Source of the DNA: an uncultured Candidatus Saccharibacteria bacterium
GTDB taxonomy: Bacteria > Patescibacteriota > Saccharimonadia > Saccharimonadales > UBA4665
Direction: 5' to 3'
Assembly: GCA_903840315.1 (NCBI GenBank)
Contig: CAIMFK010000007.1
Span: 1-48,886, forward strand
Length of the DNA: 48,886 nt
The notes under the pieces: generated by a model
Database searches by the model: none
The model's input: the letters and a program-made list of their open reading frames with translations, nothing else
What the model was told of the DNA's origin: nothing
In this document: positions 1 to 48,886 of the stretch, piece by piece
Numbering within the stretch: position 1 is the stretch's first letter
How the letters are laid out: each line of letters begins with the position of its first letter
Position numbers and translations under genes: made by a program

Positions 1-285
1 ATGAACGCTACCATGCCATCAAGTGATCCAATGACACCAAGTGTACCAGCTCCAGAAATGCCTGCAGCTCCAGCTACTGACCCAATGACTCCAAGTATGC
101 CTTCGAGCGATCCTATGGCTCCAGTAATTCCGCCACAACCAAGTGGTCCAGTTCCATCTAGTCCAACCATGCCAGTCAATAAAACCAGTAAATCCCATTC
201 TAAAACAATCATAATGATAACAGCACTAGTCTTAGTTATTATGATTGGTGTTCTAGTATTTGTTTATTTGAAAACTAAAGGCTAG
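1..285 (+). CDS. Proline-rich single-pass membrane protein, 5' end possibly cut by the window edge
   Basis: An open frame runs from the first base of the window, so the true N-terminus may lie outside it. The first 60 or so residues are low-complexity, rich in Pro, Ser, Met and Ala, with repeats of the type SDPMTPS and SSDPMAP. A basic stretch (KTSKSHSK) and one hydrophobic helix at about residues 70-91 follow, ending in KTKG. This suggests a tail-anchored protein whose disordered part faces one side of the membrane. The last 4 bases overlap the convergent Mur ligase gene. I do not recognise a family and infer no function. Confidence 0.6.
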   Translation: MNATMPSSDPMTPSVPAPEMPAAPATDPMTPSMPSSDPMAPVIPPQPSGPVPSSPTMPVNKTSKSHSKTIIMITALVLVIMIGVLVFVYLKTKG

Positions 286-1571
286 AAATTATCTCTAAGC
301 CACTCATCTAAGGATTTTCCGCCACCACCCGAAAGGCACACGACTAGATTGTTGTCTTCCAGGCACTGTTTTATGTCCATAAGCAATCGATGATTTAACT
401 GTCTCGGTTCAGCAATTTCGGGATTGTTTAGCTGTTTAATGAGTTCTTCAGGGGTTAATATTTCTTGACTGGGATCTTCTCTAGCTAAATAACTTGGTAC
501 CCAATAAAGTTTATCTACGCCTTCGAAACTGTCTTTATATTGTTCCTTCATAAAATGCTGTCTTCTGTTTGTAAGTGGCTCATAAACAACTACAAGTTTT
601 TGGTTGTTCTCGTTAGCTATTTCTTTGGCTATACTCATGGCGCCCTTTATTTTTTCTGGAGTATGAGCATAGTCGGAGTAAAGATTAGTGGTAATTTCTT
701 CCATTCTCCTTGATGAACCCGGAAACTTATTAATTATATTGATAGCTTCAGTAGTATTTTTGCCGGTTATGTGAGTAAAGCAGTTAATAGCAAGAAATGC
801 GTCCAGACGATTATATAGCCCTTTAAGTTTAATTTCTGAAATTTCTTGATTGGCTGAATCAAGAACGACAATACTGTCTTCACTTCTCAAATCAAGGTAG
901 TCAAAATCTTCTGACCAAACAAATGTATGCTTGCTTTGACTAACAAACTCCCTAAATGCATCCTTGTAGTCTTCTCGATCTGGAAACACTTCATGATGAT
1001 CCCAGGTAACACCAGTTATTAAAGTCTCATGTGGTTCAAAAGCCAGAAAGTTTCTGTCAAATTCATCAGCTTCATAAATGAAATATTCCGATCCTTCTTG
1101 ATACTGTCCCATCTCACCAAAATTTATCTTGGCCCCAACAGAATAACTGATTGGTTTATTGAGAGATTTAAATAGCCAAATTAGCATTGCTGTGGTTGTA
1201 GTTTTTCCATGAGTTCCAGCAATAGCCAACATTTTGAGATTTTTGTCACTCACAATTTTATTAATAAGCCCATCTCGTTTAGATGTCTTTATTCCCATTT
1301 CTCTAGTGAATTTAAATTCATCTGCATCAGGATTCTCTATAAATACAGCCGATGAAAAGACATACCAATCAATTGGGTTTTTTTGGTGTATCTTTTGGAT
1401 ATCTTGATAACTTTGACCAATAGAAATATTTTCTATACCTTTTTTGTTCAAGTATTCAATATATTTTGAATTCTGCTTGTCGGAACCTGAAACATCATAG
1501 CCCGCTTGCTTAGCAATTAGTGCCAACGGACCTATTGCCGTTCCGCCTATACCAGAGAAGAAAATATGCAT
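282..1571 (-). CDS. Mur ligase family protein (MurC/Mpl-like, UDP-N-acetylmuramate ligase)
   Basis: This protein of 429 residues has the three-part Mur ligase layout. It starts with a glycine-rich nucleotide-binding motif (FSGIGGTAIGPLA) typical of MurC and Mpl. The central ATP-binding P-loop GTHGKTTTTAML is at about residues 119-130, with the DEFDRNF and TWDHHEVFPD segments following. The C-terminal domain holds SDYAHTPEKI and a GGGGKS-like end. MurC adds L-Ala to UDP-MurNAc in the cytoplasm; Mpl re-attaches recycled peptide. The N-terminal IGGTAIG motif favours these two over MurD/E/F. Its length is slightly short for MurC. It stands alone and converges with the proline-rich protein. Choosing between MurC and Mpl would need a phylogeny. 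Confidence 0.85.
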   Translation of the reverse strand: MHIFFSGIGGTAIGPLALIAKQAGYDVSGSDKQNSKYIEYLNKKGIENISIGQSYQDIQKIHQKNPIDWYVFSSAVFIENPDADEFKFTREMGIKTSKRDGLINKIVSDKNLKMLAIAGTHGKTTTTAMLIWLFKSLNKPISYSVGAKINFGEMGQYQEGSEYFIYEADEFDRNFLAFEPHETLITGVTWDHHEVFPDREDYKDAFREFVSQSKHTFVWSEDFDYLDLRSEDSIVVLDSANQEISEIKLKGLYNRLDAFLAINCFTHITGKNTTEAINIINKFPGSSRRMEEITTNLYSDYAHTPEKIKGAMSIAKEIANENNQKLVVVYEPLTNRRQHFMKEQYKDSFEGVDKLYWVPSYLAREDPSQEILTPEELIKQLNNPEIAEPRQLNHRLLMDIKQCLEDNNLVVCLSGGGGKSLDEWLRDNF

Positions 1572-1576
1572 ATTAA

Positions 1577-1609
1577 CAGTCTATCATGAACTTGAATTAT
1601 GGTAGACTG
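1577..1609. repeat. Inverted repeat between the divergent Mur ligase and 195-residue protein genes
   Basis: Two 11-nt arms, CAGTCTATCAT (1577-1587) and ATGGTAGACTG (1599-1609), are separated by 11 nt. The single mismatch is a G-U pair if the plus strand is transcribed. The repeat lies in the only intergenic space between the two divergent starts, so it could be an operator or a leader hairpin. Its function is not known. Confidence 0.5.
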
Positions 1610-1621
1610 TCCATATAGCTT

Positions 1622-2209
1622 ATGAATAATTTATGGAAAAAAATCATGCTCGTGAAGCCTTATTATTTCTTTATTATTTTCATAATGTCGGTTAGTGTCT
1701 GCATATTTGCTCTAAGATCAAATAATCAGAATATGGGCACATTACGAGAGAAGGTTTTTGCGGCAGATCAAAGCGGGCAAGGAGTAGAGGAAGCTCTTAA
1801 TAATCTAAGAAGTTATGTAAACTCTCATATGAATACAAGCCTATCTAATGGCTCAACCTCGCTCTATCCACCCATACAGCTCCAATACACCTATCAAAGA
1901 CTCGTTGATGCACAATCACAGCAGAATAACTCAAATGTCTATAGTGATGCACAAAACTACTGTCAGGCACAAAATCCAACAGGTTTTTCAGGCAGAACAA
2001 GAATTGCATGTGTCCAAGCTTACATAGAAAGTCACGGCGTCAAATCTACTCCCATTCCAACTGGACTCTATGAATTCAATTTTCAATCACCTGGTTGGTC
2101 ACCTGACTTATCGGGCTGGTCCTTGGTAGTTAGTGTAGTTTTGTTCTGTTTTTTCGCCATGAATCTGGGCTATTGGATATTGCAAAGAAAGCATAAGCCT
2201 AAGAAGTAA
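1622..2209 (+). CDS. Hypothetical protein with N- and C-terminal membrane helices
   Basis: A protein of 195 residues with one hydrophobic helix near residues 14-32 and a second near 163-185, ending in a basic tail (LQRKHKPKK). The middle is polar, rich in Gln, Asn and Ser, and holds two cysteines (NYCQAQ and RIACVQ), so it probably sits outside the membrane as a loop domain. No family is recognised. It is divergent from the Mur ligase gene. No clear Shine-Dalgarno sequence precedes the ATG. Confidence 0.65.
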   Translation: MNNLWKKIMLVKPYYFFIIFIMSVSVCIFALRSNNQNMGTLREKVFAADQSGQGVEEALNNLRSYVNSHMNTSLSNGSTSLYPPIQLQYTYQRLVDAQSQQNNSNVYSDAQNYCQAQNPTGFSGRTRIACVQAYIESHGVKSTPIPTGLYEFNFQSPGWSPDLSGWSLVVSVVLFCFFAMNLGYWILQRKHKPKK

Positions 2210-2279
2210 AAGGTAAAAATTTAACAACATTTCTAACAGATTAGAAACAATAATTAACACCTATAAAAACAAAATTTAT

Positions 2280-2309
2280 TTGACAAAATTTGAGCTAACA
2301 GAGTATGTT
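2280..2309 (+). promoter_or_regulatory. Sigma70-type promoter of the 64-residue protein gene
   Basis: TTGACA at 2280-2285 and TATGTT at 2304-2309 are 18 bp apart. The expected start is near 2316, giving a leader of about 33 nt that carries the ribosome-binding site GAGAGGG (2334-2340), 8 nt from the ATG. Confidence 0.7.
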
Positions 2310-2348
2310 AAGAGTACTATTAACAAATTATAAGAGAGGGACATGTAA

Positions 2349-2543
2349 ATGGCTTATAAGCACACAAACTCAAAGGATGTAACTTACTACCTTAACTCAA
2401 AGTTAGTAACTCTACGTGGTGGAAAAGAACAGAGAATTTATTACTTCTCTAAGGATGAACGACCTGAAGCTTGTGACCTTCCAGAAGGTTTCGTAGTTAA
2501 CGAAAATCCTCGTAACGGTTTCTTGACTGTTAAGCGCGGATAA
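2349..2543 (+). CDS. Small conserved-looking soluble protein, 64 residues
   Basis: A compact protein of 64 residues without a signal peptide or membrane helix. It is rich in Lys, Arg, Asn and Tyr and contains short strand-like segments such as VTYYLNSKLVTLRGG and GFLTVKRG. It has its own good promoter, a strong ribosome-binding site and a perfect intrinsic terminator, so it is expected to be a highly expressed single-gene unit. Codons look chromosomal. I recall similar small proteins in CPR genomes but cannot name a family; no function is assigned. Confidence 0.75.
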   Translation: MAYKHTNSKDVTYYLNSKLVTLRGGKEQRIYYFSKDERPEACDLPEGFVVNENPRNGFLTVKRG

Positions 2544-2562
2544 TTAGTAGAAATACTAAATC

Positions 2563-2595
2563 AAAAACACCTTGGTAAATCCAAGGTGTTTTTTG
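2563..2595 (+). terminator. Intrinsic terminator after the 64-residue protein gene
   Basis: A perfect 10-bp stem, AACACCTTGG (2566-2575) with CCAAGGTGTT (2581-2590), has a 5-nt loop and is followed by a T-run. The A-run on the other side could let it work in both directions. Confidence 0.9.
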
Positions 2596-2616
2596 TTATA
2601 CTATTAAACAGATTCT

Positions 2617-3372
2617 ATGACCAAAATTATTGAAGTAAAAAACCTAACAAAAATATACAACGACACTCCAGTTGTCGACCATATTAGTTTTAGTGTTGAG
2701 AAGGGTGAAATATTTGGCATATTAGGTCCCAATGGAGCAGGCAAAACAACAACTCTAGAAATGATGGAAACTCTAAGAGAAATAGATGAAGGAGAGGCGA
2801 TAATTAATGGGCTTGATGTGTCCAAGGAGCCCCAGAAAGTTAAGTACATCATTGGAGTTCAGCCCCAAACTCCTGCCTTTCAAGACAAGACTAAAGCCTC
2901 TGAAATAATTGAACTATTTGCTGCCGCATATGGACAAAAAGTAAAACCAATGGAATTTCTCAATGATGTTAATTTGGGAGAAAAAGCAAATAGCTATGTA
3001 GAAAGCCTATCTGGTGGTCAAAAGCAAAGATTGTCGATAGCTGCAGCTCTAGTTCACAAGCCAAAAGTATTCTTTCTAGATGAGCCTACAACCGGATTAG
3101 ACCCACAAGCCCGAATCAATCTTTGGGAACTTGTAAAGAAAGTTAGAGATAGTGGCGTAACAGTTATTATGACAACTCATTATATGGAAGAGGCCGAGGT
3201 GCTTTGTGACAGAGTAGCAATCATGGACAAGGGCAAAATTATCTCAATAGATACACCGGCAAATCTTATAAAGCAATTACTTGCTAGAGGGTTTAAAAAG
3301 AAGCACGTTGTAGAGCAGGCAACCCTGGAAGATGTATTTATTGACTTAACCGGAAAGGCTTTGAGAGATTAG
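2617..3372 (+). CDS. ABC transporter ATP-binding protein (ABC-2 type exporter)
   Basis: A single nucleotide-binding domain of 251 residues. The Walker A GPNGAGKTT is at residues 37-45, the signature LSGGQKQR at 131-138, and Walker B VFFLDEP at about 151-157, followed by the D-loop TTGLDP and the switch histidine in MTTHYMEEAE. It belongs to the CcmA/DrrA group that powers ABC-2 permeases. The permease gene starts one base after its stop, so the two form an operon and a membrane complex. Substrate is unknown; drug, lipid or polysaccharide export are the usual roles. A -10 box TATACT at 2597-2602 predicts a leader of only about 8 nt. It is shorter than the 300 or so residues of DrrA. Confidence 0.92.
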   Translation: MTKIIEVKNLTKIYNDTPVVDHISFSVEKGEIFGILGPNGAGKTTTLEMMETLREIDEGEAIINGLDVSKEPQKVKYIIGVQPQTPAFQDKTKASEIIELFAAAYGQKVKPMEFLNDVNLGEKANSYVESLSGGQKQRLSIAAALVHKPKVFFLDEPTTGLDPQARINLWELVKKVRDSGVTVIMTTHYMEEAEVLCDRVAIMDKGKIISIDTPANLIKQLLARGFKKKHVVEQATLEDVFIDLTGKALRD

Positions 3373-3373
3373 T

Positions 3374-4477
3374 ATGAAGCGAAAACTCTATACTGTATAT
3401 TCATTTGCAAAACTTAATACTCGTAGATTTTTTAGAGACCGTTTGGCGATTTTCTTTGCAGTAATATTTCCTTTAATTTTCCTATTTGTCTTTGGTGGAA
3501 TATTCTCTAAAAATAACGGAACATCTTTCAAGGTAGCAGTTATTAACCAGTCAAATACCCAGATAGCGTCAACAATAGCTGGCAGTATCAATTCATCTAA
3601 GATATTCAAAGTAGACAAAACCATTACTGATCAGGCAGGAGCTAATTCTAAAATGTCTAAGAATCAGCTTGATGCTACAATCATATTTCCAGCAGACTTC
3701 GGTCAGGAGAACGGCAAGCTTCCAAAAGGCAATATACAGGTCATATATTCTACAAACTCTGAGCAGGCAGGGACGGCCATTGTTTCCGTTTTAAACGGTC
3801 AACTCCAAGCGATAAATTCTAAGTTTGTAACTGAAGCAACACCATTTACAGTATCCGGAACTCTATCAACAAATAAGACTCTCACTGCATTTGACTATAC
3901 TTTTTCGGGGCTTCTAGGATTTTCAATAATAGGGCTTGGCATATTCGGTCCAATCAATGTTTTCCCAGAGCTTAAGAAGCAGGGTATACTCAGAAGGTTC
4001 CACACCACACCACTTAGAGTTTGGCAGTATTTTGTAGCCACCATGATATCTCAAGCTATAGTGGGATTAGTAGCCATATCAGTACTTTTTATTGCAGCAA
4101 TTACAGTATTTCACCTAAAAGTAACTGGTAATTATTTTGAAATTGGGCTTTATATAATACTTAGCATTATTACGATTTTGGGTATAGGACTAGCGCTTGG
4201 AGGATGGGCTAAGAATGAACGTCAAGCTGCGCCCCTTTCCAATATTATAGTATTTCCTATGATATTTTTGTCTGGTACATTTTTCCCTACATTCTTAATG
4301 CCGATGTGGCTACAAAAAGTCTCACAATTCTTACCATTAACCCCGGTAATAAATGGAATAAGACTTTTGACTACGGAAGGCTACCACCTAATCAATCTTG
4401 GCCCACAATTATTAGCCCTAGGAGCATGGATAATTGTCATCTACTTTATTGCCTTCAAGGTCTTTCGTTGGGAGTAG
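3374..4477 (+). CDS. ABC-2 type transporter permease
   Basis: An integral membrane protein of 367 residues with an N-terminal helix (about 24-43), a large extracytoplasmic segment (about 45-170), and five more helices towards the C-terminus. This is the usual ABC-2 arrangement. The motif GILRRFHTTPLR before a membrane helix and FLSGTFFPTFLMP near the end are typical of the ABC2_membrane family. It follows the ATPase gene with a one-base gap and forms the exporter with it. The export substrate cannot be told from sequence. Confidence 0.9.
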   Translation: MKRKLYTVYSFAKLNTRRFFRDRLAIFFAVIFPLIFLFVFGGIFSKNNGTSFKVAVINQSNTQIASTIAGSINSSKIFKVDKTITDQAGANSKMSKNQLDATIIFPADFGQENGKLPKGNIQVIYSTNSEQAGTAIVSVLNGQLQAINSKFVTEATPFTVSGTLSTNKTLTAFDYTFSGLLGFSIIGLGIFGPINVFPELKKQGILRRFHTTPLRVWQYFVATMISQAIVGLVAISVLFIAAITVFHLKVTGNYFEIGLYIILSIITILGIGLALGGWAKNERQAAPLSNIIVFPMIFLSGTFFPTFLMPMWLQKVSQFLPLTPVINGIRLLTTEGYHLINLGPQLLALGAWIIVIYFIAFKVFRWE

Positions 4478-4509
4478 ACTTTTAACCATATAAGTTATAT
4501 AATATATTT

Positions 4510-5151
4510 ATGTCAGAAAATAATAGATTACAGCAAGTTTGGTCAGACAATGTAGTGGGAAACCAGATAGGTGGACTAACTGACGGTATATCACCTGAAG
4601 TAGCCGAAGACCTAGGGTACTTCCCTCCAGAACACTACGCTCAATTAAAGTCCAACATTTCTAAAGTTCCAGCTCCAGCTCGGGTTGCCACTCCAGCTGA
4701 CAAGAAGGATATTTTAACTCATACTACCGCAACACTCATTGATCCTAAGCCAGGTCCTTCAGTTAAGATTACCGATTATTACCAAAGCCTAATTAGAGCT
4801 AATGAAATTTTAGCAGACATAATGCAAAAGCGTGGACAACTTAAGCAGCCACATACTTTTAAACAATATGGTGGTCCCGATGAAATTAGGAAAAGAATTG
4901 CAGATTTAGAGGTTGATTTTACAGCTAGTTTTAGTATGGCATTTGGTGAAGTTGCCATGCTAGCTGCAGCTAAATCTGATGAAGAAAAAGCCGTAATTCG
5001 TTTTGACAGAACCAAATATAAGAATAGCTATGTTAGTAGGTATTTGCCACAAGATGGATCGGATGCTAACCAGGTTGCCAAAATTAGAAAAGCCAGAAAT
5101 AAATCTTCACAAAGATATCAAAAAGCTCTAGATTCATATAAAAGAAAATAG
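4510..5151 (+). CDS. Hypothetical soluble helical protein, 213 residues
   Basis: A charged, mainly helical protein with no signal peptide or membrane segment. It has a Pro/Ala-rich stretch (VPAPARVATPADKK) at about residues 55-70 and a basic C-terminal end (KARNKSSQRYQKAL). No catalytic motif is seen. A -10 box TATAAT (4498-4503) with TAGACT (4475-4480, 17-bp spacer) places the transcript start exactly on the ATG, so the mRNA is predicted to be leaderless. It lies between the exporter operon and dus; function unknown. Confidence 0.7.
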   Translation: MSENNRLQQVWSDNVVGNQIGGLTDGISPEVAEDLGYFPPEHYAQLKSNISKVPAPARVATPADKKDILTHTTATLIDPKPGPSVKITDYYQSLIRANEILADIMQKRGQLKQPHTFKQYGGPDEIRKRIADLEVDFTASFSMAFGEVAMLAAAKSDEEKAVIRFDRTKYKNSYVSRYLPQDGSDANQVAKIRKARNKSSQRYQKALDSYKRK

Positions 5152-5173
5152 CGCTATTAGCTAGTTTTTTATT

Positions 5174-6115
5174 ATGAGCAAGAAACCTATATTTATATTA
5201 GCTCCAATGGATGATGTCACAGATACTGTGTTTCGTCGAGTGATTGCATCTATAGCACCACCAGATGAGTTCTTTACTGAGTTTGTTAATGTCGATGGTC
5301 TGCAGAGTCCCGGAAGAAAAGAAGTATCAAAGAAGCTAAAATTCACAAAAACTGAAAAACCATTAATAGCTCAGTTATGGGGTAAGAATCCTGAAAACTA
5401 TAAAAAAACAGCAAATGAGTTAATTGAAATGGGTTTCAGCGGTATAGATATTAATATGGGCTGTCCAGTAAAAACTGTTATAAAAAATGGTTGTTGCAGT
5501 GCATTAATAAGCAATAGGGAGCTTGCAAAAGAAATTATTAATGCTACGAAACAGGGCGCAAATGGTAAACTTCCGGTCAGTGTTAAAACTAGATTGGGCC
5601 AGAATGATATTGACTATACTTGGATTAAATTCTTGCTTGAGCAAGATTTGTCTAGACTCACAGTTCATGCAAGAACCGTTAAGGATATGAGTAAGGTTCC
5701 TGCACGTTGGGACGCTATGACTGAGGTTGTTCGACTAAGAGATGAAATTGCACCAAGAACACAAATAATCCTAAATGGTGATGTCATATCAAAAAAGCAG
5801 GGTTTAGAACTGTCCAAAAAATATAATGTTGATGGGATAATGATTGGAAGAGGAATATTTCATGACCCATTTCTATTTAGCGGAACAGACAAGTGGATTG
5901 GCTGTACAAAAACTGAAAAAATTAACTTGTTTAAGAAGCACATAATATTATTCGAGAGTACTTGGGGTAAATCTAGAAGAGTTCATGTTCTTAACAAGTT
6001 CTGCAAAGTTTATATTGAAGGGTTTGATGGGGCTAAGGATTTAAGAGAGAAGTTGATGGTTGCAGAAAATGTAGATGAATTGTTGAATATTTTAGACAAC
6101 AGTTTGCTACAATAA
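5174..6115 (+). CDS. dus: tRNA-dihydrouridine synthase
   Basis: A TIM-barrel flavoprotein of 313 residues that reduces uridine to dihydrouridine in tRNA D-loops using FMN and NADPH. Family marks are APMDDVTDTVFRRV at the start, the catalytic region NMGCPVKTVIKNGCC (the second Cys group is the proton donor), the VSVKTRLG segment, LTVHARTVKDM with the FMN-binding His, and NGDV and IGRGIFHDP near the end. Length and motif order fit the Dus family, though it does not clearly match DusA, B or C. The next gene overlaps its stop codon. Confidence 0.92.
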   Translation: MSKKPIFILAPMDDVTDTVFRRVIASIAPPDEFFTEFVNVDGLQSPGRKEVSKKLKFTKTEKPLIAQLWGKNPENYKKTANELIEMGFSGIDINMGCPVKTVIKNGCCSALISNRELAKEIINATKQGANGKLPVSVKTRLGQNDIDYTWIKFLLEQDLSRLTVHARTVKDMSKVPARWDAMTEVVRLRDEIAPRTQIILNGDVISKKQGLELSKKYNVDGIMIGRGIFHDPFLFSGTDKWIGCTKTEKINLFKKHIILFESTWGKSRRVHVLNKFCKVYIEGFDGAKDLREKLMVAENVDELLNILDNSLLQ

Positions 6116-6651
6116 TGCTTATGGATAGACCGAGAAAATCTCTAAAAAATAAAGATAAATATTTATACCCCGATGATACTGGTAAAGAATACGTAAAAGC
6201 CTCAATCATTATTGGATCATTTCTGCTTATTAGTTTAGTTTCGACATTTGGTAGGGGGTGGGGTGTTAAGTATTTTTGGCAAGATTTTATAGCTATATTT
6301 TTAATTGTATCTGCGGGACAAAAAATGTTTCGATACGAATTATTTATTAATATTTTTTCGAGCTATGACATCCTGGCAAAAAAATGGAAGATTTGGCCTT
6401 ATATCTATCCATTTGTAGAATTAACTATTGGCGCTAATTTGCTTTTAACAAATGGCTCAAAATTAATGTATTTTGTGGTTATGGTATTCTGTGCACTAAC
6501 TGGCTATAGCGTTTTGAAGCAAAGATCTAGACACATCAGAGCTCTTTTTGCTTGTTTAGATAACAGTTTAAGGCTTCCACTTTCCATGGTTAGTTTATTT
6601 GAGTCAGTAATATTAGCTGCTACAGCTGCATACTTGATTATTGTTTATTAG
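6115..6651 (+). CDS. Membrane protein, possibly DoxX/MauE-like
   Basis: A protein of 178 residues with four to five predicted hydrophobic segments (about 27-45, 55-70, 100-118, 123-140, 155-177). The second segment contains FLIVSAGQKMFRYE and a later one WPYIYPFVELTIGANLLL, an arrangement like DoxX and MauE family proteins. The redox cysteines of MauE partners are not evident; only FACLDN is present. The ATG overlaps the dus stop (TAATG), so it is probably co-translated with dus, but no functional link is known. An ATG 6 nt downstream is an alternative start. Confidence 0.6.
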   Translation: MLMDRPRKSLKNKDKYLYPDDTGKEYVKASIIIGSFLLISLVSTFGRGWGVKYFWQDFIAIFLIVSAGQKMFRYELFINIFSSYDILAKKWKIWPYIYPFVELTIGANLLLTNGSKLMYFVVMVFCALTGYSVLKQRSRHIRALFACLDNSLRLPLSMVSLFESVILAATAAYLIIVY

Positions 6652-6664
6652 ATTAGCTCGATAA

Positions 6665-7414
6665 CTATAGCGCTGTTACGTTTGCAGGAGTGCTTAGTAA
6701 TGTTTGAAGAAGTCCTGATTGTGTAGTTTGGATTGTATTTGTGGCAGCTACTGTTGAGCAAGATGTACTTGGTTTTGTGTAGGTGACATAAAATCCAGTA
6801 AATTGCTTTACGAATGACTCATTAGTTTCAAGCGTATCTGTTTTGGAATCATATGTTCCAGTAGTTTTCGTAATCATACCAATGCCAGTTCCTTTGGTAG
6901 GTCCACAATTTGCATCAGCTGAGGTTAATGATGCTGTAGATAGAACTGATGAAGTTGTTGAGGCGGTATAATTCTGGTTTAGTCCAGAAAGGGTAGACGG
7001 AACGTTATTTAGTGTAATGCCTATGTCTGTCAGCTTAAATGTTGTAGTTGCTGAACTGGGATTAGCTACTACGCTACTTGCGGCAGATTTTAGTGAAGTT
7101 AAGTTTTTATTAGCTGTATCTAGCTGTTTATTGAGGTCGCTAATTTGAGATTTTTGAGAAGCAATTGTTGAATTAGCATTAGTAACTAATCCGTGTTGCC
7201 AGTAGTAGACTCCTGCAACTGCAACAGCAAGTACGACTAAACCAATGTAGCCAAATATAAACTTATTAGCATGCTTCATATTTGAAGCTGGAGACACTTG
7301 AGGCAGAGGTGGTGTTTGAATTTGCTGTTGTCTGTTGAACTGATTCGGCGGTTGATATCCAGGCTGAGGCACCTGGTTATTTTGATACTGATTTTGAGGG
7401 GGTTTAATATCCAT
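6665..7414 (-). CDS. Membrane-anchored protein with Pro/Gln-rich N-terminus and coiled coil
   Basis: A protein of 249 residues. Residues 1-45 are disordered and rich in Pro, Gln and Asn. One transmembrane helix follows at about 52-70, and then a heptad-like coiled coil (STIASQKSQISDLNKQLDTA and on) at about 80-115. The C-terminal domain is Ser/Thr-rich with two cysteines (DANCGPT and TSCSTV) that could form a disulfide outside the cell. The plan resembles the proline-rich fragment at the left edge of the window. Family and function are not recognised. Confidence 0.65.
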   Translation of the reverse strand: MDIKPPQNQYQNNQVPQPGYQPPNQFNRQQQIQTPPLPQVSPASNMKHANKFIFGYIGLVVLAVAVAGVYYWQHGLVTNANSTIASQKSQISDLNKQLDTANKNLTSLKSAASSVVANPSSATTTFKLTDIGITLNNVPSTLSGLNQNYTASTTSSVLSTASLTSADANCGPTKGTGIGMITKTTGTYDSKTDTLETNESFVKQFTGFYVTYTKPSTSCSTVAATNTIQTTQSGLLQTLLSTPANVTAL

Positions 7415-7466
7415 AATATAAGGATAATTTAAATAGACTTTTTATGCAAATAGCTTATGGTTAAAA

Positions 7467-7542
7467 TGGTGGGGATGGCAGGACTTGAACCTGCGACCAA
7501 TCGGTTATGAGCCGACTGCTCTAACCACTGAGCTACATCCCC
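7467..7542 (-). tRNA. tRNA with CAU anticodon, most likely tRNA-Ile2 (lysidine type)
   Basis: A full cloverleaf can be folded: acceptor GGGGATG with CATCCCC, D arm GCTC-AGTGGTTA-GAGC, anticodon loop CTCATAA, T arm GCAGG-TTCAAGT-CCTGC, and an encoded CCA. C11:G24 excludes the initiator. The D loop, the anticodon region and the TTGGTCGC variable region resemble E. coli tRNA-Ile2 more than tRNA-Met. A separate elongator tRNA-Met lies at 24242-24318 next to tilS, which supports the Ile2 reading. Met remains possible. Confidence 0.85.
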
Positions 7543-7604
7543 GGCACTTAACAGATTGAGTATACCAGATTTCTGTTAAGGGTTATATAATAAAATAGGC
7601 TAGA

Positions 7605-8042
7605 ATGATAAATCAAATAAAAAACTACTATAACGACAAAATTAGACCAAATCTTAGAGATGTAAGATTTATTGGCTTAATGGTCTTCTTGTTCATAATG
7701 CTTCTTGTTACTTGGAGTGGAGTTAAATCTGTGCAGACCAATTATGAACTGCAGAAGCAAATATCATATTTACAGCAGCAAAATGATCTCCAGAAACTAA
7801 AAAATGATAACCTTAGGCTAAAAAATAGCTACTATAGTACAAATCAATATGTAGAGCTGTCGGCTCGTCAAAACTTTGGACTTCAATCAAGCGGTGAAAC
7901 AGAAGTAATTATTCCTAAATCCGTAGCTTTAAGACAATTAATAACATTATCTGATGATCAAAGCACTAAAATAAGTATTGGATCGCAATCGGCCTGGCAA
8001 AAGCATTTCGAAGAGTGGATTAACTTCTTCATGAATAGATAA
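7605..8042 (+). CDS. Septum formation initiator family protein (FtsB/DivIC-like)
   Basis: A bitopic protein of 145 residues with a short cytoplasmic N-terminus, one membrane helix (about 22-40) and a periplasmic-type coiled coil (about 45-82, ELQKQISYLQQQNDLQKLKN). The segment NQYVELSARQNFGLQSSGE matches the family pattern of a residue stretch ending in R-x-x-F/L-G followed by a GE motif. FtsB/DivIC bridges early and late divisome proteins with FtsL and FtsQ. Two overlapping -10 boxes (7586-7591 and 7591-7596) lie just upstream; the second predicts a leader of about 2 nt. Confidence 0.8.
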   Translation: MINQIKNYYNDKIRPNLRDVRFIGLMVFLFIMLLVTWSGVKSVQTNYELQKQISYLQQQNDLQKLKNDNLRLKNSYYSTNQYVELSARQNFGLQSSGETEVIIPKSVALRQLITLSDDQSTKISIGSQSAWQKHFEEWINFFMNR

Positions 8043-8048
8043 CTTAAA

Positions 8049-8077
8049 TTGACAATATTACCTCTGTTTTGTATAAT
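8049..8077 (+). promoter_or_regulatory. Consensus promoter of tRNA-fMet
   Basis: TTGACA (8049-8054) and TATAAT (8072-8077) are separated by exactly 17 bp, a perfect sigma70 match. The predicted start near 8084 lies about 40 nt before the tRNA. Confidence 0.9.
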
Positions 8078-8089
8078 TTACTAAGTTTT

Positions 8090-8110
8090 AAATAAACAAA
8101 TTGTTTATTT
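8090..8110. repeat. Perfect 21-bp palindrome in the tRNA-fMet leader
   Basis: AAATAAACAA and TTGTTTATTT flank a single central A. The site lies between the promoter and the mature tRNA 5' end. It could be a leader hairpin removed by RNase P processing or a protein-binding site. Confidence 0.7.
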
Positions 8111-8124
8111 ATCCACCATGATAT

Positions 8125-8199
8125 CGCGGGGTGGAGCAGCGGCAGCTCGCGTGGCTCATAACCACGAGGTCGCAGGTTCGAGTCCTGCCCCCGCAACCA
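8125..8199 (+). tRNA. Initiator tRNA-fMet (CAU)
   Basis: The cloverleaf shows the two initiator hallmarks: an unpaired C1 x A72 at the acceptor end and A11:U24 in the D stem. The anticodon loop is CTCATAA and CCA is encoded. Two oddities are visible. The D loop is very short (AGCGGCA). The anticodon stem CGTGG/CCACG has U29:A41 where most bacterial initiators have three consecutive G:C pairs. Its 3' half is repeated at 9449, marking an integration site. Confidence 0.93.
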
Positions 8200-8310
8200 A
8201 GTCAAGCACCAACAGAGGTAGACCGGGTTTCTAGACCGGTCTTTTTTATTACTTCTTAAAACCTTATCCCTGTTATTAGGTTCGAGTCCTATCCCTATTG
8301 GTTCGAACCG
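8174..8310 (+). repeat. Direct repeat copy 1 (tRNA-fMet 3' end plus downstream block; attL-like)
   Basis: This 137-bp block matches 9449-9585 without gaps (constant offset 1275) and with about 10 differences; the first 88 bp have only two. Weaker ungapped similarity continues to about 8430. The block starts in the T arm of tRNA-fMet and includes CCA and a terminator hairpin. Such duplication of a tRNA 3' end is the classic trace of integration into a tRNA gene. Confidence 0.85.
8220..8247 (+). terminator. Intrinsic terminator of tRNA-fMet
   Basis: AGACCGG (8220-8226) pairs with CCGGTCT (8236-8242), followed by a T6 run. One of the two differences between the repeat copies within the first 88 bp (T8230 to C9505) falls in the loop, leaving the stem intact. 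Confidence 0.85.
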
Positions 8311-8390
8311 TACTAAATTGTTGAATATACCGTATTAACTTCTTAAAGATAGTTCCAGAAGTGCCCCATCCTCTATATGAGGACTGGGCA
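8279..8390 (+). other. Hairpin-rich noncoding stretch shared by both repeat copies
   Basis: The region between the tRNA terminator and fic holds no ORF. GGTTCGA (8279-8285) pairs with TCGAACC (8303-8309). TGCCC (8362-8366) pairs with GGGCA (8386-8390), and TCCTC (8369-8373) with GAGGA (8379-8383). In the second copy many changes keep pairing as G-U on the plus strand. It may be a structured RNA or the arm region of an att site. Confidence 0.45.
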
Positions 8391-8476
8391 TATTGAACAT
8401 AGACCGGATTCCATGACCGATCCACTTATATTAATCGTGAAAAAGCACATTATGTTGCTAACTTTCACGCTAAGTA

Positions 8477-8485
8477 TGCTATAAT
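8477..8485 (+). promoter_or_regulatory. Extended -10 promoter of the fic gene
   Basis: TGCTATAAT is an extended -10 element (TGN before TATAAT). The predicted start at about 8492 is 3 nt before the fic ATG, so the transcript is nearly leaderless. The -35 (TTGCTA, 19-bp spacer) is weak. Confidence 0.65.
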
Positions 8486-8494
8486 GGTTATGTA

Positions 8495-9379
8495 ATGATT
8501 AATCAGATTACTAAAAGTCGTATTGCAGCACTCTCTGCCCAATATAAAAGATTAGCAGTGAATAAGTCGCAGGCAATTCGTGAAATTGCTATCGCTGAAA
8601 TTCCTGAAATGGTCTATAACAGCAATGCTATAGAAAATTCTACCCTAACCCTTAAAGATACTGAGGACATTTTGCTACGGGATACTATAAAGAAAGACCA
8701 TGATATTCGTGAGGTTTATGAAGCTAAAAACTTAGCTAACATTACCGAGTACTTACTGAAAAACACTGGCAAAGCATTGAGCTTTGAGCTTATATTATTG
8801 ATCCATAAAATGTTACTTTCGGGTATTCATGATGACTGGGCGGGCAGATTTCGTCGAGGGAAAGAATGGGTGCGAATTGGCGTGCATGTCGGGGCTAACC
8901 CTGAGTTTGTTTTCGGACTAATGAATACACTGTTGAAAGATTATGACGAATCAGATGGCCGGTATTTTCTAGAAAGAATCGCGTGGTTTCATGCTGAGTT
9001 TGAAACCATTCACCCATTTAATGATGGCAATGGACGTATAGGCCGTGTCATCATAAATCAGCAATTAATGAAACTGAAATACCCACCAATAATTATTCCG
9101 AATAAGGGCAAGCATACTGATTACTATCCAGCCTTCGATGCTTATCGTACAACTGGAAAGTATGACGACTTCACGGAACTATTTGCCGGTTTACTGATTG
9201 AATCGCTTTATAAGCGAATCGCTCTCTTGTCTGCGCCAAAGATCATTACCTTGTCTGCATGGGCTAAGGAAAACGGTGTAGCTGGTAATATCGCAGCCAA
9301 TAAAGCAAGGCGTGGCACAATTCCGGCATTTAGAATGCGTGAAAAGTGGATGATTACTGCAGACTTTCGCGAAAAATAG
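8495..9379 (+). CDS. Fic domain protein with N-terminal inhibitory motif
   Basis: A protein of 294 residues. The catalytic Fic motif HPFNDGNGRIGR is at residues 173-184 and complete, so AMP transfer (or transfer of another nucleotide part) to target hydroxyls is expected. An N-terminal helix carries SNAIEN (43-48), which fits the [S/T]xxxE[G/N] motif that blocks the ATP site; this is the class II, self-inhibited layout. The C-terminal 50 residues look like a small winged-helix or DNA-binding end (ITLSAWAKENGVAG). It is the sole gene of a cassette bracketed by tRNA-fMet repeats. Such proteins can act as toxins, regulators or defence factors; which applies here is unknown. Confidence 0.9.
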   Translation: MINQITKSRIAALSAQYKRLAVNKSQAIREIAIAEIPEMVYNSNAIENSTLTLKDTEDILLRDTIKKDHDIREVYEAKNLANITEYLLKNTGKALSFELILLIHKMLLSGIHDDWAGRFRRGKEWVRIGVHVGANPEFVFGLMNTLLKDYDESDGRYFLERIAWFHAEFETIHPFNDGNGRIGRVIINQQLMKLKYPPIIIPNKGKHTDYYPAFDAYRTTGKYDDFTELFAGLLIESLYKRIALLSAPKIITLSAWAKENGVAGNIAANKARRGTIPAFRMREKWMITADFREK

Positions 9380-9448
9380 TTAAATAGCTTTACAATTAAC
9401 AGATGTAAGTTAAGATAAAGTGAGCCCAAGCCAAAAGGTATTAGGCGG

Positions 9449-9585
9449 AGGTTCGAGTCCTGCCCCCGCAACCAAGTCATGCACCAACAGAGGTAGACCG
9501 GGTTCCTAGACCGGTCTTTTTTATTACTTCTTAAAATATCACCACTGTTATTGAGTTCGAGTCCTATCCCTATTGGCTCGAACCG
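9449..9585 (+). repeat. Direct repeat copy 2 (tRNA-fMet 3' fragment; attR-like)
   Basis: It repeats the T arm, acceptor 3' strand and CCA of tRNA-fMet, then the terminator and the downstream block. The 5' half of the tRNA is absent, so it is not a tRNA gene. The intergenic region 9380-9718 consists of this block and its diverged continuation; no ORF is seen in it. Confidence 0.85.
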
Positions 9586-9718
9586 CCGAATCACGCTTAA
9601 ACTACCTTATTACCTCTAGTAATGAGGTTCTAGAAGTGCTTTATTGTCTATATGAGGGTTGGGCAGTTGAACTCTAGACCGGGTTCCTTGATCGTTACCC
9701 ATAGATTATGATTAGTAT

Positions 9719-10477
9719 ATGAGTCTTAAGAACGCAATAGTCAAAATAAAACCTGCAATTTTCCAAATACAGTTAACGCAACAACAATCGAGCAACTTAC
9801 CATTTAATAGCTCATTAGGTACAGCTTTTGCGATATCTGATGACGGCATATTACTTACTGCCCTACATGTAATTAGTTATGGGGAAGAAATTATCGCTAA
9901 ATCTAATGGTCAGGGTAAGTTACACGCCGCATTTGCTGGAGAAAGTGTAGATAGAGAAGACTTAAAAGTTATGGCATCATTTTCCGGAACAGAGTTCGAT
10001 ATCATAGCAAGAGACACGCAAAACGATTTAGCTCTCTTAAAACTTAAGACAGGCGACCTTAGTAACATAAGTATTAGAGTCGGTGGAGAAGATGGGCCTT
10101 TAACTGTCCCCAAATCAGCCACAATCCTTGGGAACAGGCCTGAAAATGGAGAAGCTATTGCTATATCGGGCTATCCTTTAGGTGAACCAAGCTTAGTTAC
10201 AAATGCTGGACACATAGCAAATAATTGGACAATTATTCCACAAATGTACGAGTGTTATCTAGGCGATGTCACCAGTAATCCCGGGAATAGCGGTGGTCCG
10301 GTTTACAGACAGAATGATGCCAAGGTAATAGGTATACTAACTGCTTCAAAATTAACGAGTGTTCTGGATGAAATTGGGCAGCCGACCAACATGAGCCAGA
10401 GCGCATCTCTAGCAGTGATTGTTCCGGGTTATAATATTTTAAAATTTGTTGAGGATAACGATATAAGACTATCTTGA
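9719..10477 (+). CDS. Trypsin-like serine protease without signal peptide
   Basis: A chymotrypsin-fold protease of 252 residues with the triad His50 (LLTALH), Asp103 (QNDLALLKL) and Ser191 (NPGNSGGP). The order and motifs fit the S1C/HtrA-like group, but there is no PDZ domain, signal peptide or membrane helix, so it probably works in the cytoplasm. It sits between the Fic cassette and the recombinase and overlaps the recombinase stop by 9 nt (convergent). Trypsin-like proteases occur as effectors in antiphage systems, so a defence role is possible but not shown. The -10 TATGAT (9707-9712) predicts a leaderless mRNA starting at the ATG. Confidence 0.85.
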   Translation: MSLKNAIVKIKPAIFQIQLTQQQSSNLPFNSSLGTAFAISDDGILLTALHVISYGEEIIAKSNGQGKLHAAFAGESVDREDLKVMASFSGTEFDIIARDTQNDLALLKLKTGDLSNISIRVGGEDGPLTVPKSATILGNRPENGEAIAISGYPLGEPSLVTNAGHIANNWTIIPQMYECYLGDVTSNPGNSGGPVYRQNDAKVIGILTASKLTSVLDEIGQPTNMSQSASLAVIVPGYNILKFVEDNDIRLS

Positions 10478-11734
10478 AAGCAGAATTAGCCCATCCTTAA
10501 TGATCAATTTGTTTTCTATACCGTTTACCAGTTTTGTTTTTTCTGAAAAACTGCCTTTATTTAATACATATCTCGCGTATTCAATTATAGGCTTGTCTAA
10601 TTTACGTTTGACTCCATAGTGCTCAAACAAAGCTTCGGTTGCAGCGTTATGCTTTTCAATCTCACTTCTTAGATTACCCGATATTTTGATCTTTTCAGAA
10701 TGATCGGAAATGAAAATCTCAAGTAGTTCAATAAGCTTAGTTTCGTTTATATATTTTTCTGGGCATTTTAAGTCAATTTTTTTGGTGCATCGGTAATAAA
10801 CATGTCTATTAAATTCACCACTAAGCAATTTCTTAAATTTTTCTTCTGCTGTAACATCACCACCACAATGCCCGCACTTCAGTAAACCCCTAAATGCAAA
10901 CTGCTTTGAACCCCATTTGCCTTTGTTAATACCTCTAAATTGCTGTACAAGCTCGAATAACTCTTTAGAGATTAGTGGTTCGTGAGATCCCTTAAACCAA
11001 ACTCCTTCTGGGTATTCGAATTCTCCATAGTAAAAAGGGTTAGTAAGAATTAGGAATACTTGGCTAAGAGCGACTGGTTTACCTGAGCGATTTGTAAACC
11101 CTATTTCATCAAGCCATAGTTTGAGTTTTCTACCGCTCCAACCGTGGTAACCAGCTTTTCGATATATCTCGGTAATGATTGGAGCTCTATCAGGATCAGG
11201 AATAATATCTTTAATACCGTTAAAGTGACGGTTCATATAGCCTAATGGCGCAACTCCTGGTCGCCATCCCATATTGCATTTATTTTTTATGCCTCTTTTT
11301 ACGTTTACGCTCTTATTATCGTTTTCTAGTTTCGCTTGAGAGCAGAGAATCATTAGTAGGAATTTCTCATTTGGATTATTAGTGAAAGTTTGTGAATATG
11401 TTCTAATCTGAACTAACTTGCCACTGTCCATAAGATCAACTAAAGACCCTAGGTCACCACCGTTACGACTTAATCTTGAAGCATCCCAGCATAGTACACA
11501 GTTATACTCATCATTTCTGAGGCCATTTAATAATTCGTTATATACCTTTCGTTGACCAGACTCTTTAGCGGAGTGACTCTCTTCTAGAACCTTAGTTACC
11601 TTCAATCTTTCCTTTTCAGCCAATAACCTCATTTCGTTTAATTGGGAATCTATAGACATAGCTTGACGCTCGTCCTGCTCGCTAGATTTCCGAGCATATA
11701 AGCAATATTTCATTTCTGGAGCTTTAACTTCCAT
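10469..11734 (-). CDS. Large serine recombinase (site-specific integrase family)
   Basis: From ATG 11734 the protein has 421 residues. It begins with a resolvase domain: ARKSSEQDERQ holds the catalytic serine region, and WDASRLSRNGGDL is the conserved helper motif. A Recombinase domain follows (GVAPLGYM, ITEIYRKAGYHGWS, LILTNPFYYGEFEYP), and then a zinc-ribbon (CGHCGG ... YYRCTKK ... CP). At the C-terminus a coiled-coil segment seems short. This layout is that of phage and transposon serine integrases, though it is smaller than the 500-residue classics. It lies within the accessory region and is the best candidate to move it. A TTG at 11743 and ATG 11713 are alternative starts; the divergent neighbour is hsdM. 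Confidence 0.88.
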   Translation of the reverse strand: MEVKAPEMKYCLYARKSSEQDERQAMSIDSQLNEMRLLAEKERLKVTKVLEESHSAKESGQRKVYNELLNGLRNDEYNCVLCWDASRLSRNGGDLGSLVDLMDSGKLVQIRTYSQTFTNNPNEKFLLMILCSQAKLENDNKSVNVKRGIKNKCNMGWRPGVAPLGYMNRHFNGIKDIIPDPDRAPIITEIYRKAGYHGWSGRKLKLWLDEIGFTNRSGKPVALSQVFLILTNPFYYGEFEYPEGVWFKGSHEPLISKELFELVQQFRGINKGKWGSKQFAFRGLLKCGHCGGDVTAEEKFKKLLSGEFNRHVYYRCTKKIDLKCPEKYINETKLIELLEIFISDHSEKIKISGNLRSEIEKHNAATEALFEHYGVKRKLDKPIIEYARYVLNKGSFSEKTKLVNGIENKLIIKDGLILLSR

Positions 11735-11818
11735 ACAGAGCAAAGGTACCGCAATTAAATATAAAGTCTAGTTTTTGTCTACTTATATCTGTTATAAAGA
11801 GCTATAATATGACTTAAT

Positions 11819-13408
11819 ATGCAAGAAGAGACAAATACACTTAAGGAAGATGAAAGAGCTCACCTTCATAGTACTATTTGGAAAATAGCAAACGATCTTA
11901 GAGGTTCAGTTGACGGATGGGACTTTAAGCAATATGTCCTTGGTATTCTTTTTTATCGTTTTATTTCTGAAAACCTTGCTAGTTATATTAATCAAGAAGA
12001 GCGAAAAACTGGTGCTAGTGATTTTAACTACGTAACTTTAAGTGATGATGCGGCTGAATTTGGTCGAATAGATACAGTACAAGAAAAAGGCTTCTTTATA
12101 TTGCCAAGTGAATTATTTGAGAATGTAAATAATAAAGCTAAGAATGATGCAAATTTAAACGAAACTCTCTCCGGAGTTTTTCGCAATATAGAAAACTCTG
12201 CTAATGGTACTGACAGCGAAGACGATATAAGAGGGCTTTTTGATGATATTGATGTGAACAGTAATAAGCTTGGTCCAACTGTCGCTAAACGTAATGAACG
12301 TCTGGTTAAGTTATTGAACGCTGTTGGGGAACTGAATCTAGGTAGTTATTCAGACCATACTATCGATGCTTTTGGAGATGCATATGAATATTTAATGACT
12401 ATGTATGCAAGTAACGCTGGTAAATCGGGAGGAGAGTTTTTCACCCCACAAGAAGTGAGTGAACTATTAGCCGAGATAACTGTACACGGCAAGAAGCAAG
12501 TAAATAAAGTTTACGATCCTGCATGCGGATCTGGATCATTACTTCTTCAATTTGCAAAAGTTCTAGGCAAAGATAATGTGAGTCAAGGTTTCTTTGGTCA
12601 AGAAATCAATATTACCACCTACAACCTTTGCAGAATAAATATGTTTTTACACGATATTAACTATGAGAAATTTAATATTGCACATGGTGACACGCTAATA
12701 GATCCAGCACATTGGGATGATGAGCCATTTGATGCAATAGTATCAAATCCACCTTATTCAATTAATTGGGAAGGCGATTCTAACCCTCTACTTATTAATG
12801 ATCCGCGATTTTCTCCTGCAGGCGTACTAGCACCTAAAAGTAAAGCAGATCTGGCCTTTACCATGCATATGCTTAGCTGGCTTTCTACGAGTGGAACTGC
12901 TGCAATAGTCGAGTTTCCGGGAGTTCTTTATAGATTAGGTGCAGAACAAAAAATTCGTAAATATTTAGTAGACAATAATTATGTAGATACGGTAATTCAG
13001 CTTCCTGCAGATCTGTTTTTTGGTGTGGGCATCGCTACTTGCATAATAGTTCTGAAAAAGAGTAAAAAAGATAACTCTATACTTTTCATAGATGCTTCAG
13101 CCGAATTCGTGCGAGGAGGAAATAAGAATAAACTTAGTGAGAGTAATCGCTTAAAAATTTTAAATGCATTTATTGACCGAAATAATGTGGATTATTTTGC
13201 AAAGCTTATTAAGAATGATGATATCGGGAAAAATGAATATAATCTTTCTGTTAATAACTATATTTTACAGAAGGACAATAGAGAGGTCATAGATATCTCT
13301 AACATTAATTTAGAGTTAGCGCAAATTGTTGCTAGGCAAACAATACTTCGCAAACAAATTGATGACATTATTAACGATATTGAGAGTACACATAATGAGC
13401 AAGATTGA
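11819..13408 (+). CDS. hsdM: Type I restriction-modification methyltransferase subunit
   Basis: A protein of 529 residues with an N-terminal helical HsdM_N domain (to about 160) and an N6-adenine methyltransferase domain. The SAM-binding motif DPACGSGSLLL is at about residue 233 and the catalytic NPPY at about 311. KSGGEFFTPQEV before motif I is typical of HsdM. With HsdS it methylates the recognition site; with HsdR it restricts unmodified DNA. First gene of an hsdM-hsdS-hsdR operon. The -10 TATAAT (11803-11808) predicts a leader of about 4 nt. The hsdS start overlaps its end by 14 nt. Confidence 0.95.
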   Translation: MQEETNTLKEDERAHLHSTIWKIANDLRGSVDGWDFKQYVLGILFYRFISENLASYINQEERKTGASDFNYVTLSDDAAEFGRIDTVQEKGFFILPSELFENVNNKAKNDANLNETLSGVFRNIENSANGTDSEDDIRGLFDDIDVNSNKLGPTVAKRNERLVKLLNAVGELNLGSYSDHTIDAFGDAYEYLMTMYASNAGKSGGEFFTPQEVSELLAEITVHGKKQVNKVYDPACGSGSLLLQFAKVLGKDNVSQGFFGQEINITTYNLCRINMFLHDINYEKFNIAHGDTLIDPAHWDDEPFDAIVSNPPYSINWEGDSNPLLINDPRFSPAGVLAPKSKADLAFTMHMLSWLSTSGTAAIVEFPGVLYRLGAEQKIRKYLVDNNYVDTVIQLPADLFFGVGIATCIIVLKKSKKDNSILFIDASAEFVRGGNKNKLSESNRLKILNAFIDRNNVDYFAKLIKNDDIGKNEYNLSVNNYILQKDNREVIDISNINLELAQIVARQTILRKQIDDIINDIESTHNEQD

Positions 13409-14564
13409 TGATTTAATCTTTGAGTATTGTCCTGAAGGGGTAAGTTTTAAAGAATTAGAAAGCATAATTAAAAAAGTAGATAGATCAAATCAAAATGTTC
13501 CTAAATCAAAGATTAAATCACATGGTCATTATCCCGTATATACACAAAGCGCAAATCTTAGCCCAGATGGCTATTCAGATGATGATAGCAAAGTAGTTAA
13601 TGATGTCCCTTTAATTTTATATGGTGATCATACAAACGTACTCAAATGGATTTCTAACGATTTTATAATTGGCGCAGATGGAGTTAAATTAGTAAAGCCA
13701 AGTATTGATTCGGGCCTGCAAAATAGATTTCTATATCATTATCTTTGTGAAAAGATTGAAGATATACCAAATGGATATGCTAGGCATTTCGCAAAATTAA
13801 AAACTGTCAAAATTCCTACTCCTCCAACTATCGTGCAGAATGCGATTATAGATATTTTGGATAAATTTACCTTGCTAGAAACAGAGCTAGAAACAGAGCT
13901 AGAAACAAGACGTAAACAGTATGAATTTTATAGAAATAATCTTTTCGATAATATAGTCCTTAAGGATTCACAAAAGTTATCGCTAGATGATGTATGTACG
14001 AAAGTTGATAGAATTAAATGGAAGAACCACACAGATAAAAGGTTCACCTACATAGATCTATCTTCAGTTAACCGCAACAATAATTACATATCAAAACCGC
14101 AGACAATAAATTACAAAAATGCGCCTAGCAGAGCACAACAAATTTTAAATGATGAAGACGTTATCTTTGGTACGACAAGACCTACGTTAAATCGTTTGTG
14201 CTATATAACTAAGGACTACGAAGGTCAGATATGCAGTACGGGATTCTGTGTTTTAAGAGCTGATAAAAGTATTATATTGCCTAGATATTTATACTTTTTG
14301 TTAACGACAAATGAATTTTATAACTTTGTTGCGAGTAATCAGGAAGGGGCGGGTTATCCATCGATTTCTGATACTAAATTAAAGTCTTACAATATTATGG
14401 TGCCTAAATTATCCGAACAGAAAAGGGTAGTAAATATTCTTAATAAATTCGACAGACTTGTTAATAGCATAAATGAAGGTTTGCCTGCCGAACTTGTCGC
14501 TCGTCGAAAACAGTATGAACATTACCGCAACAAATTATTGACTTTCCCGGAGCTAGTAGCATGA
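13395..14564 (+). CDS. hsdS: Type I restriction-modification specificity subunit with central 12-bp repeats
   Basis: Starting at ATG 13395 (MSKIDDLIFEYCPEGV), the protein has 389 residues. An upstream in-frame ATG at 13326 exists, but it lies deep within hsdM. It has two target recognition domains, each followed by a conserved helical spacer ending in R-RKQYE-[FH]YRN (RRKQYEFYRNNL and RRKQYEHYRNKL), the usual half-repeat plan of HsdS. The central spacer contains LETE-LETE-LETR encoded by three 12-bp units, like the TAEL repeats of EcoR124. The two recognition domains differ, so a bipartite asymmetric target is expected. The stop overlaps the hsdR start (ATGA). Confidence 0.93.
   Translation: MSKIDDLIFEYCPEGVSFKELESIIKKVDRSNQNVPKSKIKSHGHYPVYTQSANLSPDGYSDDDSKVVNDVPLILYGDHTNVLKWISNDFIIGADGVKLVKPSIDSGLQNRFLYHYLCEKIEDIPNGYARHFAKLKTVKIPTPPTIVQNAIIDILDKFTLLETELETELETRRKQYEFYRNNLFDNIVLKDSQKLSLDDVCTKVDRIKWKNHTDKRFTYIDLSSVNRNNNYISKPQTINYKNAPSRAQQILNDEDVIFGTTRPTLNRLCYITKDYEGQICSTGFCVLRADKSIILPRYLYFLLTTNEFYNFVASNQEGAGYPSISDTKLKSYNIMVPKLSEQKRVVNILNKFDRLVNSINEGLPAELVARRKQYEHYRNKLLTFPELVA
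13875..13910 (+). repeat. Three 12-bp tandem repeats inside hsdS
   Basis: Units CTAGAAACAGAG (13875-13886), CTAGAAACAGAG (13887-13898) and CTAGAAACAAGA (13899-13910). The unit length is a multiple of three, so gain or loss keeps the frame and changes the distance between recognition domains. Confidence 0.95.
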
Positions 14565-17500
14565 GTAAATTTAATCTTGTTGCTGAAAGTCCTAGTAGTA
14601 CAGTTGTATCGGAATATACACCAAATAAAGAACGAGCAAAATCTTATCAAAGCGAAGCTGAACTTGAAAAAGCATTTATAGAAAAGTTACAAACACAAGC
14701 TTATGATTATTTATCTATTAAAAGCGAAGCTGAACTTCGGGCAAATCTTCGCGCAAAACTCCAAAAATTAAATAGTTTTGAATTTAGTGATTCCGAATGG
14801 GAACGTTTTTTTAATGAAAGAATCGCTAATGAAAACGAAGGTATTGAAGAAAAAACTGCAAAAATTCAAGAAGACCATATCCAACTGCTTACGAAGGATA
14901 ATGGCGAAGTTAAGAATATCTATTTAATAGACAAGACTAACATTCATAACAATTGTTTGCAGGTTATTAACCAGTACGAAATCGATGGTGCAAGAGCCAA
15001 TCGCTATGATGTTACAGTTCTAGTTAACGGTTTGCCGCTGGTTCATATTGAATTAAAAAGACGCGGGGTACCTCTACAAGAAGCCTTTAATCAGATTAAT
15101 CGTTATCAGCGAGATAGCTTCTGGGCAGGTAGTGGGTTATTCGAATATGTTCAGCTATTTGTGATTAGTAACGGGACTTATACTAAATACTACAGCAATA
15201 CAACTCGCTGGCAACATATTAAAGAGTCTGGCGAATCACATTCTAAAAAGGGTAATAAGACTAGTAATAGTTTTGAGTTTACAAGTTGGTGGGCAGATGC
15301 TAATAACAAACCCATTATTGACTTAATAGACTTTTCGCAAACATTCTTTGCCAAACATTCTTTGCTCAATGTTATTTCCAAGTACTGCGTATTTACTTCA
15401 GAAAAGTTGTTACTCGTCATGCGACCTTACCAAATTGTTGCAACGGAAAGAATTTTAAGTCGCATTCAAGTTTCATCTAACTATAAGAAATTAGGAACTA
15501 TTGACGCCGGTGGTTACATTTGGCACACAACCGGGTCAGGTAAAACTCTCACTAGCTTTAAGACTGCACAACTAGCTAGCAAGCTTGATTCAGTAGACAA
15601 AGTTATATTTATTGTTGACCGTAAAGATCTTGATTACCAAACGATGAAAGAATATGACAAGTTTGAAAAAGGTGCAGCTAATAGTAATACAAGCACTGCA
15701 AAATTGCGTAAGCAACTCGAAGATCCTAATTCGCGCATTATTATCACAACAATACAAAAGTTAGACAAATTTATTAAGAAAAATGAACATCATAATATTT
15801 ATGATGGGCATATTGTTTTAATTTTCGATGAATGTCACCGATCTCAATTTGGTGATATGCATTCTGCAATTACGAAAAACTTTAAAAATTATCATATTTT
15901 CGGGTTTACTGGCACTCCTATATTTGCCAGCAATTCTTCTAGTGGTGGTCGTGCTGATCTGAAGACTACTGAGCAAGCTTTTGGAGATAAGTTACATACG
16001 TATACAATTGTTGATGCAATAACGGATAAAAACGTATTACCGTTTCGTATTGATTATATAAATACTGTTCATTCTAACGATGATATTGATGATGAAAAAG
16101 TTCGATCCATAGATACTGAATCAGTTCTTGGAGCACCTGAAAGAGTGAATAAAGTAGTTCAGTATATCCGCAAGCATTTTGATCAAAAGACTAAACGCAA
16201 TAGCTACTATAAATTGCAGGATCGTCGATTAGCTGGCTTTAACTCTATCTTTGCGGTTAGCTCTATAGAGATGGCAAAGAAATACTATGCTGAGTTCAAA
16301 AGCCAACAAAAAGAGTTGCCAGAAGCGGCAAGATTGAAAATTGCGATCATTTATAGCTTTGGTGTAAATGAAGAAGACCCGGGCTTTGATGGTTTAGAGG
16401 ACGAAAACTCTGATAGTACTGAAGGTCTCGACCAAAGCTCCAGAGATTTTCTAGAAGATGCAATCGTTGATTATAACAAGTTATTTTCAACTAACTTTGA
16501 TACCTCTGCCGATAAGTTCCAAAACTATTACAAAGATGTTTCCGATAAGATGAAGAAGCGCGAAATCGACATGCTTATAGTGGTCAATATGTTCCTTACA
16601 GGATTTGATGCAACTACACTAAACACATTATGGCTTGATAAGCGACTTCGCCAACATGGTTTACTGCAAGCTTACTCACGCACAAATAGAATACTTAATT
16701 CGGTAAAAACATTCGGTAATATAATTAGCTTTAGGAACTTAGAAAAGGCTACAAATGATGCCTTAGCCTTGTTCGGGGATAGAGAAGCAAGTGGCATTGT
16801 ACTGCTTAAATCTTATTCCGAGTATTACAATGGCTATGAAGATAACGGTAAGCATATACCCGGCTATTCAGATCTCGTGGGTGAACTTATTAAACGATAC
16901 CCGGTTGGCGAACAAATTATTGGTGAACAAAATCAGAAGTACTTTATTAAATTATATGGCGCTATTCTAAGAGTCCGTAATATCTTAGATTCTTTTGATG
17001 ACTTTGCAGATATCTTAAGTCCTCGTGATATGCAAGATTACCACAGCATGTATATTGATCTATATAATCAGTTCCGAAACGAATCAGATGCAGATAAAGA
17101 AAGCATATTAGACGATGTAGTTTTCGAGATGGAACTAATTAAACAGGTTGATATCAATATTGATTATATATTGGGTCTAATTCGCCAATACCACTCTGGG
17201 AATCAAGAAAATAAAGAATTACTCATAGACATTAATAAGGCAATTGACTCAAGCGTTGAATTAAGGGATAAGAAACAACTCATAGAGCAATTTATTAACT
17301 CCCTAAATATTAACTCGGTGGTTGAAGATGATTGGCATAAGTTTATCGATGAAAAGAAATCAGAGGAACTTGATAGCATCATTCAGGAAGAGGGTCTTGA
17401 TCCCGATGAAACTTATAAATTTATAGAAAATGCATTTCGTGATGGTGGCGTAAAATCATCAGGTACTGCAATAACTAAGGTCCTACCTCCAGTGTCACGT

Positions 17501-17587
17501 TTCTCAACTGATAACGCAAGGGGTAAGAAACGTGAAACGGTACTTGATAAACTTACCTCATTCTTTAATAAGTTCTTTGACGTATAG
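14561..17587 (+). CDS. hsdR: Type I restriction enzyme endonuclease/translocase subunit
   Basis: A protein of 1008 residues. The N-terminal nuclease of the PD-(D/E)xK type shows RYDVTVLVNG followed by HIELKRRG. A SF2 helicase motor follows: Walker A TTGSGKT at about residue 322, the DECH box DECHRSQFG at about 422, GFTGTPIF, and motifs V-VI in MFLTGFDATTLNTLWLDK and LLQAYSRTNR. A C-terminal helical domain for binding the HsdM2S core completes it. It translocates and cuts unmodified DNA. All key motifs look intact, so the system should be active. It converges with the terminase large subunit gene with a 12-base gap. Confidence 0.95.
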   Translation: MSKFNLVAESPSSTVVSEYTPNKERAKSYQSEAELEKAFIEKLQTQAYDYLSIKSEAELRANLRAKLQKLNSFEFSDSEWERFFNERIANENEGIEEKTAKIQEDHIQLLTKDNGEVKNIYLIDKTNIHNNCLQVINQYEIDGARANRYDVTVLVNGLPLVHIELKRRGVPLQEAFNQINRYQRDSFWAGSGLFEYVQLFVISNGTYTKYYSNTTRWQHIKESGESHSKKGNKTSNSFEFTSWWADANNKPIIDLIDFSQTFFAKHSLLNVISKYCVFTSEKLLLVMRPYQIVATERILSRIQVSSNYKKLGTIDAGGYIWHTTGSGKTLTSFKTAQLASKLDSVDKVIFIVDRKDLDYQTMKEYDKFEKGAANSNTSTAKLRKQLEDPNSRIIITTIQKLDKFIKKNEHHNIYDGHIVLIFDECHRSQFGDMHSAITKNFKNYHIFGFTGTPIFASNSSSGGRADLKTTEQAFGDKLHTYTIVDAITDKNVLPFRIDYINTVHSNDDIDDEKVRSIDTESVLGAPERVNKVVQYIRKHFDQKTKRNSYYKLQDRRLAGFNSIFAVSSIEMAKKYYAEFKSQQKELPEAARLKIAIIYSFGVNEEDPGFDGLEDENSDSTEGLDQSSRDFLEDAIVDYNKLFSTNFDTSADKFQNYYKDVSDKMKKREIDMLIVVNMFLTGFDATTLNTLWLDKRLRQHGLLQAYSRTNRILNSVKTFGNIISFRNLEKATNDALALFGDREASGIVLLKSYSEYYNGYEDNGKHIPGYSDLVGELIKRYPVGEQIIGEQNQKYFIKLYGAILRVRNILDSFDDFADILSPRDMQDYHSMYIDLYNQFRNESDADKESILDDVVFEMELIKQVDINIDYILGLIRQYHSGNQENKELLIDINKAIDSSVELRDKKQLIEQFINSLNINSVVEDDWHKFIDEKKSEELDSIIQEEGLDPDETYKFIENAFRDGGVKSSGTAITKVLPPVSRFSTDNARGKKRETVLDKLTSFFNKFFDV

Positions 17588-17599
17588 CTGCAAAGTGCA

Positions 17600-19054
17600 T
17601 TAGAAAAATACAAAGTCAAAATGACCTTCATCTACTTTAGTGTGAACGTAATTTAGAACTAACGTTAGCGCATCAACTAAGTCGTCATGTTTTTCTACAC
17701 CGAAATGTACTAATTGGTTAACCATTTTATTTATTGGCTTGGTGTTAGGAAAGAACACTTTACCTTGCTCAAATAACATACTTGCTGTAACTAAACGTGA
17801 ATGTTTGTCACCCTTAACGCCTAAACCTTCAACTTCTAATCCTTGGCTAATCAACACTTCTACTGCTGATTGCTGATAGGCTACATTTTCTACTAGAACC
17901 AAGGGTCTATATTCGACCTCGAATAGTCTACTGTAGCTATTTATACGCTCACAAGTTTCAAAGAATCCTAGTCGTTCATTCACGAAATGGGTATCTATAA
18001 AATACCTTCTGTCGTTAATTGCGTAACCATAAACATGCACAACTACTATTGCAGTATAATCTGCAGAATTACTTTTAGAGATTGCTAAATCAACGCCGAT
18101 ATAGCTATTAATATATTCATTCTCACCATCTTTTTCAGGCAATTCTTCGTAATAATTAATCCATTTCTGATCAATTATTTGACCTTCGTCTGGAACAATT
18201 AATAGTAAGTATTCTCTCTGCCATGCTCTAAAATTACCAATTTCTTTCTCCTTAGCTAATATCGACTTATTGTCGGGATACTTTCCGTGCCATAAAGATT
18301 CGCCATTTACATTAACAAGTGGGTAGCGTTTAAAGACTCCGGCCATAGATTTGTTATCTATATTGTCCTTAAGTCGCATCAGCAGGGAATCCTCATGTAA
18401 AAGGTTCCCTATAGTTATTATCTTGGTATCTTCATCACCAAGTGGCAAAATATCCCCTGTAAACCACTCATACGTTTTGTTACGCCCCTCTATTGTCTTA
18501 ACTGAGCTCATATCCTCCACATCGTCGGCAATGATTAGATCTGGCCTATATGCACCGTGTCTAACGCCACGAATTGCTTGTTCTGTTGATGCCGTTACAA
18601 TTCTAGCCTTATATTTGGGAAGAATTAGGGCAGTAGACCCCCACTCGTCAGCCTCTTCCTCTAATGGTCCGAAGTCTTTACGTAGTAGTTCATTGTTTTC
18701 GAACTCACGTTTAATATTTAATAAGTGATTACGTGCTTGGCTTTGAGTTTGACTTAAGATAACTACAAACTTTTTCTTTTGAACTCCTAAGATTGCCCAC
18801 ATTGGGTATGACTGAGTAATAATTGTTGACTTACCTGAACCACGGAAGGCTACTATAACGGCATGTTTTATAGATTCATCTTCTGTTATCGCGTATAGCT
18901 CTCTATGAAAATCGGCAGTAGGGTGCTTAACGTATTCACTCATATAGAGGTGAAAGAAATAATAATGGCTTTGCTTGGCCAGATGTATCCTGACCGAGCG
19001 TTGGTTTTTTAGTAGTTCAAAGTCTAAATCTTTATTTTCCATAACGCTGGCCAT
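17600..19054 (-). CDS. Phage terminase large subunit
   Basis: A protein of 484 residues with an ATPase domain and a nuclease domain. Walker A is RGSGKST (71-77), Walker B LIIADDVED (173-181), and a coupling motif is ITIGNLLHE. The C-terminal RNase H-like nuclease shows VDLAISKSNSAD (first acidic residue) and HDDLVDAL (last). The protein docks on the portal, pumps DNA into the head and cuts concatemers. It looks intact. It overlaps the small subunit gene; MENKD at ATG 19042 is an alternative start. No portal gene follows: the next gene on that side is the convergent hsdR. Confidence 0.92.
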   Translation of the reverse strand: MASVMENKDLDFELLKNQRSVRIHLAKQSHYYFFHLYMSEYVKHPTADFHRELYAITEDESIKHAVIVAFRGSGKSTIITQSYPMWAILGVQKKKFVVILSQTQSQARNHLLNIKREFENNELLRKDFGPLEEEADEWGSTALILPKYKARIVTASTEQAIRGVRHGAYRPDLIIADDVEDMSSVKTIEGRNKTYEWFTGDILPLGDEDTKIITIGNLLHEDSLLMRLKDNIDNKSMAGVFKRYPLVNVNGESLWHGKYPDNKSILAKEKEIGNFRAWQREYLLLIVPDEGQIIDQKWINYYEELPEKDGENEYINSYIGVDLAISKSNSADYTAIVVVHVYGYAINDRRYFIDTHFVNERLGFFETCERINSYSRLFEVEYRPLVLVENVAYQQSAVEVLISQGLEVEGLGVKGDKHSRLVTASMLFEQGKVFFPNTKPINKMVNQLVHFGVEKHDDLVDALTLVLNYVHTKVDEGHFDFVFF

Positions 19055-19454
19055 CCCCAGTTGTTTGAAGTAGGCCGGCTAACCTTAAAGCATTAGCTAC
19101 TTGCTGTGCTTGATCTTCAGTTAATATTTGGCTTTCTTGTTTTATTCGGGCATTAAGTTCAATCCTGGTGGTATAAGCACCATGGTGATGCTTTAGCCAG
19201 AAAATTATAGCCGTCATATTACGTTCCTTGATAGAAGATATTAGCTGGGATTCTGCAAGGTCATTAATAAAGCCAGCGCTGAGCATAATTGCTTCATCAC
19301 AGGCTTCAGCAAAATCTGTATCAGACTTCCTCCAGCGGTAATATGTAGCTCTCCCTAAACCTGTTTTACTACATGCAATTTCAACTACAGGAAACTTCTT
19401 TAGTTGTTCGAGTAGTCTTTTTTTACCACGTGCTTGTTTCGCTACAATGCTCAT
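19032..19454 (-). CDS. Phage terminase small subunit
   Basis: Starting at ATG 19454 the protein has 140 residues. A longer frame extends upstream, but a GGGAG ribosome-binding site and the ATGA overlap with the upstream gene support this start. The N-terminal part holds a helix-turn-helix (VVEIACSKTGLGRATYYRWRK), followed by helical segments including EAIMLSAGFINDLAESQL and ERNMTAIIFWLKHHHGAYTT. The last part matches terminase small subunits that recognise packaging sites. It lies directly upstream of the large subunit in the same operon. Confidence 0.8.
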   Translation of the reverse strand: MSIVAKQARGKKRLLEQLKKFPVVEIACSKTGLGRATYYRWRKSDTDFAEACDEAIMLSAGFINDLAESQLISSIKERNMTAIIFWLKHHHGAYTTRIELNARIKQESQILTEDQAQQVANALRLAGLLQTTGDGQRYGK

Positions 19455-20779
19455 GATAATTTCTCCCGTTTTAGTCCAGTAAGCTTTTCCCAGCGGTTCA
19501 TTATTACCTCTGCGTAAACAGGGGACTTTTCCATTAAGAAGCACCGACGCTTAAGCTTGGTAGCCGCAATTAAGGTTGAGCCTGAACCACCAAAAGGTTC
19601 TACCACTAAGTCTCCACGTTTTGTTAACACTTTTATATAGGGAATTAGGATTTCAATTGGTTTAGTCCCGAAGATAATACCTTGGCCTGAACTTTTTTCG
19701 TCTGAAACATTAGCCTCTATAAAATCAGTAGGTTGGTACTTCTTGCCGTGTTTATAGCCCTCCCATTGTGGCTTTCCGGATATAGCGTATAGAGCGGTTT
19801 CATATTCTTCCTGTAATCCATCAGGTTCTTCTTCATGGTTATATTCAACCGTACCATTTGCTCCTACCATTGCTATATCGTGTTTAGAGAAGAACTTATA
19901 TTTAGCAGCAAAGCCCTGGTTCCGATTTGGTAAGTGCCAGACTAACATATTTTTAATCTTCCAGTGCTTAGCCATTTCTCCCCAAATAACAGGTATATTC
20001 TTCCAGTTCTCATAGCAGATTATTGAGAAATCTGACTTAGCTGAACCCGCTACATTATTCATCCACAGTTCAGTGAAGTTATCTGGCAGTTCGTCTGTTT
20101 CAAGATATTTACGATTCTTTTTAGCACCAAATCCTTCAGTCGGTTTGCCATGTCTTTTGCCGGCTCGTAAGTAGTCAAGTATGTAAGGGGGATCAGTAAG
20201 TGCTAAGTCGGCCTTTTGACCGTCCATAAGCTTAATAAAATCCTCATCTACCGTGCTGTCACCAACCATCAGTCTAGAATCTCCGAGCTGGTAGATATCT
20301 CCCTTCTTAGCTTTAATTTCAGAAATGTTTAACTTATCTAACTCATGTTGAAGATCAAATATTTCTGGGTGATCATTATCTATATCGAAGATGATATCCA
20401 GATCTTCACTTGAGAAACCAACATCTGTTAGAAGAATTTCATCGAACTCTGCCAATAGATCCCAGTCCCATGCCCCCTGAGCTTTATTAAGTCTTAGGTT
20501 TAGTTCTTGCTCACGTTCTATATCCGGTATATGTACGTAGACTATAGGTACTTCTTTCATTCCCATGTCTTTAGCGACCTTTAGCCTAAAATGCCCACCG
20601 ATAACAACGTTAAGTCGTTCCTTGGATCCGTTGACGACCAAAGGATCGACTAGACCAAAACGCTTCATGCTCTTAGTCAATTGTTCAATCGCTGACTTAT
20701 CCCAGCGTCTTGGATTATATGGAGCTGGTTTCAGCTCCGATATCTTAATATTTTGTATAGTTAGTTGTTGCTCAGCCAT
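19451..20779 (-). CDS. ParB-like nuclease domain fused to a DNA methyltransferase
   Basis: A chimera of 442 residues common in phages. The N-terminal ParB/sulfiredoxin-like domain shows LKPAPYNPRRWDK, LVDPLVVNG and VVIGGHFRLKVAKDMG. The methyltransferase half has the catalytic DPPY near residue 196 and the SAM motif VVEPFGGSGSTLIAA near 394-408. This order (catalytic motif first) is the beta class, acting on N6-adenine or N4-cytosine. It may protect element DNA from host restriction. A strong AAAGGAG site lies 7 nt upstream of the ATG. Its start lies just downstream of the structured RNA candidate. Confidence 0.92.
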   Translation of the reverse strand: MAEQQLTIQNIKISELKPAPYNPRRWDKSAIEQLTKSMKRFGLVDPLVVNGSKERLNVVIGGHFRLKVAKDMGMKEVPIVYVHIPDIEREQELNLRLNKAQGAWDWDLLAEFDEILLTDVGFSSEDLDIIFDIDNDHPEIFDLQHELDKLNISEIKAKKGDIYQLGDSRLMVGDSTVDEDFIKLMDGQKADLALTDPPYILDYLRAGKRHGKPTEGFGAKKNRKYLETDELPDNFTELWMNNVAGSAKSDFSIICYENWKNIPVIWGEMAKHWKIKNMLVWHLPNRNQGFAAKYKFFSKHDIAMVGANGTVEYNHEEEPDGLQEEYETALYAISGKPQWEGYKHGKKYQPTDFIEANVSDEKSSGQGIIFGTKPIEILIPYIKVLTKRGDLVVEPFGGSGSTLIAATKLKRRCFLMEKSPVYAEVIMNRWEKLTGLKREKLS

Positions 20780-20810
20780 GGTAATTCTCCTTTCCTTGGC
20801 ATTAAGCTAA

Positions 20811-20970
20811 TAAAAAAGCCCACCCCACAGCCAAATCGAGGACCGGATCCACATCATAAAGACATGGGGGTCCTCCATTTTGCTGTAGAGTGGGCACTGT
20901 CGAGGTGCTTTACCTCTCGGGTTAGTCAATCTCGCTAGTTGACCAACCGTCTACGGCTTTAAGCCGAATA
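20811..20970 (-). ncRNA. Candidate structured RNA of about 160 nt with a long terminator-type hairpin
   Basis: Read on the minus strand, consecutive stems appear: CGGC/GCCG around 20954-20966, a 10-bp stem with arms 20939-20948 and 20920-20929, a GAGGT/ACCTC stem (20902-20916), and a 27-nt imperfect stem with arms 20869-20895 and 20818-20844 followed at once by six U. In the long stem two of four non-Watson-Crick positions are G-U only on the minus strand; the single imperfect pair of the 10-bp stem is also G-U only on that strand. On the plus strand all would be C-A mismatches. No ORF occupies the stretch. It lies between the early small genes and the ParB-methyltransferase/terminase genes. 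It could be a free small RNA, an attenuator or a packaging-related RNA. No known family is recognised. Confidence 0.6.
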
Positions 20971-20991
20971 CACAATTCCACACTTCTACTA

Positions 20992-21384
20992 TCATGTAGA
21001 TTGTAAAAGGTGCTGGCGTTTTAATGACTCGAGTTTTTCGAGGGCATCTTCCGCCATATGCACCGGCAAACCAGTTGTCGGCACATATACGCGTAACATA
21101 CGTTTTTTATTCTTTGCTAGTAGCTCTATAATTTCGTCTTCTTTAAAGTTAATACCAACTTCATAGGTATTGTCTGCAACGGGTTTGATATGGCTATAGG
21201 AACGACGTGGCTTACCACCTTTAAGTTGCTTTGCCATATTCCTTACTAGGGAAGTAGGCTTACTTGGCTTCTGAGCATGTAGACTTATATCAGTCAGAAT
21301 AATATCTATAGAATCCTCGATTGGAATATAGCTACCAGTTGGTACAACGCGCCTCTTCATGATCAGTCGATTATTTATTTTCAT
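20992..21384 (-). CDS. Hypothetical small protein of the phage-like operon
   Basis: From ATG 21384 (MKINNRLIMKRRVVPTG) the protein has 130 residues. A GAGGA ribosome-binding site made by the end of the GIY-YIG gene supports this start over the longer frame. It is mixed alpha/beta, basic, and has strand-like segments (TYEVGINFKEDEII, RMLRVYVPTTGLP) and a C-terminal helix (AEDALEKLESLKRQ). No family is recognised. It is the last gene before the structured RNA candidate. Confidence 0.65.
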   Translation of the reverse strand: MKINNRLIMKRRVVPTGSYIPIEDSIDIILTDISLHAQKPSKPTSLVRNMAKQLKGGKPRRSYSHIKPVADNTYEVGINFKEDEIIELLAKNKKRMLRVYVPTTGLPVHMAEDALEKLESLKRQHLLQST

Positions 21385-21388
21385 ATCC

Positions 21389-21706
21389 TCAGCCTGTCCT
21401 AACCCCGCAAGGTGGATTATGGTAATCACGCACAAGCTTTTCAAGTGCCATACGACTGGCTTCGTCGCAATAATAAGCCGATGCGTATAGAGTATCCACT
21501 ATATGGTTTTGCCATGATTCTTTACGGTCGTGATTAGATAAGCGAGCTTTTATATCACCGGCCTCACCGGCATCTATAACCCTATGATTGTCGCCGTTTT
21601 TAGTTGATATTACATATACTCCAGACTCTTGCTTAAGCGAGCCGGTGTTAGTATGCGGTCCGTCAAAGGAATAAATCCCGTTGCTGGTATGAACATTCAG
21701 GCTCAT
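21389..21706 (-). CDS. GIY-YIG-like nuclease domain protein
   Basis: A small protein of 105 residues. GVYVIST stands for the GIY strand and VIDAGEAGDIKARLSNHD for the YIG strand and following Arg-containing helix; ASRMALEKLVRDYHNP holds the expected glutamate. The second motif is diverged (DAGE in place of YIG-like), which is tolerated in the wider family. A stand-alone domain of this size is common in phages. Its ATG overlaps the stop of the upstream 49-residue ORF (ATGA), so the two are translationally coupled. Confidence 0.7.
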   Translation of the reverse strand: MSLNVHTSNGIYSFDGPHTNTGSLKQESGVYVISTKNGDNHRVIDAGEAGDIKARLSNHDRKESWQNHIVDTLYASAYYCDEASRMALEKLVRDYHNPPCGVRTG

Positions 21707-21852
21707 GACTTTTTACCCTTTGGCTTTGGGTGAGGCCCAGATTCTTTAACGGTAGTGTTAGGGTGTTTTTTTGCATATTCGGGAGATACAAACCTTCCGT
21801 TAATAGCGCTGTGATATTTTGGTGGTTGTGGTTTTGGATTAGAGTTTGTCAT
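21703..21852 (-). CDS. Small phage-associated protein with a GRFVS-YAxxHPxTTV motif, 49 residues
   Basis: A short reading frame starts at ATG 21852 and ends in a TGA that overlaps the next ATG. A GAGGG ribosome-binding site lies 8 nt upstream. The residues SAINGRFVSPEYAKKHPNTT follow a pattern (S-A-x-[TN]-GRFVS-x-x-YA-x-x-HP-x-TTV-x-E) that I recall from many small ORFs of phages and Proteobacteria. The end is rich in Pro and Lys. Function is unknown. It is the first gene of the early minus-strand operon. Confidence 0.75.
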   Translation of the reverse strand: MTNSNPKPQPPKYHSAINGRFVSPEYAKKHPNTTVKESGPHPKPKGKKS

Positions 21853-21908
21853 TTTTTGACCCTCGTTTTAAGTTAATTTTTATCCTCCCAAAAGAGGACT
21901 GCAGCTAC

Positions 21909-21938
21909 ATTATAACACGTCTATCTAAAAACTGTAAA
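21909..21938 (-). promoter_or_regulatory. Promoter of the early minus-strand operon
   Basis: On the minus strand TTTACA (21938-21933) and TATAAT (21914-21909) are 18 bp apart. The transcript would begin near 21902 and carry a small 5' hairpin (TCCTC 21883-21887 with GAGGA 21894-21898) before the ribosome-binding site. TGTAAA occurs on the plus strand here and again at 21951-21956, a possible operator pair. Confidence 0.65.
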
Positions 21939-21961
21939 CAACCCAGAAAGTGTAAAGAAAC

Positions 21962-21990
21962 TTGAATTCAAAAACAAAATTCTATATACT
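21962..21990 (+). promoter_or_regulatory. Promoter of the LexA/CI-like repressor gene
   Basis: TTGAAT (21962-21967) and TATACT (21985-21990) have a 17-bp spacer. The expected start at 21997 is one base before ATG 21998. The TTG that opens the longest reading frame is therefore the -35 box and not a start codon. Confidence 0.75.
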
Positions 21991-21997
21991 TAAGCTA

Positions 21998-22624
21998 ATG
22001 CACAAGGTCCAAGAACAACTTCTTGCGTTATCTAAGAAACAAGACATTACAAAGTTAGGCTTAAGAGAATTAGCTAGAACTCTGAATGTTCGTAATCCGG
22101 AAACCATTAAGTACCACTTATCGAAACTACAGGACGCTAAAATTTTAGAAGCACCTGAGATTGATCATAGTGTTCAACAAATGAGTGATTATAAGCTGGT
22201 AACCATTCCAGTTTTAGGTGCTGCAAGCGCTGGTCCAGCTACGCAATTCGCTGACTCTAAGGTAGAAGGTTATATAAAAATTTCTTCTAAGCTGTTAAAG
22301 ACGAAGAAATACAAAGAATTATATGCTTTAAAGGTAGTGGGTGATTCAATGAACCAAGCTAAAATCGAAGGCCAAACAGCCGAGGATGGTGACTACATAA
22401 TAGTAGATAGTACGAAGAGAAACCCTGTAAATAGTAGCTACGTTATTGCAGTTGTAGATGGGCTCGCTAATGTTAAGCGTTTTGTTAGAGATAACGATCG
22501 CATTGTTTTACTATCTGAATCATCGGGTAATTTTTTACCCATATTTGTCCATGAAGATGATGAGCGAGAAGGCTTAATCAGCGGAACTGTAGTGCAAGTA
22601 GTTAAGCAACCACGATTCGCCTAA
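21998..22624 (+). CDS. LexA/CI-like self-cleaving repressor
   Basis: From ATG 21998 the protein has 208 residues. The N-terminal winged helix (to about 55) includes LGLRELARTLNVRNPETIKYHLSKL. The C-terminal S24 peptidase domain has the cleavage site Ala78-Gly79 (GAASAGPA), the catalytic Ser117 (VVGDSMNQ) and Lys160 (DGLANVKRF). RecA-stimulated self-cleavage after DNA damage would inactivate it. It faces the early operon across about 150 bp of shared regulatory DNA, the classic arrangement of a prophage repressor. A host LexA is possible but less likely in this context. Predicted leaderless mRNA. Confidence 0.88.
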   Translation: MHKVQEQLLALSKKQDITKLGLRELARTLNVRNPETIKYHLSKLQDAKILEAPEIDHSVQQMSDYKLVTIPVLGAASAGPATQFADSKVEGYIKISSKLLKTKKYKELYALKVVGDSMNQAKIEGQTAEDGDYIIVDSTKRNPVNSSYVIAVVDGLANVKRFVRDNDRIVLLSESSGNFLPIFVHEDDEREGLISGTVVQVVKQPRFA

Positions 22625-22657
22625 AGGTTTAAGTTAGCTAAATAGTAAAATAGATGT

Positions 22658-23854
22658 ATGTACTTACATCTAAAAGATAGAAAATTCTACGAAGATATTT
22701 ATGATCGCGTTACCGTTGAGGATGCGCGACGTGGTATGGTTCATTACGATAAATTCTTTCTAGAACTAAAAAAGAAGCTTCCTAAAGACGACAAAATAGA
22801 CAGACCCGGGAATGCTATATTGCTAAACGTTTTCTATATGCAGACTGTTGGTAACGATTTACTCTATCGTTATGAAAACCGTGAGCGCCATATCAATGAA
22901 AGAATGGCTGAAGATGAGAAGAAGGATGAACAAATTGCAACTGCCAGATTAACTAAAGAGCCATATTGCCATCATTGTAATAGGCATGGTTTAAGGATTA
23001 TAGATAAGTCGTTGATGCATCGAGGTGATCATTATGACCTAAACGAGCCCGAAGAGGTGCTATTTATGCTTAGCTGTCCTCACTGTAAGAAGAAGAGTGC
23101 TTTTTGGGAAGATGGTACCGCTTGGAAGGTGAAGGCGATAGTATGTCCAAAATGCAAAACTGAAATGACCCATAAAACAACGACAACTAAGATGTCATTT
23201 ATCTTTACATATAGTTGTCCATCGTGTGGCCACAGTTATAAAGATAAGATGGATCGTTCTACCAAAGAAGAGGAGAGGTCTGATCCTGAATATGATAAAG
23301 ACCGTGTCCATTTTTGCCTTGAGGATAAAGAATTCCGGGATAAGTTATATGGAATACAACGTGGTTTTGAAGGTATGGCAGCGCTGGGTAAAGAGCTAAA
23401 AGAAAAGGACGATAACAAGCATATATATGATGCAATGAAAGAAGTTAAGAAGCCAAAGATTGCTGAGTTAACTCCCTTACTTGCACCAATTCTAGAGAAA
23501 GCTGGATATACTGAGTTTAGTCTAGACAAACCAGAAATGGGGCGGGATGTTTACATAGGTTTTAGTTGCCTAGACACCAAATCAGATCGTGAGGATTATG
23601 ACAGCAGAAAGACTCTTAAGAAGCTAGTCGATAGAGCTTTAGTAGACACTAACTGGCGTCTAATGAGTGATGGAATAAATTACCGACTAGGTTACTTAAG
23701 CGGAAGGATTCGTGCATATGAGCGAGAGGAAGACCTTAAGAAGCTAGTTATGCAAACTAAGAAGTTGAAACCTAAGCAAGTAAGTAGTGAGGCTGATAAT
23801 CCAGACAATGAATTTAGTATGGATGATGGAAAAGGCGGAAGAATCCAATACTAA
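22658..23854 (+). CDS. Zinc-ribbon protein of unknown function
   Basis: A hydrophilic protein of 398 residues rich in Lys, Asp and Glu. Four CxxC knuckles lie in the middle: CHHC, CPHC, CPKC and CPSC (about residues 110-190), which should bind two zinc ions in tandem ribbons. The first 100 and last 200 residues are helical and charged. No catalytic motif is seen. A -10 TAAAAT (22646-22651) puts the transcript start on the ATG. Downstream of the repressor in the same direction, it may be an accessory gene of the element. No family recognised. Confidence 0.7.
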   Translation: MYLHLKDRKFYEDIYDRVTVEDARRGMVHYDKFFLELKKKLPKDDKIDRPGNAILLNVFYMQTVGNDLLYRYENRERHINERMAEDEKKDEQIATARLTKEPYCHHCNRHGLRIIDKSLMHRGDHYDLNEPEEVLFMLSCPHCKKKSAFWEDGTAWKVKAIVCPKCKTEMTHKTTTTKMSFIFTYSCPSCGHSYKDKMDRSTKEEERSDPEYDKDRVHFCLEDKEFRDKLYGIQRGFEGMAALGKELKEKDDNKHIYDAMKEVKKPKIAELTPLLAPILEKAGYTEFSLDKPEMGRDVYIGFSCLDTKSDREDYDSRKTLKKLVDRALVDTNWRLMSDGINYRLGYLSGRIRAYEREEDLKKLVMQTKKLKPKQVSSEADNPDNEFSMDDGKGGRIQY

Positions 23855-23905
23855 AGTGCGGGTTTTGTTCGGTAAATGCTTACTACCTGCTTCTTTTTTA
23901 AAGGA

Positions 23906-23952
23906 ACGGTCTCATTTGTCTCATTTATCCCTGTTATCAGGTTCCAGACCGT
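23906..23952. repeat. Inverted repeat plus partial third copy of the tRNA-linked block (possible right attachment site)
   Basis: ACGGTCT (23906-23912) and AGACCGT (23946-23952) are inverted repeats. Between and into the right arm lies a stretch (23924-23949) that matches 8263-8288 at 22 of 26 positions, including TTATCCCTGTTAT and AGGTTC. No coding frame covers 23855-24089. Confidence 0.4.
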
Positions 23953-23975
23953 GATGCTCAACCAAGAAAATTAAT

Positions 23976-24003
23976 ACTCCCATTTTTAGTAGGGAGTTTT
24001 TTA
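23976..24003 (+). terminator. Intrinsic terminator after the zinc-ribbon gene
   Basis: ACTCCC (23976-23981) pairs with GGGAGT (23992-23997), followed by a run of T. It isolates the accessory region from the small peptide gene. Confidence 0.8.
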
Positions 24004-24023
24004 TTTATTAAAAGCAAAAATAC

Positions 24024-24052
24024 TTGACATATTTAAGCATAAAAGCTATAAT
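24024..24052 (+). promoter_or_regulatory. Perfect consensus promoter of the 32-residue peptide gene
   Basis: TTGACA (24024-24029) and TATAAT (24047-24052) with a 17-bp spacer. A leader of about 30 nt carries an AAAGGG ribosome-binding site (24076-24081), 8 nt before the ATG. Confidence 0.9.
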
Positions 24053-24089
24053 ACGGTTGTTAGTTAAAAAATAAAAAAGGGCAAAAAGT

Positions 24090-24188
24090 ATGGAGAAAAC
24101 CAACTCAAGAAGTGGATTGGCATTTGAGCTTATTGAAGCTCATGATCCTGCTATTAGTGAGATAGATAGAATACTATCTAGCTTATAA
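24090..24188 (+). CDS. Orphan 32-residue peptide in its own transcription unit
   Basis: The peptide starts MEKTNSRSGLAFELIEA and ends in ISEIDRILSSL. It is acidic overall, with an amphipathic helical second half and no membrane helix, Cys or obvious signal sequence. It has a perfect promoter, a good ribosome-binding site and a strong terminator 16 nt after the stop, so a real and strongly expressed gene is likely even though it is so short. It lies between the accessory region and tRNA-Met. No modification enzyme or transporter is adjacent. Possible roles are a regulatory peptide, a secreted factor or a toxin/antitoxin part; none is supported directly. Confidence 0.7.
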   Translation: MEKTNSRSGLAFELIEAHDPAISEIDRILSSL

Positions 24189-24204
24189 AAAAATCCAAAA
24201 AAAT

Positions 24205-24230
24205 AAGAGTTGTCACCAACTCTTTTTTTA
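24205..24230 (+). terminator. Intrinsic terminator of the 32-residue peptide gene
   Basis: AAGAGTTG (24205-24212) pairs with CAACTCTT (24217-24224) with a TCAC loop, followed by a T-run. Confidence 0.9.
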
Positions 24231-24241
24231 TTGCCTGAAAA

Positions 24242-24318
24242 TGGTAGCGGCGACAGGATTTGAACCTGTGACCTCGAGCTTATGAGTCTCGCGCTCTAAC
24301 CAACTGAGCTACGCCGCC
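24242..24318 (-). tRNA. Elongator tRNA-Met (CAU)
   Basis: The cloverleaf has acceptor GGCGGCG with CGCCGCT (a G-U end pair), D arm GCTC-AGTTGGTTA-GAGC, anticodon stem-loop with CTCATAA, T arm ACAGG-TTCAAAT-CCTGT and an encoded CCA. D loop, variable GAGGTC and T arm resemble E. coli elongator tRNA-Met. C11:G24 rules out the initiator. Confidence 0.92.
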
Positions 24319-24386
24319 ATGCTTACAAGATTAAAATATAACATTTTTTCTATCTGTTGCATAGATGATAAGGTATTATATCCTTA

Positions 24387-25265
24387 ATGAAAATTATTTT
24401 AGAAGATGGTAGATATGTGGTTGCTGTAAGTGGCGGAGTTGATTCTGTCGTTCTTTTAGATTTATTAACCAAGGAGAAGGGCCTAATTCTTGCAGTCGCT
24501 CATTTTGACCATGGCATAAGAGATGAGTCATATATTGATCGAGATTTTGTAGAACAACTTGCCGTTAAGTATGGTCTTGAGTTTTATTCCGAAGATGGCA
24601 ATTTAGGTAACCGTGCGAGCGAGGAACAGGCTCGAATTGCTAGATATAATTTCCTAGAAAGAGTTAAAGATGAATTTAATGCTCATTTGATCATTACCGC
24701 ACACCATCAGGACGATCTTTTAGAAACGGCCGCACTAAATATTTTAAGAGGAACCGGAAGAAAAGGCCTTAGCTCACTTAAAAGTACTAAATCTTTGTTC
24801 AGGCCTTTACTAAATTATTCTAAAGAAGAAATTATAGAATACGCACTTAAGAATAATCTCAATTGGGTTGAGGATAAAACAAACCTTGATACAAAGTACA
24901 GAAGAAACTATGTAAGACATGAACTTCTAAGTAATTTATCGGATAATGAAAAAGATCATCTCATTGATGTTGTCCATAAAACAGATATTATCAATAAGGA
25001 GATAGATAAAGCTCTTAATGCCGAAATCAACAACCATACGACTAAAGATGAAATGGATCGTTATTGGTTCGTTATGCTACCACATGATTTATCTGAGGAG
25101 ATTATGGCTCAGTGGCTCAGAAACAGTGGCCTGGCGTCCTTTGATAGAAAAACTATCAATAGGTCAGTGATTGCTGCAAAAACTTTAAAACCTGGCAAAA
25201 AATCTGAAATATACAAAAATTTTAAGCTGCTCATCGAAGATAAAAGCTTAAAAATTATTAAGTAA
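24387..25265 (+). CDS. tilS: tRNA(Ile)-lysidine synthetase
   Basis: An N-type ATP pyrophosphatase of 292 residues. The PP-loop motif SGGVDS is at residues 15-20; AHFDHGIRDES, ITAHHQDDLLET and LRGTGRKGLSSL are further TilS marks. The enzyme converts C34 of tRNA-Ile(CAU) to lysidine so that it reads AUA. It is shorter than the E. coli enzyme (about 430 residues) and keeps the catalytic domain plus a short C-terminal part, like the compact type. Its likely substrate is the tRNA at 7467-7542. A -10 TATTAT (24374-24379) predicts an mRNA starting 1 nt before the ATG. Confidence 0.92.
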   Translation: MKIILEDGRYVVAVSGGVDSVVLLDLLTKEKGLILAVAHFDHGIRDESYIDRDFVEQLAVKYGLEFYSEDGNLGNRASEEQARIARYNFLERVKDEFNAHLIITAHHQDDLLETAALNILRGTGRKGLSSLKSTKSLFRPLLNYSKEEIIEYALKNNLNWVEDKTNLDTKYRRNYVRHELLSNLSDNEKDHLIDVVHKTDIINKEIDKALNAEINNHTTKDEMDRYWFVMLPHDLSEEIMAQWLRNSGLASFDRKTINRSVIAAKTLKPGKKSEIYKNFKLLIEDKSLKIIK

Positions 25266-25310
25266 AACTTTCGTGCGTGATTGCAAACACTCTGTTATAA
25301 TTATTTATCT

Positions 25311-27179
25311 ATGGATAAAAAAACTTTTCGAGCGCCAGGTAATAAAGATAACGGGGGGAAGAAAGGATTTAAGAATTTTGGATTTATTGCCCTATTAATT
25401 CTATTAGGACTAATAGTCTTTGCGGCATATTCTCAATCTTCACCTCTTCAGCAGGTACCTGTTACTCAAGCAATAAATCAGGCTAATAATGGTGAGCTTT
25501 CATACATCTATGTGAACGGTAACCAGATGACTATCACTAAAAAGGGGCAGCCAAAAGCAACCGAGAAGTCATTTAAGGATCCTAGTGCAAGCCTTAAAAG
25601 CGCAGGTCTTCAAGATAATAAAGTAACAGTAGAGTACGCTCCAACAACATCCAGCGGCTCAACCTGGCTAAATATAGGTCTTTCAATTTTGCCAGTCATC
25701 ATAATTAGCGCAGTAATTTATTTCATGCTAAAAAGCGCTCAAGGACAGGGAAACCAAGCTATGAGTTTTGGTAAAAGCCGAGCAAGACTATATGGTAATG
25801 AAAAAGATAAAGTAGATTTTGGACAGGTTGCTGGTAGTGCTGAAGCTAAGCAAGATCTAAAAGAAGTAGTAGAGTTTCTAAAATATCCTAAAAAGTTCGC
25901 AGCTGTTGGAGCTCGTATCCCAAAGGGTGTGCTTTTAATAGGCCCTCCAGGAACTGGTAAGACATTACTCGCACGTGCAGTAGCAGGTGAAGCTAATGTT
26001 CCATTTTTCAGCATTTCTGGTTCAGAATTTGTCGAAATGTTTGTTGGTGTTGGTGCTAGTCGAGTAAGAGATCTTTTTGCTAAGGCTAAGAAGAATTCTC
26101 CGTGCATTATCTTTATTGATGAAATTGATGCTGTTGGAAGACGACGTGGAAGCGGTATGGGCGGTGGCCATGATGAAAGAGAACAAACTCTGAACCAAAT
26201 ATTGGTTGAAATGGACGGTTTCGAGCAAGGTCAAAATGTTATCGTTTTAGCTGCCACTAACCGATCAGACGTTCTTGATCCGGCCCTACTAAGACCTGGT
26301 CGTTTTGACCGAAGAGTCAATATTGACCTGCCCGACAGAAAAGATCGTAAAGAAATATTAGATATTCACTTCAAGAAAATCCCTACAGATAAAACTGTTG
26401 ACCTTGAATCTTTGGCAGCTAAATCTGCTGGATCTTCTGGTGCAGATCTTCAAAATATGGCCAACGAAGCAGCAATAATAGCTGCGAGGAAGAATAAGAA
26501 AGATATCAACAACGAAGATGTTGTTGAGGCGTTTGAAAAAGTAGCAATCGGCCCAGAACGTAAAAGTAAGGTCATGAACGATAAAGAGAAGGAGCTTACC
26601 GCATACCACGAATCAGGCCACGCTATAGTTGGTCATGTTCTACCAGATAGTGATTTAGTACACAAGGTAACTATTATTCCTAGAGGCGGTACTGGCGGTG
26701 TTACTTGGTTTATTCCTCCAGAAGATAAGAGCTATCACTCTCTTATAGAATATAAAGATGTCCTAGCAAGAATGCTTGGCGGTAGAATTGCCGAAGAAGT
26801 AATTTATGGAGCTGACAGAATAACTACTGGAGCTGGCAACGATCTTCAAAAAGCAGCTGAACTTGCAAGAGATATGATTATTAACCAGGGAATGGGCAAG
26901 AAGCTTAGAGATCAAGTATTCCATATTGATGAAGGAATGATGATTGAGAAGATCGTCCATGAACGAGAATACTCAGACGAGACTGCCAAAGTTATTGATG
27001 ATGAAGTTGAGGCTTTAATCACTGAAGCTGCAAATCGTGCCAGGTTTGTTATTAAGGCAAATCTAGATAGATTAGAGAAGCTCAAAGATAAATTACTTGA
27101 AAAAGAAACTGTCGAAGCTGAAGAAGTTAAGAAGATTTTTGAAGATTCTGTAATGCCAAAAACTGCTGCTTTGTACTAG
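25311..27179 (+). CDS. ftsH: ATP-dependent zinc metalloprotease FtsH
   Basis: From ATG 25311 the protein has 622 residues. A frame opening with TTG at 25281 is less likely because the -10 TATAAT (25296-25301) lies inside it. Two membrane helices (about 24-40 and 121-140) flank a small extracytoplasmic domain. The AAA+ domain has Walker A GPPGTGKT (211-218), Walker [12 protein letters not shown] and the second-region-of-homology RPGRFDRR. The M41 protease site HESGH is near residue 433. It is a hexameric membrane protease that degrades damaged membrane proteins and regulators. Length and motifs are complete. It follows tilS, a common bacterial neighbour. Confidence 0.97.
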
Positions 27180-27213
27180 ACTTTTGTAACTAGTAAAAAT
27201 AAAATGCGTTAAT

Positions 27214-29640
27214 ATGGGTGTGGCTATGAATAAAGACAACGATAACTCAAATATTGCAGGTACATTGCTGTTACTTCAGGTCCCTAGAACTAATGACAAA
27301 AAAGAGCTCTCTGCCGAACAAATGTTTGCGAGTCTTCATGGTCTGTTATCCTCACAAAAACAGTCTACTGGTTTTTTTAACGAAACAAGTGGAGAGGCTA
27401 TAAGTTTTGAAATCGCAGTTATAAACAAAAGAATTGGCTTCTATGTATGGGTACCTGACTATTTAAAAAGCTATGTGGAAGAGCAGATATACGCTCAATA
27501 TCCTTCAGTTACTGTTACGGAAGTCCAGGATAGGGCTCATGAATCGACCAGCAATCATTCTTATGTATTGGCTTCTGAGCTCAAAATGACTGGGCACAGT
27601 GCTCTGCCGATTAAAACCTTTCAGAATTTTGAGGTTGACCCACTGGCAGCAATTACTGCAACTCTTGCTAAATTTAAGGATGATGAAGAAGCATGGATAC
27701 AACTCGTCATTAGACCTGCAGGTAGAAATTGGCATAAGGATAGCGAGAAATATGTTTCCTCCATTAGGGGAAATAAGTCTAGCGCTAGTCCGCTAGATTT
27801 GATCAATAAAATTCTTTATCCTTCTGCAAATAGTTCAGAGTCGTCAGGTAAAATTTCTGATTCTCAACAAACTCGTGCAGCCGGAGCAGAGGGTAAAGCC
27901 CAAAAACTAGCATTTGAAGCGGTGCTTAGAATTATGTATAAAGGCAACGGAACTATGCAGGATGCAAAACTTAGACTCCAATCTATTATTGCTAGCTATA
28001 AACAGTTCAATACAACCTATCTAAACAGTTTAGATCAGGGAAAAATATCTACTTCTGAAGCCGATATTATAAAGTTTAGACAAAGAGCAATTTCTAAAAA
28101 AAGTCTTATTTTTAACATAGAAGAGGTTGCTACATTATTTCATTTGCCACACACTAGTGTCGAAACGCCTTATATCTTATGGGCTTTATCTCAAACCGCC
28201 GAACCACCCGCCAGCTTACCAATAGTGAGTAATACCCATAACCCAGCAATCAGTCCAATAGCTACCACAAACTTTAGGGGCCACAATACTATGTTTGGCC
28301 TGCCAAGATTTGATAGAAGCCGACACATGTATATTATCGGTCAAACAGGTGTTGGTAAATCTGGACTACTGGAGCTAATGACAATATCTGATATCTATAG
28401 CCCATATGGATTCGCACTTATTGATCCGCACGGAGATTATGCCCAAGATACTTTGGCGAGAATTCCCAAAGAGAGAATAAAAGATGTGGTCTATTTCAAT
28501 CCTGCTGATATGGAATTCCCAATAGCTTTTAATCCCATGGAAGTTCAGGACAAGAAACTCAAGACTCATACTTGCTCTGAGCTCATTGGAGTCTTAACTA
28601 GAATGTTTGATTCCTGGGGTCCTAGACTTGAGTACATACTCCGCTACAGCATTTTGGCGCTTCTAGACTACCCTGACTCAACTATGCTAGATATGACTCG
28701 TATTTTAACTGATTCGCAGTTTAGGGCTAAGGTTATCAAGCATATTGAAGATCCGGTTGTTAAGAACTTTTGGACAGTTGAATTTAGTAGCTGGAATAGT
28801 AAATTTGCTTCTGAGGCCGTAGCTCCAGTACTTAATAAGGTAGGAGCTTTTACTGCTAACCCGTTAGTTAGAAATATTATTGGGCAGAAAAAAAGCTCAT
28901 TCAATATTCGCCAAATCATGGACGAGAACAAGATACTAATTGTTAATCTTTCTAGGGGACTTGTTGGCGAAGATAACGCTGCACTTTTAGGATCTTTGCT
29001 CGTAACTAAGATTCAGCTTGCCGCTATGAGTAGGGCAGATGTGCCAGCTAGTCAGAGAACTCCATTCTATCTATATGTCGATGAGTTTCAGAATTTTGCT
29101 ACCGATTCATTCGCGACAATACTAAGCGAAGCTAGAAAATATGGACTTAATCTCACAGTCGCTAATCAGTATATTGCTCAAATGCTACCCCAAGTCAAAG
29201 ATGCGATATTTGGAAATGTTGGTTCAATCGTAGCCTTTAGAACTAGTGCTGATGATGCTCGAACTATGCAGAAATACTTTGAGCCCAAATTCACTGAGTA
29301 TGATCTAGTGCATATGCATAACAGGCACTTCGTCATAAATATGACAATAGAAGGAGAAAAAGTCCCAGCCTTCTCTGCAATTACATTGAATCTGCCGAAT
29401 ATTGAAACTAATTTCACTACTGAAATAATTGAACATAGTAGAATGATGTATTCAAAAACTAGCCAAGAAATATCTAGTTCTATTAATGAATATTATCTAG
29501 TGGATAATAATCAAGAAAAAACCACTCTCAGTAACTCGGTAATTTCTGGAATAACCAAAAAAAGGATAAGGGTTAGAAAAAAGAAAAATTCAAATAATGA
29601 GTCAGAAATTAAGGATAATCAGACAATTAACTTTCATTAA
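27214..29640 (+). CDS. VirD4/TraG/HerA-like conjugation-type ATPase
   Basis: A protein of 808 residues. The first 350 residues form an alpha/beta region without catalytic motifs. The motor domain has Walker A IIGQTGVGKSGLLE near residue 375, the ALIDPHGDYAQD segment, Walker B-like LYVDEFQNFA near 622, and an NQYIAQM motif. This is the pattern of type IV secretion coupling/DNA-pumping ATPases with DUF87/TraM recognition-type features. The basic C-terminus (KKRIRVRKKKN) could bind nucleic acid. No other secretion genes are adjacent. CPR genomes often carry such an ATPase as part of a pilus or DNA-uptake machine; its partner here is unknown. Predicted near-leaderless from -10 TAAAAT with TAGACT (17-bp spacer). 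Confidence 0.85.
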   Translation: MGVAMNKDNDNSNIAGTLLLLQVPRTNDKKELSAEQMFASLHGLLSSQKQSTGFFNETSGEAISFEIAVINKRIGFYVWVPDYLKSYVEEQIYAQYPSVTVTEVQDRAHESTSNHSYVLASELKMTGHSALPIKTFQNFEVDPLAAITATLAKFKDDEEAWIQLVIRPAGRNWHKDSEKYVSSIRGNKSSASPLDLINKILYPSANSSESSGKISDSQQTRAAGAEGKAQKLAFEAVLRIMYKGNGTMQDAKLRLQSIIASYKQFNTTYLNSLDQGKISTSEADIIKFRQRAISKKSLIFNIEEVATLFHLPHTSVETPYILWALSQTAEPPASLPIVSNTHNPAISPIATTNFRGHNTMFGLPRFDRSRHMYIIGQTGVGKSGLLELMTISDIYSPYGFALIDPHGDYAQDTLARIPKERIKDVVYFNPADMEFPIAFNPMEVQDKKLKTHTCSELIGVLTRMFDSWGPRLEYILRYSILALLDYPDSTMLDMTRILTDSQFRAKVIKHIEDPVVKNFWTVEFSSWNSKFASEAVAPVLNKVGAFTANPLVRNIIGQKKSSFNIRQIMDENKILIVNLSRGLVGEDNAALLGSLLVTKIQLAAMSRADVPASQRTPFYLYVDEFQNFATDSFATILSEARKYGLNLTVANQYIAQMLPQVKDAIFGNVGSIVAFRTSADDARTMQKYFEPKFTEYDLVHMHNRHFVINMTIEGEKVPAFSAITLNLPNIETNFTTEIIEHSRMMYSKTSQEISSSINEYYLVDNNQEKTTLSNSVISGITKKRIRVRKKKNSNNESEIKDNQTINFH

Positions 29641-29718
29641 AAATATGTTCTAATTTATTTACTTTGCTAAGCATAAGGTATAAAGTATATATGTAACACT
29701 TTAAGTGAGGGGAAATAT

Positions 29719-29886
29719 ATGACAGGAAAAATTGAAGGAATTATTGTACTTATACTTATAGTATTGTTGTTGTTTGGATCAAAGCGAATTCCAGAACTAG
29801 CTAGAAGTATTGGTTCTTCAGTGCGAGAAGTTAAGAATGGATTTAGCGGAACTGAAAGTACTTCTACCGAAAAAAAAGAAGATTAA
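29719..29886 (+). CDS. tatA: Twin-arginine translocase subunit TatA
   Basis: A protein of 55 residues with one N-terminal membrane helix (about 6-19) that ends in LLLFGSKRIPELARSIGSSV, the family's FG-x-x-[KR]-[LI]-P-[ED]-L hinge and amphipathic helix. A polar tail follows. TatA oligomers form the passage for folded proteins with TatC. It has a strong ribosome-binding site GAGGGG. tatC starts 21 nt after the stop. No TatB is present nearby, so this is a minimal TatA-TatC system. Confidence 0.93.
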   Translation: MTGKIEGIIVLILIVLLLFGSKRIPELARSIGSSVREVKNGFSGTESTSTEKKED

Positions 29887-29907
29887 TAAAAATATAAGGG
29901 TTTGGGT

Positions 29908-30825
29908 GTGACTTCGTCTGAAACTTTTCATGACCATGTAAAAGAGCTACGAAATAGACTATTTATTGTCTTTCTTTCTGTGGCTCTTTTTTCTATTTTA
30001 GGCTATGTTTTAAGAAATAATCTATTAAATTTCATACATCAGCCCTTAAATTCACCTCTTTATTACAACACCCCTGCAGGAGCATTTAATCTTAGTTTTA
30101 AGATATCTGCGGTATTTGGTGTATTCATATCGATTCCAGTCATTCTTTATAATATTATAAGGTTTGTTCAGCCAGCCCTTTTTAACACTATTAAGCCAAA
30201 GACTATATTAATTATATTAAGTACATCATGCACCTTAGCAGTTATGGGTGCTGCATTTGGCTTTTATATCCTTTTGCCACTATCGCTACATTTTTTTGGT
30301 GGATATTCTACCAAAAATATATCGCCATTGTTGTCCGCTAATGAATACTACAATTATGTGTTGAATATGATAATTGCTTTTGCGATACTTTTTCAAATTC
30401 CGCTAATAATTGATTTTATTAATAGAATAAAACCCTTTAAGACAAAACAATTACTAAAATATCAAAAGCATGTAATTGTTGCATCTATTATTATTGCTAT
30501 CATATTGCCATTTACTTTTGATCCATTAACTCAGTTTGTGGTTGCTGTGCCAATTGTAGCTCTATACTATTTTTCAATTGCATTCGTTATGTTTAGTAAC
30601 AGATTGACTTCTACTCAAAGAGCTAGAATCAGATACTCCAGTATCCCGCCAATGGCAAACAGATCAGATAGATATATTCCAGTTTTTAAGAGCGATGAAT
30701 TGAACATAAAAACTCATTCGGTCACGAATATCAACAAGCAACCCACTAAAGTTAGGACTATGAATAAGTCTAGAAAAAATAGTTCATTTATAGACGGCTT
30801 CAGACCAGTTGTTCGTGGAATTTAG
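29908..30825 (+). CDS. tatC: Twin-arginine translocase subunit TatC
   Basis: The start is taken as GTG 29908 because AAGGG (29896-29900) lies 7 nt before it; a TTG at 29902 is too close to that site. The protein has 305 residues and six membrane helices. SETFHDHVKELRNRLFIV matches the signal-recognising N-terminus (E-H-L-x-E-L-R), and GFYILLPLSLHFFGGY and NEYYNYVLNMIIAFAILFQIP are further TatC marks. The C-terminal extension of about 60 residues after the last helix is polar, basic and longer than usual. With TatA it exports folded proteins that carry RR signals; one candidate substrate lies at 37221. Confidence 0.95.
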   Translation: MTSSETFHDHVKELRNRLFIVFLSVALFSILGYVLRNNLLNFIHQPLNSPLYYNTPAGAFNLSFKISAVFGVFISIPVILYNIIRFVQPALFNTIKPKTILIILSTSCTLAVMGAAFGFYILLPLSLHFFGGYSTKNISPLLSANEYYNYVLNMIIAFAILFQIPLIIDFINRIKPFKTKQLLKYQKHVIVASIIIAIILPFTFDPLTQFVVAVPIVALYYFSIAFVMFSNRLTSTQRARIRYSSIPPMANRSDRYIPVFKSDELNIKTHSVTNINKQPTKVRTMNKSRKNSSFIDGFRPVVRGI

Positions 30826-30917
30826 ACAAACAAATCCCTAATATCCAAATACCAAACTGATTATGCTTCATTGCATTATTTACAACAGTATTACTTTATT
30901 GTAGAATACTAAGCCTA

Positions 30918-31331
30918 ATGGTAAGTTTAGCTCCAAAATATTTTGGGTGGGCTGAATGCATTAAAGTTATATTGATTTTTTTAATAACTTTTTTATTTGT
31001 ATTGAATTTGCATACTTTGAAATCTTTTGCAGCAACAACCGAAATAATCGCTTTTGTATCACCTGTAAGAGAAATTGTTGTTGATTCAAATAATAATTTA
31101 GTAGAGGTTTATAGCAATACAGGTTTAGATGTCTTTCCAGTAGTTCATAGCGGCACTATTAATGGTAAAATAATTCCCATGAATCAATCGGCATTAACTA
31201 GCTACAGGAAAATTCTACCAAATATTAACTTCTCTAAATATGGTTTGGTTTATAAGAAACAAGATAAGAAACAGAAATTTTCATTCCCTATTCTAATTAC
31301 TATTGATACATTAACCAATACCCGTCATTAG
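30918..31331 (+). CDS. Secreted or lipoprotein-like small protein of unknown function
   Basis: A protein of 137 residues with an N-terminal hydrophobic helix (about 17-37, ILIFLITFLFVLNLHTL) followed by SFAATTEI, a plausible signal peptidase site. The exported part is about 100 residues, beta-rich, without cysteines. A -10 TAGAAT (30902-30907) predicts a 4-nt leader. It converges on and overlaps the tail-fibre-like gene by 21 nt. No family recognised; the position next to tatC and before a surface cluster suggests a cell-envelope role. Confidence 0.65.
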   Translation: MVSLAPKYFGWAECIKVILIFLITFLFVLNLHTLKSFAATTEIIAFVSPVREIVVDSNNNLVEVYSNTGLDVFPVVHSGTINGKIIPMNQSALTSYRKILPNINFSKYGLVYKKQDKKQKFSFPILITIDTLTNTRH

Positions 31332-33167
31332 CATTGGTCCATTAAAAGCCTGAATCAAATATATAGAATAAATATTGCTATTTGCCACAATCGCAGGTTC
31401 AGTTGCAGGAGGGGGGCTGGAATATACATTTGCAAGACCCGATCCGTAATAGTAACCATCCCAGTAAATTGTGAAACTAGCATAGGACTGATATTCTCCA
31501 GCGGGTATGTTTATAAAAATTATTGAATCATACGTCGTCGTTGTATTGAGCTGAGGATTTATATTCAAATTGTAAAAAAACCAAGACGGACCATATGTTG
31601 TCGAATAGTTGACCGCGTTAGAATAGTCCACTCTAGAACTGCCTTGGGCGTAAAGTCCAACAACCACATTTACTGGCGACGCAGCTGTAATGGCAGCATA
31701 GAAAGCTATTTGGGCCGATTTTCCAGGAGCAGACATTATACCTGAAATTCTGTATATTGCTTTATTTATAGCTGGGTTACCTGAGTTATTGTTTGGCGGA
31801 GAGTAAACCGTAGAACTCGATCCTGCAATTGTGTAGCCAAATGTTGGGTCAATAGTTATTGGGTAATTTGCGGAGTCAAGAAAACTTTGGGGAACTGTAA
31901 TATTCAAATCACTCACTCCATCCCAATTCGGATCAAATGAACACCAAACTTTGTTTCCTTTTGAGTCTACAGCCCAGGGTCTGTATATGTGAAATGCTTT
32001 ATTTGGCTGATTTCTGACCGTGTCAGTTCTATATGCGGCGTAGGACCCAATCACATTATCCGGAATTCTATCCTCTATTGATCCTGGAATACCGCTTTGA
32101 TAATAGAATGCCAATCCTTTTGATTGAACAGATAGCGGAACGATATTTGTTGAGGGCTTATTATTTAAAACAATTTCAAACTCAAATCCATCATTTTCTT
32201 TTTTTGATGAAAAAGGTGGGAATTGAGATCTGTCAGCATTCTTTATCCAAGAATTGCTCGACAGACAATCGTTTAAGGTTTTGATGAGGTTATTTTCATC
32301 TCCATTGAAAGTGTCACTTTTCAGCGGTATTCCAATTAAAGTACTGTATCTTTTAATAATTTGATCAACCAAGTCATCTGGTAAATTGCTATTTGCGGCG
32401 GATAGGCCATAAGCATACTGGTCATTCGGAGTATTGTCGATGCCAGATTTATAGTATTTATAAACATCGTTATATTGACTGCTTATATTAATGTAGACCA
32501 TATAAGCCGTTTCAAATGTTCCACCCGAAAAGAACTTAACCTTCTTACCATTATCATCAAAATATAGCTTACCACCCTTTTGATCTACTATATTTACGTA
32601 TTTTGAGACAATATCTTTTGTAGCTTGAATAAAGGTTGGTTCAATTTTCGATACATCGTCTCGATCATAGCTGAAATGTATTTCAACAAACTTAAGACCA
32701 GCATCCATATACAAGGGATTCCAGTTCATTTCACCCGAAAAACGACACTCAGGTATATCTATTGAGGTAATGTAGTCGGATGTATTATATGATCCATAAT
32801 AGAGCATGCTTGGACAGTTTACGTTATAGCTTAATATGGTCTGATTACTCCAGAAATAGTTTTTATCTATTTCAAACTGAGAAGAAATTGTTACAGGATC
32901 AAGATCTTTTTGCTTTATATATCTAATGGTTTTTTTATCAAAAGATGAGTCTTTGAATATGGGATAAAAATTAGAAGTACCATTTCCGAATTTATAGCTC
33001 ACTTCATTTCCAGTTGCACTATATGTGCCACCAGAATCTTTTAGGCCGATACTGAGATTTGCCGCGTTACCCCATTTTTTTATCTTAACTCTAGGGTAGA
33101 AGCTGGTTTGCATTTCATCACCAACCACTGTTTCCCAATTATCATTATTATAGCTTCTATATTTCAT
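31311..33167 (-). CDS. Large beta-rich protein, tail-fibre-like or surface structural
   Basis: A protein of 618 residues without a signal peptide or membrane helix. It is rich in Tyr, Ser, Asn and Gly and dominated by short strand-like segments; a segment ITIDPTFGYTIAG and the C-terminal SSTVYSPPNNN resemble repeated structural modules of phage and environmental tail proteins. The last 150 residues look like a jelly-roll domain. It is the third gene of a minus-strand operon with two other tail-like proteins (2-base gap). Host-encoded proteins of this type would normally carry a signal peptide, so a phage origin is suspected. Confidence 0.6.
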   Translation of the reverse strand: MKYRSYNNDNWETVVGDEMQTSFYPRVKIKKWGNAANLSIGLKDSGGTYSATGNEVSYKFGNGTSNFYPIFKDSSFDKKTIRYIKQKDLDPVTISSQFEIDKNYFWSNQTILSYNVNCPSMLYYGSYNTSDYITSIDIPECRFSGEMNWNPLYMDAGLKFVEIHFSYDRDDVSKIEPTFIQATKDIVSKYVNIVDQKGGKLYFDDNGKKVKFFSGGTFETAYMVYINISSQYNDVYKYYKSGIDNTPNDQYAYGLSAANSNLPDDLVDQIIKRYSTLIGIPLKSDTFNGDENNLIKTLNDCLSSNSWIKNADRSQFPPFSSKKENDGFEFEIVLNNKPSTNIVPLSVQSKGLAFYYQSGIPGSIEDRIPDNVIGSYAAYRTDTVRNQPNKAFHIYRPWAVDSKGNKVWCSFDPNWDGVSDLNITVPQSFLDSANYPITIDPTFGYTIAGSSSTVYSPPNNNSGNPAINKAIYRISGIMSAPGKSAQIAFYAAITAASPVNVVVGLYAQGSSRVDYSNAVNYSTTYGPSWFFYNLNINPQLNTTTTYDSIIFINIPAGEYQSYASFTIYWDGYYYGSGLANVYSSPPPATEPAIVANSNIYSIYLIQAFNGPMLMTGIG

Positions 33168-33169
33168 TG

Positions 33170-34474
33170 CTATTGATAGAAAATATTATAGTCAACTGAA
33201 GTGGTTGGTGCTGTGCTTCCAGCTCTTGTAGTTGTCATTGCTATTACAATACCATTTGAGAATTTTATTCCTTGAGTTGGAAATGCATTTGCACCACCGA
33301 ATGCTGGAATACCGAATGACATTGTTGGAGCAGTGGTCCCCAGGGTTGCGCTTCCGGTTGAGCTTACGTCAAATATCTGACAATATGCTACGGTGCTGTT
33401 GTTGTTAAAGAAATACCATCCATAAAGAGTTGACGGTGTATTTGTACCCGATGCCTTAATTGCTGTTAAGGTGTTTAATATTGAGTTTGATGCGGTCTGC
33501 ATTCCAACACCAGCAACCGCTGAGTTATTGACTTCAGTAGATAAAAAGGCTGGAGAGTTAGATTGACCTGTTATTGCTACTGCACCTGTACCAGAAGTAT
33601 AAGCTGAAGATAAAACTCTAACTACAGAAGTATACGCAGATTGTGGTACATAATAACTTACAGATGAGTTATCTGTTAAGGTTATAGTCGTACCTGGAGC
33701 TATGTATTTGTTGTTCTGAACATCCCAAATAGGAACGTTATAGTAAGTTGTGCTACCATCATCCGAAGCGGTTATTCCGAATTTAATACCTGAGTAAGTT
33801 CCATGTATCGTTACCAATGCCCAAGAAAAACCAGTTGCAGATGTAGATAAAATAGAACTTGATGAAGTAGTTATGCTACCAGTATTTCTAGCAGATACAG
33901 GTGTAGATGTAACTGAACCAGATACTTGAGCTAATATGTTTGTTGGTGCAAAAGGGACTGTTTTTAGTTCTAAAGTACCAGTGGCAGTACCAGATGTATA
34001 AGCAGTCATTCTAACTCTTAGATATCTGAAGTTACAAGAACCACTAATAATACCAGTAGTAGTCATAGTAGAGATTGGCTGTGTATTGTTTACCCAAGTA
34101 CCATAAACTGATACAAAGTTTGTATTATCGTTTGACCCTTGTAAGGTTAATGTACCTGCCCAAGTACCTGCTATTTGAAGTGCAAATGTTGAATAACCAC
34201 TAACATCAGTACTTGGCACTAAGTCAGCATTAAGAGCACCAGCAGTCAAAGACCCAACTTCTTTATAAGCAGGGGCTGTTAACTGAGCATTTTGTCCTGC
34301 CGCTGTTCCATCAGATTTAAGTACGTTGACAACATTTGTACCATCAGTTATTTTTGTTTGACTTGTTGATCCAGAAAGTGTTACAGGTACTGCGCTTTGA
34401 TCATTAGCTATAACTACTGGGGCAGAGTTTGCAGACGAAGTTTGACCGTTTGGATTTACAGGATTGTATGCCAT
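33170..34474 (-). CDS. Beta-rich phage structural-like protein
   Basis: A protein of 434 residues rich in Thr, Ser, Ala and Gly with no Cys in most of its length and no signal peptide. The opening NPNGQTSSANSAPVVIAND resembles the start of many phage tail or baseplate-associated proteins (NGQ...SAPVVIA-D-QS motif). Repeated strand patterns such as GTWAGTLTLQGSNDN and FRYLRVRMTAYTSGTATGTL suggest beta-sandwich domains. Its ATG is next to the upstream stop, showing co-translation. No function is assigned beyond a likely role as an extracellular or virion component. Confidence 0.6.
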   Translation of the reverse strand: MAYNPVNPNGQTSSANSAPVVIANDQSAVPVTLSGSTSQTKITDGTNVVNVLKSDGTAAGQNAQLTAPAYKEVGSLTAGALNADLVPSTDVSGYSTFALQIAGTWAGTLTLQGSNDNTNFVSVYGTWVNNTQPISTMTTTGIISGSCNFRYLRVRMTAYTSGTATGTLELKTVPFAPTNILAQVSGSVTSTPVSARNTGSITTSSSSILSTSATGFSWALVTIHGTYSGIKFGITASDDGSTTYYNVPIWDVQNNKYIAPGTTITLTDNSSVSYYVPQSAYTSVVRVLSSAYTSGTGAVAITGQSNSPAFLSTEVNNSAVAGVGMQTASNSILNTLTAIKASGTNTPSTLYGWYFFNNNSTVAYCQIFDVSSTGSATLGTTAPTMSFGIPAFGGANAFPTQGIKFSNGIVIAMTTTRAGSTAPTTSVDYNIFYQ

Positions 34475-34879
34475 TTAAATAACGAACCAATTAGAGCCAT
34501 TGCTGACCACTGTTACACTTACATACTGAACGGAAATTACAGCACTAGATCCCCCATCAATAGTTTGCGAAAGTACCGTGCTCACTGTTACCGTAGTACC
34601 TGTCGCATCAGTCTTTTTTACGGTGTAGAAGTTGCTATTATTAACCGCAGTAGGCAGAGTGATCGTAATACTACCAGAAGCTAGTACAGTTTCCCCTGGA
34701 TAAAGTTGCATTGAATAATTAGTAGACTGAACAGAGATAGTGCTTAAAAAACCAGCAGCTGTATGTGATGATGAAAGAAAGTTATTGAGGATAGCACCCC
34801 AAGCGCCACTATCTGAGCCTAGTGATGGTAATCTAACGGGATATGTACTTGTAGGTAAATTTGGGTAAGCGTTAGCCAC
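34475..34879 (-). CDS. Small tail-fibre-like protein
   Basis: A protein of 134 residues starting at GTG 34879 with a strong AAAGGAG site 8 nt upstream. The N-terminal LPSLGSDSGAWGAILNNFLS matches a pattern I recall at the start of tail-fibre and collar-like proteins (SDSGAWG-x-ILN-x-F). The rest is a beta-rich domain (VLASGSITITLPTAV, SVQYVSVTVVSNGSNW) as found in fibre tips. No signal peptide. It is the first gene of a three-gene minus-strand operon. Confidence 0.65.
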   Translation of the reverse strand: MANAYPNLPTSTYPVRLPSLGSDSGAWGAILNNFLSSSHTAAGFLSTISVQSTNYSMQLYPGETVLASGSITITLPTAVNNSNFYTVKKTDATGTTVTVSTVLSQTIDGGSSAVISVQYVSVTVVSNGSNWFVI

Positions 34880-34899
34880 TTCTATGACTCCTTTGATTA

Positions 34900-34930
34900 C
34901 ATTTTAACATGTAGCATGAGCATTTTTCAA
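34900..34930 (-). promoter_or_regulatory. Promoter of the tail-like operon
   Basis: On the minus strand TTGAAA (34930-34925) and TAAAAT (34906-34901) have an 18-bp spacer. The start near 34894 leaves a short leader with the AAAGGAG site. The divergent promoter for the gene at 34972 (TTTATA 34937-34942, TAACAT 34960-34965) lies next to it. Confidence 0.6.
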
Positions 34931-34971
34931 AAATGATTTATATTCTTTATCACTTATGGTAACATTTGTTT

Positions 34972-35592
34972 ATGCAGCCCAAAATGAGAATTAAAAGTAC
35001 CTCAATTCTAAGTCTTTTCCTAGCCCTTACACTAATCTTGGGTGGAGCAACTGTAGTTAGCGCTGCAACCGCAAACACAACCATCACTTCAGTCGTTAGT
35101 CCTGTTATTGCCGTCACATCAACAGGATCGGTTGCGCTACCTGTAACTCCAAGTGGAGCTGGTGTTCAAACCGTAGCAAGCGATACCGTGACTGTAAATA
35201 CTAACGACTCCGTAGGATATACACTAACTCTAGCTAGCTCTTCAGCTACCGTGACCTTAACTAGTGGTGCAAACACCATTCCTGCTTCAACGGGTACGCA
35301 AACTACACCTGTTGTCCAAACAGCAAATAGCTGGGGATATTGTGTTTCAGGTGTTGGAGGCTTTGCTGCAACATGTCCTGCCAGCGCAACTTCAAACCAA
35401 GCAATAAGCGCAACATATAAATTTGCTGGAATACCAGCATCAGGTGCTGCCAACACAATAGCAAACCCAGGCACAGCTCAAACATATGCTACTAACGCCA
35501 CGACAACTGTTTGGTATGGCGTAGCTGCAAATACCACCCTGGCTTCTGGATCTTATACTGGAACAGTAGTTTACACGGCTACTGCTAACTAG
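34972..35592 (+). CDS. Secreted surface protein of a WxL-like locus (paralogue A)
   Basis: Starting at ATG 34972 the protein has 206 residues; the -10 TAACAT (34960-34965) puts the transcript start on this ATG. A signal peptide (about 1-31) ends in TVVSAAT. The mature part is Thr, Ala and Ser-rich with strands and only a pair of cysteines (YCVSGVGGFAATC). The C-terminal part, with SWGYCVSGVGGF, TTVWYGVAANTTL and SGSYTGTVVYTATAN, aligns with the protein at 36540. Layout and context recall small WxL proteins that bind cell walls, but the W-x-L motif itself is replaced by VWYGV. Confidence 0.7.
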   Translation: MQPKMRIKSTSILSLFLALTLILGGATVVSAATANTTITSVVSPVIAVTSTGSVALPVTPSGAGVQTVASDTVTVNTNDSVGYTLTLASSSATVTLTSGANTIPASTGTQTTPVVQTANSWGYCVSGVGGFAATCPASATSNQAISATYKFAGIPASGAANTIANPGTAQTYATNATTTVWYGVAANTTLASGSYTGTVVYTATAN

Positions 35593-35631
35593 CATGCTTA
35601 ATGCAAAATTATTAATTGATAAATCCCCTCT

Positions 35632-36543
35632 ATGAATGGACATGTAAAAGCCAAGATAATAATAATTTTATTTGGCATTTTCTTCTTAGTGCCTCAACAT
35701 GCATTTGCTGATAGTCAAACGCTCGCTGTGAGTCCAACCAATGTTCAGTTAAAACTGGATAGGGGCAAGGTCAGCCAGGGATCTTTCAATATAATAAATC
35801 AAGGAACCGGAACATACAGTTTCAATGTTTATGCAACCCCTTATAGCGTAAAAGGCGAGGACTATACCCCTGACTATGTCCCAATTGCAGGCGCTACAAA
35901 TATTTCAAATTGGTTTAAGTTCTCTTTAAAGAATTCAACCGCTTCCGAGGGTCAGTCTATTGAGGTTGACTATACTGTGACTGTACCGAGCGATGTTCTT
36001 GATGGTGGATATTATGCTGTTGCATTTGGCGAGACAAACAACCCTAAAGCTGCTCTCGGAGTCACAATTAATGAACGAGTAGGAATGCTTTTCTTTATAC
36101 AAGTGGGTGATAATGTAGTAAAAAAAGGGTCAATAGCTTCGTTCACTTCAAAGTTCTTGCAGTATCCACCCTTAACTTCAACTATAAGAGTTATGAATAA
36201 TGGCTCAACTTATTTCCAGGCTAATTATCAGTACACAGTTAAAGATATTTTCGGAGGCACTAAATTATCTCTAACCGCTCAAAGAGTCATCCTGCCTCAA
36301 ACTATTAGAAAGCTTGATTTACCTTGGAAAAATTCACCCTCTATCGGTCTTTTTAAAGTTTCAGGTAATGTCAATTTCTTAGGCCAAGATCATTTCACTG
36401 GTACTAAATATGTGCTTGTTATGTCACGCCCAATAAGAATAATTTCAATCATAGTCACAGCCGTATTGGTAATATTATTCATAGTCACAACTTTCATAAG
36501 CAAAAAAAATAAGCGACGAAATAAATATTCCAAACGAAAATGA
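35632..36543 (+). CDS. Membrane-anchored DUF916/WxLIP-like surface protein
   Basis: A protein of 303 residues with a signal peptide (about 1-26, VPQHAFADS), an Ig-like beta domain beginning LAVSPTNVQLKLDRGKVSQG, a segment FKFSLKNSTASEGQSIEVDY, a second beta domain, and a C-terminal membrane helix (about 265-289) with a very basic tail (KKNKRRNKYSKRK). This matches the plan of DUF916/DUF3324 proteins that pair with WxL proteins in Gram-positive bacteria. It lies between two paralogous secreted proteins, and its stop overlaps the next ATG (ATGA). Role in anchoring or displaying those proteins is inferred. Confidence 0.7.
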   Translation: MNGHVKAKIIIILFGIFFLVPQHAFADSQTLAVSPTNVQLKLDRGKVSQGSFNIINQGTGTYSFNVYATPYSVKGEDYTPDYVPIAGATNISNWFKFSLKNSTASEGQSIEVDYTVTVPSDVLDGGYYAVAFGETNNPKAALGVTINERVGMLFFIQVGDNVVKKGSIASFTSKFLQYPPLTSTIRVMNNGSTYFQANYQYTVKDIFGGTKLSLTAQRVILPQTIRKLDLPWKNSPSIGLFKVSGNVNFLGQDHFTGTKYVLVMSRPIRIISIIVTAVLVILFIVTTFISKKNKRRNKYSKRK

Positions 36544-37154
36544 ATAAAATATTAAGATATTTCGCTTTAATTGCGATTCTTATTACGACTATTTTCCTGA
36601 TTCCAGCAATTAGTGCCTCAGCCCTAAATTATGGACAAGGTACTTATGGAACATGCACATACAATACTTGCGGCATAAGCATTACAAGCTCAAGCAATAT
36701 TAGCGTAAATATAACTCCTAATACTTCTGGAACCTGCTCGATTAATAATGATAATGTTGTTGTTACTACCGATAGCTCAACTGGTTATAGCTTAACTGTA
36801 TCTACCAATAGCTCATCCAACTCCCTCTCAAATGGTGGTTCGAACATAACATCAACTGCTGGGACATATAGTGTTCCATCCACTCTAGGCATTAATCAGT
36901 GGGGCTATAGAGTAGATGGTGTTGGTGGTTTTGGGGTGGGGCCTACATCAGCAATATCTAATGTAGCTTATCCTATTTCCACATTGTTTGCTGGTGCACC
37001 ACCTAATACGGGAACTGTAACGACAATTATCAACACTAGTTCGCCTGCAAATCCTGCTGTAACGACTGAAGTTTGGTACGGTGTTTGTGCGGATACGAGT
37101 CTTAACTCTGGAACATATAACGGTACTATTTTGTATTCGGCAACGACTAACTAG
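36540..37154 (+). CDS. Secreted surface protein of a WxL-like locus (paralogue B)
   Basis: A protein of 204 residues with a signal peptide (about 1-28, PAISASALN). It aligns with the protein at 34972 in its second half: QWGYRVDGVGGFG against SWGYCVSGVGGFA, TEVWYGVCADTSL against TTVWYGVAANTTL, and SGTYNGTILYSATTN against SGSYTGTVVYTATAN. The N-terminal half has several cysteines (GTCTYNTCG, GTCSIN) missing in the other copy. It is translationally coupled to the membrane-anchored protein. Likely surface-exposed. Confidence 0.7.
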   Translation: MNKILRYFALIAILITTIFLIPAISASALNYGQGTYGTCTYNTCGISITSSSNISVNITPNTSGTCSINNDNVVVTTDSSTGYSLTVSTNSSSNSLSNGGSNITSTAGTYSVPSTLGINQWGYRVDGVGGFGVGPTSAISNVAYPISTLFAGAPPNTGTVTTIINTSSPANPAVTTEVWYGVCADTSLNSGTYNGTILYSATTN

Positions 37155-37220
37155 TACCGCATCATTTGACAGTAGCTGTAATAAAAACTATACTGTTAAT
37201 TAATAAAACTAAAAATAAAT

Positions 37221-37403
37221 ATGATAAAAGTAGAAAATATCCTCACTCAAGAAATGAATAGACGCCAATTTTTGGGCGTTATTGGTCTTGGGATTATTAC
37301 GCTTTTTGGAATACCAACCCTTTTGGGTGTCCTAAGTCCTGACAGAAAACAAGAAAATACTAACATTTCATCTGGATATGGCGCATCAAGTTACGGAATG
37401 TAA
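37221..37403 (+). CDS. Tiny protein with a twin-arginine signal
   Basis: A protein of 60 residues. MNRRQFLGVIGLGIITLFGI is a textbook Tat signal (R-R-x-F-L followed by a moderate hydrophobic stretch), starting at residue 12; ATG 37254 could be the real start, giving 49 residues. The rest is only about 25 residues, ending SSGYGASSYGM, so the exported part is very small and no typical A-x-A cleavage site is seen; it may stay membrane-anchored. TatA and TatC are encoded 7 kb upstream. Function unknown. Confidence 0.65.
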   Translation: MIKVENILTQEMNRRQFLGVIGLGIITLFGIPTLLGVLSPDRKQENTNISSGYGASSYGM

Positions 37404-37469
37404 AAATATATAATTTTCACTGTTATCTAATCTAATACTGTTTTATACTAAAAGGTATAAGTATTGCCA

Positions 37470-39065
37470 ATGATTGAAAAAACTAAAAAAAGATTAACAA
37501 AAAAATTAACCTTAAGCAGTGCAGCTACTCTTTTGGTTGCCTCAGCTTTCATGAGTCAACTACTTAGCCTTGTAAGAACAAAACTAGTTAATGCAAACTT
37601 TCCAGCTGTAGGCATTCACTCTACAGACTCATATTTTGCAGCTTTCAATATTCCAGATTTCTTCTATTTCACTATAGCGGCAGGTGCGCTAGGTGTTGCT
37701 TTCATGCCAATTTTAGCAGAGCATCTATACAGAAACGACCGAAAGGGTATTTGGGAACTGTCTAATAGCCTAATGAATCTCTTGGCAATAATAATGGGGC
37801 TAGTCGGAGTATTTATATTTATTTTTGCCAGACCTCTTATCCAGAATATTGTTGCTCCAAACCTTGGGCCAACACAGTTGGATGACGCAGTGACAATAAT
37901 GCGTTTTTTGGCATTCAATCCCTTTCTTTTTACTCTCTCAGGAATTTTGTCCAGTGTGCAGCAAACATTCGGTAGATTTTTCTTTTTCGCAATTGCCCCA
38001 ATCTTCTATAACATTTGCATAATCCTAAGTATTTTTATATTCAAAGATAATATAGGTGTTGTTGGGCTTGGTATTGGAGCATTGTCTGGAGCGGTATTGC
38101 AACTACTTATAATTCTTTTGGGCAATCGCAAATTAGATTTCTATTGGAAACCAAAAATTATCTGGAGAAGCAGGGACTTTAAGCGAATTTTACGTAATCT
38201 TCCACCAAGGGCACTTGATCAGGGAATGGATCAGATGGAAAACATTGTTGAAACTAATTTCGCCACAAGAATCGGACAAGGCTACGTATCCTACTGGAAT
38301 AACGCCTACACACTTGCAGCCGCTCCAGCACTGCTAATTGGTACGGCTATATCGACTGCAGCATTTCCTCGCCTCGCTAACAGGCTTGCCGCCGGAAGAT
38401 ATGATTTATTTCGTATCGATTTCTTGAGAGTACTTAGAATAATAACCTGGATTATAATGCCAGTAATTGTTATCTGTTATTTTGCTAGAGGATATTTGGC
38501 TCGACTTATTTTTTCCAGAAACGCCCCAGAAATATCTTTAATTTTTGGGTATTTAACTGTAGCCATATTTTTTAGAACCATATATGCAATTGTATCTCGA
38601 TGGTTCTATGCTCAAAATGACACCAAAACTCCTCTTTTCGTATCAATCTTCACAATATCTTTCAATGTTTTCCTGGTGTGGTATTTAACGAAACCTTCCA
38701 GCTACGGTGCTGCAGGGTTAGCTATTGCGGCATCGATTGTTGCTATGGTTGAGGTCTTGATTCTTTTAGTGATTATGGTTAAGCGCGATCATTTACTATT
38801 TAATCGAGGCTTTTTTGGTGGAATTCTTAAAATTTTTTCAGTAACTGGTTTCTCAGTTATAGCTGGAGTAATAACTCTTACCTTCTTGCCTCTTGGATCC
38901 CTAGATAAAGGGTTCTTTTTGCTAGGGTTTAAGCTGTTAATAATAGCTAGCGTAATCTTTAGTGTTCATATTGGAATGTCATATTTATTTGGGCTTGAAG
39001 AGGCCTCGATTGTTGTTAAGAAAATAAAAAGAATTATTTTAAAACCTTTAGGGGTGGAATACTAG
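37470..39065 (+). CDS. murJ: Lipid II flippase MurJ
   Basis: From ATG 37470 the protein has 531 residues and about 14 hydrophobic segments (MVF superfamily). Family marks are the ASAFMSQLLSLVRTKLV start, DSYFAAFNIPDFFYF, GVAFMPILAEH, and a conserved GTAISTAAFPRLANR loop. It moves lipid-linked peptidoglycan precursor to the outer face of the membrane. It fits with the Mur ligase at the left edge and shows that a cell wall is made. The longest frame starts at TTG 37464; ATG 37470 is preferred (-10 TATAAG 37456-37461). Confidence 0.9.
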   Translation: MIEKTKKRLTKKLTLSSAATLLVASAFMSQLLSLVRTKLVNANFPAVGIHSTDSYFAAFNIPDFFYFTIAAGALGVAFMPILAEHLYRNDRKGIWELSNSLMNLLAIIMGLVGVFIFIFARPLIQNIVAPNLGPTQLDDAVTIMRFLAFNPFLFTLSGILSSVQQTFGRFFFFAIAPIFYNICIILSIFIFKDNIGVVGLGIGALSGAVLQLLIILLGNRKLDFYWKPKIIWRSRDFKRILRNLPPRALDQGMDQMENIVETNFATRIGQGYVSYWNNAYTLAAAPALLIGTAISTAAFPRLANRLAAGRYDLFRIDFLRVLRIITWIIMPVIVICYFARGYLARLIFSRNAPEISLIFGYLTVAIFFRTIYAIVSRWFYAQNDTKTPLFVSIFTISFNVFLVWYLTKPSSYGAAGLAIAASIVAMVEVLILLVIMVKRDHLLFNRGFFGGILKIFSVTGFSVIAGVITLTFLPLGSLDKGFFLLGFKLLIIASVIFSVHIGMSYLFGLEEASIVVKKIKRIILKPLGVEY

Positions 39066-39090
39066 TCCAACTATTTGTATAATGCCGGAG

Positions 39091-40875
39091 ATGGATTTAT
39101 CTAATATTCGTAATTTTTGTATTATTGCTCATATTGATCATGGTAAAAGTACTTTAGCTGATCGGCTCCTTGAAGAGACCGGTACTATTGAACGCCGCAA
39201 TATGAGAAATCAGCTGCTAGATAAGATGGATCTCGAACGCGAAAGAGGAATAACTATTAAGTTGGCTCCTGTTCGAATGAATCACAATGGCTACAGTCTT
39301 AACCTAATTGATACTCCAGGGCACGTAGACTTTAGCTATGAGGTATCAAGGAGCCTTAATGCCTGTGAGGGCGCTCTGCTTGTCGTAGATGCGTCTCAGG
39401 GCATACAGGCTCAAACTCTTGCTAACGTATATCTTGCTATGGCCGCTGATCTCGAAATAATTCCAGTTCTTAATAAGATTGATCTTCCCGCCGCAGACGT
39501 AGATAAAGTATCTCGTGAGGTTATTGGCCTTCTTGGTTGCAAAAAAGAGGACATACTCCTAGTAAGCGCTAAAACTGGAATGGGAGTGGATAAGGTACTT
39601 GATGCGGTAATTGAAAGAATTCCAAGCCCTAAAGGCGAATCAGATAAACCAACAAAAGCGCTTATATTTGATAGCTACTATGATGATTACCGAGGGGTTA
39701 TCCTCTACGTTAGAGTTGTTGATGGTCAAATCAAGAAGGGCTCAGAAATTAAAATGATGTCAACTAAATCTGAGGGTATAGCTCTTGAAGTTGGTAGCCT
39801 AAATCCCGATCTCAATCCTCAAGCCTTACTTTCATGTGGCGAGATTGGTTATATTGTCACAAACCTAAAAAGTACTAGAGAGGCTAAGGTTGGAGATACT
39901 GTTACCTTGCTAGCAAATCCCGCTGAGACTTCACTGCCAGGCTATAAAGATGTAAGACCATTTGTTTATGCTGGCTTTTTCCCAAGTTCAAATGACCACT
40001 ATAAGACACTTAAAGATGCCATTGAAAAACTAAGTTTATCTGATTCTGCCTTGCAATTCGAACCAGAAAATTCACCAGTACTGGGACATGGTTTCAGGAT
40101 AGGCTTCCTAGGGCTACTACATATGGATATTGTTAAGCAGAGACTAGAACGTGAATATGACCTCGATTTAATAATTACCAACCCATCCACTGATTACCAT
40201 GTTGAGCTAACCAGTGGTGAAAAATTCGTAATAAGATCAGCTTCAGACTTACCTGACGTCTCAACCGTTAAAGAAATAAAAGAGCCATGGATTAATGGTG
40301 AGATAGTGTTACCTAAGGATTATCTTGGACCAGTACTGCAGTTAATTGTTCAAAGACGAGGACTGCAAAAGAATATTAGCTATGTAGATGCGGACTTAGC
40401 GGTTATAGACTTTGAGGCACCACTAGCTAACCTTCTTACAGATTTTTACGATCAGCTAAAAAGTCTTACTAGCGGCTACGGTTCATTCAACTACGACATT
40501 AAAGATTACCGAGCCGAAGATCTAGTAAGGGTAGATTTCTACATTGCCGGAGAAAAGATGGATGCCCTAGCCATAATGCTGCACAGAAACGAAAGCGTTG
40601 CAGTCGGAAGAGAGGTCACAGCTAAGTTGAAGGATGTTATTCCGCGGCAACAATTTAAGGTAAGTATTCAGGCTGGTATTGGTGCTAGATTTATAGCCAG
40701 AGAAGATATAAGTGCCTTTAGGAAAGACGTAACTGGGTCTCTTTACGGTGGAGATGTGTCTAGAAAGAAAAAGCTCCTAGCAAAACAGAAGAAGGGTAAG
40801 GAAAGAATGAAGAGATTTGGAAAAGTCGACATTCCTTCAGAAGCCTTTACAGTTATGCTAAAAAGAGAAGATTAA
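39091..40875 (+). CDS. lepA: Translation elongation factor 4
   Basis: From ATG 39091 the protein has 594 residues; an earlier ATG at 39082 overlaps the -10 box TATAAT (39078-39083), so transcription should start at about 39090 and the true start is MDLSNIRNF. It has G1 AHIDHGKSTL, switch II DTPGHVDF, NKIDLP and SAK G motifs, then EF-G-like domains II, III and V, and the LepA-specific C-terminal domain with RKKKLLAKQKKGKERMKRFG. It is a ribosomal GTPase acting on stalled or mistranslocated ribosomes. Length equals the family standard. Confidence 0.97.
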   Translation: MDLSNIRNFCIIAHIDHGKSTLADRLLEETGTIERRNMRNQLLDKMDLERERGITIKLAPVRMNHNGYSLNLIDTPGHVDFSYEVSRSLNACEGALLVVDASQGIQAQTLANVYLAMAADLEIIPVLNKIDLPAADVDKVSREVIGLLGCKKEDILLVSAKTGMGVDKVLDAVIERIPSPKGESDKPTKALIFDSYYDDYRGVILYVRVVDGQIKKGSEIKMMSTKSEGIALEVGSLNPDLNPQALLSCGEIGYIVTNLKSTREAKVGDTVTLLANPAETSLPGYKDVRPFVYAGFFPSSNDHYKTLKDAIEKLSLSDSALQFEPENSPVLGHGFRIGFLGLLHMDIVKQRLEREYDLDLIITNPSTDYHVELTSGEKFVIRSASDLPDVSTVKEIKEPWINGEIVLPKDYLGPVLQLIVQRRGLQKNISYVDADLAVIDFEAPLANLLTDFYDQLKSLTSGYGSFNYDIKDYRAEDLVRVDFYIAGEKMDALAIMLHRNESVAVGREVTAKLKDVIPRQQFKVSIQAGIGARFIAREDISAFRKDVTGSLYGGDVSRKKKLLAKQKKGKERMKRFGKVDIPSEAFTVMLKRED

Positions 40876-41333
40876 TTGGCTTTAAAAGCTTTAAGATCGT
40901 CCAATATTTCCTGAGAATGGGTCTGAGGGTCGACGCCAATATATTCTTTTACGATATTACCGCTGGGGTCAATTAAGTAGGTGTTTCTGTGTATTCCAAA
41001 AAACTCTCGGCCCATAAATTTCTTTGGCCCCCATGCTCCATAAGCCTCAATAGTAGTGTGCTCAGGATCACTAAGTAGGGTAAAGTTCAGATCATTCTTA
41101 TCTGAGAATTTTTTGTGAGAAGCTACTGAGTCTTTAGATATACCAACAACGCTAGCTCCTGAAACAGTTTCGATGACTTCGCGCGCGTCCCTAAAATTAC
41201 ATGCTTCCTTAGTGCATCCTGGTGTGGCATCCTTAGGGTAAAAGTATAAAACTAGCCATCTGCCAGCATAATCCTTAAGGGTTTTATATTCCGAATTTTG
41301 ATCTTGAAGTTTGAAATCTGGTGCTTTTTTCAT
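40872..41333 (-). CDS. bcp: Peroxiredoxin of the Bcp/PrxQ type
   Basis: A thioredoxin-fold peroxidase of 153 residues. The peroxidatic cysteine is in DATPGCTKEACNFRD, with the second cysteine five residues later as in Bcp/PrxQ; GISKDSVASHKKFSDK and GVDPQTHSQEI also fit. It reduces hydroperoxides using thioredoxin. It converges with lepA, overlapping by 4 nt. On the minus strand TATACT (41347-41342) predicts a start 2 nt before the ATG; the box overlaps the divergent -10 of the gmk-like gene. Confidence 0.93.
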   Translation of the reverse strand: MKKAPDFKLQDQNSEYKTLKDYAGRWLVLYFYPKDATPGCTKEACNFRDAREVIETVSGASVVGISKDSVASHKKFSDKNDLNFTLLSDPEHTTIEAYGAWGPKKFMGREFFGIHRNTYLIDPSGNIVKEYIGVDPQTHSQEILDDLKAFKAN

Positions 41334-41362
41334 ATCCTTCTAGTATAGTTGATTACTAACAG

Positions 41363-42103
41363 ATGAACAATCTTAAAAACATTAATGAATTCAGGCAAAT
41401 CATATCTGTTTATGAGCCTTCAATAAGCTCGAAAGAATTACTCGATAAAGTAAACCTAACTCTTCTTGTTGCACCAAGCTCTACAGGCAGAAATACGACA
41501 ATCAACGAGCTCGTAAAAAAGGATCAATTCCAGTTTATAGTTACAGATACTACCAGGGCGCCTAGGATTAATGACGGTGTTCTTGAAAGAAATGGAGTTG
41601 AGTACTTTTTCAAATCTGAAGAACAATTCCTTGAAGGTCTAAATGAGGGACTATATTTAGAAGCTGAAGTAATACATGGTCAGCAAGTTTCCGGTATTAG
41701 CATTAGAGAGCTTAGGAACGCATTCGACAATAATAAGTATGCTATAACCGACGTAGATATAGGTGGAATCGAAGCTATACTAAAATATAAGAGTGATGCT
41801 CATATAATAATGCTGTTGCCTCCTAGCTTCGATGAATGGCTAAAAAGGCTCACTGGAAGAGGAAAAATGCCACCTGAAGAGATTAAAAGAAGAATGGAGA
41901 CGGCTCTTAGGATTTTTCAAGCAGGACTGAAGAGAAGCTATTTTAACTATGTAATTAACGTAGACTACGTTGATTCAGCAGAAATAATAAATGATACTAG
42001 CGTTAATAAAAAAACCAGTCCGGTATCAAAACAACAGGCTAGAGAGCTAATAAACACCTTGATTTCTGACACTAAAAATTACTTAGAAACAAAAATAACT
42101 TAG
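41363..42103 (+). CDS. Guanylate kinase-like protein with altered P-loop
   Basis: A protein of 246 residues with a GK-like core: TDTTRAPRINDGVLERNGVEYFFKSEEQF matches the GMP-binding segment (T-T-R-x-x-R, NGVEYFF), and YAITDVDIGGIEAI fits the D-[VI]-D-x-x-G segment. The P-loop near residue 34 reads APSSTGRNTT where active enzymes have GPSGxGKST; the essential Lys is Arg. The N-terminal 30 residues and C-terminus are extra. It may be a diverged kinase or an inactive relative. It lies before the hrcA operon. I find no other gmk in the window. Confidence 0.7.
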   Translation: MNNLKNINEFRQIISVYEPSISSKELLDKVNLTLLVAPSSTGRNTTINELVKKDQFQFIVTDTTRAPRINDGVLERNGVEYFFKSEEQFLEGLNEGLYLEAEVIHGQQVSGISIRELRNAFDNNKYAITDVDIGGIEAILKYKSDAHIIMLLPPSFDEWLKRLTGRGKMPPEEIKRRMETALRIFQAGLKRSYFNYVINVDYVDSAEIINDTSVNKKTSPVSKQQARELINTLISDTKNYLETKIT

Positions 42104-42137
42104 CACTCTTGACTCACGAGTGCTAATTGTCTATATT
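42100..42137 (+). promoter_or_regulatory. CIRCE operator overlapping the heat-shock promoter
   Basis: TTAGCACTC (42100-42108), a 9-nt spacer and GAGTGCTAA (42118-42126) form a perfect CIRCE element. The -35 TTGACT (42109-42114) is the start of the CIRCE spacer, and TATATT (42132-42137) follows at 17 bp. HrcA bound here would block RNA polymerase. Confidence 0.97.
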
Positions 42138-42163
42138 TATATATGTAACCTTAAGTTATAAAT

Positions 42164-42871
42164 ATGACAGATAGACAAAATAGAATATTATCAGCAATCG
42201 TAGAACAGTATGCAGAGGTAGCATACCCTGTAGGCAGTACCTTGCTTGCTAAAATTTTCAATGTTAGCCCAGCTACTATTAGATCTGAAATGGCCGAACT
42301 TGAAAGACTAGGATTTGTATCTCAACCCCACACTAGCGCCGGAAGAATTCCAACAGATAAGGGATATAGACACTATGTGAATTCAATTGCCGTTTCTGAA
42401 AATTCAGATTTACCTATACGTGGAGCAGATAGAGCTATTAATGCAAGAGTCCATAGCGGAGGAGTTCCTGAAAGAATTATCCGTAATGCCGTAGACACAT
42501 TAGTTGAGCTCACTCACAATCTTGGTCTTGCAACGATAGGTAATCAGCTCTATATGAGTGGCCTATCTAATCTATTTGGTCAACCAGAATTCATCCAGGC
42601 CGGTCAGGTTCAGGAAGTTGCAAGATTACTAGATAACTTGGAGCCGTGGCTTCGAGAGGCTGCACCTAATGAACCTCTAAGCGTATTCATTGGCACCGAA
42701 AACCCAATCGGAAGAAGTGCAGGGTGTTCATTAATAATTAGTCGATTCGATAGCCCCTATTCAGACAATAGTTACATTGGAGTCTTAGGCCCAACAAGAC
42801 AAAGCTACAGAGATGTAATGGAATATGTAAAGAAAACAGGTGAAGCATTAGGAGGAGCGTTATATGAGTAA
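42164..42871 (+). CDS. hrcA: Heat-inducible transcription repressor HrcA, compact form
   Basis: A protein of 235 residues with the winged helix TDRQNRILSAIVEQYAEVAY, ATIRSEMAELERLGFVSQPH and SAGRIPTDKGYR, and a C-terminal GAF-like part with GLSNLFGQPEF, IGTENPI and GVLGPTRQSYRDV. Typical HrcA has about 340 residues; the missing part lies between the winged helix and the C-terminal block. It represses its own operon through the CIRCE element and is refolded by chaperones. First gene of hrcA-grpE-dnaK-dnaJ. Confidence 0.93.
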   Translation: MTDRQNRILSAIVEQYAEVAYPVGSTLLAKIFNVSPATIRSEMAELERLGFVSQPHTSAGRIPTDKGYRHYVNSIAVSENSDLPIRGADRAINARVHSGGVPERIIRNAVDTLVELTHNLGLATIGNQLYMSGLSNLFGQPEFIQAGQVQEVARLLDNLEPWLREAAPNEPLSVFIGTENPIGRSAGCSLIISRFDSPYSDNSYIGVLGPTRQSYRDVMEYVKKTGEALGGALYE

Positions 42872-43349
42872 AGAAAATTCAAAAGTAGAAAAGCCTAAGG
42901 TGGCTAAAGTTAAAGAAGATCCAAGAATTGCAGAGCTTACTTTAGCATTGCAGCGAGAAAGAGCCGATACTATCAACATTCGAAGACAGCAAGAAGAGCA
43001 AATGAAGAATGTTAGATCAGTAATCACAGGTAGTTTAGTCACAGAGTTTTTGCCGGTTATGGATAATTTCGAAAGATCATTAAAGCATGTCCCAGAAGAC
43101 TTAAGGACGAACGACTATATCAAGGGAATCGAAGGAATTGTAAAACAATTCGAAAAGGTTATCTCAGATATGGGCGTTAGTCGTATTAAGACTGTCGGCG
43201 AGGTCTTTGATCCTCAACTTCATGAAGCTGTTTCTATGGAAGATGGAGATGGTACAAAAGAAGTAGTGTCAGAGGAGCTTCAAGCAGGATATGTCTTAGG
43301 CGATCAGGTCATTAGACACGCAATGGTAAAAGTAAGAATGGAGAAATAA
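42864..43349 (+). CDS. grpE: Nucleotide exchange factor GrpE
   Basis: A protein of 161 residues with the charged coiled coil (about 22-60) and the beta-domain near the C-terminus. Marks are [27 protein letters not shown], and [14 protein letters not shown] with the family's F-D-P-x-x-H-E-A-V. GrpE releases ADP from DnaK. It overlaps the end of hrcA by 8 nt and has a GGAGGAG site, so translation is coupled. Confidence 0.95.
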
Positions 43350-43350
43350 T

Positions 43351-45258
43351 ATGTCAAAAATTATAGGAATCGACCTAGGTACAACTAACTCAGCAATGGC
43401 AGTAATGCAGGCTGGAAAAAGTGAGATTATTGCAAACTCAGAAGGTGCAAGAACTACTCCTTCAGTTGTAGCAGTAAACAAGAATAAAGAAAGACTAGTT
43501 GGTCAGGTAGCCAGAAGACAGCAAGTTACTAACTCGGCTAACACTATTTATGAGGTTAAACGATTAATTGGACGTAGATTTGAAGATAAAGAAGTCCAAA
43601 GAGATCTAAAACTCATGGGATACGAAATGGTTAAGAGTGGTCAAAGCGTTAAGGCTAAGATGGGTGATAAAGAATATAGCCCTGAAGAGATTAGTGCAAT
43701 GATTCTATCTAAGCTTAAAGCTGATGCCGAAGCATTCTTGGGCGACAAAGTCACTGAAGCTGTAATTGCAGTCCCTGCATACTTTGATGATTCACAGAGG
43801 CAGGCTACTAAAGACGCCGGTAAAATTGCTGGTCTTGAAGTAAAAAGAATAATTAACGAACCAACAGCCGCAGCATTAGCTTACGGATTAGATAAGGCTG
43901 GCAAAAAAGACGAAAAGATTGCAGTTTATGACCTGGGTGGTGGTACATTCGACGTATCAATCCTAGAACTAGGTGATGGTGTATTTGAAGTAAAATCTAC
44001 AAATGGTGATACTCACCTTGGTGGAGCTGACTTTGACCGGGTGATTCTTAACTATCTTGCCGATGAATTTAAAAAAGAACATGGTGTAGATATTTCTGAA
44101 GATAAAGCTGCAATGCAGAGACTACGTGACGAAGCTGAAAAAGCTAAGATTGAGTTGTCTACAACCAATGAGGTAGATATCAACCTGCCATTTCTTACCG
44201 CTGACGCAGATGGTCCTAAACACTTTGAGCACAAACTAACCAGGGCTAAGCTTGAGCAGCTAGTCTCTGACTTAATAGACAAGACCGCTGAACCATGTGA
44301 AAAAGCATTAAAAGATGCTGGACTTAAGGCAAGCGATATTGAAGCAGTAGTTCTTGTGGGTGGAATGACACGAATGCCAGCCGTTCAGGAGAAAGTTAAA
44401 AAGATCTTCGGCAAAGAAGCTATGAAGGGTGTTAACCCAGATGAGGTCGTAGCAATTGGTGCTGCAATTCAGGCTGGAGTATTGCAGGGTGACGTAAAGG
44501 ATGTTCTATTGCTAGACGTAACACCACTTTCATTAGGAATTGAAACTATGGGCAGTGTTATGACTAAACTTATTGAGCGAAATACTACTATTCCGTCATC
44601 TAAGAGTGAAGTATTCTCAACTGCAGCAGATAATCAATCTCAAGTTGAGGTTCATGTCCTGCAAGGTGAGAGAGGAATGGCTGCCGATAACAAATCTCTA
44701 GGTAGGTTTGTGCTGGATGGAATTCCATCAGCCCCAAGAGGAGTTCCTCAAATCGAAGTAACATTCAATATTGATGCCAATGGAATTTTAAACGTTACAG
44801 CTAAAGATAAGGGTACTGGCAAAGAGCAGAGTATTACAATCCAGGGTAGCGGTAACCTAGATAAGACTGAAGTTGAGAAGATGGCTAAAGAAGCTGAAGC
44901 CCATGCAGAAGAAGACAAGAAAAAGCGAGAAGCAATTGAAAACAAGAATTTATTAGATAATGGAATTTACTCGGCTGAAAAAATGAAGTCAGATAATGCT
45001 GATAAGTTTTCTGATGAAGATAAAAAGACAATTGACGAAGCTATTGAAGAGGCTAAAAAAGTCTCTGAAGATTCAGATGCAACAGATGATAAGATCAAAG
45101 AAGCATTGAAAGCGCTAAACGATAAAATTATGCCAATTGGTGCTAAGATGTATGAACAGTCAAGCGACGAATCTAAAAAAGAGGATGAAAAAGATTCTAA
45201 GGAAGATGCAGTAGAAGGCGAAGTTGTAGACGAAAAAGACGATAAAAAAGATAAATAA
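43351..45258 (+). CDS. dnaK: Chaperone DnaK (Hsp70)
   Basis: A protein of 635 residues with the ATPase opening [14 protein letters not shown], the [14 protein letters not shown] and [18 protein letters not shown] motifs, [12 protein letters not shown], the interdomain linker [14 protein letters not shown], the substrate domain, a helical lid, and an acidic, Lys-rich C-terminus. Length fits the family. It binds exposed peptides in the cytoplasm and acts with DnaJ and GrpE, encoded on either side. A GGAG site lies in the end of grpE. Confidence 0.98.
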
Positions 45259-45277
45259 TAGTTTCTAAAGAGGAAAA

Positions 45278-46360
45278 ATGGCAAAGCGCGATTATTATGA
45301 AGTTTTAGGTGTTAGCAAGAATGCTAGTGCCGATGAAATCAAAAAAGGTTTTCGTCGCTTAGCTATTGAGCATCACCCAGATAGAGGCGGTGATGAAGAA
45401 AAGTTCAAAGAGCTAAACGAAGCGTACGAAGTCTTAAAAGATGATTCCAAGAGACAAAGATATGATCAGTTTGGCCATGCTGGAGTAGGCTCTAGCGCTG
45501 CTAGTGATGGTGGCAATCCATTTGCCGGATTTGGTGGTGGTCAAACTGGAAACTTTGATTTTGGTGATCTCGGGCTTGGTGACATATTTGAAAGTTTTTT
45601 TGGTGGAGGTGGCGGTGGTCGTCAACAACATCGAGGCAGACCCAGAGGCAATGATCTAGAAACCACAGTTGAAATTGACTTTAAGGATGCAATATTTGGT
45701 ACGGAAACAGAACTTAATTTAAATATTGAAGACACCTGTAATCACTGTAAAGGAAACCGTACTGAGCCTGGGTTTGAACTTAAGAAGTGCGATAATTGTG
45801 ACGGTAGTGGCCAGGTTATGACCGCTACTAGGACTATATTTGGCAATATTCAACAGGCTACAATTTGTAATAAATGTGATGGTATTGGAAAAATTCCTGA
45901 GAAAAATTGTTCGGTCTGTAGAGGTAAGGGCACCATAAGATCATCTCAAAATATTAAACTCAAAATTCCTGCAGGAATTGACGATGGCGCTACTATAAGA
46001 CTAAGAGAACACGGTGAATCCGTCTTTAATGGTGATAAAGGTGATCTCTATGTCCACATTAGAGTAAAATCGGATAAAAAATTCACCCGTGAAGGAAGCT
46101 TGGTGCTTAGCAAAGAACATATTTCTATGGCGGATGCAGCTCTAGGAACAACTATTGAAGTTCAAACAGTTGATGGTCCAGTTCGAATGAAAGTACCAGC
46201 CGGCACTCAAAGCGGAACTGATTTCAAGCTTTCTAATCACGGTGTGCCTAGTATGAATGGTCATTCTAGAGGATCTCATATCGTAACTATAATTGTTGAT
46301 ACACCAACTAAGCTAAACCGCAGACAAAAATCTATTCTAGAAGATTTTAAAAATAGCTAA
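45278..46360 (+). CDS. dnaJ: Chaperone DnaJ (Hsp40)
   Basis: A protein of 360 residues. The J-domain has HPD in EHHPDRGGDEE at about residue 34; a Gly/Phe-rich linker (GGGNPFAGFGGG type) follows. The zinc domain has four CxxCxGxG-like repeats: CNHCKGNR, CDNCDGSG, CNKCDGIG and CSVCRGKG; the first is slightly degenerate. The C-terminal substrate-binding part holds IPAGIDDGATIRL and VPAGTQSGTDFKL. It delivers substrates and stimulates DnaK. A GAGG site lies in the 19-nt gap after dnaK. Confidence 0.97.
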   Translation: MAKRDYYEVLGVSKNASADEIKKGFRRLAIEHHPDRGGDEEKFKELNEAYEVLKDDSKRQRYDQFGHAGVGSSAASDGGNPFAGFGGGQTGNFDFGDLGLGDIFESFFGGGGGGRQQHRGRPRGNDLETTVEIDFKDAIFGTETELNLNIEDTCNHCKGNRTEPGFELKKCDNCDGSGQVMTATRTIFGNIQQATICNKCDGIGKIPEKNCSVCRGKGTIRSSQNIKLKIPAGIDDGATIRLREHGESVFNGDKGDLYVHIRVKSDKKFTREGSLVLSKEHISMADAALGTTIEVQTVDGPVRMKVPAGTQSGTDFKLSNHGVPSMNGHSRGSHIVTIIVDTPTKLNRRQKSILEDFKNS

Positions 46361-46425
46361 ATTTATAATCTTAAGTATTATTTGTTAATATTAATAGTAA
46401 GTTAAATAAAAGCTATATATTTAAT

Positions 46426-46551
46426 ATGAAAATGCTAAAAAAATTAAAAAGTGATGAAAAGGGATTAATACCCCTGTTAATTATGCTTTTTGCAATAATT
46501 ATTGGCCTTATTTTTGTAGCTTATATGAGAGTATTAAAAGCCCATCATTAG
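46426..46551 (+). CDS. Small single-pass membrane peptide, 41 residues
   Basis: MKMLKKLKSDEKGLIPLLIM starts a 41-residue frame with a basic, charged N-terminus and one hydrophobic helix (about 14-34), ending in RVLKAHH. The start resembles the SDEKGL[IV]P segment of type IV pilin-like or small Patescibacteria membrane proteins. A TATATA at 46414-46419 would start the transcript at the ATG. It fills the space after dnaJ. Function unknown. Confidence 0.5.
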   Translation: MKMLKKLKSDEKGLIPLLIMLFAIIIGLIFVAYMRVLKAHH

Positions 46552-46588
46552 ACTTGAAAAAACATAAGTAAAATGATATAATATGCCA

Positions 46589-47011
46589 ATGAATTTAGAT
46601 AATTCAAAAACAGTAATTGGCTCAACAGAATACATAGACCTAAAAAGTCATAATGTATTAAATGTGCCTGCCAAAATAGACACAGGTGCAGATGTATCTG
46701 CTATTTGGGCTAGCGACATAAGAGTTGAGGGCGATTATGTTGTATTTAAACTATTTGGTCAGAAAAGTAGTCTTTTTACGGGTGAAGATATTCGTTCAAG
46801 TGGCTATAAGAAATCTATAGTAACAAATACTTCAGGTAAGCCTGAAAAAAGATTTAAGGTTAGATTGACAATTAGAGTAAAGGGAAGAACTATTCGTGCC
46901 TGGTTTACATTAGCTGATAGATCCGATATGGTATTTCCAGTATTAATTGGCCGACGTACACTGCATAACAAGTTTATTGTAGATGTGAGCAAGAAGTCAG
47001 TCGACATATAA
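46589..47011 (+). CDS. Retropepsin-like protein (RimB/COG4067, ATP-dependent zinc protease family)
   Basis: From ATG 46589 the protein has 140 residues; -10 TATAAT (46577-46582) with TTGAAA (46554-46559, 17-bp spacer) places the transcript start on this ATG. The aspartyl-protease-like motif AKIDTGADVSAI is at about residue 29-40, and FPVLIGRRTLHNKFIVDV matches the family end. Proteins of this family commonly neighbour RimK genes and are named RimB in that context. The gene is 36 nt upstream of the RimK-like gene. Confidence 0.85.
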   Translation: MNLDNSKTVIGSTEYIDLKSHNVLNVPAKIDTGADVSAIWASDIRVEGDYVVFKLFGQKSSLFTGEDIRSSGYKKSIVTNTSGKPEKRFKVRLTIRVKGRTIRAWFTLADRSDMVFPVLIGRRTLHNKFIVDVSKKSVDI

Positions 47012-47047
47012 ATTGACATTAAATTAAATTCGTAGGAGTCTTATTAC

Positions 47048-47950
47048 ATGAACATCATAATTCTTTCCAAAGGACCAGGTAACTACTCTACAAAGAGACT
47101 AAAAGAAGAGGCTATAAAAAAAGGCCACAATGTACGTATAGTAAATTATGCCGAATGCTACGTAATGGTTGAGCAAAACAAGCCTGTCGTAAGATATAGA
47201 GGTGAGGAGATCACTGATGTGGATGCAATAATTCCTAGAATTGCAGCAGGGCTTACTAAATATGGTAGTGCGGTTTCAAGACAATTTGAAATGCAGGGAA
47301 TTTTTACTACAGCCCCTTCAATAGCTATTTCAAGAAGTCGAGATAAATTGCGAGCAACACAAATTATGGCCCGAGCTGGTGTGGGTATTCCTAAGACAGC
47401 CTTTGCTCGTGAAACTGCCGAAATAAACGACCTTATTGAACAAATTGGTGGAGCCCCTTTAATTATAAAAGTAGCTCGTGGTACGCACGGAAATGGTGTA
47501 GTGCTTGCAGAAACAAGAAAAGCTGCTCAGGCTGTAATGCAAGCATTCTATGTTGAAGGTGTTAACTTTTTAGTTCAGGAATTTATTGCTGAGAGTGCAG
47601 GTACAGATATTAGAGCATTTGTTGTTGGCGGTAAGGTGGTAGCTAGCATGAAAAGACAAAGTCTTGACGATGACTTTAGATCAAATCTCCACCAAGGTGG
47701 TGAGGGTGTACCTATCAAGCTTACTGACCAAGAAAAGAAAACTGCTCAAAAAGCAGCAAAAGCTATGGGACTACCAATATGTGGTGTCGATATAATGCGT
47801 TCAAACAAAGGCCCACTAGTACTAGAAGTAAATGCTAGTCCTGGATTCGGTATTGAAAAAGTTACCAATCACAACGTAGCCGAAAAGATTATTGAGTACG
47901 TAGAGCAGAACGCTAAGGGCAGAAGAAGAAAAGATAAGGTTGGCGCTTAA
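47048..47950 (+). CDS. rimK: RimK-like ATP-grasp ligase
   Basis: A protein of 300 residues of the ATP-grasp fold. Marks are IIPRIAAGLTKYGSAVSRQFE, SRDKLRATQIMARAGVGIPKT, PLIIKVARGTHGNGVVLAE, VQEFIAESAGTDIRAFVVGG, and GVDIMRSNKGPLVLEVNASPG with the metal-binding Glu and Asn. RimK adds glutamates to ribosomal protein S6 or makes poly-glutamate. An AGGAG site lies before the ATG. Adjacent retropepsin-like and membrane protein genes may form a module with it. Confidence 0.93.
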   Translation: MNIIILSKGPGNYSTKRLKEEAIKKGHNVRIVNYAECYVMVEQNKPVVRYRGEEITDVDAIIPRIAAGLTKYGSAVSRQFEMQGIFTTAPSIAISRSRDKLRATQIMARAGVGIPKTAFARETAEINDLIEQIGGAPLIIKVARGTHGNGVVLAETRKAAQAVMQAFYVEGVNFLVQEFIAESAGTDIRAFVVGGKVVASMKRQSLDDDFRSNLHQGGEGVPIKLTDQEKKTAQKAAKAMGLPICGVDIMRSNKGPLVLEVNASPGFGIEKVTNHNVAEKIIEYVEQNAKGRRRKDKVGA

Positions 47951-47953
47951 TTC

Positions 47954-47977
47954 TATAATAACGCTCATGTTATTATA
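47954..47977. repeat. Perfect inverted repeat over the -10 box of the gene at 47983
   Basis: TATAATAAC (47954-47962) and GTTATTATA (47969-47977) flank a 6-nt loop. The right arm contains the -10 TATTAT (47971-47976). It could be an operator for the downstream gene or the 3' end hairpin of rimK; no T-run follows. Confidence 0.55.
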
Positions 47978-47982
47978 GGTTA

Positions 47983-48474
47983 ATGTCAGCTCTCGTTTTA
48001 TTCATCATAGCCCTAGCAGTTCCTCTGCTAATACTATTCGTCTTCAAGGTTGATGCAGCGCTTATTTATTTAACGCTGTGCATGGGATACGTACTTGTGC
48101 AGTTCATAGGATCTGACGCCATATCTCTAGTTACTGCATTTTATCCCAATGCTAACCAGGTAGGAGAGTCTACTTTAAAGATATTCCTTCTACTTCTACC
48201 AGCAGTCTTAACGGTAATATTTATGTTCCATAGTGTTAGTGGTGCTAAAAGAGTCGTCAATATATTACCCTCAATTGCCGTTGGACTGCTTCTTATTTTG
48301 CTAATACAGCCTCAATTACCAGAGAATATTAGCCAGACATTAGTAAGCTCGAGTTTGTGGAATGAATACCAGAAATTCCAAACTCTAATAGTTGGTGGAG
48401 GCTCACTATTATGCCTTTTTATGGTTTGGGCTAATAGAAAACCAAAGCACGCACATAGTAAGTCGAAGCATTAA
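47983..48474 (+). CDS. Integral membrane protein of unknown function
   Basis: A protein of 163 residues with five hydrophobic segments (about 2-20, 23-41, 63-80, 88-106, 133-148) and a basic, His-rich C-terminus (NRKPKHAHSKSKH). No catalytic motif. The transcript start predicted from TATTAT falls on the ATG, so it may be expressed apart from rimK and leaderless. No family recognised. Confidence 0.7.
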   Translation: MSALVLFIIALAVPLLILFVFKVDAALIYLTLCMGYVLVQFIGSDAISLVTAFYPNANQVGESTLKIFLLLLPAVLTVIFMFHSVSGAKRVVNILPSIAVGLLLILLIQPQLPENISQTLVSSSLWNEYQKFQTLIVGGGSLLCLFMVWANRKPKHAHSKSKH

Positions 48475-48488
48475 AAACTTAAAAAACA

Positions 48489-48516
48489 TTGACATCTATC
48501 TGTTAATAACGATAAT
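48489..48516 (+). promoter_or_regulatory. Promoter of the tRNA-Lys pair
   Basis: TTGACA (48489-48494) and GATAAT (48511-48516) have a 16-bp spacer; a TAATAT box at 48513-48518 would give 18 bp. The start lies about 45 nt before the first tRNA. Confidence 0.65.
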
Positions 48517-48567
48517 ATAAGTAGTTCAAAGGATAATTTTTTATTTCGTTGAAGCTTATAAATGAAT

Positions 48568-48644
48568 GGGCCCATAGCTCAGCCGGTTAGAGCACCTGCC
48601 TTTTAAGCAGGGTGTCCTGGGTTCAAGTCCCAGTGGGCCCTCCA
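48568..48644 (+). tRNA. tRNA-Lys (UUU)
   Basis: Acceptor GGGCCCA with TGGGCCC, D arm GCTC-AGCCGGTTA-GAGC, anticodon stem-loop CCTGC-CTTTTAA-GCAGG (anticodon TTT), T arm CTGGG-TTCAAGT-CCCAG, and encoded CCA. Confidence 0.95.
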
Positions 48645-48678
48645 TAAATTTATATACCAGAATAAAAATTCCCATAAC

Positions 48679-48755
48679 GGGCCATTAGCTCAGCTGGTTA
48701 GAGCACCTGCCTCTTAAGCAGGGTGTCCTGGGTTCAAGTCCCAGATGGCCCTCCA
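48679..48755 (+). tRNA. tRNA-Lys (CUU)
   Basis: Acceptor GGGCCAT with ATGGCCC, anticodon stem-loop CCTGC-CTCTTAA-GCAGG (anticodon CTT), T arm identical to its neighbour, and encoded CCA. The two Lys tRNAs differ at only a few positions, so they arose by duplication. The remaining 131 nt of the window hold no gene that I can see. Confidence 0.95.
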
Positions 48756-48886
48756 ATTACGATTAAAAGATAATCATTAGAGCTTAAATCTAAGTTGTTG
48801 TAAATATACCCCGTTTTATATCTTTTGAGAAGTTCTATTCCCGCTTAGAGTTAGATATAAATCACGCTCTTTTAATTTAATTTGTA

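Follow-up and report, generated by a model that had tools for sequence, protein, structure and literature searches.

What does a long, strongly folded RNA do when it lies directly before a ParB-domain DNA methyltransferase gene and two terminase genes? The locus in question is part of the window, by which we mean the whole 48,886-nt contig CAIMFK010000007.1 and not only the RNA region. A sequence-only reading had proposed four consecutive minus-strand stems within positions 20811-20970, the last of them with 27-nt arms (23 Watson-Crick and 2 G-U pairs) and followed by six U. Inspection of the sequence and folding placed all four stems there on the minus strand, and the count of pairs agreed. 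The minus strand of 20800-20980 reached a minimum free energy of -82.9 kcal/mol compared with a shuffle mean of -50.0 (z -8.59), and none of 200 shuffles was as good, which bears out the folding check that had been suggested. The plus strand also beat its shuffles, but by less (-62.3 kcal/mol, z -4.87).

The RNA is built from two modules, an upstream set of three stems and a directly abutting 78-nt hairpin with U6. On the minus strand, stem 1 (20954-20966) comprises 5 bp, stem 2 (20920-20948) 10 bp plus 2 bp past a bulged A, and stem 3 (20902-20916) 5 bp. The long terminator-type hairpin (20818-20895, minus strand) contains 32 pairs and has a predicted energy of -52.5 kcal/mol. Its outer part consists of the 27-nt arms with 25 pairs, and its inner part of a 7-bp stem including two more G-U pairs. 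The U-tract (20812-20817, minus strand) follows immediately, which gives the anatomy of an intrinsic terminator, a G+C-containing hairpin directly succeeded by U6. Only 38 nt separate the hairpin from the ATG of the methyltransferase gene. A scan of both strands of the window covered 963 T-run sites; no other adjoins a hairpin this stable, the next one reaching -27.2 kcal/mol. The earlier statement that the structure far exceeds a simple terminator thus holds for its size, but its anatomy is that of a terminator, and oversized terminators recur in relatives (see below).

Exactly one other distinct copy of the leader was found, present with the same sequence in the metagenome-assembled genome L086 and the viral contig L002 and ~72% identical to the window leader. 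We aligned the window with L086 from sequence only and obtained a consensus structure of 54 pairs. All 54 are paired in both copies: 11 show a two-sided change, 6 a one-sided change, and none is broken. When partners were slid by 1-3 columns as a control, 0-1 two-sided changes remained. Because the consensus structure was derived from both sequences, the fold of the window alone is the fairer test. Of its 60 alignable pairs, 54 are kept in L086, compared with 44.9 ± 2.2 under a null model of random change at the same columns. Both the upstream stems (25 of 29 pairs kept; null 19.5 ± 1.6) and the long hairpin (29 of 31; null 25.3 ± 1.4) exceed their expectation. Within the upstream module, two pairs of stem 1, four of stem 2 and one of stem 3 have changed on both sides, and one T-A pair of stem 2 in the window corresponds to A.A in L086. 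Two distinct sequences back the fold as a whole and give no pair-by-pair significance. Neither missing covariation nor indel-broken stems were seen between them, and the proposed selection on the fold is upheld: the RNA fold is real, under selection and evolutionarily conserved.

The consensus fold contains a fifth helix that was missing from the earlier list of stems, in which 20972-20976 pair with 20896-20900 (span 20896-20976, minus strand). It carries one two-sided and one one-sided change between the window and L086, and is absent from the single-sequence fold of L086. Given this modest support, the assignment is tentative; the helix would close stems 1-3 into a four-way junction.

In the long hairpin of L086, the upper part stays paired through two-sided changes, while the lower stem is identical in sequence, and its two G-U pairs are retained in both copies. 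Identity continues through the U-tract as far as the ribosome-binding site. The whole segment 20787-20838, from the 3' arm of the lower hairpin over the U-tract to the ribosome-binding site, is unchanged despite a changed upper hairpin and changed upstream stems. Judged from these two sequences, the identity from the lower stem to the ribosome-binding-site stretch exceeds what pairing needs, and a sequence-specific role of 20787-20838 is possible.

The sequence-only reading had also taken G-U pairs that are possible on one strand only as a sign of a minus-strand RNA. For the long hairpin, this argument stands: folded alone, it reaches -52.5 kcal/mol in sense versus -37.9 in antisense, and the L086 copy -50.1 versus -35.7. 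For the upstream stems alone, the difference is small in the window (-28.4 versus -22.9), and in L086 the antisense is slightly more stable than the sense. Strand asymmetry therefore resides nearly entirely in the long hairpin and is weak for the three upstream stems.

The description of the RNA as new was likewise supported. Rfam returned no family over the RNA region at gathering score, and the best match at E values up to 10 was a chance-level 15.6 bits. A covariance model of the upstream module (R1) retrieved only the window and the L086/L002 copies from 91 related loci, 393 class genomes and 93 family genomes; one further match in L009 (16 bits, E 0.5) was taken as chance. Searching viral contigs with the exact 3'-flank pattern and searching with the small protein encoded upstream (20992-21384) led to the same relative only. 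In other relatives, the position of the upstream module holds other sequence or nothing that we recognised. No alternative antiterminator helix was identified for the leader.

To place the RNA in its genetic context, we annotated the surrounding genes. The minus-strand order is promoter, small ORF, 105-aa protein, small protein, RNA, methyltransferase, small terminase subunit (TerS) and large terminase subunit (TerL). The candidate promoter, recognised by its consensus, is of the sigma70 type (TTTACA-18-TATAAT with a TG extension, 11/12 matches; 21909-21938, minus strand) and reads toward the RNA. The 105-aa protein resembles a GIY-YIG nuclease by eye only and has no Pfam or PHROGs match. The small protein directly upstream of the RNA (20992-21384, minus strand) has no assigned function and shares 36% identity with its L086 counterpart; a structure prediction from the two sequences (mean pLDDT 46.7) was set aside. 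Pfam and PHROGs matches confirmed that the RNA adjoins the methyltransferase and terminase genes on their upstream side. The first gene past the hairpin encodes the ParB-domain DNA methyltransferase (19451-20779, minus strand; Pfam ParB_N and N6_N4_Mtase, phrog_498), preceded by the ribosome-binding site AAGGAAAGGAG (20787-20797, minus strand), which is identical in L086. It is followed on the same strand by a TerS-like gene (19032-19454; phrog_4044 and phrog_309; start uncertain) and the TerL gene (17600-19054; phrog_38, E 4e-86; Terminase_6C).

On the other side of the promoter lies a divergent gene for an S24/LexA-type repressor (21962-22624, plus strand; Peptidase_S24, E 3e-18; phrog_4), followed by a gene for a zinc-ribbon protein. 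The latter (398-447 aa; window 22658-23854, L086 165-1508) is seemingly common to both islands, a likeness judged by eye and with weak profile matches to zinc-ribbon. L086 follows the gene plan of the window, but an HNH protein replaces the 105-aa protein, and past TerL, at the place of the window's type I restriction genes, it encodes a 974-aa protein (by eye of a large restriction-modification type). A candidate extended -10 promoter stands beside the repressor in both. Neither the window nor L086 contains a promoter-like site with at least 9/12 matches in the interval from the upstream small protein to the methyltransferase. Transcription of the methyltransferase-terminase genes should therefore need to cross the hairpin, provided that no unrecognised promoter exists.

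Comparison with a congener, G111, delimited the element that carries these genes. A gene at 7605-8042 and tilS (24387-25265) lie ~0.8 kb apart in G111 versus 16.3 kb in the window. The match of G111 to the window ends at 8201, the end of a tRNA-Met, and resumes ~33 nt on from 23997. The tRNA-Met 3' end with its flank (8171-8240) is repeated at about 9442-9513, with a partial third copy at 9675-9694, and the repeats bracket a Fic-family gene (8495-9379). Sequence comparison suggests an island of ~14.5 kb, at about 9.5-24.0 kb with approximate ends, that is absent at this site in G111. It also suggests that a small Fic-bearing insertion at 8.2-9.5 kb is a second insertion at the same tRNA-Met, adjoining the island. 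Island genes include those for a trypsin-like protein, a serine recombinase, type I restriction, TerL, TerS, the ParB-methyltransferase and the S24/LexA-type repressor. Pfam, PHROGs and inspection of the remaining ORFs by eye revealed no recognisable capsid, portal or tail genes in the island.

The earlier placement inside a phage packaging operon was hence half right: packaging genes are there, but they belong to an integrated island that the congener lacks and in which no capsid, portal or tail gene was recognised. A complete prophage was ruled out, as no such genes were recognised near the terminase. The combination of its own recombinase and terminase, no recognised capsid genes and an empty site in the congener would fit a PICI-like satellite, and the island looks like a phage satellite or a similar hitch-hiking element. 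Several relatives carry consecutive genes for methyltransferase, TerS, TerL and a 430-450-aa protein. In L065, which was read out in full, TerL is missing and a serine recombinase directly follows TerS; for the other 430-450-aa proteins, the assessment relied on size and gene order alone. Several other copies are seemingly without TerL, some because the locus ends. Terminase genes in Patescibacteria need not mean phage.

The ParB-methyltransferase is frequent in Patescibacteria, occurring in 20 of 295 class genomes besides the window's own (64-76% identity), with further copies in other Patescibacteria and in viral contigs. Most of the relatives' methyltransferase leaders do not align with the window leader. 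We scanned them for terminator-type hairpins of -25 kcal/mol or better, requiring a U-tract and a position within 110 nt of the start codon. Such hairpins were found in 30 of 78 distinct methyltransferase leaders versus 6 of 296 leaders of other genes at the same loci, a comparison that is based on energy models and a home-made scan of loci picked by similarity to one gene and not independent of each other. The hairpins in the 30 positive leaders are of mostly unrelated sequence. After similar leaders had been grouped by hand, 22 of 61 had an oversized terminator. Since a LOOT RNA coincides with or adjoins several of the strongest control hairpins, the control rate is if anything too high. Without the U-tract condition the separation was less sharp (42% of targets versus ~10% of controls below -30 kcal/mol).

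Strand preference and pairing were evaluated in the same leaders. A strong hairpin on one strand or the other was present in 50 leaders; 32 of them favoured the sense fold and 15 the antisense fold (p 0.02). With related leaders grouped, the split was 22 versus 13 (p 0.18, not significant). Pairing was kept significantly or nearly so in L061/L063/L072, in L018 with L015 or L037, and in L058/L068, and not significantly in L019/L020, L021/L022, L074/L127 and L015/L037. As ~60% of the relatives have no oversized terminator, it is not essential to the methyltransferase gene. Given that such terminators recur before this gene and that the hairpin is a stem plus U6, termination or attenuation is the simplest core function to assume. 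We follow here the reasoning of a published survey, in which attenuation is considered probable for gene families that unusually often carry 5' terminators (PMC2965389). The same survey reports 5' terminators to be less stable than 3' ones, whereas the hairpins here are exceptionally stable.

Two further features accompany related islands. In L061, L063, L072, L120 and L070, the gene immediately preceding the hairpin encodes a small zinc-ribbon-like protein (81-108 aa), and the proteins of the first three loci are recognisably related to one another. They are reminiscent of Com, the small zinc-finger regulator of phage Mu; a Com-like role for the five proteins was not retained, given no Pfam or PHROGs support. 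The LOOT RNA (RF03000) lies within ~6 kb of the ParB-methyltransferase in many relatives (L123, L078, L063, L089, L041, L061, L072, L083, L056, L040 and L044, and further L076, L074, L066, L077, L064, L067 and L096). Across 26 loci scanned regardless of LOOT, we counted 10 in 294 kb (~1 per 29 kb), compared with a background of 17 in ~5.3 Mb (~1 per 310 kb) in six genomes holding such loci. LOOT is thus ~tenfold enriched near methyltransferase islands. In the cases checked, a small gene mostly begins 40-80 nt downstream of LOOT, and its product is often a membrane or exported protein; LOOT may be a leader RNA of island-carried genes. The window RNA shares with LOOT that it is a structured RNA beside such islands, but does not match its model, even at E values up to 10.

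We give an even chance to the reading that the window RNA is a cis-acting leader and attenuator inside one operon, gating the methyltransferase-terminase genes. The leader holds a hairpin with the anatomy of a terminator, and no promoter-like site of at least 9/12 matches lies between hairpin and gene. Transcription would start at the promoter beside the divergent S24/LexA-type repressor and cross a few small genes. RNA polymerase would then transcribe the three-stem module, which may form a junction, and after it the long U6-flanked hairpin, at which the majority of polymerases would stop. With the methyltransferase-TerS-TerL genes starting 38 nt on and no space for a normal promoter, they would be expressed only via read-through. 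In the resting island, the hairpin would hold these genes low and shield them from stray transcription. Upon induction, their expression would rise through a read-through factor, a protein of the island, a helper phage or the host; alternatively, the folded module itself might act on the polymerase. The module beside the hairpin would be the likely sensing or binding part.

Several observations weigh against attenuation: just two distinct copies of the upstream module were found, we identified no alternative antiterminator pairing, the majority of relatives manage without an oversized terminator, and pairing alone does not account for the identical lower stem. A static insulator, unlikely in our estimation, would end the upstream transcript and block stray read-through without regulated release, leaving the methyltransferase-terminase genes to leakage or an unrecognised promoter and the upstream stems to serve, for example, RNA stability. 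It would explain the terminator anatomy and why the hairpin but not the upstream module is common to relatives, and the Tn916 report offers a precedent in an insulating terminator at one element end (PMC11658703). Yet compensatory changes have kept the upstream stems, and the hairpin lies within the gene cluster and behind what is probably the cluster's own promoter, rather than only at an island end.

The compact conserved fold with its own terminator and the unusually conserved sequence of the 3' part would also suit a separate small RNA that acts in trans, with the methyltransferase lying downstream by arrangement only. We consider this decidedly improbable, as neither copy has a promoter-like site of at least 9/12 directly upstream of the RNA, and the RNA is rare (two distinct copies) and without an Rfam match. 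Even less probable, to a degree that we would be surprised to see it borne out, is a DNA-level signal, in which the long inverted repeat would be a packaging (cos/pac) or protein-binding site. Its position adjoining the terminase genes and the long inverted repeats near the methyltransferase in many relatives fit such a site; the directional U-tract, the better sense fold in both copies, the two retained lower-stem G-U pairs and, before grouping, the sense preference across relatives argue for an RNA. For the interference or packaging-RNA role that had been put forward, we found no evidence.

The attenuator reading has parallels in several known systems. In phage lambda, a short leader RNA stops at the terminator tR' before the late genes, and Q brings about antitermination on induction; a terminator-stopped leader and induced antitermination are what the model proposes here. 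The nearest described logic is that of Tn916, followed by HK022 put and then AlpA. In the published account of Tn916, terminator T1, near one end of the conjugative element, insulates genes of the integrated element, and canT, a probable cis-acting structured RNA with its activity located in a 452-nt stretch, antiterminates (PMC11658703). An integrated mobile element, a terminator that for the window would insulate its genes and a structured cis-acting RNA are common to both; the predicted structure of canT differs from that of the window RNA and T1 lies near the element end, and for the window antitermination is a proposal. The put RNA of phage HK022 is a ~70-nt cis-acting leader RNA with two long stem-loops that controls downstream termination (PMC9378689). 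No terminator of its own comes immediately after put, whereas in the window three stems, perhaps a junction, abut a giant one; membership among put antiterminator RNAs was rejected, as the window RNA does not have the two-stem form. In Pseudomonas aeruginosa, the report on the DNA-damage-linked AlpA describes effector genes behind intrinsic terminators that an antiterminator protein overcomes (PMC7969949). Terminator and antitermination gate lysis genes there, much as proposed for the window leader, but AlpA works through a DNA element in the promoter.

A more specific form of the attenuator reading, which we hold to be doubtful, is that the folded module acts as a conditional cis-acting RNA antiterminator, or as a factor-binding RNA, that would switch the adjacent giant terminator from stop to go and so gate the resting versus the packaging state in Patescibacteria terminase islands. 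To our knowledge, the regulation of mobile elements in Patescibacteria has been little explored because few hosts have been cultured. The recurrence of a strong terminator before methyltransferase-terminase genes, built from mostly unrelated sequences, points to a shared switch.

Follow-up and report, generated by a model that had tools for sequence, protein, structure and literature searches.

A stand-alone chromosomal gene for a conserved, lineage-specific microprotein of Saccharibacteria

The window analysed here, a stretch of 48,886 nucleotides from an uncultured Candidatus Saccharibacteria bacterium, carries a compact expression unit for a 32-residue peptide, situated between an inserted element and a chromosomal flank. 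The unit and its surroundings comprise the following features:

8125..8199, + strand, tRNA-Met of the initiator type (fMet, judged by eye)
8264..23950, inserted element of 15.7 kb, its ends marked by a 26-bp att-like repeat (8264-8289 and 23925-23950); separate from the unit
24024..24052, + strand, perfect sigma70-type promoter TTGACA-17-TATAAT (-35 TTGACA at 24024-24029, -10 TATAAT at 24047-24052), read directly
24059..24089, + strand, A-rich 5' leader, with a probable transcription start around 24059
24076-24081, + strand, AAAGGG ribosome-binding site, 8 nt before the ATG at 24090
24090..24188, + strand, open reading frame of 32 codons plus TAA for the peptide MEKTNSRSGLAFELIEAHDPAISEIDRILSSL, which belongs to a conserved family of microproteins
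24205..24231, + strand, intrinsic terminator with an 8-bp stem, a 4-nt loop and a T run (the hairpin itself at 24205-24224)
24242..24318, - strand, tRNA-Met, convergent neighbour of the peptide gene and its neighbour in several other lineages too; we take it to be of the elongator type, judging by eye from tRNA features
24387..25265, + strand, tilS (PF01171), chromosomal flank
25281-27179, ftsH (PF01434/PF00004), following tilS, chromosomal flank

The promoter, the AAAGGG site, the short frame and the strong terminator are all present as the preliminary description had reported, and its view that such a complete unit is unlikely by chance is borne out: perfect promoters occur twice in the whole window (at 24024 and at 8049), whereas 30 mononucleotide shuffles average 0.03, and homologues of the peptide were found, the existence of which rules out a chance unit. 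The promoter at 24024 is the sole 12-of-12 site between 20 and 29 kb of the window, and the one at 8049 starts 76 bp ahead of the tRNA-fMet. Strong transcription is predicted for the peptide gene from its expression signals, its promoter being comparable in quality to that of the tRNA-fMet; tiny as it is, the gene may be skipped by standard gene finders.

The unit starts 74 bp past the right-hand repeat of the inserted element, which encodes a Fic protein, a serine recombinase, a type I restriction-modification system (the restriction genes being named by reading the sequences, not by search), a terminase, a ParB-methylase and an S24 repressor. Such proximity might suggest that the peptide is a cargo, or accessory, gene of this element, and a constant linkage between the two had been raised in the preliminary description. 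Yet the gene lies outside the repeats, it occurs across families, with relatives in other families carrying it elsewhere, and in a genome of the same genus (G002, locus L010) it stands 128 nt after the corresponding tRNA-fMet with the element missing, and after it come the other tRNA-Met and a frame of the size of tilS. The constant linkage is thereby refuted; the position of the repeats and the unoccupied site in G002 rule out an origin as cargo, to which we give next to no credence, and by its position the peptide gene is chromosomal, outside the neighbouring mobile element. The arrangement in G002 suggests that the ancestral order was most likely tRNA-fMet, peptide, tRNA-Met, tilS, ftsH. 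A linkage to tRNA-Met, also raised earlier, holds in part: a tRNA-Met lies within 1.5 kb of the gene in 19 of 51 loci, no other tRNA coming that near, and not in the remainder. At the left end of the element, a 140-bp direct repeat (window 8171-8310 and 9446-9585, 92% identical), which includes the 3' end of the tRNA-fMet, flanks a cassette of 1.3 kb with the Fic protein, which may be a nested, second insertion at this tRNA. Farther along the window, three minus-strand ORFs (31311-34879) are of low complexity and surface-protein-like, and adjoin secreted-protein-like ORFs at 34966-37154.

A search for homologues, as had been suggested, recovered copies in many families of the class. With the single peptide, copies of 78% identity were found in two genomes of the same genus and weaker ones elsewhere. 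A profile of 15 members matched 62 of the 93 genomes of its own family at E<=0.01 (a hand count from the table, leaving out G084, which has an internal stop), while an automatic tally at E<=1 gave 71/93, and 47/53 among the good genomes. With 45 members, the profile matched 87 of 392 genomes of the class at E<=0.05, a figure that takes in six weak matches from the large family f26: the four that were read (G220, G303, G334 and G358) are spurious, being unrelated frames with the promoter absent, and the other two are G354 and G369. Outside f26, the 16 weaker matches that were read are all short frames of the peptide family, and a promoter-like site of at least 11/12 precedes 13 of them (G373, G041 and G066 have a weaker site). 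Beyond the class, nothing convincing was found among 379 genomes of the phylum, the matches there sitting in long frames and for that reason not being accepted. A scan of named species genomes with the promoter-leader pattern gave 19 matches, 16 of them titled Saccharibacteria, one Patescibacteria group and two only 'bacterium'; the peptide follows in 16 of the 19 according to a script, and also in L127, where Val replaces the conserved Glu, L120 and L122 being cut at the end of the locus. Family f26 and nearly all of genus g62 are without the peptide, which is thus not essential to all Saccharibacteria; in the one g62 genome that was read (L096), the tRNA-Met and tilS are kept and the peptide is missing.

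Members of the family are 26-32 aa long and share the consensus MKxxxGLxFELxxTxxxxIxxIDRxLKKL over 48 aligned rows, in which Glu13 and Asp26 are invariant and Leu29 is kept in at least 90%; L127, with its Val, falls outside this invariance. The peptide of the window has the core FE...ID..L (F12, E13, I25, D26 and L29) in a stand-alone short frame. All 48 loci with a placed start, the window included, have an intact frame, and pN/pS ranges from 0.05 to 0.39 in 18/18 equal-length pairs, which were hand-picked and are not independent (pS 0.29-1.14, non-synonymous changes 0.03-0.30 per site). Near-saturation of the synonymous sites alongside a preserved peptide is, as read from the codons, a sign of strong purifying selection on the peptide. 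The preliminary description had reasoned that a kept promoter before a broken frame in relatives would point to a small RNA; what we find instead are intact frames under purifying selection, as in a conserved, translated microprotein family. A small RNA without a peptide is ruled out by this codon evolution, the frame not decaying where the promoter stays. The stand-alone gene proposed earlier is thus real, and we regard its being a true and translated gene as practically certain on these comparative grounds. Taken at the level of sequence comparison, the evidence establishes the locus as a chromosomal gene for a conserved, translated, lineage-specific Saccharibacterial microprotein.

The expression signals are conserved along with the frame. 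The promoter is a 12/12 match in 38 of the 48 loci, window included, a terminator-like site lies within 100 nt past the stop in 34 of 48, and in the regions around the gene in relatives (n=15, ~199 kb) 12 of the 14 perfect promoters belong to the peptide gene. Since the promoter is nearly always perfect and such promoters are rare among the other genes in these 199 kb, the mRNA should be among the more abundant ones. In many relatives, the leader has a further element: 35 of 60 leaders have a palindrome of at least 8 nt where transcription starts, versus 3-6 in four control windows and a shuffle mean of 4.5. These 60 leaders omit promoters below 11/12 (L032, L034, L042, L051, L063), L159, L161, L163 and the rejected f26 loci; four of them came from a pattern containing the motif, and minus those the palindromes number 31 in 56. 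Five different 12-nt perfect palindromes occupy the same place at the transcription start, and the leader palindromes show compensatory changes (examples are TTGTGATCACAA, TTGTCATGACAA, TTGTTGCAACAA, TTGAGATCTCAA and TTAGTCGACTAA; the leader alignment, A5, consists of 24 hand-picked leaders of 41). Of the 17 genomes searched, 11 have a single exact copy of the motif GTGATCACAAACAAA, in each case before the peptide gene, and the remaining six have none; with one mismatch allowed, it is found in one other place, in G006.

Such a pattern could be read as a dual-function RNA, the 5' palindrome of which would serve for self-dimerisation or as a stabilising hairpin while the peptide would be a second product. 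The single occurrence of GTGATCACAAACAAA upstream of the peptide gene, the excess of palindromes over the controls and their compensatory changes would all fit such an RNA. However, the two central bases are also symmetric and cannot pair in a single-stranded hairpin, so that a DNA operator explains the palindrome equally well; part of the palindrome count, moreover, stems from the leaders retrieved with the motif itself. The palindrome is also missing in the window, L009 and L010, the window's own genus being without it, and folding of leader plus coding sequence is only weakly better than that of shuffles (mean z of -1.4 over 48 loci). We therefore deem a dual-function RNA unlikely. Because the symmetry takes in the central bases, a DNA operator seems to us more likely than an RNA hairpin; pair counts alone do not decide between the two.

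The peptide itself had been described as acidic and helical, and each of these characters applies to a part. Acidity is confined to the window's genus, most relatives being basic at the C-terminus (KIDRLLKKL), and helicity to the C-terminal 12 residues: AF2 on the family alignment (pLDDT 80.6; pTM low at 0.31, as expected at 32 residues) gives a helix at 20-31, leaves the residues up to 19 without regular structure and assigns a strand nowhere in the model. The C-terminal half (I..IDRxLKKL, with the invariant Asp) is predicted to be an amphipathic helix, while the N-terminal half (GLAFEL, with the nearly invariant Glu) is predicted to be non-helical and has an alternating pattern as in a strand. 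No signal sequence, processing site, membrane segment or hydrophobic run is present in the peptide sequences of the window and the aligned relatives. A short ORF with strong signals might also suggest a type I toxin or a leader peptide controlling a downstream gene. A toxin of this type would be a hydrophobic, membrane-spanning peptide, and the sequences have no such segment; the terminator follows directly after the ORF, the next gene in the window is a tRNA on the opposite strand, and the strong purifying selection likewise argues against both, which makes this reading very improbable.

In a part of the family, the gene directly before the peptide gene codes for a protein rich in Ser and Thr, 103-121 aa long in the 12 that were aligned, with the motifs TQxPQ and VQPGT and, judged by eye, a C-terminal membrane segment, for which no reliable Pfam match was found. 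This TQxPQ family, seen for example at L133-L135, turned up in no other position than directly before the peptide gene: a profile (A6) built from the peptide neighbours and searched genome-wide in 92 genomes of the family detected it in 29 of them, at 30 places, 30/30 directly upstream of the peptide gene, 29/92 being a lower bound, since at least one obvious homologue (L063, G080) escaped the profile. G020 has each of the two genes twice, the second pair being in decay (L026, G020:C18:15807-16217), with an internal stop and the start codon missing. The A6 profile did not find the protein in the genome of the window; present in only 29/92 genomes and missing here, it is, by this profile, not an obligate partner. 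In L136, L137 and L142, two pilin-like genes and a third large gene lie directly before the TQxPQ-peptide pair, and in L141 a pilin-like gene precedes the peptide without a TQxPQ gene (pilin-like genes being recognised by the N-terminal motif only). Together with the small size, the solubility and the predicted strong expression of the peptide, these neighbours could point to a leaderless exported peptide that acts on the host cell or signals between episymbionts. Against this, a signal sequence and a processing site are both absent, the pilin-like neighbours occur in only 4 of 15 regions, and the conservation of the sequence across families argues for a conserved intracellular partner, so that we consider export quite improbable.

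We moderately favour a reading of the product as a docking peptide or small subunit, abundant and cytosolic. The N-terminal half would form a strand joining the edge of a sheet in a partner, as its alternating pattern suggests (AF2 gives no strand), and the C-terminal helix would pack beside that strand on the partner. With this strand and helix form of a docking peptide, it would most likely serve a larger machine, cytosolic or membrane-associated, as a small regulatory or accessory subunit present in abundance, the structural basis being a single-chain prediction. In many relatives, a factor binding the palindrome at the transcription start probably sets expression, and the tail-anchored, Ser/Thr-rich TQxPQ membrane protein is, from its linkage, a likely companion. 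High abundance, a cytosolic location, docking on a partner and regulation through the palindrome are what we infer for this peptide. Tentatively, and as a possibility more than an expectation, it might be an undescribed, strongly expressed core microprotein that in many lineages makes up half of a module with the tail-anchored membrane protein, under a lineage-specific operator, and that regulates a machine particular to episymbionts, e.g. type IV pili or envelope proteolysis. The genomes of Saccharibacteria are very small, and many steps of their life on host cells are unexplained. The peptide, for which the libraries searched gave no matching family, opens a small and testable way into a core process. 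A natural comparison for finding the partner is provided by the large family (f26) that lacks it and by the genus (g62) that lacks it for the most part.

The preliminary description had assigned the peptide to no known family, and our searches agree with it: neither Pfam nor NCBIfam contains the family or gave a reliable profile match, PHROGs gave no reliable match (best E of 0.007, to one PHROG and with one member of 15), and no reliable relative was found in the PDB (best sequence match E of 0.33), so that identity with a known family in these libraries is rejected. The titles and beginnings of abstracts covered by a text search of the literature describe no such peptide. The family may already be listed, unnamed, in published smORF catalogues.

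AcrZ, CydX and Sda are microproteins that dock on a large complex, AcrZ and CydX being membrane peptides. Like the Saccharibacterial peptide, they are encoded by stand-alone genes of about 30-50 codons that are easily missed by gene callers; the searches of the family libraries gave no sequence relationship to them, and the Saccharibacterial peptide is soluble. In size and promoter strength, the peptide resembles small ribosomal proteins such as bL36 and bTHX, but unlike these it has two conserved acidic residues, is not found in the large family f26 and has the poor best PDB match given above. A further parallel lies in the small-protein catalogues of Sberro 2019 and the later smORF sets, which reportedly list uncharacterised small proteins: their entries are the same kind of object, short conserved families emerging from comparative genomics.
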